The notes below the pieces were generated by a model, which worked only from the letters and a program-made list of their open reading frames with translations, was not told where the DNA came from and made no database searches. DNA of 64,000 nt, from contig JAAOMT010000076.1 of NCBI GenBank assembly GCA_016748015.1, positions 258,522-322,521 on the forward strand, read 5' to 3'. The stretch comes from Geosiphon pyriformis (taxonomy: Eukaryota; Glomeromycota; Glomeromycetes; Archaeosporales; Geosiphonaceae). Below are positions 1-64,000 of this stretch, piece after piece. Both the position numbers and the translations under genes were made by a program. The number at the start of each line of letters is the position of its first letter. Position 1 is the first letter of the stretch.

Positions 1-1477
1 AAATTGAATATGATAAGTTATCAAATAAGAAAAATTAAAACAAATATTATTATTATTATTTTTTCAAGTTTTTTTCTTGGAATATTTGATTTATATGACA
101 TTTATAAATAAATTTCCGTACCGTGTAGTAGAAAATAGAATACCTCTGTGTTCCTAGTTATTGGCAACCAGATTTCAGAAAATTTATAATGTAGAAATAT
201 CTGAATGCATATTTTGTGAGCAAACCATTTTCAAGCCTAATGCTGAACAAATTTCATTTTATATGATGGTAATCATAACTTCCCTTATGAAATTGAAAAT
301 CTGAATTTTTATTCGACACGAAATAAAAATAAGTAAATTATTGTCTCTTTCAATTTGATTTCCTTTTTCCTTGACTGGTTTTTACATTAGAGGAATATCC
401 TGTTTTGCTTTTTTCCATCAAACGTGTTTAGATCTGATAAAAATTGGAAATTTTGAGTGTGTTCAGGAACTTTAATAATGTCTAATAAAATAATCGTTAG
501 AAATGTGTAAAGACAACGCTAACGTGCTTGTCTTATTTCTGATTAAATAATATAAAGTCATGGGGATTTCAATTCTTCCAGTATGACAAAAACCACATAA
601 ATTGGAGGGTGGAAATTGTTGGCCTGCAGGTGCAAATGCAATTGTGAAGCTAAATAATTATGCGAAATTTTTTGAACTATAAGAATACATTGAAAATTGG
701 TCTGAAATTTTATTTTTGGGAGCCACTCTAAACTCTGAGAGTTGGATTTTTTAATAAATGTTGATCCAAAGACGCATGCGAGAAAATTATTCAATAAAGG
801 ATCGTGGCGATTCAATAGAAATTTTCTCATTTCCAAATGAATATCCGCAAAATTGGCTGTTACTTCAACCTTTTTCGCCAAGTGGGGTTTCCCCAAGTTC
901 TATGGGCTAATAGATTTACCTGACAGTTTCTAAATTCAGCCAGTTTCCTTCTATGTGGCTGGCAATTCATTTTAGGAATATTCTGTATAAATTACATAAA
1001 CCCTATATTTGGGGCTAGTGAGTGCACGGTGAAACCTTGATAATCTTTCGAAGCTATAGGTAGCTTTTTAGAAGTTCAATCATTGCAGAGAAAAAATTCA
1101 TTGCAATAAAGAACGCTTAATTAAGCCACGGTTCTTGCCACAAGACTTTTATTTAAATATTAAAATACCAAGAACAATAAAGTAAAGAAATGAGACCTGA
1201 TGAAAATATTCAACGCAAAAAAGAATTCGAATTGATTGCCATTGCCCTGGAATTGAAGAACAACACGGGAAAATGGTTCATCCTTTTCTTAGCTTCTTTT
1301 TTTTGTATTTCTTTTGATGAATTCTTGTCTGCCTTTTAGTTTCCCCCTTTTTGATCACTTTAAGGAACTTTTTTCGCTTTTTTGGCTTTTTCAGGAATCG
1401 CTTTAACTAGTTGCTCGAATTTAACATTACAAAGAAACTTTAGTTAATGTTAAAAGAATAATTACTAAAGAAAAAAT
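1..1477. other. Intergenic region upstream of the RING-CH gene
   Basis: I see no supported gene here. There is a short TTA repeat near 47-60 and a pyrimidine-rich stretch at about 1290-1380, before the first exon of the next gene. An antisense 112-codon open frame at 558-896 has no recognisable motif and no start or splice context that convinces me, so I do not annotate it. Confidence 0.5.
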
Positions 1478-3275
1478 ATGGACCGTCAGCAACAACAGCG
1501 GTCGTCAAATAGGCAAGTTTTACTGCATTCCAGAGTTGTAGGAAAAATTGAGATCTAAACTTAATAATCTATACAAACCGATTCTTTTTAATACCTGAAA
1601 ATTAAAATTAAAAGACAAGGTCGGGTTGAAGGTGGTATTGGTAGTCAAGCATCTTCTATGGGTATCATTCCAGGTCACGTGGCTCCACCGCTTCCTCCAC
1701 GTACACCTACTCCAGGATCGCAACAACAATTACAATCCCCGAATACTTTACAAAATAACCCAAGTCCAAATGTTGCTGCTAATCGCCCAGTTGGAAGTCC
1801 GTCGGCCCCTATAAGACCTGTTATGCCACCAAGACCAGGCACAGGTGGTATTCAAAGTTTACAAGCAAGGCCAAGCTTGCCGGATATGAATCGTCTCTAC
1901 AATCAAAATGCCGTTTCTGAACCACGTCTAAAACGTCAAGCTAGACATTCAACTAATTCAGGAAGGGATATACAAGTACGATCATTTCAAAGTAATATCA
2001 TCATTTCATCATTCGTAAATTTAAAATAATTTATAATCGTATACTGCAAATCTGTAATTGTTTACATTTCTTTGCCAATTAGGACGGCATGAACCTCAAA
2101 TATCATCTATGACTGGTGGATTTTCAGCACCACAACTAAGCACGCCTCAACAACACCAACAACCAGCAGCAGACATGACTATCCCTCGACCTGCTTCCAC
2201 TGAAACCTATTCTGAGCCATTTTATCCAGAAGCCTCTTTCTTTGTACCACAACCAGACCCAGACCCATATATTGAGACTAATACAAGAGGAGATTTAATA
2301 CGTGTTGGAAATTCTGCTCCTACACCTCCTTTTTTTTATCCTCCACCACCTGCTTATCCATCAGCACAACAACGAACTACTCAAGAACGACCTTTAGATA
2401 GTTACATGCAAAGAAATCATAATCCAATTATCTATCAGCCAAAAATGATTCCATCTCCAAGTCATAAATCTGGTCTGCTGAGATCTCGCGAATCTTGTGT
2501 AAATTTCATTGATGATGACGAGAATGCTTTCAAATCATGCAAAATTTGTCAGGAAGGGGATGAATGTGAAGACGAAGAAATCACAGTTGATGGATCCAAA
2601 AGAATACCTAAAGGTCGTCTAATCTCTCCTTGTAAATGTAAAGGATCATTGCAATATGTTCATATTGGCTGTCTTCAACGTTGGCGTGGTATTGGTATTC
2701 GTCAGGAAGCGGCATACCGATGTGAAGTTTGTCAATACGAATACAAATTTTACCGACCACGTGTTGCAAAGATCTTTGGGAGTCCGGTGTTTTTACATAT
2801 ATTAACAACCATGGCACTACTTTTAACGCTCTATGGTACCTCGTGGCTTGCTAAAGCTTTTGATATCTATGTCCTAAATGATAGCAAAGACCATGCACAT
2901 CAAAAAGCAAGCCCAAATATTTTGCTCTTGCACCCATGGCATTGGATTAGTGGACTTTTGATTCTTTCAAGTTTGGGCTTACTTTTTCTCATTTATAACA
3001 GTTGTCGATATGGTTGTCAAAGTACAAGAAATACTTATGTTTGGGCCTTTCCGTGTTGTACTCAATGGAATATGAATTTATGTGCTAGATTAGGGATTGG
3101 CAATTCAAATGAATGCAGCGCGATTGCAATCGGATTTCTGATATTGCTATGCACGGTTTTCTTTGTTTTTGGTCTGATTGGTGCGATAAGTGGTACATAT
3201 ATGTTTATTGAACGAATTATAAGCAAATATCTAAAGAAAATTGAAGATACTATTCTGGAGGTTTCAAAAGGATAA
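1478..3275 (+). CDS. RING-CH (MARCH-type) membrane E3 ubiquitin ligase, 3 exons
   Basis: Predicted exons are 1478-1512, 1615-1991 and 2083-3275 (534 aa). The first intron has a GC donor (AG|GCAAGT) and an AG acceptor; the second uses GTAATA. Both joins keep the frame. The first ~285 residues are Pro/Ser/Gln-rich and probably disordered. A RING-variant zinc finger follows with spacing C290-x2-C293-x27-C321-x-C323-x7-H331-x2-C334-x16-C351-x2-C354, the C4HC3 signature of MARCH/Doa10-like ligases. Three hydrophobic segments follow at about 373-393, 421-440 and 484-516, so the protein should sit in an internal membrane with the RING in the cytosol. From family knowledge it would transfer ubiquitin from an E2 to membrane substrates. 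All eight metal ligands are present. An AATAAA lies at 3391-3396. The ligase call is firm; substrate and organelle are unknown. Confidence 0.88.
1513..1614 (+). other. Non-canonical GC-AG intron
   Basis: The reading frame from ATG 1478 runs into a stop unless 1513-1614 is removed. The donor is AG|GCAAGT, the usual context for GC donors, and the acceptor is AAAG. Removal joins a split arginine codon (AG/A) and opens into the long downstream frame. No GT donor nearby gives an in-frame join, so I prefer the GC-AG reading. Confidence 0.65.
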
Positions 3276-4100
3276 TATGTATAGAACGATGAGGGGGCAT
3301 ATTTTATGTACATTTGCTATAAGCTTGTTAATGATATCCAAGACGTACAAAATTTGTACAAGAGTTTTCAATTCTCAAAGTTGATTTTGAAATAAAATAC
3401 TACAATTAAACCAATTAAGAATGTTGTTATTATGATAGCAAACTTTGCCTTTGCTCCCATACATACCTTGACTTTTAAAAAAATCTGTTTAACCTGCATT
3501 TTCGCTTAATTTAGCAATTAATCCTAGCTGGAGACTTAGTGTGTCAATATTGGTTCTCTGGAGTCTAGAAATCTCAAATGCATAAAACTGCTATCAGTAA
3601 TCTCATGCAAATGAAAAATCATTTCTAGAACGATAATTTGTTCCAATCACAGGTGAAACTTGAATCTCCATTCTAATAATCTAAAAGCATCATTAACACC
3701 AATCGTTCCACTTTTAGCACTTACAGTTGAACATCTCTTACGACGAAAATCGGCCCGATGTTCAAACATATAATTTTACCGAGACCAGGATTATAAATGG
3801 TATTAGAAATACATATGGTAATAATAAGCGGCTGACAAATGTTCGTTTTTTCTGCTAGAAAAAAAATAATCGACAGAGGATTAATTGCTTCAAAAAGATA
3901 TAAAAGCTATGCCCTTCACCGCTTTTACTTTCATTCTGCTCCAAATTTTCTCCCAAGACCCCGACTTGCCATTCTTAGCCTGTGTACATTATTTTAAAAG
4001 ATCTCACATTTGCGAATATTCGGGTGACAAGAAAAATTAATTTTTTTTCCTCATCCATCAAAGGACAATTTCAAAGACTCAACCCAATCTTTCATACAAA
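3276..4100. other. Intergenic region between the RING-CH and FSP1-like genes
   Basis: It contains the 3' UTR of the RING-CH gene with AATAAA at 3391-3396 and the promoter of the next gene. No other coding sequence is seen. Confidence 0.6.
3899..3906 (+). promoter_or_regulatory. TATA box, FSP1-like gene
   Basis: TATAAAAG lies about 195 bp before the ATG at 4101, followed by a pyrimidine-rich leader. It is the best TATA match in this intergenic region. The distance implies a 5' UTR of roughly 150-170 nt. Confidence 0.5.
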
Positions 4101-5419
4101 ATGACTGAAAAACAAAACATCATTATAATTGGCGGTGGCTACGCAGGCTTTCAAATTGCTCAAACGCTTGACAAAAGTCTTTCAAAACATTATCAAATCA
4201 TCCTCATTGAACGAAAATCTCATTTCTGGCACTCAATAGGCGCATTACGTTCCGTGGTCATCGAAGGGTTTGAAAAAAATCTTTTGATTCCTTATGATCA
4301 AGGGTTCAAACATGGCACAAAAGTCATCCAAGCTGAGGTCTCAAATATTGCTAAAAATGAAGTCACTCTCAATAAAGAGGTTCAGGAATGGGGTTCAAAG
4401 ATACCTTTTGCGTATTTAGTCATTGCAACTGGAAGCAACTATAGCCCACCTGCCAAAGTACAGAATTTGAACAAAGCAGATGTAATTGAAGAGATTTCCA
4501 AGAGACGTGAAGCTGTGAATACTGCCGAAAAGATTTTAATCATTGGTGGTGGTCCCGTTGGTATTGGTGAGTGTTTTTTTTTGTTTGGAAGCTTGTTTTA
4601 TGGTGGTTTAATCATTATGGAAGCTAAAGGCTGAGAAATTTTCAAATTTTTACTCCTAACTATACGAGCTTTCTAAAACTCAAAATTCCATGTCAAAACT
4701 CAAAAAATCTTGCTACTTTTTTACTGTCTCTAGAACTTGCTGGTGAATTGGCAACTGTTCACAAAGATAAAAGAATTACCATTGTTCACGCCCAAAATGA
4801 CCTCCTGTCACCTCAATTCCCCAAAAAATTAAGGGATTCCCTTAAACGTCAACTTGAAGACTTGAACGTAACGATAATCTTTGGCGAAAAAGTACTTTTA
4901 CCTGAATCAGGCCTAGGTGATGGGACCAGCCCAAATACCTTGCAGACAGATAAAGGAACAACAATAGAATCTGATGTACAATTCATTGCAACTGGTGCAC
5001 AGCCAAATACTTCACTTGTCGCTACATTAGACGAATCCCTGCTAGAGGAGGATTCAAGGCTTGTTAAAGTTGCCCCAACTTTACAACTTGATCATGAAGA
5101 GTTTCCACACATTTTTGCAGTTGGCGATATTACAAATGTCAAGGAAACTAAATTAGCATATCGTGCCGGTGCTCAAGCTACAATTGTGGTCAAAAATATT
5201 GAAGCCTTGACAAGTGGGAAATCAAAGAAGCTGCAAGCTTACAAGCCTGGTCCAGAAGCTATATTTGTTACAATAGGAAAAACAAATGGCGCTGGTTTAT
5301 TACCAATGCTTGGAGGAGTTGTTGTTGGACCCTTTATGGTTAAAGGTATTAAAGGAAAAAATTTATTTGTTGACAGGTATTGGAAGCAAAATACTGGCGG
5401 CGCCCCACCGTCAGATTAG
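4101..5419 (+). CDS. FSP1/AIFM2-like FAD-dependent NAD(P)H oxidoreductase, 2 exons
   Basis: Exons are 4101-4566 and 4734-5419 (383 aa). The intron (GTGAGT...CTAG) splits the second Rossmann motif, and joining restores GGGPVGIELAGE. The protein is a pyridine-nucleotide-disulphide oxidoreductase: an FAD-binding GGGYAG at residues 11-16, an NAD(P)-binding GGGPVG at 149-154, and the second FAD motif VGD at 285-287. No redox-active CxxC is visible, as in the AIF/FSP1/NDH-2 branch. The C-terminal part, with GKTNGAGLLPMLGG and GPFMVKGIKG, fits fungal AIFM2/AMID-like proteins, which oxidise NAD(P)H and reduce quinones. There is no N-terminal Met-Gly for myristoylation, so lipid-droplet or membrane anchoring like animal FSP1 is not supported. 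A TATA box lies at 3899 and AATAAA at 5596-5601. It appears intact. The exact electron acceptor is inference. Confidence 0.9.
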
Positions 5420-6616
5420 AGATTTAAACTTTAGAAATTTGGTTAAGAATGGAATTCTTCACTTATTATTTGATGGATTGCTTTTGTGGCGTGATACTTC
5501 TCTTTTGAATTTTAATATTTCAGCTAAAAACCCGATATTTTTGCACACATTCTCATCGTCATTAATTCTTTCATTTATTGTCGAATATTTTTTTCAATAA
5601 AAACGTAATTTAATGGAAATTTTCTTAATATAAAAACTAAGTTCTTTGGTAATTCATATTGCTATCATAATAAAAATTTGGACAATTATTTTCGTATACC
5701 GAGTGTTTGTGAGAGTTATTAATGATAAAAGTCTCCAGCACTATTAATAAACACAGCACTTTTAAATATTTAAATCAATGAAATTGAAATAAATAAATAA
5801 ATAAATAAATAAAATTAAAATTATATAAAATAAAATAAGAATTGAATCATAAATAAGGATCGGTGCATTATTTTAGCGATCATTCAAAAAATTCTTAAAA
5901 GGTTTTGTTTTTTATTTTTATTTATGTTAGTTTTCAATCCTGAAATTTGTTAAACAAATAATTAATTTACCAATAATTTTATTACTCATCAAACTATAAC
6001 ATTTAAAATTGGCCTGAAAACTAATATTTAAAAGGCCAAGTTCCCTTGCTAAATTTAATTAAATAGATTTAACTATAAGATTATGAACCCTAGTCTAATT
6101 CTTCAGAACTGTAAGAGCATCTCTTTTTCCTTAGGAAAAAAATAACCTTAAAAGTTGTGTTATTAACCTATTTAGCAGCAAAACGTTCTCTGTTAAAATT
6201 ATTTTTAGAGGTTTATATTTTTTGGCTAGCTTAATATTTGGAATTTTTATATTAAATATATTAACGTTATCTATCTATGGTTGGAGAAATGCAAAATATT
6301 TGTATATGAAAAATTATTTTTTATTTTATTTGCATTATTAATAACTTAAAAATTTAAAGCACAGATTTTTCATGAAAGTCAGGTTTTTAATTTTGTAATA
6401 AATAAGCCAAGGAATTTTGGCTTTATGGCAGATGTCATTTGGATCGTTATCCTTTTTGAAATTACCAACAATTTTTTGATGTTTCTCAAGAATTCCTATC
6501 TAAGTTGCACGAGTCTAACTGGATGAATTTAGATTACATGAATTTTGCGCAAGGTTTTGTTACACCTGATTCAAAATTGAACAAAAAAATTCCGGCTTAT
6601 TTTTATTTTTAAGAAT
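5420..6616. other. Intergenic region with an AAAT microsatellite
   Basis: It holds the 3' UTR of the oxidoreductase gene and an (AAAT)n run at about 5788-5812. The remainder is AT-rich with no recognised gene. Confidence 0.55.
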
Positions 6617-7520
6617 TTATACACCAAATAAAAATGCTACATAACTGGTATTGTGTTGGCCATTTTTTGACTTTAATACTGCTTCAATACTCCTTGAAAT
6701 TAAGACAATAACCTCTTCAAGAACAGAGGCAACGAATTTCTTCAATTCCGCCTTTAGGTTCGACCACAGACTTTTGAAGATTTTATGTTTTTTTATATTG
6801 CCTTGCAATATCTTCTAAATGTTCTCAATTAGATTCAAATCGCCGGCAGGTTGATAGTTGTAATTTTTACCATTTTTCGATTTTTTCCGCGATGCGTTAT
6901 GTTGCTGAAAAATTGCGTAGACACCTTAATTGTGTTGTGAAATGGTAATTTGTTGGTCTTTAAAATTTCACAATAAGTATTTGCATTTATTTTTCACCAT
7001 TTCAAAATACTATTGGTTCTTTTAATATCCCCCCGCGAAACACCCCCAATCCATTGCAGATTTTCGTTCACTTTGAAAGTAGGCGACAAGTAATTTACCT
7101 CCTCTTGGTTGCTGTAATTGCTTCCCAATTTCCACACCTCTTCTTATCGGAAAAGATTACTTTTACCCAATCATAAACAGTTTTATTTTTATTTTCCTCG
7201 CACGACCTAATACGGATGTGAGCATGTGTTTCTGAGATATAGGGTTTCTTTGCTCCGATACGTGAATTATGTCCGGAGTTGTACATTTGCTACAGCGATT
7301 GACAGATTACAGCTAAAACTTAAATTGTTGACAATTTAGTTGGCTTTAAAAGTGAATAAATCTTTTCAGTGGTTCCTAAGAACTGGTGGTCTTCCGAAAC
7401 GTGGCAAGTTTTCACTTTTTCCTGTTCTTCGGTACTTAAAGATAAAGCGGTGTATTTTTCTGTGATCACGTCATTTCCAAGCATTTTTGCGATTTGAGCG
7501 GCATTTTTTGATTTTCACAG
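6617..7520 (-). pseudogene. Tc1/mariner transposase relic (copy 1)
   Basis: Read on the minus strand, fragments in several frames follow the order of a Tc1-type transposase. From N to C they are an AAQIAK helix-turn-helix piece (about 7500), LPRFGRPPVL (about 7400), KKPYISETHAHIR (about 7220), the catalytic-core motif DWVKVIFSDKK (about 7150), a QQHNA piece (about 6910), a degraded PAGDLNLIEN matching the usual SPDLNPIEN (about 6840), and the C-terminal ISRSIEAVLKSKNG (about 6650). Frameshifts and stops between fragments make it inactive. The first catalytic Asp of the core (FSD) survives, but the QDN Asp is replaced by His. I do not see clear terminal inverted repeats. A kinase relic abuts its 5' side. 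Confidence 0.85.
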
Positions 7521-7529
7521 CCTTCCCAT

Positions 7530-8480
7530 ATTTTCTTTAATGTACCTTCTAATTCTAAAAACTGTCACTCCTCATTTGTGTATGTATTATCACGCATATT
7601 CGTCCATAATGAATACAATTTCTCTTCGACTTCTTCGGCAGTAGGACAACTTGAAGAACTGACATCCGAACACTTTTCAATTATTTCTGCGATACGAGGT
7701 GGAATAAGAGAATCATCAAAAAAATATCAAATATGAGAACCAATTCCCATAATAACATGGTAAAACTATAAATATCAGGAGCTATTTTAAACTCTTTTCC
7801 TCGCTGAAACTTCTAGTGGAATGAATCGAGTCACTCAAAATATTTTTTGTTCCTGAGTTTAATGTAACATTGTTGGTAGCTTGACATAATCCAAGGTCTC
7901 CAATTTTTATTCAAGTTTGACTATATTACAGGATGTGAACCATATCAGCGGAATGAATTGTCATAAGTCCTTCAGGTATAGCCGACGCGTTCATTAATTT
8001 ATCATAGCAACTCGTAGAATGAAAATTTGTTAATAAATATTTTAAGTTCATCACAATCCCATACTTTAGTGTTTCAGCGGTTTTTGAAATCCCGTATAGT
8101 GAAATGATTTGAATATTCCACTATCAAAAGTGTAATGATAAATAGTAAATTTAATTAGCCAAAATGATATATATAAGAATCTCTTCCGTATACTAAACTT
8201 TTTTATATTCCATTTTACCATAATGTTTTTACTTTTAAAATCAATCTGTATATCAATCCATTTTACTTAATAAATTGTACCGAACTCTCCCTCAACAATT
8301 TTATAATATTCTTTAACCTATTTCACGAAATTCATTCATAACAATTAATAAGTCCTTGTAAAGTTTTTCAGTAAATAAGAGCCAGCATGGTTTACAATCA
8401 TTATAAGAATTGTTTTTAATGCTACCTTGATATTGTTCACTTATGAATTTCTGTACGAATTTTCTTACTTCAAGATTTTT
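7530..8480 (-). pseudogene. Protein kinase relic of the expanded Glomeromycotina type
   Basis: Minus-strand fragments fit the kinase fold in order: a TVYK glycine-loop remnant near 8270, a piece resembling the helix C region near 8150, an IHSADMVHIL catalytic-loop remnant near 7950, KIGDLGLCQATNN in place of the DFG segment near 7890 (the metal-binding motif is written GDLGLC, as in many Rhizophagus kinases), APDIYSF near 7780, a DDSLIPPRIAEIIEKC lobe near 7680 and a TAEEVEEKLYSLW C-terminal helix near 7640. The frame changes repeatedly, stops interrupt it, and the HRD aspartate region is destroyed. It is a dead copy of the TKL-like kinases that are very numerous in Rhizophagus. A Tc1 relic lies directly downstream and may have inserted next to it. 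Confidence 0.75.
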
Positions 8481-9382
8481 CATCGTGTGGACAAAGCCAG
8501 ACTTTCTTTAAAAAAAGTTTTTAATAAGACTACATTTACAAAGTAATATTTTAAAGGCCGAATTCTTATTTGGGCTGTTTCTTTACTTGAAGATAGTTTA
8601 AAAAATTAATAATCTATTGAATCATTTACTCACTAACCATGTCTAAATGTAAATACATTTTAAGTTCGATTTCTTTGTAAAACAATAAATTTCTTGGTGA
8701 GGCAGGATATTACAATTCACTAATTGAAGCTTATTCTCATAAAAAAAAATTGTCTAAAATATATTTTATATTTTTAACGATGATAACAATTATTGATTGA
8801 GTTTAAAAAAGTGTTTTTGATCAAAATACTCAAAAATCATAATTAAAATATAAAAAGTTAACCAAAAATTTTACAAAGAAAATTATTTTATTTTTTTTAA
8901 TTTTATTCAAAATAAACCTATTTTATTATTGTTTATTATATTTAAAAAAAGGGTAAAAAAATTTATTTATATATTGTTAGTATTTTAATTTTAAAAAAAT
9001 TATTACTCTTAAATTTGATATTTTATAAACAAAATGTTTTTATTAATTAATAAAAACTAATTAAAAATTTGTAAAAGTAAATTGCAAATAAACAAAGATT
9101 GAAATTAAAAATTACTTTATTTTTAATTTTAATTTTTTGCAATATTTATGATTTTAGAAAATTTTAGTTTTTCTTAACTTTCATAATTAACTGTAATTTT
9201 TACAATTATTAATTATAAATTAATAAATAATATTGACAATAATAAAAAATCAAAAAATTTTATGTTAAAAAATTGTTTATAATTTTGATTTTCAAATATT
9301 CACTTTTAAATTAATAAAAATTTAATACTTATTAATCAAAAAATTAAATTTATAATGGAATAAATATTTTTTATTTTATTTT

Positions 9383-9450
9383 ACGAGTGCGACCCAATTA
9401 CTACCTACTACAATCTATCAAATAAAATCTTCTAAAATAGGTGTGAGTAA
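9383..9450 (-). mobile_element. Short LINE 3'-end relic
   Basis: On the minus strand the segment reads ATTGGGTCGCACTCGT followed by an A-rich AATAAAA-type tail. The same 3' end (ATTGGGCTGCACTCGT plus A-rich tail) terminates the LINE at 25.95 kb. It is therefore probably the stub of a severely 5'-truncated insertion. Confidence 0.55.
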
Positions 9451-10011
9451 ACATAAATTTTTAAAAATTATAAAAACACATTAATTTTGTATTTTTTTAA
9501 AAAAAAATTATTTTTATTAATTTAAAATCATAAAATATAATTTTTAATTTACAATATATTTTAGTTTATATCAATAATTATATTTTTAATTTATATATAA
9601 ATTTTTTATAAATTTTTTATTATTTTTCTTATTAATTCAAATATTTTTGTTATCTAATTCTTTTTTATTTATTATATTTATCTTCATTATTACTTTCCAT
9701 TAAATTGCTAAAAGATTAACATTTTTTAATTCATTTGCAGTATTAGAAATGCAATATGTTTGAAAAACAAGTTATATAATATCTATTTACATATAATATA
9801 TGTATTTATATACTTTAGATTTTTTATTTGTAAATTTTTAGCTATCTTATTTGTTATATATATATGTTTATAACAAGTATTTAATGATTGAAATATTACT
9901 GTGAAACCAATAGAAATAGTAACAAATTTTTTATGATTTTTTGTATCTTTATTTTAACTTTGTTTGTCAAATATGCTTAAAAAAAATCTATGAACAAAAA
10001 AATCACTTTTA

Positions 10012-10044
<33 letters not shown>

Positions 10045-10959
10045 TGGTTATTTTTATAAAATTATAAGCGCAAATTACCATTTTTTATTTACTTGACTTT
10101 TTTTAATAGAACAAAACTTTTTATTCTTAAATTATTATTTATTCTTAGTTATAATAGTTAGTAAAAGCTTTTAACTATTAACAAAACAGATAAAAGCAAT
10201 TATAAATTGGTTTTGTTATTTTTTAGTTATATAAATAGTTTTTGTTTCAATTAGATTGTAGTAAAATTTTTGTTATATTAAGTATATAAAAATGGTTAAG
10301 TCATATTATAAATATTTAAAATTGCCTGTAATAAACTTTGTTAAAAAATTATTTGCATGAATAACAGTTCTAAAAAATATTTTAATATTCTAATTTTAAA
10401 ACTATTAAATGTAACTGTTAAAGCAGTTTTGTTTTGACTGAAATACAACAAGTCTTGTAATTTTTAAATTTTATTAATTTGTTTTTACAGGTTTTATCTA
10501 TTTTTTAACTAAATTTTTATTGTTGCCAAAATATTAAACAGTGATAAAATGTAAGTTTTTTATATTTTTTATCACAAATATATAAAACACAAAGACAAGT
10601 TTACTAAACCTTAATATAATTAAATTTAATAATAATAATAAATAAGTTCAAAAATTTGGTATTATACCTATATCAAAAATAGCTCAAAATAGCAAAAGTA
10701 AAAGAAAACAAAAGCATATTTTATAAAAATCAAAATTAAATTAGAAATATAATTAATCAAATTGTGATTAATAGTGTTATTTAATAAAAAATCAGTAAAA
10801 ATAAGTATTAAATTATTATTATTAAATAATTAAATAATTATAAATTATAATCGCTTATTATGCATTAAATTACTTTGGTTAACACAAAAAAAAAATTTTG
10901 TTTATTTTATTTTATATATACAACATTATTACAATAAATAGATAATTGAATTTGTAAAA

Positions 10960-11310
10960 AAGTCAATGCTGGCTGGTAAGATCAAGGAACTTTTTTATAA
11001 AATAATACCGTAAGTTGATGACTTGTAAACCCCAATAATTATACTCTATTGATTTTCACATGGTATAATTCAAAGAGTTTTACCCTTATATAATTGGAAA
11101 TATCCGGGTATAAAAGGTCTACAATTCAGCAACTTTAGGTAAATCATGTTTGAATTTGTAATGGCCCTGAAAAAAAATTCTAGCAATTTTTTGGGTACAA
11201 CTCACAGGGATATGCTCCCACCTATACAGGATATCCTTTCTACTTGAGTACCCCGGGAACTAAAATGGATATTTCCAATATCCGAAAACATCTGTGAGCG
11301 ACTTAAAATA
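10960..11310. repeat. Less AT-rich island with a 12-bp inverted repeat
   Basis: TTGGAAATATCC at 11094-11105 is matched by its exact reverse complement at 11267-11278. Between them are the palindromes AGGATATCCT and CCCGGG-type sequence. The island has visibly more G/C than the surrounding desert. It could be a fragment of a non-autonomous element, but no target-site duplication was identified. Confidence 0.35.
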
Positions 11311-12799
11311 ATAATATAATTCAATGCTTTATAAAATGCAGTCAACGTTAGATATTGTAGAAATCTTGATTAAAAGAATCATAAATATTAAGTTAATCAA
11401 GTAAAAACAAGATAAAATATCAGAAAATAATAATAATAATAATAATAATAATCCATAGTATAAAACATGCTAAAAAAATTTAAAAAAAAATTTTCAATCA
11501 AAAAAGAAACAAATTCATGGAATAATTAAAGTGTAACATCGTTTCAAATAGTATAAAAAATAAATTACAATATCGTTGCATTTTTTCACGAATTTTTCAA
11601 ATGACAATAATTCGAGATTGAGTAAATAAATATAATAACAGTTTTGCATTTTTTGGTTAATTATATTATTTTTATTATTCATGTATAATTGTTTGTTTTA
11701 CCATTATAATAGAAGGAATAAAGTTATAATAAATAAGCAAATATGAAAATCAGTGATGAAATATAAGCATAGATTGAATATTTTTCAATTTTTTCCTATT
11801 ATTGAATAATTTATATAAAATATTGATCAAGTTTTATTGGTTAAAAATTTCAAAATATTAACTTTAACTATACATAACTAAATCATTAACAAGTGCTCAA
11901 TTGAACATACAACTAAAAAAAATGTTTATAATATAATAATTTAAAACATAATTAATTTAACCATAAATAATTATCATAAAATAATGGCATTAATACAAAT
12001 AATCTGTATTGTATATTAATTATTATAATAAAATTTTTTAAATAAAAATAATTTAAAATCTAAAACTACAAAATTTTTTTTTCAAAAACGGTTATTTAAT
12101 TAATTATAATTATGTAATATACAGATGGATTAATTATATAATACTTATTTGTTATAACAATTATAAATTAAAAATGTACAATTTTGTTGTTTTTATTTAT
12201 TTGGGGTAAATATAATTTATATGCATTGACTCTAAATTTTTACACATGTTATAAGCAAAAACAAATTGATTGATACTAAATAATTTATCAAAAATGATTT
12301 TAATATGAGAAAATAAATTATTTATCACAAATTTTAATGGGCATTTATAAGATTAATTTGAAGAATTAAGAAATCACTTTGAGTTTCAAAATTTTTATGA
12401 CTTTAAATGACAAATAAACAATTTTTTATTTTAAATTTAATTAAAAGCATATGCTATTATTGTAATTATAATTTAAAAAGGGCTCATTTGTAACACAGCC
12501 TAAATGCACAATTAGTTTATTCTACGCTTTATTACAATTTTGTAATATATAATTATCAACTTGGAAAAGAAAAAAAGCAAAATAAACAAGTTAGCTAACA
12601 AAAAAAAATATAAGTTGAATATAATTAACTATATTGTAAGGTCTCCAGTTTATAATAATTCGAACTTTTTCTATCACTGTGTGATATAAAATGAACAGCA
12701 TATTTTATTATTCATTGACCTTCTAAAATTAAAATTATAGAAAATTTACAAACTATTGTCTAAAAAGAATTGTTAAATCAAAAGCAATGCCCGATTCAA

Positions 12800-13530
12800 A
12801 ATTTTTATTAATACTTTGTCTGCCCTCCATGTAACTTCAAGAACAGAGGGATCGAAAATTTCCCATTCCTTTAGCGCAGTCCACAGACTTTGAAAACATT
12901 ATTTTTTTTAGATATTGTCCTTCAGCAGCTTCCAAATGTTCTCAATTGGATTCAGATCTAGCGAATTCGCCGGCCAATTGATGATGGCAACTTTATTTTC
13001 CGTGAACTATTTTTGCAATATGAATCGACGCGTTATCTTGCGTAGCTTCAGGGTAAGTATTTGCATTTATTTTTTCACCAATTTTTTTGTATTATCACAA
13101 ATACTTTATCCTCCTTTTTAAATCCCCCCCCCCCCCCACAAAACATCCCCAACCTATTACGAATTTTTGTTCACTTTTAAAATTAGGCATCAAGCAATTA
13201 GCATTAAATTCTTCTCCAATGGGCTCTTCTCATCAGAGAAGATAACTTTTGTCCAATCGTAAGCGGTTTTATTCTTATTTTCCTCGCAACATCTAACACC
13301 AATATAAGCATAAGTTTTTTGTTGGGTTTACATACAAGTGAATATTTTTCGTGGTTTCTAAGAATTGGTAGTCTTCTGGAACGTGGTAAATTTTTACTTT
13401 TTTCTGTTCTTTGGTACTTGAAAATAGGCGGAATATTTTTGTCGGGTTACTCATTTTTGCAATTTGAGCGACGTTTATGTATATCAGATTCTTCCCTTTT
13501 TCAATATCGTTTAGGTAGATGTCCTTTTTT
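12800..13530 (-). pseudogene. Tc1/mariner transposase relic (copy 2)
   Basis: Minus-strand fragments match the same family as the relic at 6.6 kb: VAQIAKM near 13460, KNLPRSRRLPIL near 13380, a FSDEKS-like core piece near 13230, QDNASIHIAKIV near 13020 and NWPANSLDLNPIENIW near 12960. Here the QDN and the SPDLNPIEN-type motif are better preserved than in copy 1, but a poly-C tract at 13128-13137, stops and frameshifts break the frame. The two copies match closely in content, so they come from the same or sister elements. Confidence 0.83.
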
Positions 13531-15537
13531 TATATCACGATATTATTAACTTGGCGAGTCGTAAAAAGTAAATAAACGCCAAATTTATTTGTCAAATATT
13601 GAAATCGTTCTAACACAAACAGCAGGAGTATATCAGCTATTTTGCTGTTCAAATTTAGCATCCTTGATTTAAAATTTGAGGTGGCAAATAGGTATCCTAC
13701 AATTTTGGAAGTCTGGAAAGATTATTTAGCTCTTTTGATTGACCCTTTGTTTCGAGCTTTATTCACAATTACAAAAATGAATTAATAAACTTTTTTTGAA
13801 TTGAGTAAATTTATTCGTAATACCTGTTTATATTTTTTTTGTCTAATTTCCTTTTAGATATATTGCTTGTATGTCGTTCATGATGTCCCCTGTGCTTATA
13901 TATAATTAGCAAAATACATGTCACAATGAGTATTTGAAATTTTGGTGTCATTAAGCCTTAAATTATATTTTATTAATCCATCTTATATAACTCTGAAGAT
14001 GTATGTTAGCTTTATTACCCCTTGTTTGGCAGAAAGCTAGAGTAACACGAGATTTATTTTATCGACACATATTTTTGTAATTTATTGTTTCATTCGGTAT
14101 TTCTTAATTTAGAAAGTATTGCAAGCAAAACCAAATGCAGTTGAGGCTTTTGAGAATCAAACGTTTATAACTTGAATTGATCCCACTTTCAAATCTTTTT
14201 ATGATATTAATTTAAACACAAAAACAAATATTTAGGTAAGTCATGATATCAAAACTTTTTACACATAAAAATTTTTAAATGTAATCGAATGCTAAGCTGG
14301 CAAATTTTATTCTCTGAGCTAATAAAGCTAACCCCTTTGTTTAGAGTAAAAATAATTCCTTAATTTTAATTTTTACAATGGATTAGTAATTTTTTTAAAA
14401 ATTGGTTCTATTAGTAATGTTAATAAACTTGATAATTAATTAATATCCTAAATTATAATTTAGTTTATTAAATTTTGAATTATTTTTAAATATTATTTTA
14501 AGAGTTATTTTTAAAAATTAGGAGTTGCAAATTAATTACAGCTGGTCATAATTGTGAATAATTGCAAAAAGTTGTAACAAGTGTGAATAATTGCAAACTT
14601 TTTAAAAAAATTTTAGGTCGCCATCTTTAGTTTAGAGCGTTATATTGATAGTTTAGGAGTCTCTTATTGAGGCAAGTTCGTTTCAAGAAATAAATGACTA
14701 ACAAATTTATCGGAACAAGGAATCAAGGAAATTAAAGCCCAATTTGAATATGAAACCCTATCAACGCAACAATGTGGATCAATTGATTGAACCATATTCG
14801 TTATCAAAAAGTTACACAGAAGTTTTTCGTGACCTTCGGATGAGAAAACCCGTTTTGGAAGGAAGTGAAACATGAAGAAAAGCTTTCATAGTGAGATGCA
14901 TCTCAATTAAAATTTCTCATTATTTTGATATAGAAATTTTTTGATTTTGCGAAAATCTCTAATTTTTATTTGTAAAATATTAGCCAATATATTATAATAT
15001 GAGATTAAAGCTATCTAAATTTTGAGAATATCTCAAAAATCTTATTTCTAAATTCATCATCTTATATTGAAGCAAAGAGTTCCTCCGCATATTCCTTTTC
15101 CACATGCATTTCAGGATTTTGAATTTATTAATAGATTCCGACCTCCATTGTAAAATAAGACAATATTGCGCCATAAAGTGACAGCGTTCGCATTAAGCTG
15201 TTCCTAGATTATACAAATACGAGATTACTAAAAAAAGCTGCGTACTTTTTTATTTTTTGTCAACTCCTGATTTTCATTCTGCGCCTTTTTAACTTTTTGG
15301 TATGCTGTGTTTTATTATAAGAGTCTTGTACGCGTTGAAATTGTTTCAAAAATTAAAATTGAATGAGTATTTTATAAGCAATATTCCGTTGGAAATTTGA
15401 TTGCTTCTTACCTTGTACCCTTTCTTTACTTGCTGACAATCGGAATCACCTTAAACTTTCAAAATAATAATCGGTTTAGATTTCAAAATATTTCGCTTCA
15501 ATTCCCACTTTTTTAATTTTGCAAGAGCTTGATATTC
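13531..15537. other. Intergenic region
   Basis: No recognised gene. A direct repeat GTGAATAATTGCAAA occurs twice near 14550-14600. Short antisense frames at 14664-14873 and 14992-15174 lack any motif or splice support. Confidence 0.5.
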
Positions 15538-16859
15538 ATGGGTGGACCTTTGCCGCTTGGTTGGGAGGAACGAGTAAGTTTAGCCTCCTTTTAAAGATTC
15601 TGAACCGCATTTTCAATTAAGATTCAAGGCCATTTTCGATAATTTTTTTTTCTCATTTTATTTTGTGATAGTACGATGTGGTTAGTGGGTGTAACTTTTG
15701 TAAGTTTTCGAAATTATCTATGTAATAAATTTCTTGAATGTTTCTTATACACAAGTTTAACTTTGAAATTTTCACTCTAAAGTTATTGATCAGAAGACTG
15801 GAGAGAGCACTTGGGTAAGCGAACTTTCAATTTTAAAAAAATTATTACTTAATTGAATTTTACTGATGTCGCATCTTGCTTTCTGTCTTCCAGGATGACC
15901 CGAGATTGAATCATCAGGCAAAACTACCCGTTTATCCATATAGTGCGGGCCCTTCCCCGCCAACTTCCCCGGATCATGTTACTCATATTCAGCATCCATG
16001 GGCTTCTCATTTTCAGTCTGGTAATCAGACTGCTAATCCACAGCTTGTGTCGATGCTATCGTCTGTTAACTATAACCCAGCCTCTCATCCATGGGCCTCA
16101 ACGAATAATCCTTCGACAAACTCATCAGCATTTCCTCAACTAATACCCTTAAATTCAACAATTTCACCTATGCCAATGCACTCTCCTCTAATTCCAATGC
16201 CTCAAATGCCTCAAATGCCCATAACCCCACCACACATGCCTATATCTTCTCCGATATATACTGTCGGCATTCCAACACCAACACTTGTTACAAACGTCCA
16301 TCCTCCAGTACACCAATCTTCAACCCCATTAGCTTTGCATAATCCTACACCTCCAATGATAGCTTCATATCCTCCTAACTCTGCCCCAGTTCCCCTTCAA
16401 CAAAACTCTTCATATCCTAGCATACCTGTGCAACATTTTAACCAAACTAACAATTATTACATGGTTGGTTCTTCAGGTCATCAATCAACTAGTGGTAATA
16501 ATCTTCAAAAAGAGAGGATCCCAGAAAAAGCTGGAGAGCTTTTAACAACAACCTTGAAAATGGATGTGAAAACAGGAAAAATGGGGAAAAGGTATTTAGG
16601 AAAGAAAGAAGGCAACATGACCAGCAGCAACGCACAACCTCCAAGTCATCAGAATGACACTTTAAAAAAACAAGAAAAAAATTCCCAATACAAAAATCAG
16701 AAACCCACAGCCGAACCATTTATTACCTCTTTTCAAACTGGCGATTCTTCTCGTGTATATGATACTAAAGGAAATTTGATTTTGATCACACAACCTGAAA
16801 TCTTGAGTTCTGGGCCACCGCAAGCAGAAAGTTACCGGGATGGAAATTACCATAATTAA
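15538..16859 (+). CDS. WW-domain protein A, 4 exons
   Basis: Exons are 15538-15573, 15672-15699, 15783-15814 and 15894-16859, giving 353 aa. The first three exons (36, 28 and 32 nt) together encode most of one WW domain at residues 4-36. It has W9, the aromatic pair F21-F22, the second signature W32 and P35 followed by R36. All donors are GTAAGT or GTAAGC and all joins stay in frame. WW domains bind short proline motifs such as PPxY and act as adaptors. The rest is Pro/Ser/Met-rich and disordered, with a basic patch near residues 215-245 and a C-terminal SRVYDTKGNLILITQPE segment. Poly(A) signals lie near 17146. It is followed about 900 bp downstream by a paralogue with the same first three exons. 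The partner and pathway are not shown by the sequence. Confidence 0.87.
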
Positions 16860-17768
16860 TATTGGCACGAGCAGAAACATTCTTCCAGAAAATAATTATG
16901 ATGCGTATGAGAATCAACACTATTTCTGAATATCGCAAAATATACGCCGTTGAAGCATTTCATAGGTATCAAAAACCAATCATACCCTCCTGGTCCGAAA
17001 ATACCAATTCTTTTTTTGATAAAAAGTCGAATCTCAATTTTCGAAATATTGGCATATCGTCTTGGTGATTTAATGTAAATAAATTCAATCCAGCCTTCAG
17101 TATACTAGTTTAACGAGTCATTTTTGAGAGATCCTAAACTAAAGAAATAAAACTCCCAATATTTATTCAAAGTTTGTTTAAGTGTCTTGCCATTTGATTT
17201 ATGAAATCAGTCTTAATTTTCTGCTTTGTCTTTCTAAAATACTTGTGATCCTAATAAACAGAAAAGCATCAAAAAACCTTGCTTTTCAAAATTAAAATCC
17301 GTCACCTCAATCTTTATCCCCATATTTCATTCCATCCGTTAATGGAATTTTCATTAAATTGATTTATGGAAATCTCATTAATTTCAGCCTCATTAAATTG
17401 AGGTTTTTGTAACAAACCACATTGTCAATTTAGCATTTATTCAAAAAATTGAATCCCCGACATTGTGTCACGTTCATAGTTTCTGAAATTAGATTGCCCA
17501 TCGTTTTAACTGACCTTTTCTGTTACTCAAAACTTCGGCGATTATTATCAATGCCGGTATAAATAGATTTCAGATTGATTAGCATATTGACAACAAACCT
17601 GCAAAACCTAAACTCTAAAGCAAAAAGTACAAGCAGAAAAACCAGTACAACATTTTATTTCGAATAAGATAGTTTAGCTCGTCAAAAAGAGGAATATTAT
17701 ACGGTTGTTACCTCTTGAACATTTCCAAGCAACGAGAAGCGTTTTTACAGAGTAATATATACTAAGAT
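16860..17768. other. 3' region of WW gene A and promoter of WW gene B
   Basis: It contains AATAAA at 17146-17151, probably the poly(A) signal of gene A. A small open frame starting at 16862 lies in this 3' UTR and is not supported as a gene. The promoter of gene B follows. Confidence 0.55.
17558..17565 (+). promoter_or_regulatory. TATA box, WW gene B
   Basis: TATAAATA lies about 205 bp before the ATG at 17769, in a stretch that is otherwise free of such boxes. Confidence 0.45.
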
Positions 17769-20700
17769 ATGTCGGGACCATTGCCACCAGGTTGGCAGGA
17801 AAGTGTAAGTTTATCTTGTAAAGTTCGATCGTATGTGCTGGTTCTGTGGGAGGGTGTTGGTGAAAGGGCTTGCATATATTTAAAAAACAAATAGACAGCT
17901 GATTTAATGAAAATAGAATAAAACTGGGAAAGCCATAAATATTTTAAGAATTCCTTAGAAGGGTTCGTTTATATTGCGATATTCAATTCAATTTTATAAA
18001 CGAATATTGATTAATTTTGTCGAAAAAGAATTTTCCTTCCTCGTTACATGCAATCTTCAAAATGATATAATTAATCCATCAACCATTTTTTTTGGTTTCA
18101 ATATCCCAGGTGGATAAGACTAGTGGACACAGATTTTGTAAGTTATAAATAAGGATCTAGTCCGATTATTTTATCTGAAATTTCCTTTAAAACAAATCAA
18201 TCAATCAATCAATCAACCTTTAATACTACTGAAAATTAATCTTTTGTTTACTCAAAAAGACATACATGCGGCTAGCTCTACAACGACTTGGGTGAGCCTG
18301 TTTTGTGATTTTTATTATTTTCATGTATTAGTTTCAAGGTCAAGACTAAAAATTTTTAAAATGTAAAGAATGATCCCCGATCTCAAGGTCCGCCCCAACC
18401 ATTACAAACAACCCCAAAGTCTCAAGTATTCGAGGCGGCTGAAGTAAATAACACATCGTCCTCAAGACATAATAGTCATGCCTCATTCGCATTACAATCG
18501 CCGACCCACCAAGGAAATGTCCCACAATCACCGCAAAAATATGAATATTTAATTCAACAGCCATATTCCCCTTCGCAATCACATAATCAAGCCGCTCACA
18601 TTTCTACTCAATCGTCAATATTACAAGGATCACCGTATTCAAATCCATCCTCACAACGAGGACCTAGTGTCTATTCGAATAATTCTGGATTCCAAGGTTT
18701 TCCGAATCAGCTGCCTACCCCTTCATATCCCATTGATCAACAATATTTTCATAATCAAGGGAATAAAGAGCAGCAACAAAATTCTTATCAAAATTTGATA
18801 AACCAATCACAATCTGGACAGGGATTCGCTCATCAACAACATAGCTATCCCCAACAAACCCAACCACCGCAACAAATTAAACCGAATGATCAATCACAAG
18901 GATCGAAATCAAAGATAGCAACTGATTTTGTAAAAGCTGGAAAAGGAATTTTGAAATCTATAAAATCGAGTAAAGCCGGTAAAGTATTTGGAGGAAAAAA
19001 TTCATCATCTCAATCACAATCAAATCACCAACATCAACAACCTCAGCATCAGTATCAAGGAGCATACCATCAAACTGCTGTAGGTGGATATCCAATTCAA
19101 CCTTACGTTCCAAACCATGGGCAGCAATCTCAACCAGTAACCTATGATCCTTATGCAACTCAATATTCAGGATACGGTTCACAACCTAGCAGTGAATATG
19201 GTATCAACGCTCCTATATATTCAAATGTTAATACACAACAATATAGTTCAACACCACAAGTCGCCTCTCCTGTACAAACATCTCAAAAAATCCAAGGATA
19301 TTATTCAAACCCACCAATTCAAACTTCCACATTGCAACAACCTGAAAGACCTGAAAGCTTTAGCTCAGCTCCTAACACATTTCAAAAGCCACATGGAACT
19401 AATTTCTTCGTACAACTGTCTGACCCACCAAGACAATCAATTACTAGTTTGAGTTCAAACCAAGGACAAAAACCACCACAAGAGGCCACCATACAATATT
19501 CGCTTCCATCTACAGAACCATCTCAACAACCTCCACGACATCAATCGGCTCAGCTTGTATCAGTATCCACTGAAAACTCATCAGTGTATCCACCAGAGAA
19601 AAATTCTTTCCACAAACAAACTGCTCAATTTGGATCAATATCTGCAGAGAATCCATCCGGGCGTTCACCGGAAATACATAATTCACACAAACAAATAACT
19701 CAATTTGAATTAACTGCTGAAAATCCATCCGCGTATCCGCCCACAACCTCATCAGTTCAATATTCGCATCCGTATTCATATCCTCCTCCATCCTTTTATC
19801 CACCTCCTAAGGAAAATCCAACGGCTGAACCATCCAAATATAGCTTTTCTGGTAAAGCTTCTACCGAACTTACAGCGGCAAATCAGTCGCCATCTGGTCA
19901 ATCACCATATATATTAGCATCATCCACATTCTCAGGTCAACAAAATGCATATCCACCTCCTTTATCAAACCACCCCCCACCCTCATCAACTTATTCACCC
20001 CCACCATCCGATAATTATGAATTTAAAGATGATTTGAAAAAAGAATCTGAAATTACCTCAGCTAATCCCCAAAATATACCACCGCCTAACTTACAACTCC
20101 AAGATCAGAACCCACCAGTGTCTGGTCAAAAAATTGGTGCCTCTTCACAAGATTTATCTGATCGATATCCTCCTTCACCGGTCACATCTTTAGATTCGAT
20201 TGTCAATCATGAATCATTAAACCATCCATTTCCCCCAGCGGCAGGTCAATTTAATCAATTTTTACAAACGAATATTGATATTCTGCCATCACATAATGTG
20301 AGTGATAATCAAGAGCTATTATCAAAAAGGATTACAACTACCTTTTTTTTGCTACACTTAGATCTCTAAGTCGTTCCCTCTCCTGATATATTTAAACAAA
20401 GTTTACTAATCTTTCATTTCCCTCCCGATAAATAGTACGATTCAACAATGAGTTCTCAAATTTATCCACCAAATAATCATGAAAATAATCCCCCATCGGA
20501 CAGTCAAGAAAATAAACCACCATCACCACAGCAAACAGCATACCCCTCAATCTCGAAAAATGAGCCTAATCATTCAACGACACCTCAATCGTTTTCTCAA
20601 GAAAACCTAAATTTGTCTTCATCTCCAAAAAATCCTTTGCAAAACACAAATAATTCACCTGCTTCAACTAATGTTTCTGAATATTCAACGCTAAAAGATG

Positions 20701-21970
20701 ATTTTCGACATCCCGTTCAGTTTTATCCTCCTCCGTCAGCACAACTTTATCCTCCACCAATAAGTCCAGGAAAGGTGGAGAACACAAATAATTCCCCTGC
20801 TCCAACGAATGTTTCTGAATATTCAACGCTAAGAGATGATTTTCGACATCCCGTTCAGTTTTACCCTCCTCCGTCAGCACAACTTTATCCTCCACCAATA
20901 AGCCCAGGAAAGGTTGAGAAGCACAAGCAAAATCCTCAAGGATATACTAAGGACGATGAAACTCAACAACCATATCCACCAGCTTCACAAAATCAACAAG
21001 AACAGCAGGATTCTTTAACCTCTTATCTGTCTTCACAACAAAATCAACAAGTACAGCAGCATTCTTTAACCTCTTATCCGGCGTCTTCACAAAATAGTCC
21101 TCCTCGACGGGAACCCGATAACTTTACATTGCCAACTTCCTATGGTTCCTCTCAAATAGCTGTCACAGCACCCTTACGTTTTAATAGTCGTCCAAATTCA
21201 ATCTCGGGTAAACAAGGACAATCGGTTTGTAATAAGTTTACTCTTTAATTTCGACCAATTTATATATAGATGATTATTGATGTGTAATATTTGATCCAAT
21301 TAAATCAATCACATTTATAATTCGTTACTAGGAAGTTCCTCAAGAAACTGTTACCCAATCAACCACGACGACTGTTGAAACTTCCCTTAAATCAGATTCA
21401 CAAGAGCATGTTAGTGCTGAGGAGATCACAGCTGATATTAATAAGTTAATGAATGCAATTACACTTGATGGAACCTCTGATTCTGGACCTCAAACAAACC
21501 CAAGTATTTTTCAACAACAACAACAATACCAACACTCAAATGTACCTCAACAGCAACAACAGCAATATCAATATTATCCGCAGCAGCAATCACAACCATA
21601 TTACCCACAGCCACAACAAAAACAACCACCACCACCACAACAGTATTTTCCACAACAGCCACAACAAAGACAACAACCACCACCACAGCAGTATTTTCCG
21701 CAACAGCCACAATTTCACCAACAGCAAACTTCTCACGAACAAAATTATTCAGGACAACATAAACAGCAATCAAGCTCCTCATCATCGATATTAACAAGTG
21801 ACGGTAGAATAGTGTACAAGTTGCATGATCCTGGCTTCTTGGGACAACCTGACACTAGTAGCTCGAGACAAAATGCACAACAGCCAGAGCAACACTCCCA
21901 GGTCTATGAACAAGAGCTTTATTATCACCATCAACGAGAACAAGAAAGACTGCGTAACGAGCATGCATAG
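17769..21970 (+). CDS. WW-domain protein B, large Q/P/S-rich, 6 exons
   Basis: Exons are 17769-17804, 18110-18137, 18260-18291, 18369-20297, 20436-21224 and 21332-21970, giving 1150 aa. The WW domain is at residues 4-36 with W9, F21-Y22, W32 and P35, in the same places as in protein A, and exon sizes 36/28/32 nt are also identical. After it come more than 1,100 residues of low-complexity Gln/Pro/Ser/Asn/Tyr sequence with many YPPP motifs, a basic KAGKGILKSIKSSKAGK segment near residue 222, a 46-residue tandem duplication (745-790 and 791-836), and a prion-like poly-Q/PQQYFPQQ region in the last exon. Introns at 20298 (GTGAGT) and 21225 (GTTTGT) are needed to bypass stops and are phase 0. It probably is a scaffold or adaptor that binds proline motifs; YPPP repeats could be targets of WW domains, including its own. 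Function is not established. Confidence 0.85.
20643..20918 (+). repeat. 138-bp tandem duplication inside WW gene B
   Basis: Two adjacent 138-nt units (20643-20780 and 20781-20918) encode nearly identical 46-residue repeats ending in YPPPISPGKVE. Only a few substitutions separate them, so the duplication is recent and in frame. Confidence 0.9.
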
Positions 21971-24780
21971 TGAAACTTTGATAAATTTTTGATTCTCCGC
22001 AGGTTGGATTGTCCAATATAGTCGATTTCGGTCAATAACCCATAAAAATAATACGGTAAAAACTAACTACCGAGTTTTGATATTTATTTTCAATCGATTT
22101 CTACTTAATTCATTAGATAAAAAGACAACGGTGTATATTTTGTAATTAATTTTCATTTTGAAAATGATTTTGGTTGCTTAAAAGTACAATTATACATTTT
22201 ATCCATATTTGTTATACAACTATAGTTTATCGTTCCAAACTGAGATTACGAGTATATTGATTTCTCGCTGCGGACCAATTAACCCGCCACTGGGATTTAG
22301 CGATCAAAACATTCAAAAGGTTAAATCTAAAATCAATGGCTAATTTTTCAGGCAATTTTAGTATGATTCGTCATTTGGTTACAATTATTAACCATTGATT
22401 TGCTAATATTTTAATTTCGACATTATTTATTTCTAACTATATTTTGCACTTGATTTTATTACATGAATTAATTATTTAGCATTTATTTTGAATTGTATAA
22501 AAATTATTGTATTTAATAAAATCAGTTTCATAAATTAAGATAGATTGTATAATAATTTAAAAGTTAAATATAATATATAATATATTGGTCATAACTTAGT
22601 AGAATATTGATTTTAACCTAAAAAATTTTAATATTAATTAAAAATTTTATAATTAAAGCAAAATAATAAATTAATATAATTTGAAATTCAATTATTAATC
22701 AATAATTAAACTAATAAATAATTTTAAAAATAACATAATTGTTTAAATAATTGAATATAATAATTTAATTTAATTAACAAAACTTTACAATAATTATAGC
22801 CAATAAAACTTAAAAATAAATTTCTTATAACTCTTTCTAGTATTAATTAATTTATAAGAAATTCATTTTATAAATTTTATTACAAATTTAATTTATTTTA
22901 ATTGTTATTTTATATTAAATACATATTCTATTATAAATAAAAAGTTTTATATAAAATATATATTCTAAACTTATTGAATATTGTTATCAAAATTGTATTT
23001 GCTAAATTACTTTTTTTGCTATATTTAGAATTTTTTAAATTACTATGATTCTTTTATTGTTATTATATTTTATAATATTATTACTATTAAACTAAAACTT
23101 GTTAATTTATAAAAATATGTTATTATATATTTTCAAAATTTAACTATAATTAATTTGGCTTTTAATTGCTAATAAATTTTTTTTCTAAATTAAACAAGAA
23201 TTATTATTTTAAAAAACATTTTTAAAAATAAATTTAATTAGTAAGTTCATATAATAAAGTTGAAAATTATTTAAATTATATAATAATATTGTAAACCAAT
23301 TTATAAAAATAATAAGCATAAAGTTAGTTAAAAAAAATCTTAAAACTCAAAGACCTAATTATAAGTTTTAATATAAATACCTCTAAAAAATATGGTTTGA
23401 CTATTATTTATGCAAATACAACAGAGAATATTACATATTAAAAGTAACTTATGTACTTTTAATATATAATTAGCCATTTAAACTTATGCTAAAACTACAT
23501 TATACTAAAATACCAGTATTTAAAACCATATTTTCAACATATTTTTTAGTCTTATAAATTTTAACAGTTTTCAATAATTTTTTTATAATGCCAATAATTT
23601 ACAGTTTGTTATTATTTAAGGTAATATGTTTAATAAAACACATATATGCTCTAACTTTAAAAAAAAATTGATATAAGTTATCAATTATATATACACAAAT
23701 TTTTTTAAGAAAGTTTACTTAAAACAATAAAGTTAGCATGAATAAAGTCCATATTTTTTATCAAAAAACTAACAAATTCTGTAAAAGTTAAAAAAAAACA
23801 AATTTATTATTAATTTTAATGTTATAAAATAAAATTACAAATAATAGAATCAATTGGCCAATAAATTAAACATATAATAGATAACCAACCAATTGGGTTT
23901 AAAACAACACTTTTTAAATTAGATGTTTCATTAAATATTTTAATAAGATTGAAAAATTGCTTTGTAAATAAAAGCGAAATAAACTGAAATTTAGCATTTG
24001 TAATGATATTAAAAATTAAAAATTTTCCACCAAATTTAATTATTTTTTAAGTAACTGCAATATTAAAAGCTTTTTGAATTGTAAAAATCACAATTACTTA
24101 TTTTTTATGATACTAAAAATTATATAAAAGAATTTTTTAAATCTCGTGTATTGCAATCTTTTTTATTTTTTTAAAAAGTATTTTGTCAGGTTTTCTAAAT
24201 CTGGTGACAAATTTTTTGGAAACTGAATCTGACCTTTGAAACTGTTTTAAAAGTCACAAAAACAAGATTCTAATAACATGATTTTAATATTTATAGTCTC
24301 TTACTTATTTATATTTTATTTGTTGTTGTAAAATGGAGAAAAATGAATATAATTTTATTTATTTGTTCAAGAAATATGTTAAAATTTGAAAAATTATTTA
24401 GTAATATTACATTATTTTTGAGTTTGGTTGCAAATTAATCTTGTATGTACTTTGATTGTTTTAATAATTTCGTTGTATTTTTATATTTAATTGAAAATGC
24501 GAAAAATAGATTTCAAGTTTGGATATCCAAAATGGTTTCCAATAATTTAAAATTCATAAAATAAGATAACACAAACACAAATTATGAGATAGCAATCAAA
24601 TTATAATTTTTTTGGCTTAAATCCCTTAACTCGATTTTATCGGGTAACTCCTCGGCCTTTTTACTTTCGGCAATGCCAATTAACTTTATGTAAGAAAGTT
24701 GATAGATGTACAAAGTCGATCCTGGAACAAAATTAACATCAACCAATATTGTGTTAGTTGGGTTATGTAGCAAATTCATG
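21971..24780. other. AT-rich gene desert
   Basis: The first ~300 bp are the 3' UTR of WW gene B. The rest is an A/T-dominated desert without recognisable genes. A short antisense frame at 24582-24830 has no supporting motif. Confidence 0.65.
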
Positions 24781-24789
24781 ATAAAATGA

Positions 24790-25598
24790 TACGAGATGCC
24801 AATCGCCCGAGAATGTCGACAACAAGCCAAATATTATCGAGTCAAATGGAAAAATGTTCAGTGTTTTAATATATTTGAACGCCATTTTTTGAAATCAAGC
24901 CGCTTTAGGAACTCGATAGTCATTACAATAACATATCAAAAAAGGACAATAGGAATTATCCAATTATTATATATAGAGTTTCCCAACAAAAGAAACTTCT
25001 ATTTGTTTTTTTAAATAAATATTTTTGCTTTGCTTTTATTTAAGCTGCAAAAGCGGAGCTAGATCTACAGTTTACAAAAAAAGNNNNNNNNNNNNNNNNN
25101 NNNNNNNNNNNNNNNNNNNNNNNNNNNNNNNNNNNNNNNNNNNNNNNNNNNNNNNNNNNNNNNNNNNNNNNNNNNNNNNNNNNNNNNNNNNNNNNNNNNN
25201 NNNNNNNNNNCGATATGGATTTCTGGTTGGATAGATTAGAACCGGTCATTTGGAAACTTGTCGAAACATATCGTGGTAATATTGATCAAGATTTTTGGAG
25301 TAAGGTTATAATGTCAAAAGGTGGTGGATCCGGGATGCCAGTTTATTGGGACGGTTGGATCTCTGCCTTCTTTCCTTATGACAATACCGGTCATAAGTTG
25401 ACAAAAAATAGTATTGAAGCTGCAAATATACCGAAAGGACAAGTAAATGTTCCATTCGACACAGATATTGGTTTCGTTTTAAGTTTTGTCGCTGGTTTTT
25501 TGGGTGCTCAGCAAGAGAGTTTTGGAGAGGGTGACGAGACTGAAGTTATTGTTTCCCCAGTTATTGGTTGGCTTGTGGTGGACCAAATAAAAGATTGA
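24790..25598 (+). pseudogene. DUF4419-like gene fragment interrupted by an assembly gap
   Basis: The part after the gap, 25212-25598, encodes an open C-terminal stretch with MDFWLDRLEPVIWKLVE, DQDFWSKVIMSKGGGSGM, YWDGWISAFFPYD and SPVIGWLVVDQIKD. These are typical of the DUF4419 family (PF14388) that is amplified in Glomeromycotina; its biochemical function is unknown. The upstream part, 24790-25083, aligns with non-coding sequence 5' of the inverted copy at 57.7-58.05 kb and may carry a leader and an intron ending near 25044. The central coding region is lost in the N run or missing. The C-terminal end is intact, and better preserved than the partner at 57 kb, so I cannot decide between a live gene and a fragment. 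Confidence 0.7.
25084..25210. other. Assembly gap (127 N)
   Basis: A run of 127 undetermined bases interrupts the DUF4419-like locus. The homologous interval in the inverted copy at 57.0-57.65 kb is longer (about 0.65 kb), so the gap may be larger than the number of N or contain a deletion. Confidence 0.95.
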
Positions 25599-25939
25599 AA
25601 ATATTTGATTTTTATCAAGTGTAGATTTAGCTCCAAAGTTTGTATAAAGATAAACGTAGTAATTAAAAATATTAAAATGTTATTTTTAGCATAATATCTT
25701 TAATTATGGCTTTTAAATAATTATTTTTGATAATTTAACCAAATTAATTATTTTCACCATTGATATTTAAAATAAGCTATTAAAATTTACAATCTAATTT
25801 TAAGTGTGTTGGATGGCTGGTCACGTGTTAAAACCACACGATCCACATTTATAGTTACCTTGTTTGTATTTAGATTAGACAGTGGAAGAATTACACTGTC
25901 ATAACAAATAAAAAAAATGTAGTAAAATATTATTTTTTT

Positions 25940-27300
25940 ATTTTTTTTATTTAGTTTTAACGAGTGCAGCCCAATCACTATTTAGTATACAAAATCAAGA
26001 CTGAGAACTTTAGTTAGACATGATTTACATGTTTATTACATGTAACTAGTCATTTAGATTAATCAAAGCAATACTACACACTTATATGAACAGTAATCAT
26101 ATTATTCAAATCAAAAAAAAACAGACAAGACTTACAAAAACCAAAACTGACCCCAAAAGAATTATTAATACCAATTAACTTAACTGCACCATTTGACAAA
26201 CTTTGCACTGAACCACAATGCACCAAAGACAACACTTCTGAATTACTGACCAAATTATTCTTCTTCATATCAATCCTAAACTTGAATCTAAACTCCCACA
26301 ATTCAGAATGGTGATGTACACCTACGTCTTACACAAAATCAACTAGAATCTAGGCAGTCTCTTTGCAATTCTCAAATATCTACATAGCTTCCTCAAACCA
26401 CTTTATAAGCACAAAGCTCTTACAAAGAAGAGCATATAGATCAACATTAGACATGCATAAAAAAAGAGATTTTAAGACTACGAAAGGAGTCAGGAGATAA
26501 AAACCAGCCAAAGACCTCCAAACTAACATATACTCAAACAAAATTTTCTTATGGGAAACAGAGTCTTTGCTGCAAGTAAACACATAATTAAAGAATTTAA
26601 CCTCATCACAATGTAAACACAAAACACCAGAATAGTGCTTGTTATAAAGCCTTTTTCTAACCACGACAGACAGCCTGCCATACACAGTCTTCATAAAATA
26701 GGAGTGTAAACCAGCTGTAGTTTTACTTGTAAAACCTGACAGCATATTCAAATTCAGATGTTAAATGATCATGATCCTAATCCAATCAATATTACAAATT
26801 AAAAAACCACCTAGAACTTTAGAACCAGGACCAATTTCTTAGTACATATAATTCACAGATCTAAAAATGTCCCAAACAAAGTGTCAAATATTACCAGAAA
26901 TTGGCATGTTATTGGCTATTAAAAAGCATTTATGCATATTAGTCAGCAGCTACAAAAAGGATTAAGTAGAAACATCTGCCAAAACATCTACACAAACATT
27001 ATCCAATACACCAGAGTGTTTTTTAACCTTTGACCAGATTACAGAAATGTTTTTATGATTAACCAAATTTGCAATGTGTCTTCTTTCCATCCAACAACAA
27101 TTATGAAAATCAGGGCCACCCATCTTCAACTCTGAAATACATGCATCTAAAGCAGCTTGACTGTTCAAGTATATCTTTACCGAACAAAAAGAAAGTACAC
27201 ATTCCAACACCAAAACAACAGCCTACAACTCAGCCATCATAGATGATAGAAGACCCACAACTCTAACCCCAATATCCAACCAATCTTAAAAAAAAATACT
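25940..27300 (-). mobile_element. 5'-truncated LINE with degraded RNase H domain
   Basis: On the minus strand from about 27300 down, a non-LTR element's 3' part can be read. An RNase H-like domain comes first (MAEL then a stop, KIYLNSQAALDACISE, WSKVKKHSGVLDN, DVLAD). The middle segment has FTSKTTAGLHSYFMK, VRKRLYNKHYSGVLCLHC and a CHC-type C-terminal piece. A final domain carries EFRFKFRIDMKKNN and KLIGINNSFGVSFGF. It ends in a 3' UTR with ATTGGGCTGCACTCGT and an A-rich tail near 25930-25960. The RNase H catalytic Asp of the usual DSQAA is Asn here, and several stops interrupt the frame, so it is dead. The reverse transcriptase and endonuclease are absent. Confidence 0.85.
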
Positions 27301-29457
27301 GCAGTACTTTCAGCTACATCAATTATTTTATTATCAACTTATGACATATTAATAAGTAAATTTACATTTAATTTTGATTATTAATATAATTTTTAATTCT
27401 TTTATTACATCAAATATATAAACAAAGTTTTTAAAGCTGTAAAAAATATTTATTTAATAAAATAAAATAAAATAAATAATATTAATTGTTATATTTTAAT
27501 CTTAATTTAATTATAAGTATTTAATTATGTTAATTTTATTATCTTTACAGTTGTCAATTTGTATATTCAAAAACTTTTAAAACTTTTTAGCATTAAATTT
27601 TTAACATAAAACTTTTGATTAAAGTTTTTTTATTATTAATAAATTATTACTATTTTTACAAATAAATAATTTATACATATACTTAAAAATATTGAACTTG
27701 TAAGTTTTTAAACTTATACAATTTATTCAAAATATTTTATATTTAATTATAATTTTAATCTTAAGTTTAATATTAACTATATATTTAAAAACATAATTTA
27801 ATACAAATTATTTTTGTATTATAAAAATTTATTACAAATTTTATAATATATTTTTAAGTTTATAATTATATACATATTAATAACTATTTTGCTATTTATA
27901 TAAATTATATATTTTTTTTAAATACATATTTGAACATTAATTTAATAGTTACTAATTTAATAATTAGTAATAATAATAATAATATTTTTTTATTTATATT
28001 ATCAAAATATATAATAATAATACTAAAAATAATTTTTAATTTAACTAAATTATTTATAAAAATTAAAAGATTATATATATCCAGTAAATTAATTAATCAT
28101 ATATTTTTTTAATACTTTTATTGAAAAAATTTATTATGTTTTACTTAGAATTTTCTCTTTATAATTATTGTATTGTTTTTTATTTTCTTTTTTTTACTAT
28201 TATTTTTTTAAATAAAAAATCTTAATTACTTTTATCAATGTAATATATTTTTTAAATATTAAAAAAAAGCTGCAGACTTATATTCAATTCAAATATTGTT
28301 TTAGTATTTGCTATTTAGCTTTAGCCATAAAAGGTTTTCAGATGTAATAACTTATATTCTTGGAGGATTAGCCAAATACTTTTGATTAGGGCTCCTAACG
28401 AATCGAGTCGAGTTTTGATTTGGCTCGGACTCGACTCGGATATTTTTCATTTTTAAGAAATCGAGTCGAGTTTAGTAGCCTATGACTCGACTCGACTCGT
28501 TATTGGTCACGTGTAGAGATTTTATTGGATTTTGGACTAATAGAAAAAATAATTTTCAGGAACAAAATATATTATTCTGATCATCGTCATTTTTCAAGTT
28601 AAAAAGAGCTAAATTGAGACTCGGCGAGTCGAGTCGAGTCATGAGATTTTGATACGTATTATTCCGAGTCAAGGAGAGTTGACTCGACTCTTTCGGAGTC
28701 CTACTTTTGATATAGTTTATATTAATTCAAAATTGGGTCTTTTATTTTCTGAAAATATTTTAAGTTATTATTATTATACTCTTTTTTATCAAAAAATTAT
28801 TTTATGTAAAACATACTTAATCTTTTGAGCATTTTTACTAAACCATAATATTTTTTACTTAATATTTTTAATACTAGTATATTAATATTTGGCTTAAAAA
28901 AATATATATCAATAATATAAATTTTTAAATTAAATAAAAATTTTAAAATAAAACCTATTTATATTAATTAATTTTCAAAAATTCATTAAATAAATTTTGA
29001 AAAATAATAATATATTTTATGTTTTATTAAAACAAGTTTTATTATTTAATAATTAATTATACCAATAATATTTAAAAAAAAAATTAAAAATTTCATTTTT
29101 TTAAATTTAATATTTAAGAAAAACCAATGGTATTATTTGTTATTTTTTAATTATTATTTTTAAATTTTTATGTATATTTTTATTAAATAATTCAAAAAGA
29201 AAAATTAAATAAAAAATAACCAAAAACAAATATCGAATAGCTAATCACGTTATTATATTAACTTAATCAATTAAAAATATTTTTATAGAATAAACAGATT
29301 AAGTTCTCATATAATAAAATGGAAATTTAGAAAAGCTTTTTAAAAAAAACTTTATATGAAATACTAATTTTAATTGATTTTTTTTAAACATAAAACTATT
29401 ATAATTAACTTTACAAATTTGACAATAATTACATCCAAAATTTAAAAAGTTGTATCG

Positions 29458-29492
<35 letters not shown>

Positions 29493-30855
29493 GAATTAGA
29501 GACAAAAATTTAGTTATATTAAATTAATAAAATAATAGTTTTTTGGTTAATTAATTTGGTTTATAATTTTTCACTAAATAGTCATTAAAAATTAATAAAA
29601 TAATGAAAAATAATAGATTTATAAAATTAAAGATAAAATAAAATCACAATTTTGTCAAGTAACAATTGTAAGTTAAATCATAATTAAAATCACAAAAAGA
29701 TTAAACAATTTTTTTTAAATAATAAATTAATTTATTTCAAAGATTTTGGTATTTAATATTGTTTTATAATAAAATTTATTAAAAATTTATACTTAAATTT
29801 AAAAGGATACCCATAAATTTTTTATATATACCACAAATTTTGAAATACTTTGAATAATATTGAATAAAGCATAATAAACTATTATTTGAATGGTTGTGAT
29901 ACTTCAAGTTTTTAAAAATCAATGTTTATAAATTATTTATTATTTTTTCAAAATTTTTAATAAAATATTTTGAAAAAAAATCTCAATAATTTAATCAAAG
30001 TATTATTAAAGGTAAAAAATTTTAAGATTTATAAAATACTAAATAAATACTCTTAAAAACCATTTCATTCATGTAATTTAAAATTATTTTAAATATTATA
30101 ATAAATTTAGTAATTTTCTATCTGATGTTTTAACCAATTTTTTAATATTTTAGGAGGTAAAAATTAAAATCAAATAACGATTAAAATTTAAATAAGGGTT
30201 AAATTACTAATTTGTTTTTCAGATAAAAATGAGTTTTTATACTATAATGAAAGAGAAACAAAATAAAAGTAAGAATTTTAGTATTTGATATGTCTAAAAA
30301 TGCAAAAACAATGTTTATATTAATGTCTTTTGCATATCTTTTCCATGATATATTAGAGGGACGGAGTTTCAGAAATCCTATTTATAAGATTAAAACTTTG
30401 TATGTGAATAATTTCTGTAAACTACTTCACCATTGTCACATTCAATGCGAAAAATCTTATTACTAAAAATATTTAATGTTTTTACGCTAAAAAACTTTTT
30501 CTCGTCATTGTGATCAGTTTCAATCGAGTATATTCATCATTTGAAAAAGATCCCTTGAAAAAATTGGTCTGACATGATATCATTCTTACGTTTCTTTTAG
30601 TTTACGCTAGCCAATTATAATTGTCCATTCTTTATTTTAGCAGATGATTTCTTTACTATGTTCGTGTCCATTAATTTATTATTATTTTTTACTTTCAAAT
30701 TTTTTTTTACTCTGAAATGATGAAAAATCTCACTGTATTATTCATTTTGAAAACGTCAGCATGTTAAACGTGAAAACTTCGAGAATGTTCAGATACAACA
30801 TTGAGATCACCACTATCGGCTAAACCCGAAAGGCTTTTGCCGAAGATTTTTTTGC
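27301..30855. other. AT-rich gene desert with one MITE-like insert
   Basis: It is dominated by A/T runs, with (ATT)n at 29459-29491 and other simple repeats. I find no supported gene apart from the MITE-like element at 28387-28701. Short frames here are made of AT codons only. Confidence 0.65.
28387..28701. mobile_element. MITE-like element with GAGTCGAGTC motifs
   Basis: A 315-bp segment is flanked by a perfect 10-bp direct repeat, TACTTTTGAT, at 28377-28386 and 28702-28711. Its ends are imperfect inverted repeats: the left end GGGCTCCTAACGAATCGAGT pairs with the reverse complement of the right end (GGACTCCGAAAGAGTCGAGT). Internally the motif GAGTCGAGTC or its complement ACTCGACTCG recurs at 28403, 28428, 28463, 28487 and 28628. 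It carries no open frame. The size, inverted ends and target duplication fit a non-autonomous DNA transposon; a 9-10 bp duplication points to the Mutator-like superfamily rather than Tc1. Confidence 0.75.
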
Positions 30856-30863
30856 TATAAAAA
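30856..30863 (+). promoter_or_regulatory. TATA box, small-protein gene 1
   Basis: TATAAAAA lies 72 bp before the ATG at 30928. Similar boxes precede most genes of this family at 37-190 bp. Confidence 0.5.
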
Positions 30864-30927
30864 TCACACCAAAATCATTTATATCTTGGATAATAATCCA
30901 AACCTAACTTCAAGCCTTAAGTAAAAA

Positions 30928-31431
30928 ATGACACCTTTGAAATCAGCAAAACCTTTGAATCAACGAAAACGTCGTAACCCTTACGAAATTGACACGACTG
31001 GTCGCCGATATATATTCCAAGTAAGAGGAGCCGAATATGCAAAAAGCCGTCGGTCAAGAAATCAAAATTCATCATGTGATAGTAATTGTAAAAGTTGTGA
31101 GGAATCAAATGAATTTTTTAATTTTATGGAAGCTCAACTTGATGAATTTGAAAAGAAGCTAAATAATGCGATTCAAGTTGCCGAAAATTCTTGTCATTCT
31201 AATAGTGAAGATAAATTTTTTGCTGAAAAATTGAACATTGATTTCTCAAAGATGAGCATTGATGAATTGCTGAAAGTCTCGAAAAATGTTGGTGATTTAG
31301 TTTCAAGCCCAAGGTCAAAAACGGATTTTCAAAGAAAAGAAAAACCCCGCTCTCAACAAGAAACATTAGAGTTTGATTTTAATAATCAACTCGAATATTC
31401 TACATTGCCTGATATGATATTATGGGTGTGA
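30928..31431 (+). CDS. Small CxxC/coiled-coil family protein 1 (intronless)
   Basis: A single exon of 167 aa, the longest and leftmost member of a local family I do not recognise. It has a basic N-terminus, the family block YEIDTTGRRYIFQVRG (about residues 19-34), a CKSC pair (54-57), an acidic amphipathic helix likely to form a coiled coil (about 60-90), and the C-terminal block DFSKMSIDELLKVS (about 109-122). Where five relatives have an intron between the FSxM-like and SIDELL-like parts, this gene reads through. A ~45-residue extension unique to this copy follows. No signal peptide or membrane segment is seen. Function is unknown; the basic start, paired cysteines and coiled coil would suit a nuclear dimerising protein, which is inference only. 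Confidence 0.7.
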   Translation: MTPLKSAKPLNQRKRRNPYEIDTTGRRYIFQVRGAEYAKSRRSRNQNSSCDSNCKSCEESNEFFNFMEAQLDEFEKKLNNAIQVAENSCHSNSEDKFFAEKLNIDFSKMSIDELLKVSKNVGDLVSSPRSKTDFQRKEKPRSQQETLEFDFNNQLEYSTLPDMILWV

Positions 31432-32635
31432 ACCAAATCAAATTATTTTATGTATATTTAATCTCATTACCTCTATTGGTTGATTCAAGAACGAAAGATT
31501 TTTATATTTATTTTGTTTAATTTTAATTTTGAGAAAAAAATTATATATATAGAAAAAAATAATCAAAAGATTAGATCTTTATATCCGAAAAAATATCGAT
31601 TTAACAAGACATTTATTTAAAATATATTCTTAGATCAAAATAGAATAATTTGATCCGAGTGAAAATATTTTTTCTTTCATAAAACGTTCATTTTAAAAAA
31701 ATTTTATTCCTATCGTTTAAGAGTTTAGAAAAACGAAATATTAATAAGCATGTGAAAGCTTGAGATTTTTCATAGAACTTTCTTTTAGAAATTGAATCAT
31801 CTTCAAGATATATTGTAATCTATAAATGCTATTTTTCACAATTATTTATCTTTAAAAGAGCAAAGAATGAAAAAAATATTTTTATTTGAATAACTTTTTA
31901 TTTTATCCATGAATCTGATTTTATAATTGTTGGATAAAAAAATTTTCATCTGTTTAGAATATCAATAGTGGGGAGTACCGAAGTAATTTTTTTTTTACTC
32001 GGGAATCATTTTATTAAGGAAACCTTCCTTAGATTATTAATGCAGTTTTTACTAATATCAATGTTTCTAGAAGATCAATTTAAATTTTTTGGGAATTCCC
32101 GTAAATTTAAATAAATAAACTTGAACACATGCCGGATTTGTTTACTTTCATTAATATATACCAATTGTCTAATTATGGGAAAAAATTCTTATATCTAATC
32201 CAACTGGGTTTTATTCATGCAGCAAATGAAAAGCCTAGATTTCTGTTTTATTCTGCTCAATAGAATCTGTGGCAAAGTAGTTGAGCGACATCAATTCGTT
32301 ATGGCGTCTTTTTAATTTCTTTTATCATTTATTTATAGTGTTACGAGCTTTCAATTGTAAGATTAAATAAAAAACTTGGAAAATTTTTTTAGATCGGTGA
32401 GTTCGGAAAACAACTTGCGGAGATAGTGAATATCGAAAATATATAAAGCGAGAATTGGTTTCAGGTTTCGAGGTGTAATTTTTTCAAAAGATTTAAATAG
32501 AGGTAATTACTACTATTTAACTCTGAAAGTTTCACTAGAATTCGTTACAAAACAAAAACAAAAACAAAAACAAAAACACTTGCTATTCTTTCTTTGAATT
32601 CATAAATCCCAAAAAAATTATCTAATTAAAACGAG
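31432..32635. other. Intergenic region between family genes 1 and 2
   Basis: No gene is supported. A (CAAAAA)n hexanucleotide run lies at about 32551-32578, just before gene 2. Confidence 0.5.
32440..32446 (+). promoter_or_regulatory. TATA box, small-protein gene 2
   Basis: TATAAAG lies about 190 bp before the ATG at 32636. Confidence 0.4.
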
Positions 32636-32962
32636 ATGCAAACCCCTAATTCGACTTCATTTGATGCCACTGGACGGAAACATATCTTTAAATTAAGAGG
32701 CGATAATTATCGTTCTACGCGTCGTTCACTTAATAAAAAACTAAAATTAGAGAAAAATTGCTGCCATTGCAATGAACTCGATCAATACATAAGCACATTA
32801 GAGAAGAGTTCCAGCAACATTGAACAACAATTGAATTATTTAACGGAGCTTTCGAACATGAATTTACAAAGGATTCTAAATAGTGATACAATCACCAATG
32901 AGAAAGTTAATTTATCAGAGCTTAGCATAGATGAATTATTAAGAGTATCAATAAGCATTTAA
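32636..32962 (+). CDS. Small CxxC/coiled-coil family protein 2 (intronless)
   Basis: A 108-aa single-exon member, the shortest. It shows FDATGRKHIFKLRGDNY (residues 9-25), an RR pair shortly after, CCHC (39-42), a coiled-coil stretch QYISTLEKSSSNIEQQL, and the C-terminal ELSIDELLRVS. The last block directly follows VNLSEL with no intron. It is otherwise unrecognised. All family blocks are present and spaced as in the relatives, and this conservation argues it is a real gene despite its size. Confidence 0.68.
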   Translation: MQTPNSTSFDATGRKHIFKLRGDNYRSTRRSLNKKLKLEKNCCHCNELDQYISTLEKSSSNIEQQLNYLTELSNMNLQRILNSDTITNEKVNLSELSIDELLRVSISI

Positions 32963-33157
32963 TTTAATAATCCAAAATAAAAAGGATATTTAAGTTAAAA
33001 ACATTTCAATCTAAGCAAATGTCAACATTTCTTGAAAAGATTCTTTTTTTGAATATTTTTCATTTCTTTAAAATTAAGTTTTAAGAAACTTTCCCATAAG
33101 TTACATTTAAAGTTTTCAGCATCATAGAATTTGGCCTTTTGAAGATCTATATAAACA

Positions 33158-33191
<34 letters not shown>

Positions 33192-33561
33192 CTCTAAAAA
33201 AGTTTTGCACATGTAATAGCTTTTCTACTTTTTAAGATGGCTAATTATAAAATTGTGAAACAATGACATCATATTTTCACCAATTTAATATGTGGAATGC
33301 TTAATTCAGAAGTAAAATTAGATAACAATGTAAAAAAAATGTCGGTAAACCGGGCTCGGAAAACGAAGAATACCCGGTTGTACTACATCTAGGTAAAAGC
33401 CCGTTAGATGTGACCAGTTTTTTGCATAATAAAAAAATTATATATATAATTAGTTTGGATTATGAAAAATAGATAAAAAAAGATTTTCGCTTCAAATAAA
33501 AAGTTTAAAGCAATTAATTTCAAATTTTTGCAAACAAATTTATCAAAGTTCTCTAATCACA

Positions 33562-33760
33562 ATGTCTCCAATTAAATCTATCAAAAAATTTTTCTTGATT
33601 CAAAGACGAAATGCTTCGCAAATTAACTCCGGTACTCATCAGCAAATATTTACGGATCGTAAAAATCAAATTTCTAAATCAACCTTTCAACGGTTAAATC
33701 CTTATATAAATGAATGTTATTCTTTTAAATACGAAGAAGAAGAAGAAGAAGAAGAAGAAG

Positions 33761-33792
<32 letters not shown>

Positions 33793-33972
33793 CCTGAAGA
33801 AATAATCAACGAGATGCAACTCCGAATTCAAGAAGCCCAAGAAAAACTTAATCATCTAATAGAAGCGTCAAAGATAAATGTTCCAACGAATGGTGGTCGG
33901 TTTTTAAAAGAACAACTAAATTTTAATCAATTAACCACAGATGACCTGTTAAAGATGACAGAAGATCTCTAA
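33562..33972 (+). CDS. Small-protein family member 3, divergent, with poly-Glu
   Basis: A 136-aa single-exon protein. It keeps a recognisable N-terminal block (NASQINSGTHQQIF in place of IDTTGRRHIF), a predicted coiled coil (EIINEMQLRIQEAQEKLNHL) and the C-terminal NFNQLTTDDLLKM, but the CxxC pair is missing; only one Cys remains near residue 52. Nineteen consecutive GAA codons (33733-33789) encode a poly-Glu run before the coiled coil. The inverted copy at 47.3-47.6 kb has only six. It is a diverged paralogue of the neighbouring genes. Function is unknown. Confidence 0.6.
33733..33789 (+). repeat. In-frame GAA microsatellite
   Basis: Nineteen GAA triplets in frame encode poly-glutamate in family gene 3. 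The duplicated copy has six triplets at the same site, so the tract length is unstable. Confidence 0.9.
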
Positions 33973-35511
33973 GCCCAATTTTATGAAAACCAAAATTATA
34001 GATTAATTTAATTTAATGTTAATTCGTAAATGACTAAAATTTGATAACTAAATTATAAAAAAATAAGCTGAAATATATGAAAAATATGTAGAAAAATTTT
34101 TTTTCTTAAAAATAAAGTTTCAATCGTATGACTTTCTGGGTTTTGCCGGTGAAAATCGTTCGATTTATGAGAATTGTTGTAAAATATTTATTAATTGAAC
34201 TGTTATAAAAGAGATTCCGAAAATTGAACTAATTAAAATTTTTACTAATATACTCTTGAACGTTTTTACACTAATAATTTTTAATTTCTTAGCGTCCGAC
34301 TACTATAATATATCGAAATTCTTTAGTTTTAAGAGAATCTAGAATTCGAAAATATTATATATAAAAATATATAAACTTTTATTTCTCTTCAGACCATCTA
34401 ATTCTCGGAAACAAAGTTAAAAATCAAGATTTTCTTTAGAAATTTTCGAATGCAGAGAGGCTTCAAAGGTGGATTATTTTAAATTTAGTACGAATATTGT
34501 TGAATAACTATAACGAGCTAAATATTTTAATATATAAATATTTTAGAATTATCTTTACATATTTAGAGCTTTTAAATTCCGAACGAATTCTCCAAAGAAA
34601 TCTAGTGGTTAAGATCTTGGTATTCTTTTGCGTTACCAAGTCAAATATCTCAATTTTGCTTTTAAATAATTAGCTAATCTTCAAAAATAATTTTAAATCT
34701 GCATTAATATTCTTAGTAGAAAAGCTCGACACTTTTACATTCAGAAAACTTACTCAACTGAGTTGAACATCTTTACGAGTCTTTTATAATAAGTCGAATA
34801 AAAATGTCGCCCACTTTCCAAATATTGAAAAATGTCAAACCTCAGAAAAATCATGCAACAATAATCAATAATCATTTCTATAAAAGGTCTACAGGTAGAA
34901 TTTTTATTGTATCTCTCGTTTAATATATCTCATTGAGAAAACTATATTTATTGTAATAATAATAAATTCGCAGAAATTGAGAACTATTTCAATAGGATAA
35001 TAAAAATTATTACTTATAAAAATGTGTAAATAATATACGGTGCAAGTTTATTTGAATGGTTTATTTCTTAAACGGGAGTCCGAATAATTCGGACCCTATC
35101 TCATACGGAAATTGATATAATTAATCTATTTTAGGTGACAGCGCCCAGCCCTTTTCAGAGCATATCGGATCCCAAGGTTCCTCTTTACTTTGTTAGATCC
35201 CGTTTTGATCCGTACACTATATTTAGTAAAAGATTGTTTTTTGTTTGAACATTCTAGATTATATAAGAATTTAAAATCCAGAATTAAATTCAATTAAATT
35301 AAATTCAATTCAATTAAATTAAATTCAATTCAATTCAATTCAATTCAATTCAATTCAATTAGAATCTTCTTCACGTCCATAGGAGCTGATTAAGATTGAA
35401 AAAAAGTATAAAAAGCGATGATAAATTTAAAAATTTTTTGTATTCAAAGGAGCAATTTCCATTCAAACTATAAAATATTTTTCATCTCAAAATTTAACCT
35501 CGAATAAAAAT
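33973..35511. other. Intergenic region with an AATTC pentanucleotide repeat
   Basis: The part up to 34857 belongs to the inverted duplication. A run of TCAAT-type pentanucleotides lies at about 35287-35360, just before gene 4. No other gene is seen. Confidence 0.55.
35407..35414 (+). promoter_or_regulatory. TATA box, small-protein gene 4
   Basis: TATAAAAA lies 105 bp before the ATG at 35512. Confidence 0.5.
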
Positions 35512-36025
35512 ATGCCTCCTTGCAAATCAACCTTAAATCACAGTCAAAAAAGAAATACATACTCTAAAAAGTCCAAATCAAGTTATAATCATGTATTTCG
35601 AATTTCTGGTGACCAATATTCCACACGTAAAATAAACAAAGAAATTAAAACTGTAAATGATTGTTGCAACTCTTGTCAAAAACATGTAGAATATATGGGA
35701 ATTTTACAAGATAGCCTAAATCGTATGACAGAAAGATTGAAAGAACTTGAGGAGGAAATGACTAAAAAAGTTCAATACGCTTCTTCGTATCTAGAAACTT
35801 TCAGTGCTAATGCCACGAATTATTCTCAAATGGTAAGTTAAATTTGATTGATTCTTTCAAAAACTGTTAATAAAATATGCTAACCAGTTGAATATGCACT
35901 TACCAATATTTATCTTTTTATAGAGCACAGAAAATCTTTTAGAATTCTCTCAAAACTTTTCAATGCGTTTAATATATGTAGAGACTGGGAAAAGTAATAC
36001 AAATGTAGGAACACGAACCAAATAG
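35512..36025 (+). CDS. Small CxxC/coiled-coil family protein 4, 2 exons
   Basis: Exons are 35512-35832 and 35924-36025 (140 aa). The donor is ATG|GTAAGT and the acceptor TATAG|AGC. Exon 1 holds a basic N-terminus, NHVFRISGDQYSTRK as the family block (the TGRR part is degenerate), CNSC (about 53-56) and a strong heptad-like helix (MTERLKELEEEM). It ends in NYSQM. Exon 2 starts STENLLEFSQNF, the family C-terminal block, and has an extended tail. The join is phase 0 at the same place as in genes 5, 6, 7 and 9, which supports the splice model. Function is unknown. Confidence 0.68.
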
Positions 36026-36833
36026 AAAATGCATAATTTTTATTATTATTCAAGAATTTGATTACCTTTTCTTCAATATTTTATTTATTTATTTTCTTTG
36101 AATGGTTTGAGATTTTGAAAAAAGAAAAATCTATGTCTTCAATATAGGAAAAATAGTTTCTATCTAACGATAAAATTCGTCGATCTTTTTTTAATAAGCC
36201 CAATCGGCAACCTCCATCATCTCTGTAATTTAGAATTAATAATGAATATTCTCAAAAGCCTGTGAAATTCAAACAAATTTTTCAAAGAAACATTACTACA
36301 CACACATAAACTTTCTAAAAAAGAAAAAAAGAAAAAGGGGGTTAGGAAATTTCTAACCAATGTAAATCTGAATAAGCAGGCTCATTACTTGAACAATAAA
36401 AAATTTGTTATTCAAATAATCTACTTCGATTTTGTTGTCCAAAAAATATCAAAAGAGCATATCTTTTAGTAATTCTTTATTATCAACACTCTCAAAGATC
36501 GATAGTTGACAAAAAAAGAAATTCAATAATATAACAGTTGAGAGTGGTAAATAAAAAAAATAAAAAAATAAATTTAAATTTCAAGTTACGTATTAAGGGT
36601 ACAATCTTTGATCTTATTTTCAAAAAACACGGAGTAAACTTATTCTAATCAGACAAACTCCTGTAATTGAGATTTTAAAGCATAACGGGAACCACTCTTG
36701 ATAAATTACAAGTAAAGAGCTCGTGATCGGGAAAGAATTAGCTAGCAATAGGTTTCGATAAGAGTTTAATTTGTTTTAAGTCTTTTGAGTATAAATTATC
36801 TTCTAAAAAGATTGTTTCATCTAAAAAACTTTT

Positions 36834-36890
<57 letters not shown>

Positions 36891-36901
36891 TAATAATAAT
36901 A

Positions 36902-36943
<42 letters not shown>

Positions 36944-38893
36944 TTTTCAATATTTTTAGTTTCACTTTTCGGGGAAATTTCTTTGTTTTATGCATTAACT
37001 TATTAATCTAAAGTCTGAATTTCGAATGCAATTTAAAAAAGGAAAAAAGAACAAAAAGGCCTCAGTGGGCCTGGAAAGATATCTAAAATCATTACCAATT
37101 AGCATTTTGAGTACATATACTATTTCTTTTTATGCGAATGTTTTGCCAAGATTAGAGTAAATATTTTTTTACAAAGCTCATTCATTAAATTAAAAATTTT
37201 GTAATATAATCCCCCAGGGAAAATATATGAATCAAACTTGTTTTTACCTTGAGCAATCGATCGAGAATTTTTTTTTCCCCTTAATTATGTGTTTTTTCTT
37301 TGATCAATTAGAACCGTTCAAAATAATAGATTTCAAACCTGAACTTAAAAAAAATATTGTCTTTATGTCCCACAATGTGAATTAATTCGAATTTTCTCTT
37401 GGAAATACTAAATACTAAATACTAAATACCAATCATAATTAAGATGTATATATATAAGTGACAATTGAAACATTTTCACTTTAGGATTTAAAAAATTGAA
37501 CCATTATTTAAGAAATTTGAAGAAAAATTTTATTCAACACACTCGACAAAATAAGATCCTCATAAAACAATATCCATTAATAGAACAGGATTAGCTATGA
37601 CTAATTTTTGTAACTAAAACACAAAGAAAAGGTAATAGAAATCTTGAAAGAAAAAAGATTTGTAATATAAAGAGCGATAATTTCCGTTCAAGAGAAACAA
37701 TATCTGTAACCGAATTAGATTAGATTTTATTTTGTCGTTCAAAATAAAACAATAAGAGAAAGAATAGTAGAAAGCAGAGATTAAATTAATGAGAAAAATG
37801 GGAAATTTTATTTTATTTTGTAGACAAGGAATAGTTTGAATAGTTTGGGTTAACTGCATATTCTAGGTTTCCAAAACTTTAGAAATGGATATAAATTATT
37901 AAGATTCATGCAGAATTTGGATTTACAACGGATTTGATATCGGGCATATGTTTTGAAGCATGGTATATTTAATGTATTATCAATTTGTAGATTTTTCCTT
38001 CATGTGATTGCATATAAAAAAAATGTTTACTCGTGGAAAGTTCTATCCGATGCCATAAATATAATACAGGGATTAACTTTATGGTTTTATTTACATTCGG
38101 ATGACGTTGATAAAGAGTTTAAATGATAATATTTTTTTTAATGCATAAAAAAATTTTGTTCTCTTGACCCGAAATAATAATGAACGCCTCTGTCGTACAA
38201 TGACTAGATTTGATGAAACTAGAAAATTTGAATTTTAAAGCCTCATTGAGGCTGATATTGTTGTAGCTTTTCATTCCCCCGTTTGAGATTGATTATAATG
38301 CAATAAAAAAATTGAAAAAAAAATTGAAAATTTTTTTTCTTTTTTCAAAGTAAATTTAATGGGAAGTAAATGTCTGATAACAATTTAGATATGAAAGTAT
38401 TTAAAAGTCTGACTTTTTTATGCTTTGATGAACAAATTAGGCCTTTTAAAGTTTTATTTTATAATGGTAGAAAGAGCAAGAAAAGTTCAGATTCATCATT
38501 TACATATTCACAATATATTTTAGTCTTTGAAAAAAATCAACCGAAAATCACCTATGAAACATTTGTGAGCTATAAAACTAAAATTCTTTTGAATACTGAA
38601 TTTAGCCAAAAAAATTAGTAACCTCAATCAAATTTACAAATAGAATTTCATTTAAAAATATCTCAAGCTACAACATTCTGCAGAACTAGCCACACTTGTT
38701 GCAGTTCTCGCTAAGAAGCGAGACTAAAATATAATTATTAAATTAATTCATTTGGAAGTTAAATGACAAATGAGAAAAAACTAAACTAATTATGGAAAAA
38801 CTCAACATCCCAAAAATTGCTTGATCTCCTTGTTTTTTTTTCAATAAATTTATCAGCCTCGTACCCTTGCCTTTTACTTTTTACCTTTTAAAA
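36026..38893. other. Intergenic region with a long TAA microsatellite
   Basis: A (TAA)n tract occupies about 36835-36942 with two one-base slips. Apart from the possible short gene at 38370 I see nothing recognisable; other open frames here consist of AT-rich codons or of the microsatellite itself. Confidence 0.55.
38370..38618 (+). CDS. Possible short hypothetical protein (82 aa)
   Basis: An open frame of 82 codons has a rather normal amino-acid mix (SDNNLDMKVFKSL start, KSSDSSFTYSQYILVFEK centre) compared with the AT-junk frames around it. I see no family motif, TATA box or splice site to support it. It could equally be chance or a relic. Confidence 0.2.
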   Translation: MSDNNLDMKVFKSLTFLCFDEQIRPFKVLFYNGRKSKKSSDSSFTYSQYILVFEKNQPKITYETFVSYKTKILLNTEFSQKN

Positions 38894-39382
38894 ATGGCAC
38901 ATTTAACCTCTCTAAATTCTTTACAAGGTCGTTCAAACACTAATGGTGCAATGGATACTACTGGAAGGCGTCACATTTTTAAAATTAAAAGTGATAAATA
39001 TCCTCCAATCCGTCGTACTCAGAAAATTAGAACGAATTTAGAACTTTGCAAGAGATGTGATCAAAATGACCAGTACGTTGAAACGCTGGAAGCTCATATA
39101 GATGAATTGGATAGAGCCGTAGAGAATTTAACACATTTGTTAAATTGTCTCATCAATATAAGTCCTGATCTTGAGAGCAAAAAAAATTCTTTTATTTTAA
39201 ACGATTCAAATCAATTCTCAAATTTGGTAAGAAAGTTAACCTTTATATACTTGATTTATAAAGTAATTTTATTTAATATCTCATTAAATTTTGCTTTTAA
39301 TATATCAATATTATTTATTTAGAACATTGAAGAATTATTGAAATTTTCAGACAAAATCACAGAAGAAACAAAATTAAAATAG
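38894..39382 (+). CDS. Small CxxC/coiled-coil family protein 5, 2 exons
   Basis: Exons are 38894-39226 and 39323-39382 (130 aa). I start at the second in-frame ATG because MAHLTSL matches the MA starts of genes 7 and 9. The protein has MDTTGRRHIFKIKSDKY, then PPIRR, CKRC (about 52-55) directly followed by DQNDQYVETLEAHIDELDRAVENL (a coiled-coil start), and NQFSNL before the intron. Exon 2 gives NIEELLKFSDKIT. It is the clearest match to the family consensus. A (TTA)n run lies 3' at 39429-39469. Confidence 0.75.
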
Positions 39383-39429
39383 TTTTAAACATATGAAAAA
39401 AATACTATTTATCATTTTTTCTTTTGAAC

Positions 39430-39468
<39 letters not shown>

Positions 39469-40454
39469 TCTGTAAGAATATATAAATTTTAAAATGTCTC
39501 ATTACCTATCTTCTTCTTCTTCTTCTTAATTCAGATAAGCTTATGATAAAATTAAGTTAATAGCTTTTTTATTAAATAGAAACCCATGACTTAAACTGGA
39601 AATTCTTATCCAGAATTATTAATGATTAAAATGTTCCCGGGTATGGTTAAATATGGTAAAATGTATAGCGTCATCGGCCGCTCAGTGATCTTCATTTACT
39701 TGCTGACTGCTGGACTAATAATTTCATGAACGAACAAAAAAAATTAAGCCTTTGATGTAAGTAATCAATCAAAAGAATTCACATGTTTTGAGTTAAAAGC
39801 CCATTTAAAGGCAAAAGAAACTTTAAAAAAAATGAGTCAAGAAGAGAATAAAATGAATTAAGATTAGTTATTTTTGATTTTTTGGAAAAACGAGCACATT
39901 AGGGATAAAAGCTTAGTCATGCTTCTATTATATCAGTTTTCCGAACACTCATGATAATATGAAAAACTAATTTTGGTAAAAAATAAAAAGAAGCAATATG
40001 AGAGTTGATTTTTTTTTTTTTTTTTCATTGACCAAGAAACTTTAAGAATTAAGTTTTTTTTTAAAAAAAGGAAATATTACAATTTTTATCTTCATAATTT
40101 TATGTATCCAATTTTAATTATTCAAAATTAATTCGTTAACGAATCAATATATTAGATTAATTGTAATTAATTTTCGTATCACAGTGTATGACATCTGATC
40201 CAAATTTTATGGTGTCATTATAAGAAAAAAAAAATGAAGTAATGGATATTTTTGGATATTTTGGCGCTATAATGACGCTTGTTTTTAATGCCTATTCCAG
40301 AAATGTGAAAAGAGATCTTGGAATTAAGATTACAAATGTTTATCTTTTCATCTGGGAGTTATTTATTTGAAAATGTGACAAATGAAAGGGGTGTGAAAGT
40401 CACTAAAATAGAAAGTCATTAAATACTTGGCGGAATTGCATGAAAAAGCCATTA

Positions 40455-40485
<31 letters not shown>

Positions 40486-40968
40486 AATGAACTGATTCAA
40501 AAATCATAAGTTAGAAAAATACAAAATTATTCACATGTAAAATTATATTAAAAATTTATAATTTTAAGCCCAATTTCTTAACAAAGAATTAACAAATGGC
40601 TTAAAAATGGTTCTTATTCAGTTGAATAATAATTTATTTAAATTTTTAATCTTAACAAGAAAGTTTTTAATTTGTGTAAAATTTTCTTTGTTTAATTAAT
40701 TTATGAAATTGAAATATTTTCATTGGTAAATTTCAAATTGTATTAGTGTAGTATATAATATTTTTTATATGAATTAAGTAACTTGAAAAAATAATTTTTA
40801 ATATACTAAATATTCTGATTGAAAAATCAGTTTATATAAATACTATTCAGAATAACTCCTCAAATTTTAGATCAATTTACTTCTTTGAATCGGCAAATAT
40901 TTTAGTTGCTAATTTCAATAAAAATTCTGAATTCCCTTAAAAATTATGTTTCTTATAAGCTTCACAAA
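39383..40968. other. Intergenic region between family genes 5 and 6
   Basis: It has (TTA)n at 39429-39469, (TTC)n near 39510, poly-T at about 40011-40025 and (AAAT)n at about 40457-40488. No gene is supported. Confidence 0.55.
40833..40842 (+). promoter_or_regulatory. TATA box, small-protein gene 6
   Basis: TATATAAATA lies about 127 bp before the ATG at 40969. Confidence 0.4.
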
Positions 40969-41441
40969 ATGTTGAATCAAAAGTCTCAAGCAACAAAACT
41001 AAAATCAATTAGTAATTTCACTTCAAAGCCAAGAATTCATCGAAATAATTCTGTAATTGACTTGAGTGGTAAAAAGCACATGTGGATCATTAGAGGTCAA
41101 GGCTACTCTTCATCTAAAGCTTCTAAGAAGCAAGAAACAATCGAAACATGTCGAAAATGTAATCAAACGAATCACTATGTAGATGTTTTAGAACAAAGAT
41201 TAGAAACGATCGAACAAGTTGTAAATAATTTAACTGCTTTGACAATTTCAAACGTTAACCATGATAACAATCCAACAAACCAACAAATATGGACAGATAT
41301 TTCTAATATGGTAAATTCAAAATTTCAATATTAAAATAGAAAAAAAATATATCTTTTCTAAAATATAAAAATTAATATATTTTAAATTTTTCTCTAAAGT
41401 CAATAGATGACCTTTTACACCTCGTAATGAATTTGTGTTGA
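40969..41441 (+). CDS. Small CxxC/coiled-coil family protein 6, 2 exons
   Basis: Exons are 40969-41310 and 41400-41441 (127 aa). An upstream in-frame ATG at 40906 exists, but the segment between is not conserved in relatives. The family blocks are IDLSGKKHMWIIRGQGY (about 36-52), CRKC (65-68), HYVDVLEQRLETIEQVVNNL as the coiled coil, WTDISNM before the intron (donor ATG|GTAAAT) and SIDDLLHLVMNLC after it (acceptor AAAG|TCA). The splice model recovers the C-terminal LL block exactly where expected. Function is unknown. Confidence 0.72.
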
Positions 41442-42669
41442 AACGCCTAAAAATTTATAAATTCATTACATTAAGCCTTTAATTTTAAATCAAATAATTT
41501 TGTAAATAACTCTTTAAGAAGAACTATGTTTATACAGTGAAAAAGGGTTACTTTTTGAATTATTTATTAATTAAGAGCTCTTTTTTTAGTTTAAATATGA
41601 TTTTTGAATTAAGCTTTAAATTATTTTGAGCAATAAGTTTTTTTATAACGTACTATCTATGTGGTTTCAAATTAAATCAAATCAAATCAAACTAAATTAA
41701 ATATTTTATTTTATTCTCGAAGCTAGAAAATTTTTAAGAGTAATTTCCTGTTTAATCAATAAATATAAAATTATTTGGATGATACGGAGTTTTTACTCCT
41801 CATTAATTTAAATTTTAAATTTTTTCAATTACAAAGTCATGAACTGGTCACGATGTCATTTTATGAATTAATTGGTTCTAAATATATATATACTATTTCA
41901 TCATCAAGCATTAATAAATGGCAATTGAAAGAAGATACATACAAGGTACAATTGTCATAAAAATTTTTTTTTTTCATTCATCCACGTTTTCAAAATTCAA
42001 ATATCAAGTTTAATAAATATTCAACTTGTTTTGAATCTGAAATCAAAATTAAGTTTGCCATTTTTTTATGATATCATTTATGAAAAGTAAGAATTGATCA
42101 CATAGAAATAACTTTCAAAAGTATTAAACAATTAAAATTAAATATTTATTACTTTTTTGTACATATTCTAAACATAAATAAAATTAAAAAAAGTGACTCA
42201 GAACTCCCATACTAGAACTTTAAAATATATAGAATTATTTCGGAAAAAAAATTATCTTTTGGGTAAAATTTTTATTCTCTTATCCCTTCTTTCCAATTAA
42301 GAAAATTTTTATTTATTTTATATCCATGTTTCATTTCATCAAAAAACTGCATGATGTATGTCAATAAAAAAAATTCATACATACATGTATTGCGCTGTCT
42401 ATACATGTGTATCATATATATAATATTCAAATATATGATCTTAATTAATACAGTTGATTTCTTTGATTAAAAATGTGATGCGAAAGGCGTTTTTCTAACT
42501 TATAAGAATAATTAATATTCTGAAACTATAATAAATAAATAAATAAATAAATTGAGAGTTATTGAGAGTTTTCATTTAAATTATACATAAAAAATGCTAT
42601 AACGGAAAGTGATGAAAAAATTTATTGTTTCTCTCGTAATATTTAAAGAAACCATGGGAAACGAGTCCT
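41442..42669. other. Intergenic region, contains a shared non-coding repeat
   Basis: The block 42240-42640 recurs in reverse orientation at 46330-46575 and 50400-50660. Outside it I see only AT-rich sequence and a small unsupported frame at 41775-41960. Confidence 0.55.
42240..42640. repeat. Dispersed non-coding repeat, copy 1
   Basis: Shared stretches include CTGCATGATG, the TTATAAGAAT region and AAAAATGTGATGCG. It is inverted relative to the copies at 46.3 kb and 50.4 kb. It lies just 3' of family gene 7, as copy 3 lies 3' of gene 9. No terminal repeats were identified. Confidence 0.7.
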
Positions 42670-43192
42670 TTAACCATTTTTTTCGGACTGCAATTGAGCT
42701 TGAACTGTGCCATATATGTCGTACTGAATTTTTTCTGACATTTCCAAGAGTTCATCTGTGTTCTAAAAAAGTTATAAAATTAATATTTAAAACAAAATAC
42801 CATTTTATATTTTCAAGTCATTATTTAACAGAACAGAACAAAAACAAAAAAGAGATGAAACCTACTATCTTTGAAAAATCCAAGGTTCTAATCGGAAAAG
42901 AAAACCTTTTTTTATTTCCAAAGCAATCAAAATCTTCAATCTTTACCAAACCAGTCAAAGTTTGAACTACATTGTCTAAATTATCGAGACGAGCTTCAAG
43001 AATATCAATATATTGTTCATTCTGGTCACAGTATTTACAATCTGGAAATTTTTTGCCATTATTCAAACGTCTCAAAGGAGGATAGGTAGAGCCTTTCACT
43101 TGGAAAACGTGTATACTTCCAGTTACATCTATTTCGTTAGAATTATTTTTTTTATCATTTCGTGACATTCCACTTGATTGTGATAGAGCCAT
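42670..43192 (-). CDS. Small CxxC/coiled-coil family protein 7, 2 exons
   Basis: On the minus strand, exon 1 is 43192-42866 and exon 2 is 42762-42670 (139 aa). The donor is ATA|GTAGGT and the acceptor TTTTTTAG|AAC. Exon 1 carries NEIDVTGSIHVFQVKG, PPLRR, CKYC (about 52-55), then DQNEQYIDILEARLDNLD and LDFSKI. Exon 2 begins NTDELLEMSEKI and has a ~18-residue extension. Without splicing the frame would run into a hydrophobic intron-derived tail, which no relative has. It is the first of three family copies on this strand. Confidence 0.75.
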
Positions 43193-45310
43193 ATGGATTT
43201 TTTAAAATAAAAACAAGTGTGTGAAATGACAGTAAATAATTTTACAAAAGGTTAACGAGGGATTTTTATCTTTATATATATATGAGTTTTATCAATAGGG
43301 AGACCGAGTTTCAAAACCTGTTGTGTTTAACTGAATTAAAAACTACAAATCCCTATATACCATAAATAATTAAAAAAAAAAAATTTTAACGCTAAAGCTT
43401 TAAAAAAAATATACTATTCTTATCTTCGGAATTAATTCACCTATCAAATTTGATAAAGATTTCTATTTTGTTAAAGTGTCACTAGTAATTCCGGTGTACT
43501 TTCTTATATAAATTCAGTTGATGAAGTTTTTCAAACGACATTTAATTATTTGAGTTTATATCATTTATACCTTTATGTTTACACCTCTTCTCTTTGAGAA
43601 TTTATAAAAAGAAACACTTTTTGATTTGTTAAACGTAAATAATCTAATTCTAATTGCTAATTTTTATAAAGGAATTTCTTTAAAAACTATAAATTACAAT
43701 TGAAAATATTTTTATTATGTTATTGATAGAATTATTAATTAGTCATTTAATTCAATGACCTTCATTACTAATTGGAGTTTCAATCATTTTGAAACTGTAA
43801 TGATGTATGGGGGAAAGCTAGGCGCAAATAATGATGTTTTATTTATTTTTTTCTTGAATCTCGATTTCTAAGAAACAAAGGTTACCCCATTTAAAAATTT
43901 TCCTATTGGAAACTCAATCAAGCTTTATAAACGCCACGCTACGCATTATTCACAAATATAATTTAAATCTTTTAATTGTCTTTATGAGTTTATGTTGTGA
44001 ATTCATGTGGTTCCATTTTTAGATTTTATTTTTCAAATTAATAATATTGGTTCAATTGAAGTAACACTACAGTAAACTCGGGATAAGGTATCTATGTATA
44101 TATTTATTGAAATTGAATAATCTTTCTATTTAATTTTAAAAGACATTTTTTCATTTAATTGTCATTTAAATTATTTGGTTCCAAAGGATTTAACTTTCCG
44201 GTTTACTGTTTACTGTTCAAGATATTTATTTTAGAACAAAATTTCTCATATTCTTTTCGTAAAACTCTTTATCTCGTAAGTATTTTTTTATTTTCCTGAT
44301 ACTTTATTTAATTCTAAGTTATAATCTTTATTAAAACTGTCTAAAAATGTTGGGAGATTTCTTCAGTCTTGGTGGTTGAAAAAAAAAAAAAAAAAAAAAA
44401 TTTGAAAAATTATATTCTTAAATTTTAAAAATAAATAGCTTAAAACAAGACCAGGATGACCAATTTATTGAACCATAGAGCATTTTAGAAGATATCAATT
44501 TTTTAATAAAATCTTCAAATTTCTCAATATTTGAACTTTTCTTCGGCAAGAAAAAAATTACTACTACTTTATCGAATTAAAAAGTAAAAACTGGATTTTG
44601 AAACTATTTGTACAATATTTAAAAGAAAATTTTTTTTTTAATTTATCCAAGTTATTTAAAAAATATCAATTTATTAAAATTTTCATACTTTCATCTTGTT
44701 CATAAGAAACTAAACTCTGAATTCTTAAATAAAATTTTTACAGAGGAATCTTGAATAAATTTCTTCACATTCTCACCCTGTTACAGGATGATAAATAATG
44801 TTTGTTTGAGCTTAACTGACTTGAGAAAAAACAATGATTCTTGTTATAATTGTTAAAAATGATAATTTTAAAAGAATTGATGCCAATTTTGGAATGTAAA
44901 AGAATGTCTAGAAAAACTTTCTGATGCTTCGGTGACTATCAGTATTAAATGATTCAATCAGGAGTAGACTCATATTAAAGTGGGCCTCGTTTAAATTTGA
45001 AAGGACTAATGACGTCGATTTTTAGCTTAATTTTCGAAATGGTATCAAGTTTATTTGTACCACAGAAATATATAGTTTAATCTTAGTGGTTCATCCTAAT
45101 CATTCCAAAAAAATATCTGATCTAAGAAAATTATTTCCGTTTTAATCATATTACATAGGAGTAAAACGAAAGCGTTATGCTGCAGTTACTTATTCTGGAG
45201 ATCATCCATAAGCTAAATTTAGGATTAAAACCTTTTACAATATATCACACGAAATGTTCAAGGAAATACTTATAAGCAAACTATTTCGTCTTGAAACCGT
45301 ATCTTTTAAG
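43193..45310. other. Intergenic region
   Basis: It contains the promoter of gene 7 and a poly-A tract at 44380-44400. I see no gene. From about 45240 the sequence is duplicated (inverted) near 48960. Confidence 0.5.
43270..43280 (-). promoter_or_regulatory. TATA box, small-protein gene 7
   Basis: On the minus strand TATATATAAAG lies about 80 bp before the ATG at 43192. Confidence 0.45.
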
Positions 45311-46006
45311 ATGCCAAATTCAATTATCTTTAACTCAACATTGTTTCCTCATAGACGTGGTCCTTGGACTCATTGCGTAAATAGTTCAATTCTTTGTTGC
45401 CCACAGATCATTTATCTCGATGTTTTAAGAGGAAATTCATTCTATCACTTTCTTTCCCTAGGAAGATAGAGATCTTAGGAGGTTCTATCTTCAGTTGGGA
45501 CCATTGTGGTCTGAGATTGCTCGTAGAATACCCTGGAGAACACCAAAGCAGATAAGAGAGAGGTGGTTATTTAAAAAACCTTTAATATTCTTGTAATATA
45601 CAACTGCTCTGAAATAGCATAAAAATTTTTCCCTTATATTTAAAATGATTTAAAGATGGGTAAATCATTTAGATCCATTGAGTAAGTTTTATTTTATTTT
45701 AAGACTTTTGAATAAAAAAATTCTGTGCATTTTGAAGAATGAAATACTAAAATCATTAGCTGAAATTCTCCACTTTTATTTTGTTCTATGAAAACAGTCA
45801 ATAAAAACCCATTTACCGAGGTAGAAAGAACAAGAATTAATTCCAAATTCCTGTTAGTCGGACCACAATGGTCTCGTATCGCTCAGGAAATTTCCTCACC
45901 AGCTTCCAAACGTACTCCGCTTATGGTTAGGAATTATTGGATAGCAAACGAAAAAAGGATCAATCGCGTTCGTTTACACATGGCTGTTCCTAGTATTCTA
46001 AATTAA
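45311..46006 (+). CDS. R2R3-MYB-like transcription factor A, 4 exons
   Basis: Exons are 45311-45376, 45462-45562, 45656-45681 and 45798-46006 (133 aa). Introns are GTAAAT...CTAG, GTGGTT...AAAG and GTAAGT...ACAG. The spliced protein contains two adjacent MYB repeats. The first has W19, W38 and W57 at the classic 19-residue spacing (RRGPWT, LGPLWSEIARR, RTPKQIRERW). The linker is VNHLDPLINKNPF. The second has F70, W89 and W112 (VGPQWSRIAQEI, VRNYW). The 26-nt third exon encodes the conserved linker. Such domains bind DNA through the third helix of each repeat. There is almost nothing outside the domain, so any activation or repression must come from partners. An inverted, structurally identical copy lies at 48189-48889, and family genes flank both. 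Confidence 0.85.
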
Positions 46007-46571
46007 AATTAATGATGATCTGGAGTTTACCAATAACATAGACTTTTATCTTTATTATAGAAGCTGTTCCAATTACTGATCTGGAGTTTACCATTAACAT
46101 AGACTTTTATCTTTTATCACACAAGCTATTCCTGAACTTAATTTTATATATGCTAAGATTTTAGATTCAAATGATTTTATTCAAAAAACTTTCTTTTTTA
46201 AAAATTTTATTTGGTAGTTTATAACCTAATAGAAGCTGGCTGCTGCATTAATAAATTCCAAATTTCATCCTCTTAAAATAATCATCTTTAATTTCAGCTT
46301 GATCGTTTTTTTAAAATATTATGAGAGAAACAATAAATTTTTTCATCACTTTGGGTTATAGCATTTTTTATGTATAATTTAAATGAAAGCTTTCAAAAAA
46401 TTCTCAATTTATTATTATAGTTGCTGCGCATTTGCAGAATACTAATTATTCTTATAAGCATGGAAAAATGCCTTTCGCATTACATTTTTAGTCAAAGAAA
46501 TCAACGGTATTAATTAAGATCATATTTGAATATTATATATAATGTATATGTATAAGGTCGACATACATCCT
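46007..46571. repeat. MYB A 3' flank with tandem duplication and shared repeat
   Basis: A unit beginning GATCTGGAGTTTACCA is present twice (about 46018-46078 and 46079-46136). The downstream sequence to about 46330 matches 49270-49490 in the same orientation, and 46330-46571 is the reverse complement of 42360-42640. No gene is seen. Confidence 0.7.
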
Positions 46572-48150
46572 GCATGCTTTTTTCTGAGGTTTTGACATTT
46601 TCAGTATTTGGAAAAGTGTGAATATTTTTATTTGACCTATGTCAAAAGACTCGAAAAGATTTTCAACTCGGTTGAATAAGTTTTTTGAGTGTAAAAGTGT
46701 CGAGTTTGTCTACTAAGGATGTTAAATAAAGATTGAATAATTTTTTAAAAGCAAAATTGAGATATCCGACTGAGAAATGCAAAAAACACCAAAATGTCAA
46801 TCAATGATTCCTTTCGAAAGATTATCATGTTTAGAGAAATTTTCTCAAAGTTTTTGGGAATTTAAAAGGCTCTAAATATGAAAGGCAATTCTAATATAGT
46901 TTTATATTAAAATATTTAGCCCCCGTTATAGCTATTCAACAATAATCGTACTGAAATTGAAATAAGCACCTTTGAAAACCTCGCTATATTCGAAAATTTC
47001 TCAAGAAAATCTTAGCTTGTTTCCGGGAATTAGAATGGTGTGAAGAGAAATAAAAGTTTAGATGTTTAAATGCAATATTTTCGAATTCTGGAGTTTCTCA
47101 AAACCAAAGAATTTCGATATTTTTAACTAGTTGGACGCTAAAAAATTTAAAAATTATTAGTGTACAAGCGTTCAAGAGTACATTAGTAAAACTTTTTAAT
47201 AGTTCAATTCCTGGAATCTCGTTCATAACAGTTCAATTAAAAAAAAGTGCAAATAATTCTCATAGCAATTGGGTAAAATCTAGTTGCTCTTTTAAAAACC
47301 GACCACCATTCGTTGGAACATTTATCTTAGACGTTTCTATTAGATTATTAAGTTTTTCTTGGGCTTCTTGAATTCGGAGTTGTATCTCGTTGATTATTTC
47401 TTCGGGCACTTCTTCTTCTTCTTCTTCGTATTTAAAAGGATAACGTTCATTTATGTAAGGAGTTAATCGCTGAAAGGTTGATTTAGATATTTGATTTTTA
47501 CGAGCCGCAAATGTTTGCTGATGAGTACCGGAATCAATTAACGATGCATTTCGTCTTTGAATCGAGAAAAATTTTCGATGGATTAAAATAGAACCATTGT
47601 GATTAGGGAACTTAAATATATTTGTTTTCGAAATCAAAGAAATTAGTAGCTTAAACTTATTGTTTGAAGGGAAAATCTTTTTTATCTATTTTTCATCACC
47701 CAAATAAATTTTTTTTTGTATGCCAAAAACGAGTTATTACTCATATTTCGACTAAATTTTTATCGTATGCAAATGGCGCTTGCATAACTTCATAAATGTT
47801 GTACAACCGGGCAATTTTCCGTTTTCCGAGACAACGATTTTTTCATTGTTCTAATTTTATTTCCTGATTTGATTCCACAAAGGATGATATCCTGCATTAT
47901 TGAAGATTAAACACGTTAACTTGGAAAAAATAGGATGTCATTTTTGCGCAGTGTTATAATATTATGTTTCTATAGATTTTGAAAAGGCCAAATTCTGTGA
48001 TGCTGAAAAACTTTAAATGTAAACTTATGGGAAAGTTTCTTAAAACTTAATCTTAAGAAGGAAAAATATTAAAAGATTCTTTATCTTAAAGGGAATGAGA
48101 AATTTCGAAATTTCGAAATTTGCCTAGATTGAAATGAATCTAAAATCTTA
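46572..48150. repeat. Segmental inverted duplication, right arm
   Basis: Reverse-complement counterpart of 32990-34857, about 0.29 kb shorter. The difference is mostly a ~220-bp deletion covering the C-terminal coding part and 3' UTR of the family gene and a shorter GAA tract. Confidence 0.85.
47260..47637 (-). pseudogene. Small-protein family member 8, truncated copy of gene 3
   Basis: Inverted duplicate of gene 3. Conserved parts are RRNASLIDSGTHQQTF, QISKSTFQRL and QLRIQEAQEKLNNL, with six GAA codons instead of nineteen. Two lesions are visible. A one-base deletion near the start puts the ancestral ATG out of frame, so an open frame can only begin at an upstream ATG. A ~220-bp deletion after DFTQL removes the TTDDLL block, so the frame ends within one codon. 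Whether a shortened protein is still made cannot be told from sequence. Confidence 0.7.
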
Positions 48151-48188
48151 ACATATATAAAATTAAGATCAGGAATAACAGATCATCA

Positions 48189-48889
48189 TTAATTGAGAAT
48201 TTTTGAAACAGCCATGTATAACCGAACGTGCTCGATCCTTCTTTCGTTTCTTATCCAATAATTCCTAACCATAAGCGGCGTACGTTTGGAAGCTGATGAG
48301 GAAATTTCCTGAGCGATACGAGACCATTGGGGTCCGACTAACAAAAACCTGTAATTAATCCTTGTCCTTTCTACTTCAGTGAATGGGTTTTTATTGACTG
48401 TTTCCATAGACAAAATAAAAGTGGAGAATTTCCGCTAATAATTTTAGTATTTCATTCTTCAAAATGCACAGAAATTTTTTTTGCAAAAGTCTCAAAATAA
48501 AATGAAACTCACTCAGTGGATCTAAATGATTTACCCATCTTTAAACCATTTTAAACATAAGAGAAAAAGTGTTATGCTATTTCAGGACAACTGTATAACA
48601 CAAGAATATTAAAGTTTTTAAATAATCACCTCTCTCTTATTTGCTTTGGCGTTCTCGAGGGTATTCTGAGAGCAATCTCAGACCAAGATGGTCCCAACTG
48701 AAGATAGAGCTTCCTAAGCTCTCTATCTTCCTTGGAAAGAAAGTGATAGAATGATGCAAATTGAATTTCTCTTAGAATATCAAGATAAATAATCTGTATG
48801 CAACAAAGAATTGAACTATTTACGTAATGAGTCCAAGGACCACGTCTAGGTGGAAGCAATGTTGAGTTAAAGATAATTGAATTTGGCAT
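48189..48889 (-). CDS. R2R3-MYB-like transcription factor B, 4 exons
   Basis: Minus-strand exons are 48889-48824, 48730-48630, 48538-48513 and 48397-48189, with the same lengths (66, 101, 26, 209 nt) and phases as gene A, giving 133 aa. Introns begin GTAAAT, GTGATT and GTGAGT. It keeps all repeat signature residues (RRGPWT, LGPSWSEIALR, RTPKQIRER-W, VNHLDPLINKNPF, VGPQWSRIAQEI, VRNYW) and differs from A by scattered substitutions without stops or frameshifts. Intact splice sites and open frame in both copies after clear non-coding divergence suggest both are maintained. Same inferred role as A: a minimal two-repeat DNA-binding protein. Confidence 0.84.
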
Positions 48890-50399
48890 CTTAAAAGTTA
48901 CAGTCTCAAGATGAAGTAATTTGCTTATAAATATTTTCTTTTGGTGTGATTTATCGTGAAGAATTTTATTTTAAATAAATTATTGAGCTTTTTATGCGGG
49001 ATTTGGTTTCAAACCTTTCAAAACTGATTTCCAAGAAAAATTTTAAAATTCCGGGTCCTAAAAATATATATTAACATTTAGCTAAATTTGGGACTTTTGG
49101 TGAAAAGTGATCACCCCGAGAGTAACATCTTGCATGCTTTTGCTATTTTAATTTGGATGCACACGTTTGTTTGTAAAGGGCGTACATTTGGTTGCAGATT
49201 AAATCAGTTTCTTTTGAGTAAATAATTTCGTATTTTTGCATGAATCAGTGGTACAATGATCCATATCAAAGATTCACAATTAATGATGATCTGGAGTTTC
49301 ACAAGTTATTCCTGATTTTAATTTTATTTTTAGACTTAAGATTTAAATAATTCTACTCAAAAACTTTCGTTCTTAAAATTTTTATTAGATAGTTTATAAC
49401 CTAATAGAGGCTGGCTGCGACATTAATGAAATTCCAATTTCATCCTGCTAAAATTTCCATCTTTAATTTCAGCTTAATCGTTTTTTAAACAATGCTACTT
49501 AATTTCTACAAATTGTAAGACAAGAAGTGCAATGATTTTATAATTCAAAAGATGAAATTTTAACTATTAAAAGGGATATTTGCTTGCATATAACAGATTA
49601 TAAAGTTTATAATATCGCTTCTTTTGGCTCTGAACACCGACGCCCAAATCATTGAAAGCGCAAGATCCTACTCTTTTCATTGTAGCACATCAACATTGGA
49701 TCGTTTTGAGCAACCAAAGTTACCTGGGGACGAAAGAATTTGATGTTCAGTAGTATTGAAATTTTTTTTAAAAAAAAACAGTCCTTGAGGAGTTTCTATA
49801 ATCGGATTTTCACACAATGCCGATGCATTTAATTTTCCACAAAAAATAAACATCCCTACCAAATCCCTTGTATGTATTTCATTTAAAAACATTACATTAC
49901 ATCCTTGGAAAAAATAATTTCTAATTTAATGATTTCTCTCGCCACAATTTAAATTTTTTACCTTGTGAAACTAAACAATGGTAGACCTTCTGATTTCAGA
50001 TTAAAAAGATTTTTGTTTTTGGAATAAAATTATTTCTTGAATTGGCAATTCCTTTAAAAGAAAATTATTCAAGGTAAACTTTGATTTCTATGAAAAAAAA
50101 AAAGCTGTTCATATACCTCTACTCTCTTATTTATTCTATTCAATATTCAATAATCTCTAAAGTTATTTTTCATTTAAAAAATTTGAATATTCTTAATAAA
50201 CTTGCGGATTTTCATTTCTAAAAAAAAACGCCTATTGAGGTATTTTAATAATAAAAATATTGTCCTTCAAACACGAAAAATTTTCAATCTCATATTGGCA
50301 AATATCAAGAAAAGATTGTACCGATTTTTTTTATTTTAAATCTCCCTGACAGGTTTCATAGAAATCTATTAGAAAACGGTTTAATGTAAATATTACGAG
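48890..50399. other. Region between MYB B and the shared repeat
   Basis: It includes a third relic of the MYB 3' flank at about 49265-49495 (GATGATCTGGAGTTT...). It also includes a ~890-bp segment (about 49498-50388) absent from the matching position near 46335. That segment holds an antisense 71-codon frame (49677-49892) that I do not recognise. Confidence 0.5.
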
Positions 50400-50660
50400 T
50401 GGATAATAAACCTTTCATCAATTTGGATTTTAGCATTTGTAAAATATTTATTATTCTTATAAGCATAGAAAAACGCCTTGTACATCACATTTTTATACAG
50501 AGAAATCAATTCTAAAAGTAAGACCATATTTGGAAATGAATAAGGATTTCGATTGATATGCATCATGCAGTTTGAAACAGGGAGATAATATAAAAAGTTT
50601 TTTCTTAATTGGAAAATAAAGGATAAGAGAAACAAAATTTTAATAAAGGATAATTTTTTA
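50400..50660. repeat. Dispersed non-coding repeat, copy 3
   Basis: Reverse complement of 42240-42600, including CATCATGCAG and the AATTGGAAAATAAAGG region. It lies about 300 bp 3' of family gene 9. Confidence 0.7.
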
Positions 50661-50977
50661 GAAGTATATTAAATAATCTTATGTCTTTTGAGATTACAGC
50701 ATAGAGTTTTGAGAATTTCTTTTTTTAATACTCGCTTATTAATAATTGGGTAAAAAGAATTTCATGATAAAAAAATAACTTAATTAATTACACGGTAAAG
50801 AGTATCAGTTAAAAAAATCTCCATTAGGAATATAAAATAAGGGTTACTAAGAAAAAATTTATAAACTTGAGAAGTTTAATTTAGCCGACTTAGGGCACAC
50901 ATCTTTAAATGAGATTTTTCATTTTTAAGTTTTAAAATTGTTATTCTTTATAAAAGTAAATTAACCAATGATAATTT

Positions 50978-51443
50978 TTATAATTTTTGAGATAAATTCA
51001 AGAGGTCCGTTATATTCTGTAAAATTATGAAAAGAAAGAAAGGGCAAAAAATTATTAAAAAAGAAAGAATGCAAACTAATAATGGTTTCATAAGATAGAT
51101 TTTTACATACCAAAGTTGAAAAATCCATCATTAATTCATTTTGAGGGCTTGAAGAATTATTCGAGCTATTAATTCTACTCTTTACCAATTTATTCGATAC
51201 TAATTCCAAGTTTTCTAATTTTGCTTCAAGAATTTCAATATATTGAGTGTTTTGAACACAGTACTTGCAATCCTGAGATTTTTCAGTTATATTAAAGTCA
51301 CGTCTTGACGGGTACGAAGAACCTTTGATTTTAAAAATATGTCTTTTCCCTGTAGTGTCTATTTCATTTTGATTGGTTGTTGTATTTTTTAAATTAGATA
51401 TTGAAGATTTGATACCAGTTTTATAAGAATTTAAAAAGGCCAT
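50978..51443 (-). CDS. Small CxxC/coiled-coil family protein 9, 2 exons
   Basis: Minus-strand exons are 51443-51111 and 51016-50978 (123 aa). The donor is TTG|GTATGT and the acceptor TTTTACAG|AAT. Family blocks are NEIDTTGKRHIFKIKG, YPSRR, CKYC (about 54-57), QYIEILEAKLENLE, MMDFSTL before the intron, and NITDLLNLSQKL after it. The N-terminal two thirds is close to gene 7, with which it also shares strand and a downstream copy of the same non-coding repeat. Confidence 0.75.
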
Positions 51444-52894
51444 TTTATTTTTATTAAATGGGTAGTTACGGTGGATGAATTTATAGAATATTTAATTCTT
51501 TGTTTACCAAATTTATTATTTGAAGGAGGTTTCATCGTATATTTATTTTGAAACCAAAATTGGAAACAGTTTTTTTAATCTAAATGAGAATTCATTGTTC
51601 CATACTAAAGTATTATGATGTTATTTTTCAAGAAATCAAAATAAAACTTATTATTTTGAAGTTTGTAATTGTCTTCTTTAAATAGATTCCAAATTTCTTT
51701 GTGTTTATACTGTTGAAAATTAAAAAATTTCTATTTGTAATGTATGTTTTATTAAATGCTGTCATATTAATTAATTAATTAACTGTTGTTGTTTTTTTAC
51801 TTTTGCTTTTTAGTGTTTCTATATGTGTATGTTTCATTCATGTCATGTTACAATAATCAGGTCTTGTTACATTAAGCATTCAAACAAATTAATATATTTG
51901 CTAAATTTAAGTGAAACCATCTTATTTTTTAAGAATTTTTTGAATAAATAAAACCGTATTACCAATTATATTGTTTTATTTTTATAAAATTTCAAAATGT
52001 AAATTATCTTATAATATATATTTATAAGATCCTATAAAGATTCTCAAATTTTACGAGATAACCAATACTTCTTTACAAAATCTCATTTATGATACAATAC
52101 CAGTGTAACTGTTAATTGTAATTGAAAATATTGGCAATGAACTTTATAAACTGCTTTGCTTTATTAACCTCTTTTTTTTCCCAATATTAGACCATCTTTT
52201 CATAATAATTGACATAAAGAATTATAGTATAAATTTATGAGTAAATTATCAGTGAGAAGTCCGGTTAGTGAATACAAATTTAATGGGTCCGAGGTGCGAA
52301 GTAATGTCATATCATTACAATTATTTTCTAAAAATATATTGCATACGCGTTGTTATTTTGACCTTTTAAAGCTTAACTTCTAAAGCGTAGGACTATTTTG
52401 AACTGCTGCAAATCTTCTATATTGCGTAGTTTTGCTCTAAACCTAAGTTTTATCAAATTTAAACTTAAACAAACAAAGTCAAAGTGACAGAAAATATTTT
52501 CCAACATACTTACATGTAAAACTTATTGACTGAAGTTTTCTTATTTATTTATTCCTTTATTCATTTTAACAGGTACATAAGATATTATTAATAATTTCCG
52601 GGAGAATTCTCTCAAAGGTTTATTTATAATTACTTTTCGAGACTCCTGGTCTCATGCTTTCTCCCCCAATAAAATAAAAACATCATCATTAAAATCCAAT
52701 TTGGATTTTCAATTTTAATCAGGAATAAATTATTTGCTATTTACATTAATATTGGCAACAATACAAAATTTAAAATGTTAAATATTGAAAAAATAACAAT
52801 GTAATAGGTACTTACTGCTCATGCTTGCATCTCAAAACGAACTTAAATAATTTAAAAAAATCCGTTTTTTCAATTTGCATTTGAATTTGAGTTG

Positions 52895-52944
<50 letters not shown>

Positions 52945-54041
52945 CAAAACTTTGGTCATTTTTCACCTCAATTTTTTCGTCAAGATTGCTGAATCTATTG
53001 CATGCTGGTCATTCTTCACTTTCTGTTTCTGGTGGGTCGATCACAGAAACGCCAGTATGTGGATTGAACAATCAATTGGTTCATATTGTGTAAAAATTTA
53101 TTGTTAATACGTTTTTTTATTATGTTCAAGTCAAACCTGAATATTGTATTGTTTTCATATTTACTTTTTCAAGACATAAATAATATATATACATTCATCT
53201 TTTTTTCTGTTGAGCAATACGAGTTCAACGTTTTTAGTTTGTAACATCATTGAAACGTTCAATCAAATGACGAGCATTCCGAGCTTATTATCTATTCTCA
53301 GGCTTATTTCTTTTTAGCGAGAATGAAATTTTAGTCTTTCCAAAAAATTTGTCGATAGTTCACCTAAAAACTTGAAAATTATCTTGTGCCTAATTTTAAA
53401 ATTTTATATAAATATCAAACGCATTAATATAAAAAATACTTTTATATCCAAAATGAAAGGATCTCATTTTATTAAGTTATCAATTTAGGTAAAAGATATC
53501 AACGTCTTTTTATCCTCTTCAAAGGTTTAAAAGAACCATTAACCATTTAAAAAAATGTCAAGATTTTCATTTTTGGTTACATGTGTTTACTGAGATGGGA
53601 ATGAAAACATAGATCAAACAAATACGGAAACTCTATTTGCATAGTTTCTTTAACTCCCACTTAGTTTCATAATTCTTTGTCCCATATTTCAATAAATACC
53701 CAATATGTAATTCAAGTTTTAATTTTTATTATAGATAGAAAGAACAATATCATATTTAATTGACTTGATACTGGTTATTCCTAAAAACCTATATTAACCT
53801 AAAGTTCTAACTTTTTTAATTGCTAATACACTTATGATTTTCGACTCTTTAGATTCAACTCTTTTTCAATCAAGAAAAGATTTAATTTTTTAGCTTCCCT
53901 TAATTTAATTATTTCAAATGACCTTTTTCCACGAGGTCAATTAAACCATTAAGTTAATTAGGTGTTAAAAATTTATTGATCACACAGGGGAAAGTTTTGT
54001 ATATTTATAATACTAACCATGAGGTTTAGTTCAATTGAAAC
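51444..54041. other. Intergenic region with a TAA microsatellite
   Basis: TATAAA (minus strand, 51485-51480) lies about 37 bp before gene 9. A (TAA)n tract occupies about 52895-52944; the open frame through it is an isoleucine artefact with an unexplained 3' part. No other gene is supported. Confidence 0.5.
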
Positions 54042-54048
54042 TATAAAA
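54042..54048 (+). promoter_or_regulatory. TATA box, small membrane protein gene
   Basis: TATAAAA lies 91 bp before the ATG at 54133. Confidence 0.45.
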
Positions 54049-54132
54049 TTAGGTCAACTCATTAAAATTTTTGCAGTGTACAATTTTTTTAAAAAATAAA
54101 ATAAAAGGAATTTAGCAAAAGAAAAATTTACA

Positions 54133-54423
54133 ATGAGTCCTCAGGAATTTAATAAAACTTTTTCACTCAAAGACTCGAAGCGTAATATCAATCAACAGCC
54201 TGATACACGATCTTATTACACCAAATTTCTTATCTTTTTTTTTAATGGAATCTACTGGATACTCCAAAAGACTATCGGAATTATTTTCCCAAAATTTACC
54301 GCAAATCAATTTTTGATCGATTTCCTTTTAACCCTAATATTTTGGTCTATATTTCCTTTACTTGGATTTTTGGTTTGGTCCTTGGGCTCTCTACTTATTA
54401 CCAGTTTTATAGGTAGAAATTGA
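54133..54423 (+). CDS. Small membrane protein, first part (96 aa)
   Basis: An open frame with a polar N-terminus (~30 residues) and two or three hydrophobic stretches (about 30-50 and 58-93: FLIFFFNGIYWILQK and LTLIFWSIFPLLGFLVWS). It ends at a TGA created inside a TTGAA pentanucleotide run. A GTAGAA at 54413 could act as donor for a 38-nt intron (54413-54450, ending TGAAG). Removal would fuse this frame with the next one in phase, giving a 214-aa protein. I give both readings because 38 nt is unusually short for an intron. No family is recognised. Confidence 0.5.
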   Translation: MSPQEFNKTFSLKDSKRNINQQPDTRSYYTKFLIFFFNGIYWILQKTIGIIFPKFTANQFLIDFLLTLIFWSIFPLLGFLVWSLGSLLITSFIGRN

Positions 54424-54447
54424 ATTGAATTGAATTGAATTGAAATG
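54424..54447. repeat. TTGAA pentanucleotide repeat
   Basis: About four units of TTGAA separate the two membrane-protein frames and supply the stop codon of the first. Confidence 0.8.
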
Positions 54448-54458
54448 AAGTTTTAAAA

Positions 54459-54815
54459 ATGCGTAAAAAAGATAAATTATACACTAATGACATGATTAAA
54501 AACTTGAACCAACCAGGAGGAACTATTTATTTTATTGTGAATTTTGCCTCGATCACATCTGCTATAGTCATATGCTCGGCATTTTTTGTTTTCGCAATTT
54601 TTGCAAGCTTTTTCACCACTTTTATGATCAATTTCATTCGATGGGGATTATGGATCGTTGACTTTATTCGTGAATTTTTATCGACATTTCCAAGCCAGCC
54701 AAATTCACTTGAAAAACCGCACTTTGAAAAGAAACCAGATTATATATTTGGAAATGAACGAAAACTTAAAAATGGATGGATTCCACAGAATAAAATCGAA
54801 AATGAGGATCATTAA
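54459..54815 (+). CDS. Small membrane protein, second part (118 aa)
   Basis: An open frame with a short basic start, a hydrophobic region at about residues 24-70 (probably two membrane spans, IYFIVNFASITSAIVICSAF and MINFIRWGLWIVDFI) and a polar C-terminal tail rich in Lys, Glu and Asn. Its own ATG is usable, but no separate promoter fits in the 35-bp gap after the preceding frame. This favours one transcript and possibly one protein with the upstream frame. Not recognised. Confidence 0.5.
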   Translation: MRKKDKLYTNDMIKNLNQPGGTIYFIVNFASITSAIVICSAFFVFAIFASFFTTFMINFIRWGLWIVDFIREFLSTFPSQPNSLEKPHFEKKPDYIFGNERKLKNGWIPQNKIENEDH

Positions 54816-56600
54816 ACTATTTTGCTCAGAATAGAGTGGGATATACCGTTAAGAGAGACCATGAATGAATTCTGAAATCTGAAACGACTAAAAATACTAG
54901 TCATAATTTAAAATCTTGGAGAATTAACAATTTTCTCCTCTCAAAATATTCACATCTACTTTTATTTTCCTACAAAATCCTCAGATTCTTTAATCCAGAA
55001 TTTTGTAACAAATAAAGAAATTGCATTCAGTTTACTTTATCGTTTTTTTGAGAGTGGCAAAAGCAAAAAAGAAAACTATCGTGGTAGGGTGGTAAATAAT
55101 AGATATGAAGAATATGTATAGGGCTATACCTTTGAAAAAAAATAAAAAATAAAAAACTACCCAATAATGAATCAAAAGAAAAGTCAAGCAAAGAAAGGGT
55201 ATGTGTGTAAAAAGAAAATCAGTGATCTTACGTTAACCATTCTTTCGTAATAGAAATTAATATTTTTGACCTGAATTTAGTAATTTGAATTTCAAATCCC
55301 TGTCCACTGAAAGTATCCTTAGTTAAATGATCTATTATTTTAAAAAAACATTAGCTTTAAATAAATTACTCGTGGATTTTGAGGCATGTCCAAGAATGTC
55401 ATGAGCAAAGATACTGATTTCTTTTTGACTTTCATATTCAACAAGCAATGACAGATAATAATGAAATTTTTATATTATGAATAAGGTTTAAAAAATTCCT
55501 GTAGCTAATCCCCGAGTAACTTTTAAAATAAAATTATTTGAAAAAAAAATCAAAGTCTTTTGATGATCATTTTGTTTGCGCCTTTATAATGCATCCTGGC
55601 AGGTGTGAATCTCGAAAACTGATAATATAGACTTGAATGACTTCATTTTTTCACGTGTTAAATTAAATAATTCTTTTAAGATCAGTGATTTTTAACGAAA
55701 ATACTAAAGGTACTTGAAGGATGAATGGGCAGTCATTTTTTCGCCAATGCTGCGAAATACAGGTTATCGAGGACCCCTGAATAAAGTTGGTAATTCTTGA
55801 GAGTTCCCCTGATTTTAAAAAAAAAAAGGAGTTTTTAGTTCAAGTACTAAAAACTGTCATCCCGAAGATCTTTGAACAATCTAGATTGGTAATACAGTAT
55901 TACTAAAATCCAAGTTTGGTCATCTTTAACAACTTTAAAATTATGAATCAAGCATTATAAAAATGCCAAGAAAGGTGTTGATATTTCCCTAGAATGCACA
56001 AAAAGACTTATGTGATTCGATATCTGATTTTACAAATCTATTTTTGAACTAGTCAATATCCAATTGTTTCAATGAAAATACTTCTTATTTAATATAAAAA
56101 TTTGCGGTATTCATCGATACCTTTTCTGGTTACAAACTTTCTGGATCTTCAAAATACGAATCTTATCTTTGATTCACATATCAAAAACCACATATTTGAA
56201 CTTGCTTATATCTTTAAATTTACTTAAGAGTAAATTTATTTTACGTAAAATATTTAATTTCTTATTAAAAACAATTCTTCGTGTTCTAATTAAATTACCA
56301 ATCATTTGGCATAAATTAAAATGTTAAGAGAAATATCTAAGATTATTATTAAAGGGCTAAAAGCTTCAAAACAGTATATAAAAAAAATTCATTTTATTTT
56401 TGATTAGATCTTTCTTATCAAAATTATTTTATGTAAATATTTATAAATTACATAAATATAATAAAATATAACATTTTTATCAATAATTAGACTAATTTTA
56501 CTAAATAATTATAGAAAAAAAATATGCAAAATAAACTTATAAATATTTTAATAACAATTGAAAACCCATTTTTGTTAATAAAAAATTTTTTTAACAAAAA
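54816..56600. other. Intergenic region with one DUF4419 scrap
   Basis: AT-rich; no gene is supported apart from the fragment at 55370-55470. Confidence 0.5.
55370..55470 (-). pseudogene. DUF4419-like scrap
   Basis: On the minus strand it reads VEYESQKEISIFAHDILGHA, matching KYEGQKEISIFAGDILDI of the pseudogene near 57.3 kb. Only about 30 codons remain. Confidence 0.6.
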
Positions 56601-57720
56601 ACATTATCTTATTTTAAATATCAATTGTAAATATATTAAAAATAATTATTCAACCCCCATTTTTAAGATATTATGCTAAAAATATAACATTTTAATTTTT
56701 TTAATTTACTACGTTTATCTTATAATTTATTACTCTTAATCAAAAATTTGTTTGAACTATACACAATTCTTCTAAAACTCTGGAGCTAAATCTATATTTG
56801 ATACTATTTGATCCACTACAAGTCAACCAATAACTGGGGAAAAAATGACTGCAGTCTCGTCACCCTCCTCAAAACTCTCTTGCTGAGCCCGTGACATTAT
56901 AGCCTTACTCCAAAAATCTTGATCAATATTATCACGAAATGTTTCGACAAGTTTCCAAACGACCGGTTCTAATCTATCCAACCAGAAATCCATATCGAGT
57001 CCGAATTCACGAAGTTTAACAACTTTTTCTTGCAATTTTTGCCAATCTTGTAAACTTCCTTCAAGGGTAACTTTAGGAATACCACATAGACACAAAATTT
57101 TATAAGTAAAATACTTTTTCATGGAGTCCAAAAGAATAACACGACTTGCAGTGATAGAAGCAGAAGTAGTAGTGCTAAAATCACATTCTAAGGTTTTAGA
57201 TAAATCAACTTTCGTCACGTTTTCGTCAACTTTTGTTGTGAGTCGATTTATAGCAACTGGCCAATCACCCTTAAGCTGATTATCTTCAATGTCTAATATG
57301 TCGCCAGCGAAAATACTAATTTCTTTTTGACCTTCATATTTAACAAAACAATATCGGAATCTTTCAGCGTTGTTATTAATATGATTACTAACCCCTTGGG
57401 CAATGGTTAACTAAACGTCATTGGGTGAGATACGAAGATGTTGATGATGATTTGTAAAATTCTGTATAATATTCTTTTATAGGAGTGTTGTCAAGTAGTG
57501 TCGTAGTTTTTTACAAAGTGGTCTTGAGAATTTGGTACTTCGTTGTACGATTCAATAAAGAATCCAATATTCCACAATATCTACATTCTATTTATAAGTA
57601 GCTTTTAGCAGTATGGAAACCTCCACGACCTGCTATTTTTTTGTAGCTTCGCGTTTACCCATTGGCGGAAAATTATAGCATTCTTGGAGAAAATATCTCC
57701 CATTATTAACAACTTAAATA
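56600..57720 (-). pseudogene. DUF4419-like pseudogene, inverted partner of the 25-kb copy
   Basis: On the minus strand a broken coding region runs from about 57700 to 56795. Pieces in order are GFFIESYNEVPNSQDHFVKN, HLRISPNDV then a stop where the family has Trp, LTIAQGVSNHINNNAERFRY, KYEGQKEISIFAGDILDIED, a long open part to MDFWLDRLEPVVWKLVE and DQDFWSKAIMS, then an in-frame jump to AQQESFEEGDETAV. The jump removes 62 codons relative to the 25-kb copy (DGWISAFFPYD and more). SPVIG is followed by a TGA instead of Trp. Frameshifts lie near 57450-57480. It is clearly dead. DUF4419 proteins are numerous in Rhizophagus, and their function is unknown. Confidence 0.8.
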
Positions 57721-60294
57721 AAAGCAAATTATCAAGTAGTAATCAATATTTGTTTAAAGCAAACACATCAGATTTTCTTTATTTACAGAAATTTCTTTTG
57801 TTGGGAAACTCTATCTATAATAATTGGATAATTCCTATTATCCCTTTTTGATATATTATTGTTACTATGGGAATCAATAAAAAAAGAATGGATTCAAAAT
57901 ATTAAAACACTTAGAAACAAAGCATTTTTCGATATCGCGATGATATTTGGCTGAAAATCGCACAAGGTGTAAGTCAAATATGAATTTGAACACCAAAAAA
58001 ATTTTCCGTTGTCGACATTCTCGAAAATCACGGGCGATTGACTTCAATTAAATTGATAAATATATGAAATAAGTTTATTAAAGGAAAGGCTTGGATTTGA
58101 TTTTACCACTTCAACTTCATCATCATCATATTTCACGTATCGAATAAATTTATTATGTGCGATTTCAATAATTATTCTCGAAGGCAGTTTGAAAGATTAG
58201 TAGAAAATTAAACTTCGTAAAATAAAGCTTTATTTTGCCCACATTGACGCGTCTGTGTTCAATGCTTTATTTGAACAGGAAGCCAAAGAGGAAGAGAAGG
58301 TATTTCAGAGGAAGAAGATTACATATTACTGGTCTAACGAGCTGTCTGAAGACTGCACACATGTACTGAGAGCACTTTCGTCGAACAAGTACGCAACTTG
58401 ATTATCGTGGATGTTAAATGAATGATATCACACTGAGAATGTCTATCTTTCATATTATTTAATATCTTTGTTTATTCCATTAATTTAAAAATACTATCGA
58501 AAATATTGTGATGGTAAACTGTAACAACATTCTTTTTGCTCTTTCATAAACTATGAAGGTATTAAATGACCACTTGGAGTTGAAACATGAAAAGTACTGG
58601 ATAAGTACGAAGATCAATTATAAATTTTGTAAAGTAATTTGATATCAAATCAATATGTAAAGTATAAAAATTCAAAAGAAAAAAGTTTTTGTATATTTTA
58701 AATAGCTGAAATTTTTGAATAAACAATTTTAAAAGCCTATTACATTAATTTAATTATTAAATATTACTGTTGTGAAACATTTTTTATAAAAACTTTTAGT
58801 TTATCAATTCTCTTATGTGATTTTTTATGTTAATAAACAATTAAATTTGACAAAAAATAGTTTTTAATGTTAAATACCTAAGAAAAATTTTCCAAAAAGA
58901 AAATTAATATTTGTTAATAACTTTAAAAACAAAAACTTACATTTTTTGCTTATATTCTGTTCAAAAAGAGATAACATGATAAAAAATCAAAAAACTTTTT
59001 AGCGAAGAAGTTTTAATTTATATTATATTATAGGTAATTTAATTTTCCATTTCTCAAATAATTACTTTTGAATCTATTGATCTTTAGTATAAATCAAAAA
59101 GTCAAATAATCGAAATTTTGAAAATTTCGATTATTGATTCTTATTTGTGTTGGGCTATGTTATATCAACACAAAAACATTTAATGTAAATTAGATATGTT
59201 AAATATCAAGTTTAATATCATATTTGTCTTTGATATTAATGAATGAATAGATAAATAAAGCATTTTAGATTGTATGCAATATATATTTGGTCATTATCAA
59301 TAGCATTTAGTCGTGGTCTTTCTCATGCTGTGACATCAAACTTAGCCAAATAAAAGAACATGAGCTCCATAAGTCCCACGCTGTCTGATTTTAAAACAAA
59401 GAATCTATTGGCTAATCACATTTTCTCTATGAGATCTAATTTTTTCCTTTTCAAGATTAAATTAATTTTTTTTTAAAATATATAATATCGGCATGGGGGT
59501 GTATTCAAATAAATAAATTTATCCAAAGATGAGATTTGCAATATACGAATGAGATGCCAGAATGTCGTAAAATATTTTGTCTCGTTTAAACAAATGCTCC
59601 TTCAGCTAATGTTATGTTTTGAATGAAAAAATATTGGGCCAAAAAAAATAAGAAAGGGAAGATATGAAATTTATTTTCGCAATAACTTTTTCCTCACATG
59701 AATCAAAATCGAAAATTGCTCACCATTGAGATATTGATAAAATGTACCCAAGCTACTATCTGAAATTGTGTTCCCAAAGGTGTATAGTCTTTTAAGTTTC
59801 TTTGAGAAGATTAATCAGTACAAGAATACAAAATAATTTTCAAAAAACCCGTCAAAAATTTTATAAAAAAAGCTAAAAAAAGAAAAGAAAAACTCTTGGA
59901 AAAAATTGCAAATCTATAAATTTTCTTTTGAACTATCGAAAGCCAAGCAATGGTTGAGCTCATTATGGAAATATTCACGTGGAGGCAATCGAGTCTGGTT
60001 TGGTTAAACTAATGGATGGAATTTAAGAGTTAATGTCGCTCATGCTTAACGAGGATATGTACAATCAACATAAAATCGTGTCCCACAAATAACCCGATTC
60101 TAACTTTCCCGTTAAAGTACAATTTTCAGTAAAATATTCCAAAAATAACCTTGTCAAATAAAATCTATTTTTAGATAGATTTCTGTGATCTAAGTGATGG
60201 CACCATTCCAAGGAATTTGATTAGGGTTTAATAGGATTTTGAATTTAATCTTTCAAATAAATCCTCCGTTAAGAAACTCAATTTTTTTGATTTG
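57721..60294. other. Duplicated 5' flank of the DUF4419 copy, then intergenic
   Basis: 57721-58050 is the reverse complement of 24790-25060 (for example GAATGTCGAC, GGACAATAGGAATTATCC-like stretch). After 58050 similarity stops. The segment at 58240-58400 has more G/C and resembles degraded coding sequence, but I cannot assign it. Confidence 0.5.
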
Positions 60295-60300
60295 TATAAA
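60295..60300 (+). promoter_or_regulatory. TATA box, MATA-HMG gene
   Basis: TATAAA (extended TATAAAAAGG) lies about 130 bp before the ATG at 60427. Confidence 0.5.
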
Positions 60301-60426
60301 AAGGGTTATTGGCCATCTGTTTATCAAAACAAATCCTTCTAGAATTCCAATTTGCACAAATTCCAATTGAATAAATAAATTTCAGAGACCTCAAATTTTC
60401 AATAAAAGTCAACCTCTTAAAAAAAT

Positions 60427-61327
60427 ATGATGACAACAAACCAAATTATCCAACAACAGCAAATCGATTTCAACAATAGAGGATTCAATGTTGAAAACAC
60501 TCAATTTCCAAATCTTGCAACCAATACATCAATCGCTGCCTCTAGCAATCAAGCCATTGTTCCTAAAACTTTGCCTGATATTCATGTCACATTCCCGACT
60601 GAATTAAAGCCAGCCGATCTAATAGTCAAAAAAAAGGATGGTACGATTCCAACTAAGCCACCAAATGCTTTCTTCATATATCGTCGAGAATATGTTAAAG
60701 CTTTGAAAAGCAATGGATTTAAATTCAAGCAACGTCATGTTTCTTCAATGGCATCTCAAGCCTGGATTTGTGAATCTAAAGCTACTCAAAATCGTTATCG
60801 AGAAATTGCTCGAGATGCAGCTAAGGTTTTGGCGGAAATGAGAAAAGCCGCTTTGTCTAGCTCAAATCGAGATTGGAAAGTTTTTATTTTACCTATAGGT
60901 GCCACAGCTGCAACTCCAATGAAAACACCACCTCCAGAGGCTTTCGCAGCGCCTTCGGTTACTAAAATATCTCGGGAAATTTCCGAGGAAATTTTTAGCA
61001 TAAAAGAATTAAAAGCTATTGAAATCAATGATGAAATGGAGGAGGAAGAATATAATGATTTAGGTGAAATCGAAATGTTTTTTCCTAGTCCACCAATGGT
61101 ATCTTTTCATGATGTGAATCGATTCGAGAATGAATGTCAATCCCAATCACAAATGCCTTTTGAAGGATGTTCATTGGTCAATGGGATTTTGAATAGTTTT
61201 ACTGCTGATTCATCTTTTTCATTGAGAACTCCAAACCAGTCACCAGTTCTGAATTCTGGTCTCACTCTACCGTTTCAATCCGAAGATTCATCATCATCAC
61301 TATCATCATTTGCATACTTCTCAAGTG

Positions 61328-61359
<32 letters not shown>

Positions 61360-61752
61360 AATCAATTGTGCGCTTTACAAAATCCTGAAGTTACGATAAA
61401 TTCTGCGCAAACACCTAATCCAATTTACGAATTCGGTTCGTTATCAGATAGTTTCTTTAGTGAGCTTCCAAATAACCCTGAATCTTTTGGAAATTTCTCA
61501 TCTCAATTGCAACTGATTACTCCAGCGCAAAATGAATTTCAATCTTTATCCACAAAATTATATGAAACCAATCAAGAAGGGTTTGAATTAGCAGAAACCT
61601 TTGATCTTGCAGGGTTTTTTACCATCCAATACTCTCAAACCCCAACCCAAAACATTTCAGAATTTTCTTCAATTTATGATTCATTAAACTTTGATTGCAG
61701 CGATTCCTTCGGATATCAAGATTTTGACTTGCAAAATTTTGGTAGCAATTAA
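60427..61752 (+). CDS. MATA-type HMG-box transcription factor
   Basis: A single exon encoding 441 aa. The HMG box spans about residues 73-140: it starts IPTKPPNAFFIYRRE, includes HVSSMASQAWICES and ends RYREIARDAAKVLAEMRKA. This is the MATA_HMG/SOX-like type with the PNAFxxYR start, which binds and bends DNA in the minor groove. The N-terminal 70 residues are Gln/Asn-rich; the C-terminal 300 are acidic and Ser-rich, with a run of ten Asp (GAT repeats at 61330-61359), typical of an activation region. Glomeromycotina have large families of such genes, so this should not be read as the mating-type determinant. A second ATG follows directly (MM start). AATAAA is at 61942-61947. It appears intact. 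Confidence 0.88.
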
Positions 61753-63319
61753 AGTGTTTCCAAAAACCTTGGAATTTTTCTATGACTGATAAGCATGCTT
61801 TAAAAAAGATATTTCACATAAGATTATTATAGAGATTTTTTAGTAAACAATTTACAACTAAGATTTATTTAAGGATTATTTTTAAGATAAAAAATATGCA
61901 TTCCTTATGATTTCTACTATTTTTTGTTTCGCTGGGTATAAATAAAAAATAAGCTTTCGTTGTAAATTTTAAATTTAATTTAGTTCTTTTTTGTTCCTTC
62001 GATATTCAAAAATCTATTATCTCGAAAATAACGCTTTTTGTTCCTTTTTGGTATTGATGTAAAAATTTCTGATCTCGTTATTCTATTTTCTTATAAATTT
62101 TAAAAATACGGTTCAAATCAATTGTCTCGGAGGACTTGTATAAAACCTTAATTACCTAACAAAATTGAAACCACCAAATTTCAACTTAATTACTCCATCC
62201 ATTCTTGATTTAATCTCCGAAGAAAATGTGCTAACGAATTCATTTTGCCTATTTTTATCAAACAATGTAGACAGAAAACAGTGTTATATTATTTGTTTAA
62301 ATTGAGAATATAAATTGGTCATTTTAAAGTGGCAATATTTGGTTTTATATTGTTGTATATATATTGGTCATTTTTCCGTCGATTGAATTTTAAATTTGAG
62401 TTATTTTTTGAAACTATATATTAAGATACATTTCAAAGACCACATGGGGTATTACTTTTGAGTAAGAGATTCATCACACATGGAACTTGAAATTTTATTT
62501 TTAGTTTTTTTATACCTAAATTTTGGTATTATAAAAAATATCAAAAAATATTAAAATAGTTATAATTTTTTGTTTTTAAAAAAATCCCCGAATTTTCCAA
62601 TACAAATCTGTGAGCCATGAATATTGTGACAAATAAAAAAATAAGGTTTAACAAAATACTGTATCCTTGAACTTTTGGTAATTTAAATGAGTGAATAAAG
62701 AAATGATCAATTTCCCAAACGTTCCACTGTGAATTAAAAATTGGTACTTGTGCATTTTAATCAAAATAAATCTAATTTGGGAATGCTCTTGGCAAGAAAA
62801 TCAAATGTCAATATAAAAAATATGGATTTTTTGTTTTTTTAACTAATAATAACATATTTTGTACTCGTTAATTTGTTTTATAATTTTAATATTCACCGCC
62901 TGATTATTCTATAGGATCTCTCATCTAACTTAAGTATCTTTAATATTGAATTATAGAACCTTTTATCTCGCCTTTCGCTAAATGATATTAAAGTTTTATT
63001 CTATTATAAATCGTCGTATGTTTAAATACTAATTTTCTTTAAATAAATTAATACGTTTCTATAGTAATATTGGTTCTCTATTATTTAAAGACACAAAATT
63101 TTTGTTTATCAATAATATAACTTTTTTCTATTATGATTCAAAAAATAAAGTATTGTTGTATAAATTAACAACCCTATCTGTTAAAACTGATATAAATATA
63201 TTTTATATTTTAAACCATTCTGAAAAGTAATTGCGGAAGATTTTTTTAGGTTACACAAATTGTTTAATCTAGGAGATTTTTTATTCAAAATGCCTTAATA
63301 CCAATGCTATAATATATAT
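61753..63319. other. Intergenic region
   Basis: 3' UTR of the HMG gene with AATAAA at 61942, then AT-rich sequence without recognised genes. Confidence 0.55.
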
Positions 63320-63800
63320 AAAAGCTAATATTTAATATAGTTTCCTGCGTCTATACAAGCTTGAACATGAACAGACATGCTGCGAATGTTGGAAAATATG
63401 ACCTCCTCTGAAAGGCTTGCTCGTTTTTCTTTTAACAGAAAATAAAACACACTTTTTTTTTCACCATTCTTTTTACTTTTATTTTCTATATCATACGTAA
63501 ATATTCTCAATGAGGTTGTCTAGGCTATATGATGGCCATGACAAAACATGACATGGAAGTATTGCTTGAAGATGTGTTTTGGATTATTATCCTACTGGAA
63601 TATCTATTGATGCCTATATTTTTTGGTTGTGATTGTTTAATATTTCATAATAAATATGATAGTTCAAATTCTCTCTGAATACATGAACCAATCTTGCCTT
63701 GTCTGCTGATTTCCATCCAAACATGTAACTTGAAAGAATGCTTTACCATTGATGCTGTAAGTTTTCTATCATGAGACTATCCTAAAGAGATGTTTTGATT
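63320..63800 (-). pseudogene. Tc1/mariner transposase relic (copy 3)
   Basis: Minus-strand fragments in order are WMEISRQGKIGSCI (about 63700), QxDNNPKHIFKQYF (about 63580), WPSYSLDNLIENIY (about 63520, for the usual SPDLNPIENIW) and the C-terminal NIRSMSVHVQACIDAGNYIKY-like end at 63325. Frame changes and stops separate them. It differs from the copies at 6.6 and 13 kb in its C-terminal end (VQACIDAG against IEAVLKSKNG), so it is another Tc1 lineage. Confidence 0.78.
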
Positions 63801-64000
63801 TCGGCTGCTGGAACAAAATGATTTCCGTGCCGTTTATGCGAACATCAATTGCGTCAACATCTGACAGGTTGGTTTTATGGTCGTGCCGTTTATCCGCGCA
63901 TAAATCAATAGGAAATTGTGCGACATTTATGCGCAAGAAATTTTATTCAATCACTTTCCGCCAAGAGTGTAATAAGCAAATATCGATATATCTATATATC
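63801..64000. repeat. Terminal segment with repeated CCGTTTATGCGC-like motifs
   Basis: GTGCCGTTTATGCG (about 63828), GTGCCGTTTATCCGCGCATAA (about 63884) and TGCGACATTTATGCGC (about 63918) recur within 110 bp, partly in inverted order. They may be part of the transposon's sub-terminal region or a separate small element. The window ends here. Confidence 0.4.

What the first reader, a model, noticed from the sequence alone, without database searches (positions are those of the whole stretch)
30928..51443. Cluster of nine loci for an unrecognised small-protein family
Nine loci in 20.5 kb encode short proteins with a shared plan: D-[TS]-G-[RK]-[RK]-H-[IM]-F-[KQ]-x-[RK]-G-x2-Y, an RR or similar pair, CxxC, an immediate [QN]YxxxLExxL coiled coil, then [DN][FLY]Sx[LMI] and [SN][IT]x[DE]LL. 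I know no family with this order. CxxC alone cannot make a zinc site within one chain, so dimerisation through the coil with an intermolecular metal site is an attractive but untested idea. Local amplification next to two MYB genes and an HMG gene suggests a fast-evolving, lineage-specific gene family, possibly regulatory.
Basis: partly seen in the sequence, partly recalled or inferred. Interest (0 to 1): 0.9.

Follow-up and report, generated by a model that had tools for sequence, protein, structure and literature searches.

The report
Fungal cluster of small zipper proteins
A fungal genome carries a cluster of small, fast-changing and almost certainly real protein genes with a shared zipper-like plan and no name in the family library searched; they look like pairing proteins, perhaps regulators, but what they do is untested.

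Summary
Nine related loci lie in window 30928-51443: eight intact gene models (A-H) and one broken copy (C2). Genome-wide protein searches link the branches (H to G at 3.7e-18; C to A at 1.5e-5). Five genes share a phase-0 GT-AG intron at one alignment position, just before the LL block. Contig C132 carries collinear copies of B, C and D: coding DNA is 76-86% identical with 5 of 5 indels multiples of three, while DNA between and around the genes is 49-57%, against 47-49% shuffled. Pooled dN/dS is 0.58, so constraint is mild. Broken copies lie on two further contigs. Plan: mostly basic N-terminus, CxxC in 8 of 12 models, four-heptad zipper-like stretch, linker, SxxELL block. No Pfam match reaches its cut-off for the window loci; PDB profile matches are weak. 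Best reading: a locally amplified family of dimeric zipper proteins, probably nuclear modulators of transcription; this function is inferred only. The C branch has an acidic tract in place of CxxC and may be an antagonist. A required zinc clasp is unlikely. No other fungal genome could be searched, so lineage-specificity is open.

The parts
30928..31431 (+). gene A, no intron at the family position, 167 aa; DTTGRRYIF, CxxC, zipper-like stretch, FSKMSIDELL, longer tail
   Evidence: open frame; matches B, B', G, H, E, F at E 8.6e-13 to 5.4e-7
32636..32962 (+). gene B, no intron at the family position, 108 aa
   Evidence: open frame; copy B' on contig C132, E 3.7e-37, 60% identity
33562..33972 (+). 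gene C, no intron at the family position, 136 aa; poly-Glu tract where CxxC would be; zipper-like stretch and LL block kept
   Evidence: open frame; a query from it finds gene A at E 1.5e-5 and C' at 4.7e-41
35512..36025 (+). gene D, exons 35512-35832 and 35924-36022 plus stop; 140 aa
   Evidence: GT-AG phase-0 intron of 91 bases, same place in D'
38894..39382 (+). gene E, exons 38894-39226 and 39323-39379 plus stop; 130 aa
   Evidence: intron of 96 bases; query
40969..41441 (+). gene F, exons 40969-41310 and 41400-41438 plus stop; 127 aa
   Evidence: intron of 89 bases; matches B', H, A, B, E, G
42670..43192 (-). gene G, exons 43192-42866 and 42762-42673 plus stop; 139 aa
   Evidence: intron of 103 bases; broken copy on contig C300, 81% over 498 aligned columns
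47260..47637 (-). locus C2, broken inverted copy of C: no methionine in the frame, no LL block
   Evidence: 80% identity to C over 486 columns; frame
50978..51443 (-). gene H, exons 51443-51111 and 51016-50981 plus stop; 123 aa
   Evidence: intron of 94 bases; best other match in the genome is G at 3.7e-18
45226..46022 (+). MYB gene copy 1 (neighbour, not a family member)
   Evidence: PF00249 in 45788-46003, E 1.1e-5; inverted copy at 48968-48179, 86%
48179..48968 (-). MYB gene copy 2 (neighbour, not a family member)
   Evidence: 86% identical to copy 1 over 806 columns; not scanned on its own

Best explanation
A locally amplified family of small intracellular proteins that pair through a short leucine-zipper-like coil and act in the nucleus as regulators or partners of regulators. 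Shown from sequence: common ancestry, a shared intron position, mild coding constraint, a heptad column pattern, a basic N-terminus in most members. Inferred: the zipper dimerises, homo- and heterodimers alike; where CxxC is present, the two of a dimer may close the N-terminal end of the coil by zinc or disulphide; the basic N-terminus with its HIF block meets nucleic acid or an acidic partner; the SxxELL helix behind a variable linker docks on a co-regulator. The C branch, with an acidic tract where CxxC would be, would pair with basic members and damp them. Copies turn over by small inverted and dispersed duplications, with broken copies left behind.
For: Homology. Phase-0 intron at the same alignment place in D, E, F, G, H and D'; by eye a matching GTAAG...AAAG interval in the frameshifted C401 copy. 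Between the clusters B is 81.5%, C 85.5%, D exons 78.9% and 75.8%, D intron 69.3%, six non-coding stretches 49-57% against 47-49% shuffled; 5 of 5 coding gaps are multiples of three against 18 of 76 in the non-coding stretches. Pooled dN/dS 0.58, bootstrap 0.42-0.81, Fisher p 0.0013. Heptad columns: LIVMF in 9-12 of 12 sequences at six of seven a/d places. N-terminal net charge +3 to +11 in A, B, D-H, B', D' and -12 in C, -2 in C'. No net repulsive g-e sum in any pairing of the eight intact window proteins (simple charge count over three g-e places).
Against: No transcript, localisation or structure evidence; nuclear location is a guess from charge. In a whole-protein shuffle test the heptad passes p<0.05 in 4 of 8 proteins (B, D, E, G); A 0.25, C 0.45, F 0.25, H 0.91. 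The seventh a/d column is LIVMF in only 3 of 12 and one non-a/d column in 8 of 12; the register was set by hand and the 12 rows include close copies. C2 has N-terminal charge +1. CxxC and the HIF motif are each lost in some open copies. No DNA-binding domain is matched. A crude neutral simulation with the local base bias gives dN/dS 0.80 on average, with 7 of 400 runs at or below the observed value. Non-coding DNA between the clusters is more diverged than dS 0.32 would predict, which is unexplained.
Confidence: 0.45

Rival explanations
1. Degenerate bZIP transcription factors: an ancestral basic-leucine-zipper protein lost its DNA-binding signature and kept the zipper.
For: The CREB zipper is among the PDB profile matches, aligned over the CxxC-zipper stretch (E 0.033-0.17); gene F hits bZIP_2 at E 0.2; the zipper start EY[VI]xxLExR[VL]xxLE of CREB is shared (alignments).
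Against: The bZIP signature and the relaxed N-x7-[RK]-x9-L each occur in 0 of 12 models (patterns recalled). Zippers converge easily and the scores are at noise level.
Confidence: 0.15
2. Relatives of subunits of the general transcription machinery (TFIID TAF5 or Mediator Med4).
For: TAF5 matches the 8-sequence profile at E 0.0037 over profile places 5-93; protein E matches Med4 at 6.6e-4, 19.8 bits against a cut-off of 26.9.
Against: TAF5 falls to E 0.19-0.46 with the 11-sequence profile; Med4 is hit by 1 of 11 members.
Confidence: 0.06
3. Non-nuclear scaffold or signalling adaptors, or host-directed effectors, with the zipper used for assembly.
For: Fast evolution and local turnover fit effector-like genes; function is untested.
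Against: N-termini are hydrophilic and mostly basic with no obvious signal peptide (by eye; no predictor run).
Confidence: 0.25
4. Not genes: chance open frames or a mobile-element remnant.
For: 3 of the 14 known copies are broken (C2, C300, C401).
Against: Low copy number, shared intron, frame-preserving indels and gene-limited conservation between clusters.
Confidence: 0.03

Closest known systems
bZIP transcription factors (CREB-type zipper)
   Same: basic N-terminal side followed by a leucine-zipper-like coil; similar start of the zipper; weak PDB profile match
   Different: no N-x7-R signature (0 of 12); CxxC or poly-Glu near where the basic helix should end; extra LL block
Zinc hooks and zinc clasps (Rad50 hook, CD4-Lck clasp; recalled)
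   Same: CxxC on each of two chains could share one zinc
   Different: CxxC is not universal here (8 of 12); no structure available; the Rad50 hook sits at a coil apex
A-ZIP acidic zippers (engineered dominant negatives; recalled)
   Same: an acidic tract next to a zipper, in gene C, could mask a basic partner
   Different: natural, unproven; the tract differs in length and make-up between C, C2 and C'

Membership tests
bZIP | basic-region signature, N-x7-[RK] spaced 9 from the first zipper Leu | tested here: not met
   0 of 12 models for either pattern (patterns recalled)
bZIP | Pfam bZIP model above cut-off | tested here: not met
   of the 9 window loci only gene F shows one, bZIP_2 E 0.2, 12.2 bits against 22.3
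bZIP | heptad leucine zipper | tested here: inconclusive
   column pattern at six of seven places; per-protein shuffle p<0.05 in 4 of 8
TAF5 / Med4 | profile match at family level | tested here: not met
   Med4 19.8 bits against 26.9, 1 of 11 members; TAF5 chains E 0.0037 to 0.46
intermolecular CxxC zinc clasp | CxxC in every member | tested here: not met
   8 of 12 models
intermolecular CxxC zinc clasp | bound metal in a dimer | not testable with these tools
   structure prediction switched off

The most novel reading that the evidence does not exclude
A natural basic-zipper / acidic-zipper pair system: a cluster in which CxxC-basic members dimerise and a sister branch (C), with an acidic tract where the CxxC would be, heterodimerises with them as a built-in dominant negative, the set turning over by local duplication. 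B, C and D kept together in one order on two contigs would fit a co-inherited set.
Probability: 0.1. Interest if true: 0.75.

Novelty: new variant of a known kind. Interest (0 to 1): 0.42.

Why it matters
If the family is confined to this fungal lineage, it is a compact case of a zipper-type protein family arising and diversifying in place, with two clusters and a shared intron to anchor it, and a ready set of possible partners to test for specific pairing. If it is found widely in fungi, it is still a family without a name in the library searched, but less surprising.

Tried and rejected
Chance or mobile-element origin: disfavoured by low copy number (14 places on 4 contigs), the shared intron and gene-limited conservation. 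Allelic haplotig: C132 (all 76,975 bases) gave four DNA matches at E<=1e-8 to 134 kb around the window, all at genes B, C, D and the C2 copy, so it is not simply the other haplotype of this region. A widespread repeat that seeded the cluster: the 42183-42655 repeat has 3 places in the genome, all in this cluster. Subtelomeric copies: the C300 copy is 4.5 kb from the contig end, but no doubled TTAGGG was found in that last 10 kb. Shared TATA box: TATAAA within 300 bases in 8 of 11 upstreams, with 0.53 sites expected on average; not pursued. A zipper-start pattern was mis-specified and its zero is ignored. The loose DNA pattern was useless (5603 hits). Viral and prokaryote collections with protein E: 10 and 121 stretches matched a peptide pattern, none was confirmed; this finds close relatives only. 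Papers: five searches, of which the top 20 of 538, 11 of 11, 12 of 148, 0 of 0 and 8 of 48 were listed; only listings and starts of abstracts were seen, no paper was read; no title or abstract start listed describes this family.

Left out of the pooled dN/dS: the C2 pairs (C/C2 0.35, C2/C' 0.57) and the E, G, H pairs (0.14-0.41 with dS 1.3 or more, near saturation), all.
Full report
WHAT IS THERE. Nine loci between 30928 and 51443 encode short related proteins. I call them A (30928+), B (32636+), C (33562+), D (35512+), E (38894+), F (40969+), G (43192-), C2 (47260-47637, minus) and H (51443-). Eight are intact models. C2 is an inverted copy of C (80% over 486 columns) with no methionine in its open frame and without the LL end.

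GENE MODELS. The open frames of D, E, F, G and H run into an intron. In each, a GT-AG interval of 89-103 bases, phase 0, lies between the block that ends in Sx[LMI] and the [SN][IT]x[DEN]LL block. Splicing it gives the LL block in all five. A, B and C have no intron there. The copy D' on contig C132 has the same intron (88 bases), and the frameshifted copy on C401 shows a matching interval by eye. A shared intron place in diverged paralogues is strong evidence of real genes. No transcript data were available.

HOMOLOGY. Six proteins (E, C with a shortened poly-Glu run, H, A, F, B') were used as queries against the whole 124.7 Mb, 406-contig genome; D and G were not. E finds G, H, B, A, F and D, its own second exon, and places on C132 (two), C300 and C401. 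H finds G at 3.7e-18. C finds A at 1.5e-5. In all there are 14 places on four contigs: 9 in the window, 3 on C132 (B', C', D'), one broken on C300 (three stops in the match; 81% to G over 498 columns) and one frameshifted on C401. The C401 copy scores weakly (two pieces in different frames, E 0.02 and 0.10) and rests also on its FDLTGRRHIFK and DFSKF blocks and the intron-like interval, read by eye. Further places on C351, C356, C114 and C366 (E 0.12-0.53) are taken as chance. The search scores only the best candidates, so 14 is a lower bound.

SECOND CLUSTER. On C132, B', C' and D' lie in the same order and orientation as B, C and D. Coding identity is 81.5%, 85.5% and 78.9%/75.8% (two exons of D); the D intron is 69.3% (shuffled 52%). 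Six non-coding stretches between and around the genes are 49.0-56.8%, against 47.0-49.0% after shuffling (8 shuffles each); the best of them, 5' of D, is 8 points above its baseline, so they are near the baseline rather than at it. All 5 internal gaps in coding parts are multiples of three (36, 3, 12, 15, 3), against 18 of 76 in the six non-coding stretches; the two gaps in C involve its repeat tracts. The non-coding DNA is more diverged than dS 0.32 would predict. The genes may have been copied or converted singly; this is unresolved.

SELECTION. NG86 dN/dS is 0.51 (B), 0.53 (C) and 0.67 (D), each with a bootstrap range that reaches just above 1. Pooled over 378 codons it is 0.58 (0.42-0.81; 1 of 2000 bootstraps at or above 1; Fisher p 0.0013). 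A crude neutral simulation with the local base bias gives 0.80 on average and 7 of 400 runs at or below 0.58. Selection is purifying but mild. Pairs left out of the pool are named under Tried and rejected.

PROTEIN PLAN. (i) A stretch of 49-68 residues before the zipper in the CxxC members, net charge +3 to +11, with D-x-[TS]-G-x-x-[HY]-[IVM]-[FW] in 7 of 12 models. (ii) CxxC in 8 of 12. (iii) Four heptads: at the a/d columns LIVMF appears in 11, 12, 11, 9, 11, 11 and 3 of 12 sequences; among the other columns one reaches 8 of 12 (register set by hand, rows include close copies). In a per-protein shuffle test B, D, E and G pass p<0.05; A (0.25), C (0.45), F (0.25) and H (0.91) do not. So the zipper rests on the column pattern, not on each protein. 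(iv) A variable linker. (v) The [LMI][SNT][IT]x[DEN]LL block in 11 of 12. S/T/N followed three places later by D/E/N resembles a helix-capping box (recalled), so the block reads as the start of an amphipathic helix. The C branch has an acidic tract instead of CxxC and keeps (iii) and, except in C2, (v).

FAMILIES. Pfam gives no match at cut-off for any of the 9 window loci (E spliced, the rest as open frames). For the 11 members of A1 the best E is 5e-4, and each of the 25 families listed, of 33, is hit by 1 member; cut-offs are not shown there. PDB profiles give TAF5 at E 0.0037 and CREB at 0.033, but 0.19 and 0.11 when C, C' and D' are included. The bZIP signature is absent from all 12. I therefore do not file it under bZIP, TAF5 or Mediator. 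With protein E no relative was confirmed in viral or prokaryote contigs. No other fungal genome could be searched.

NEIGHBOURHOOD. The MYB pair is an 86% inverted duplication with relatives of its second exon on contigs C165 (four places) and C373 (one). Other short inverted and direct repeats join parts of the cluster; one of them, 42183-42655, has its 3 places only here. The region looks prone to small rearrangements. A tree joins C, C' and C2 (1.00; C with C2 0.93), B and B' (1.00), D and D' (1.00), A with the C branch (0.92), and G with H only at 0.58; the deepest branch has support 0.05.

HOW IT MIGHT WORK. Inference: dimers through the zipper, an optional clasp by CxxC, the basic arm to nucleic acid or an acidic partner, the LL helix to a co-regulator. 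A simple g-e charge count gives no net repulsion in any pairing among A-H, so heterodimers are possible. The acidic C branch could be an antagonist; this is the most novel reading and only a hypothesis.

VERDICT. A real, locally amplified small-protein family with no Pfam name.

Noticed in passing
window 45226-46022 and 48179-48968: Two MYB genes are an 86% inverted duplication; relatives of the second exon sit on contigs C165 (four places) and C373 (one).
   Followed up: partly
window 42183-42655, 46302-46554, 50443-50729: A repeat with three places in the genome, all inside this cluster, lying just 3' of gene G, near MYB copy 1 and near gene H.
   Followed up: partly
window 56628-57952: Partial inverted copy of a gene near 25 kb of the window, with more relatives in the right flank; looks like DUF4419 (recalled, not tested).
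   Followed up: no
L026 and L024 (contig C132, about 36.4-41.1 kb): A tandem duplication of open frames that look by eye like pieces of an Argonaute gene, on the contig of the second cluster.
   Followed up: no
L032 (contig C132 67028-67933) and window 60421-61752: An HMG-box-like open frame on the contig of each cluster (by eye); may be coincidence.
   Followed up: no
L023 (contig C356): A 364-residue open frame ending in CKCCNCC plus a coil-like tail, weakly similar (E 0.53) to gene E; probably chance.
   Followed up: no
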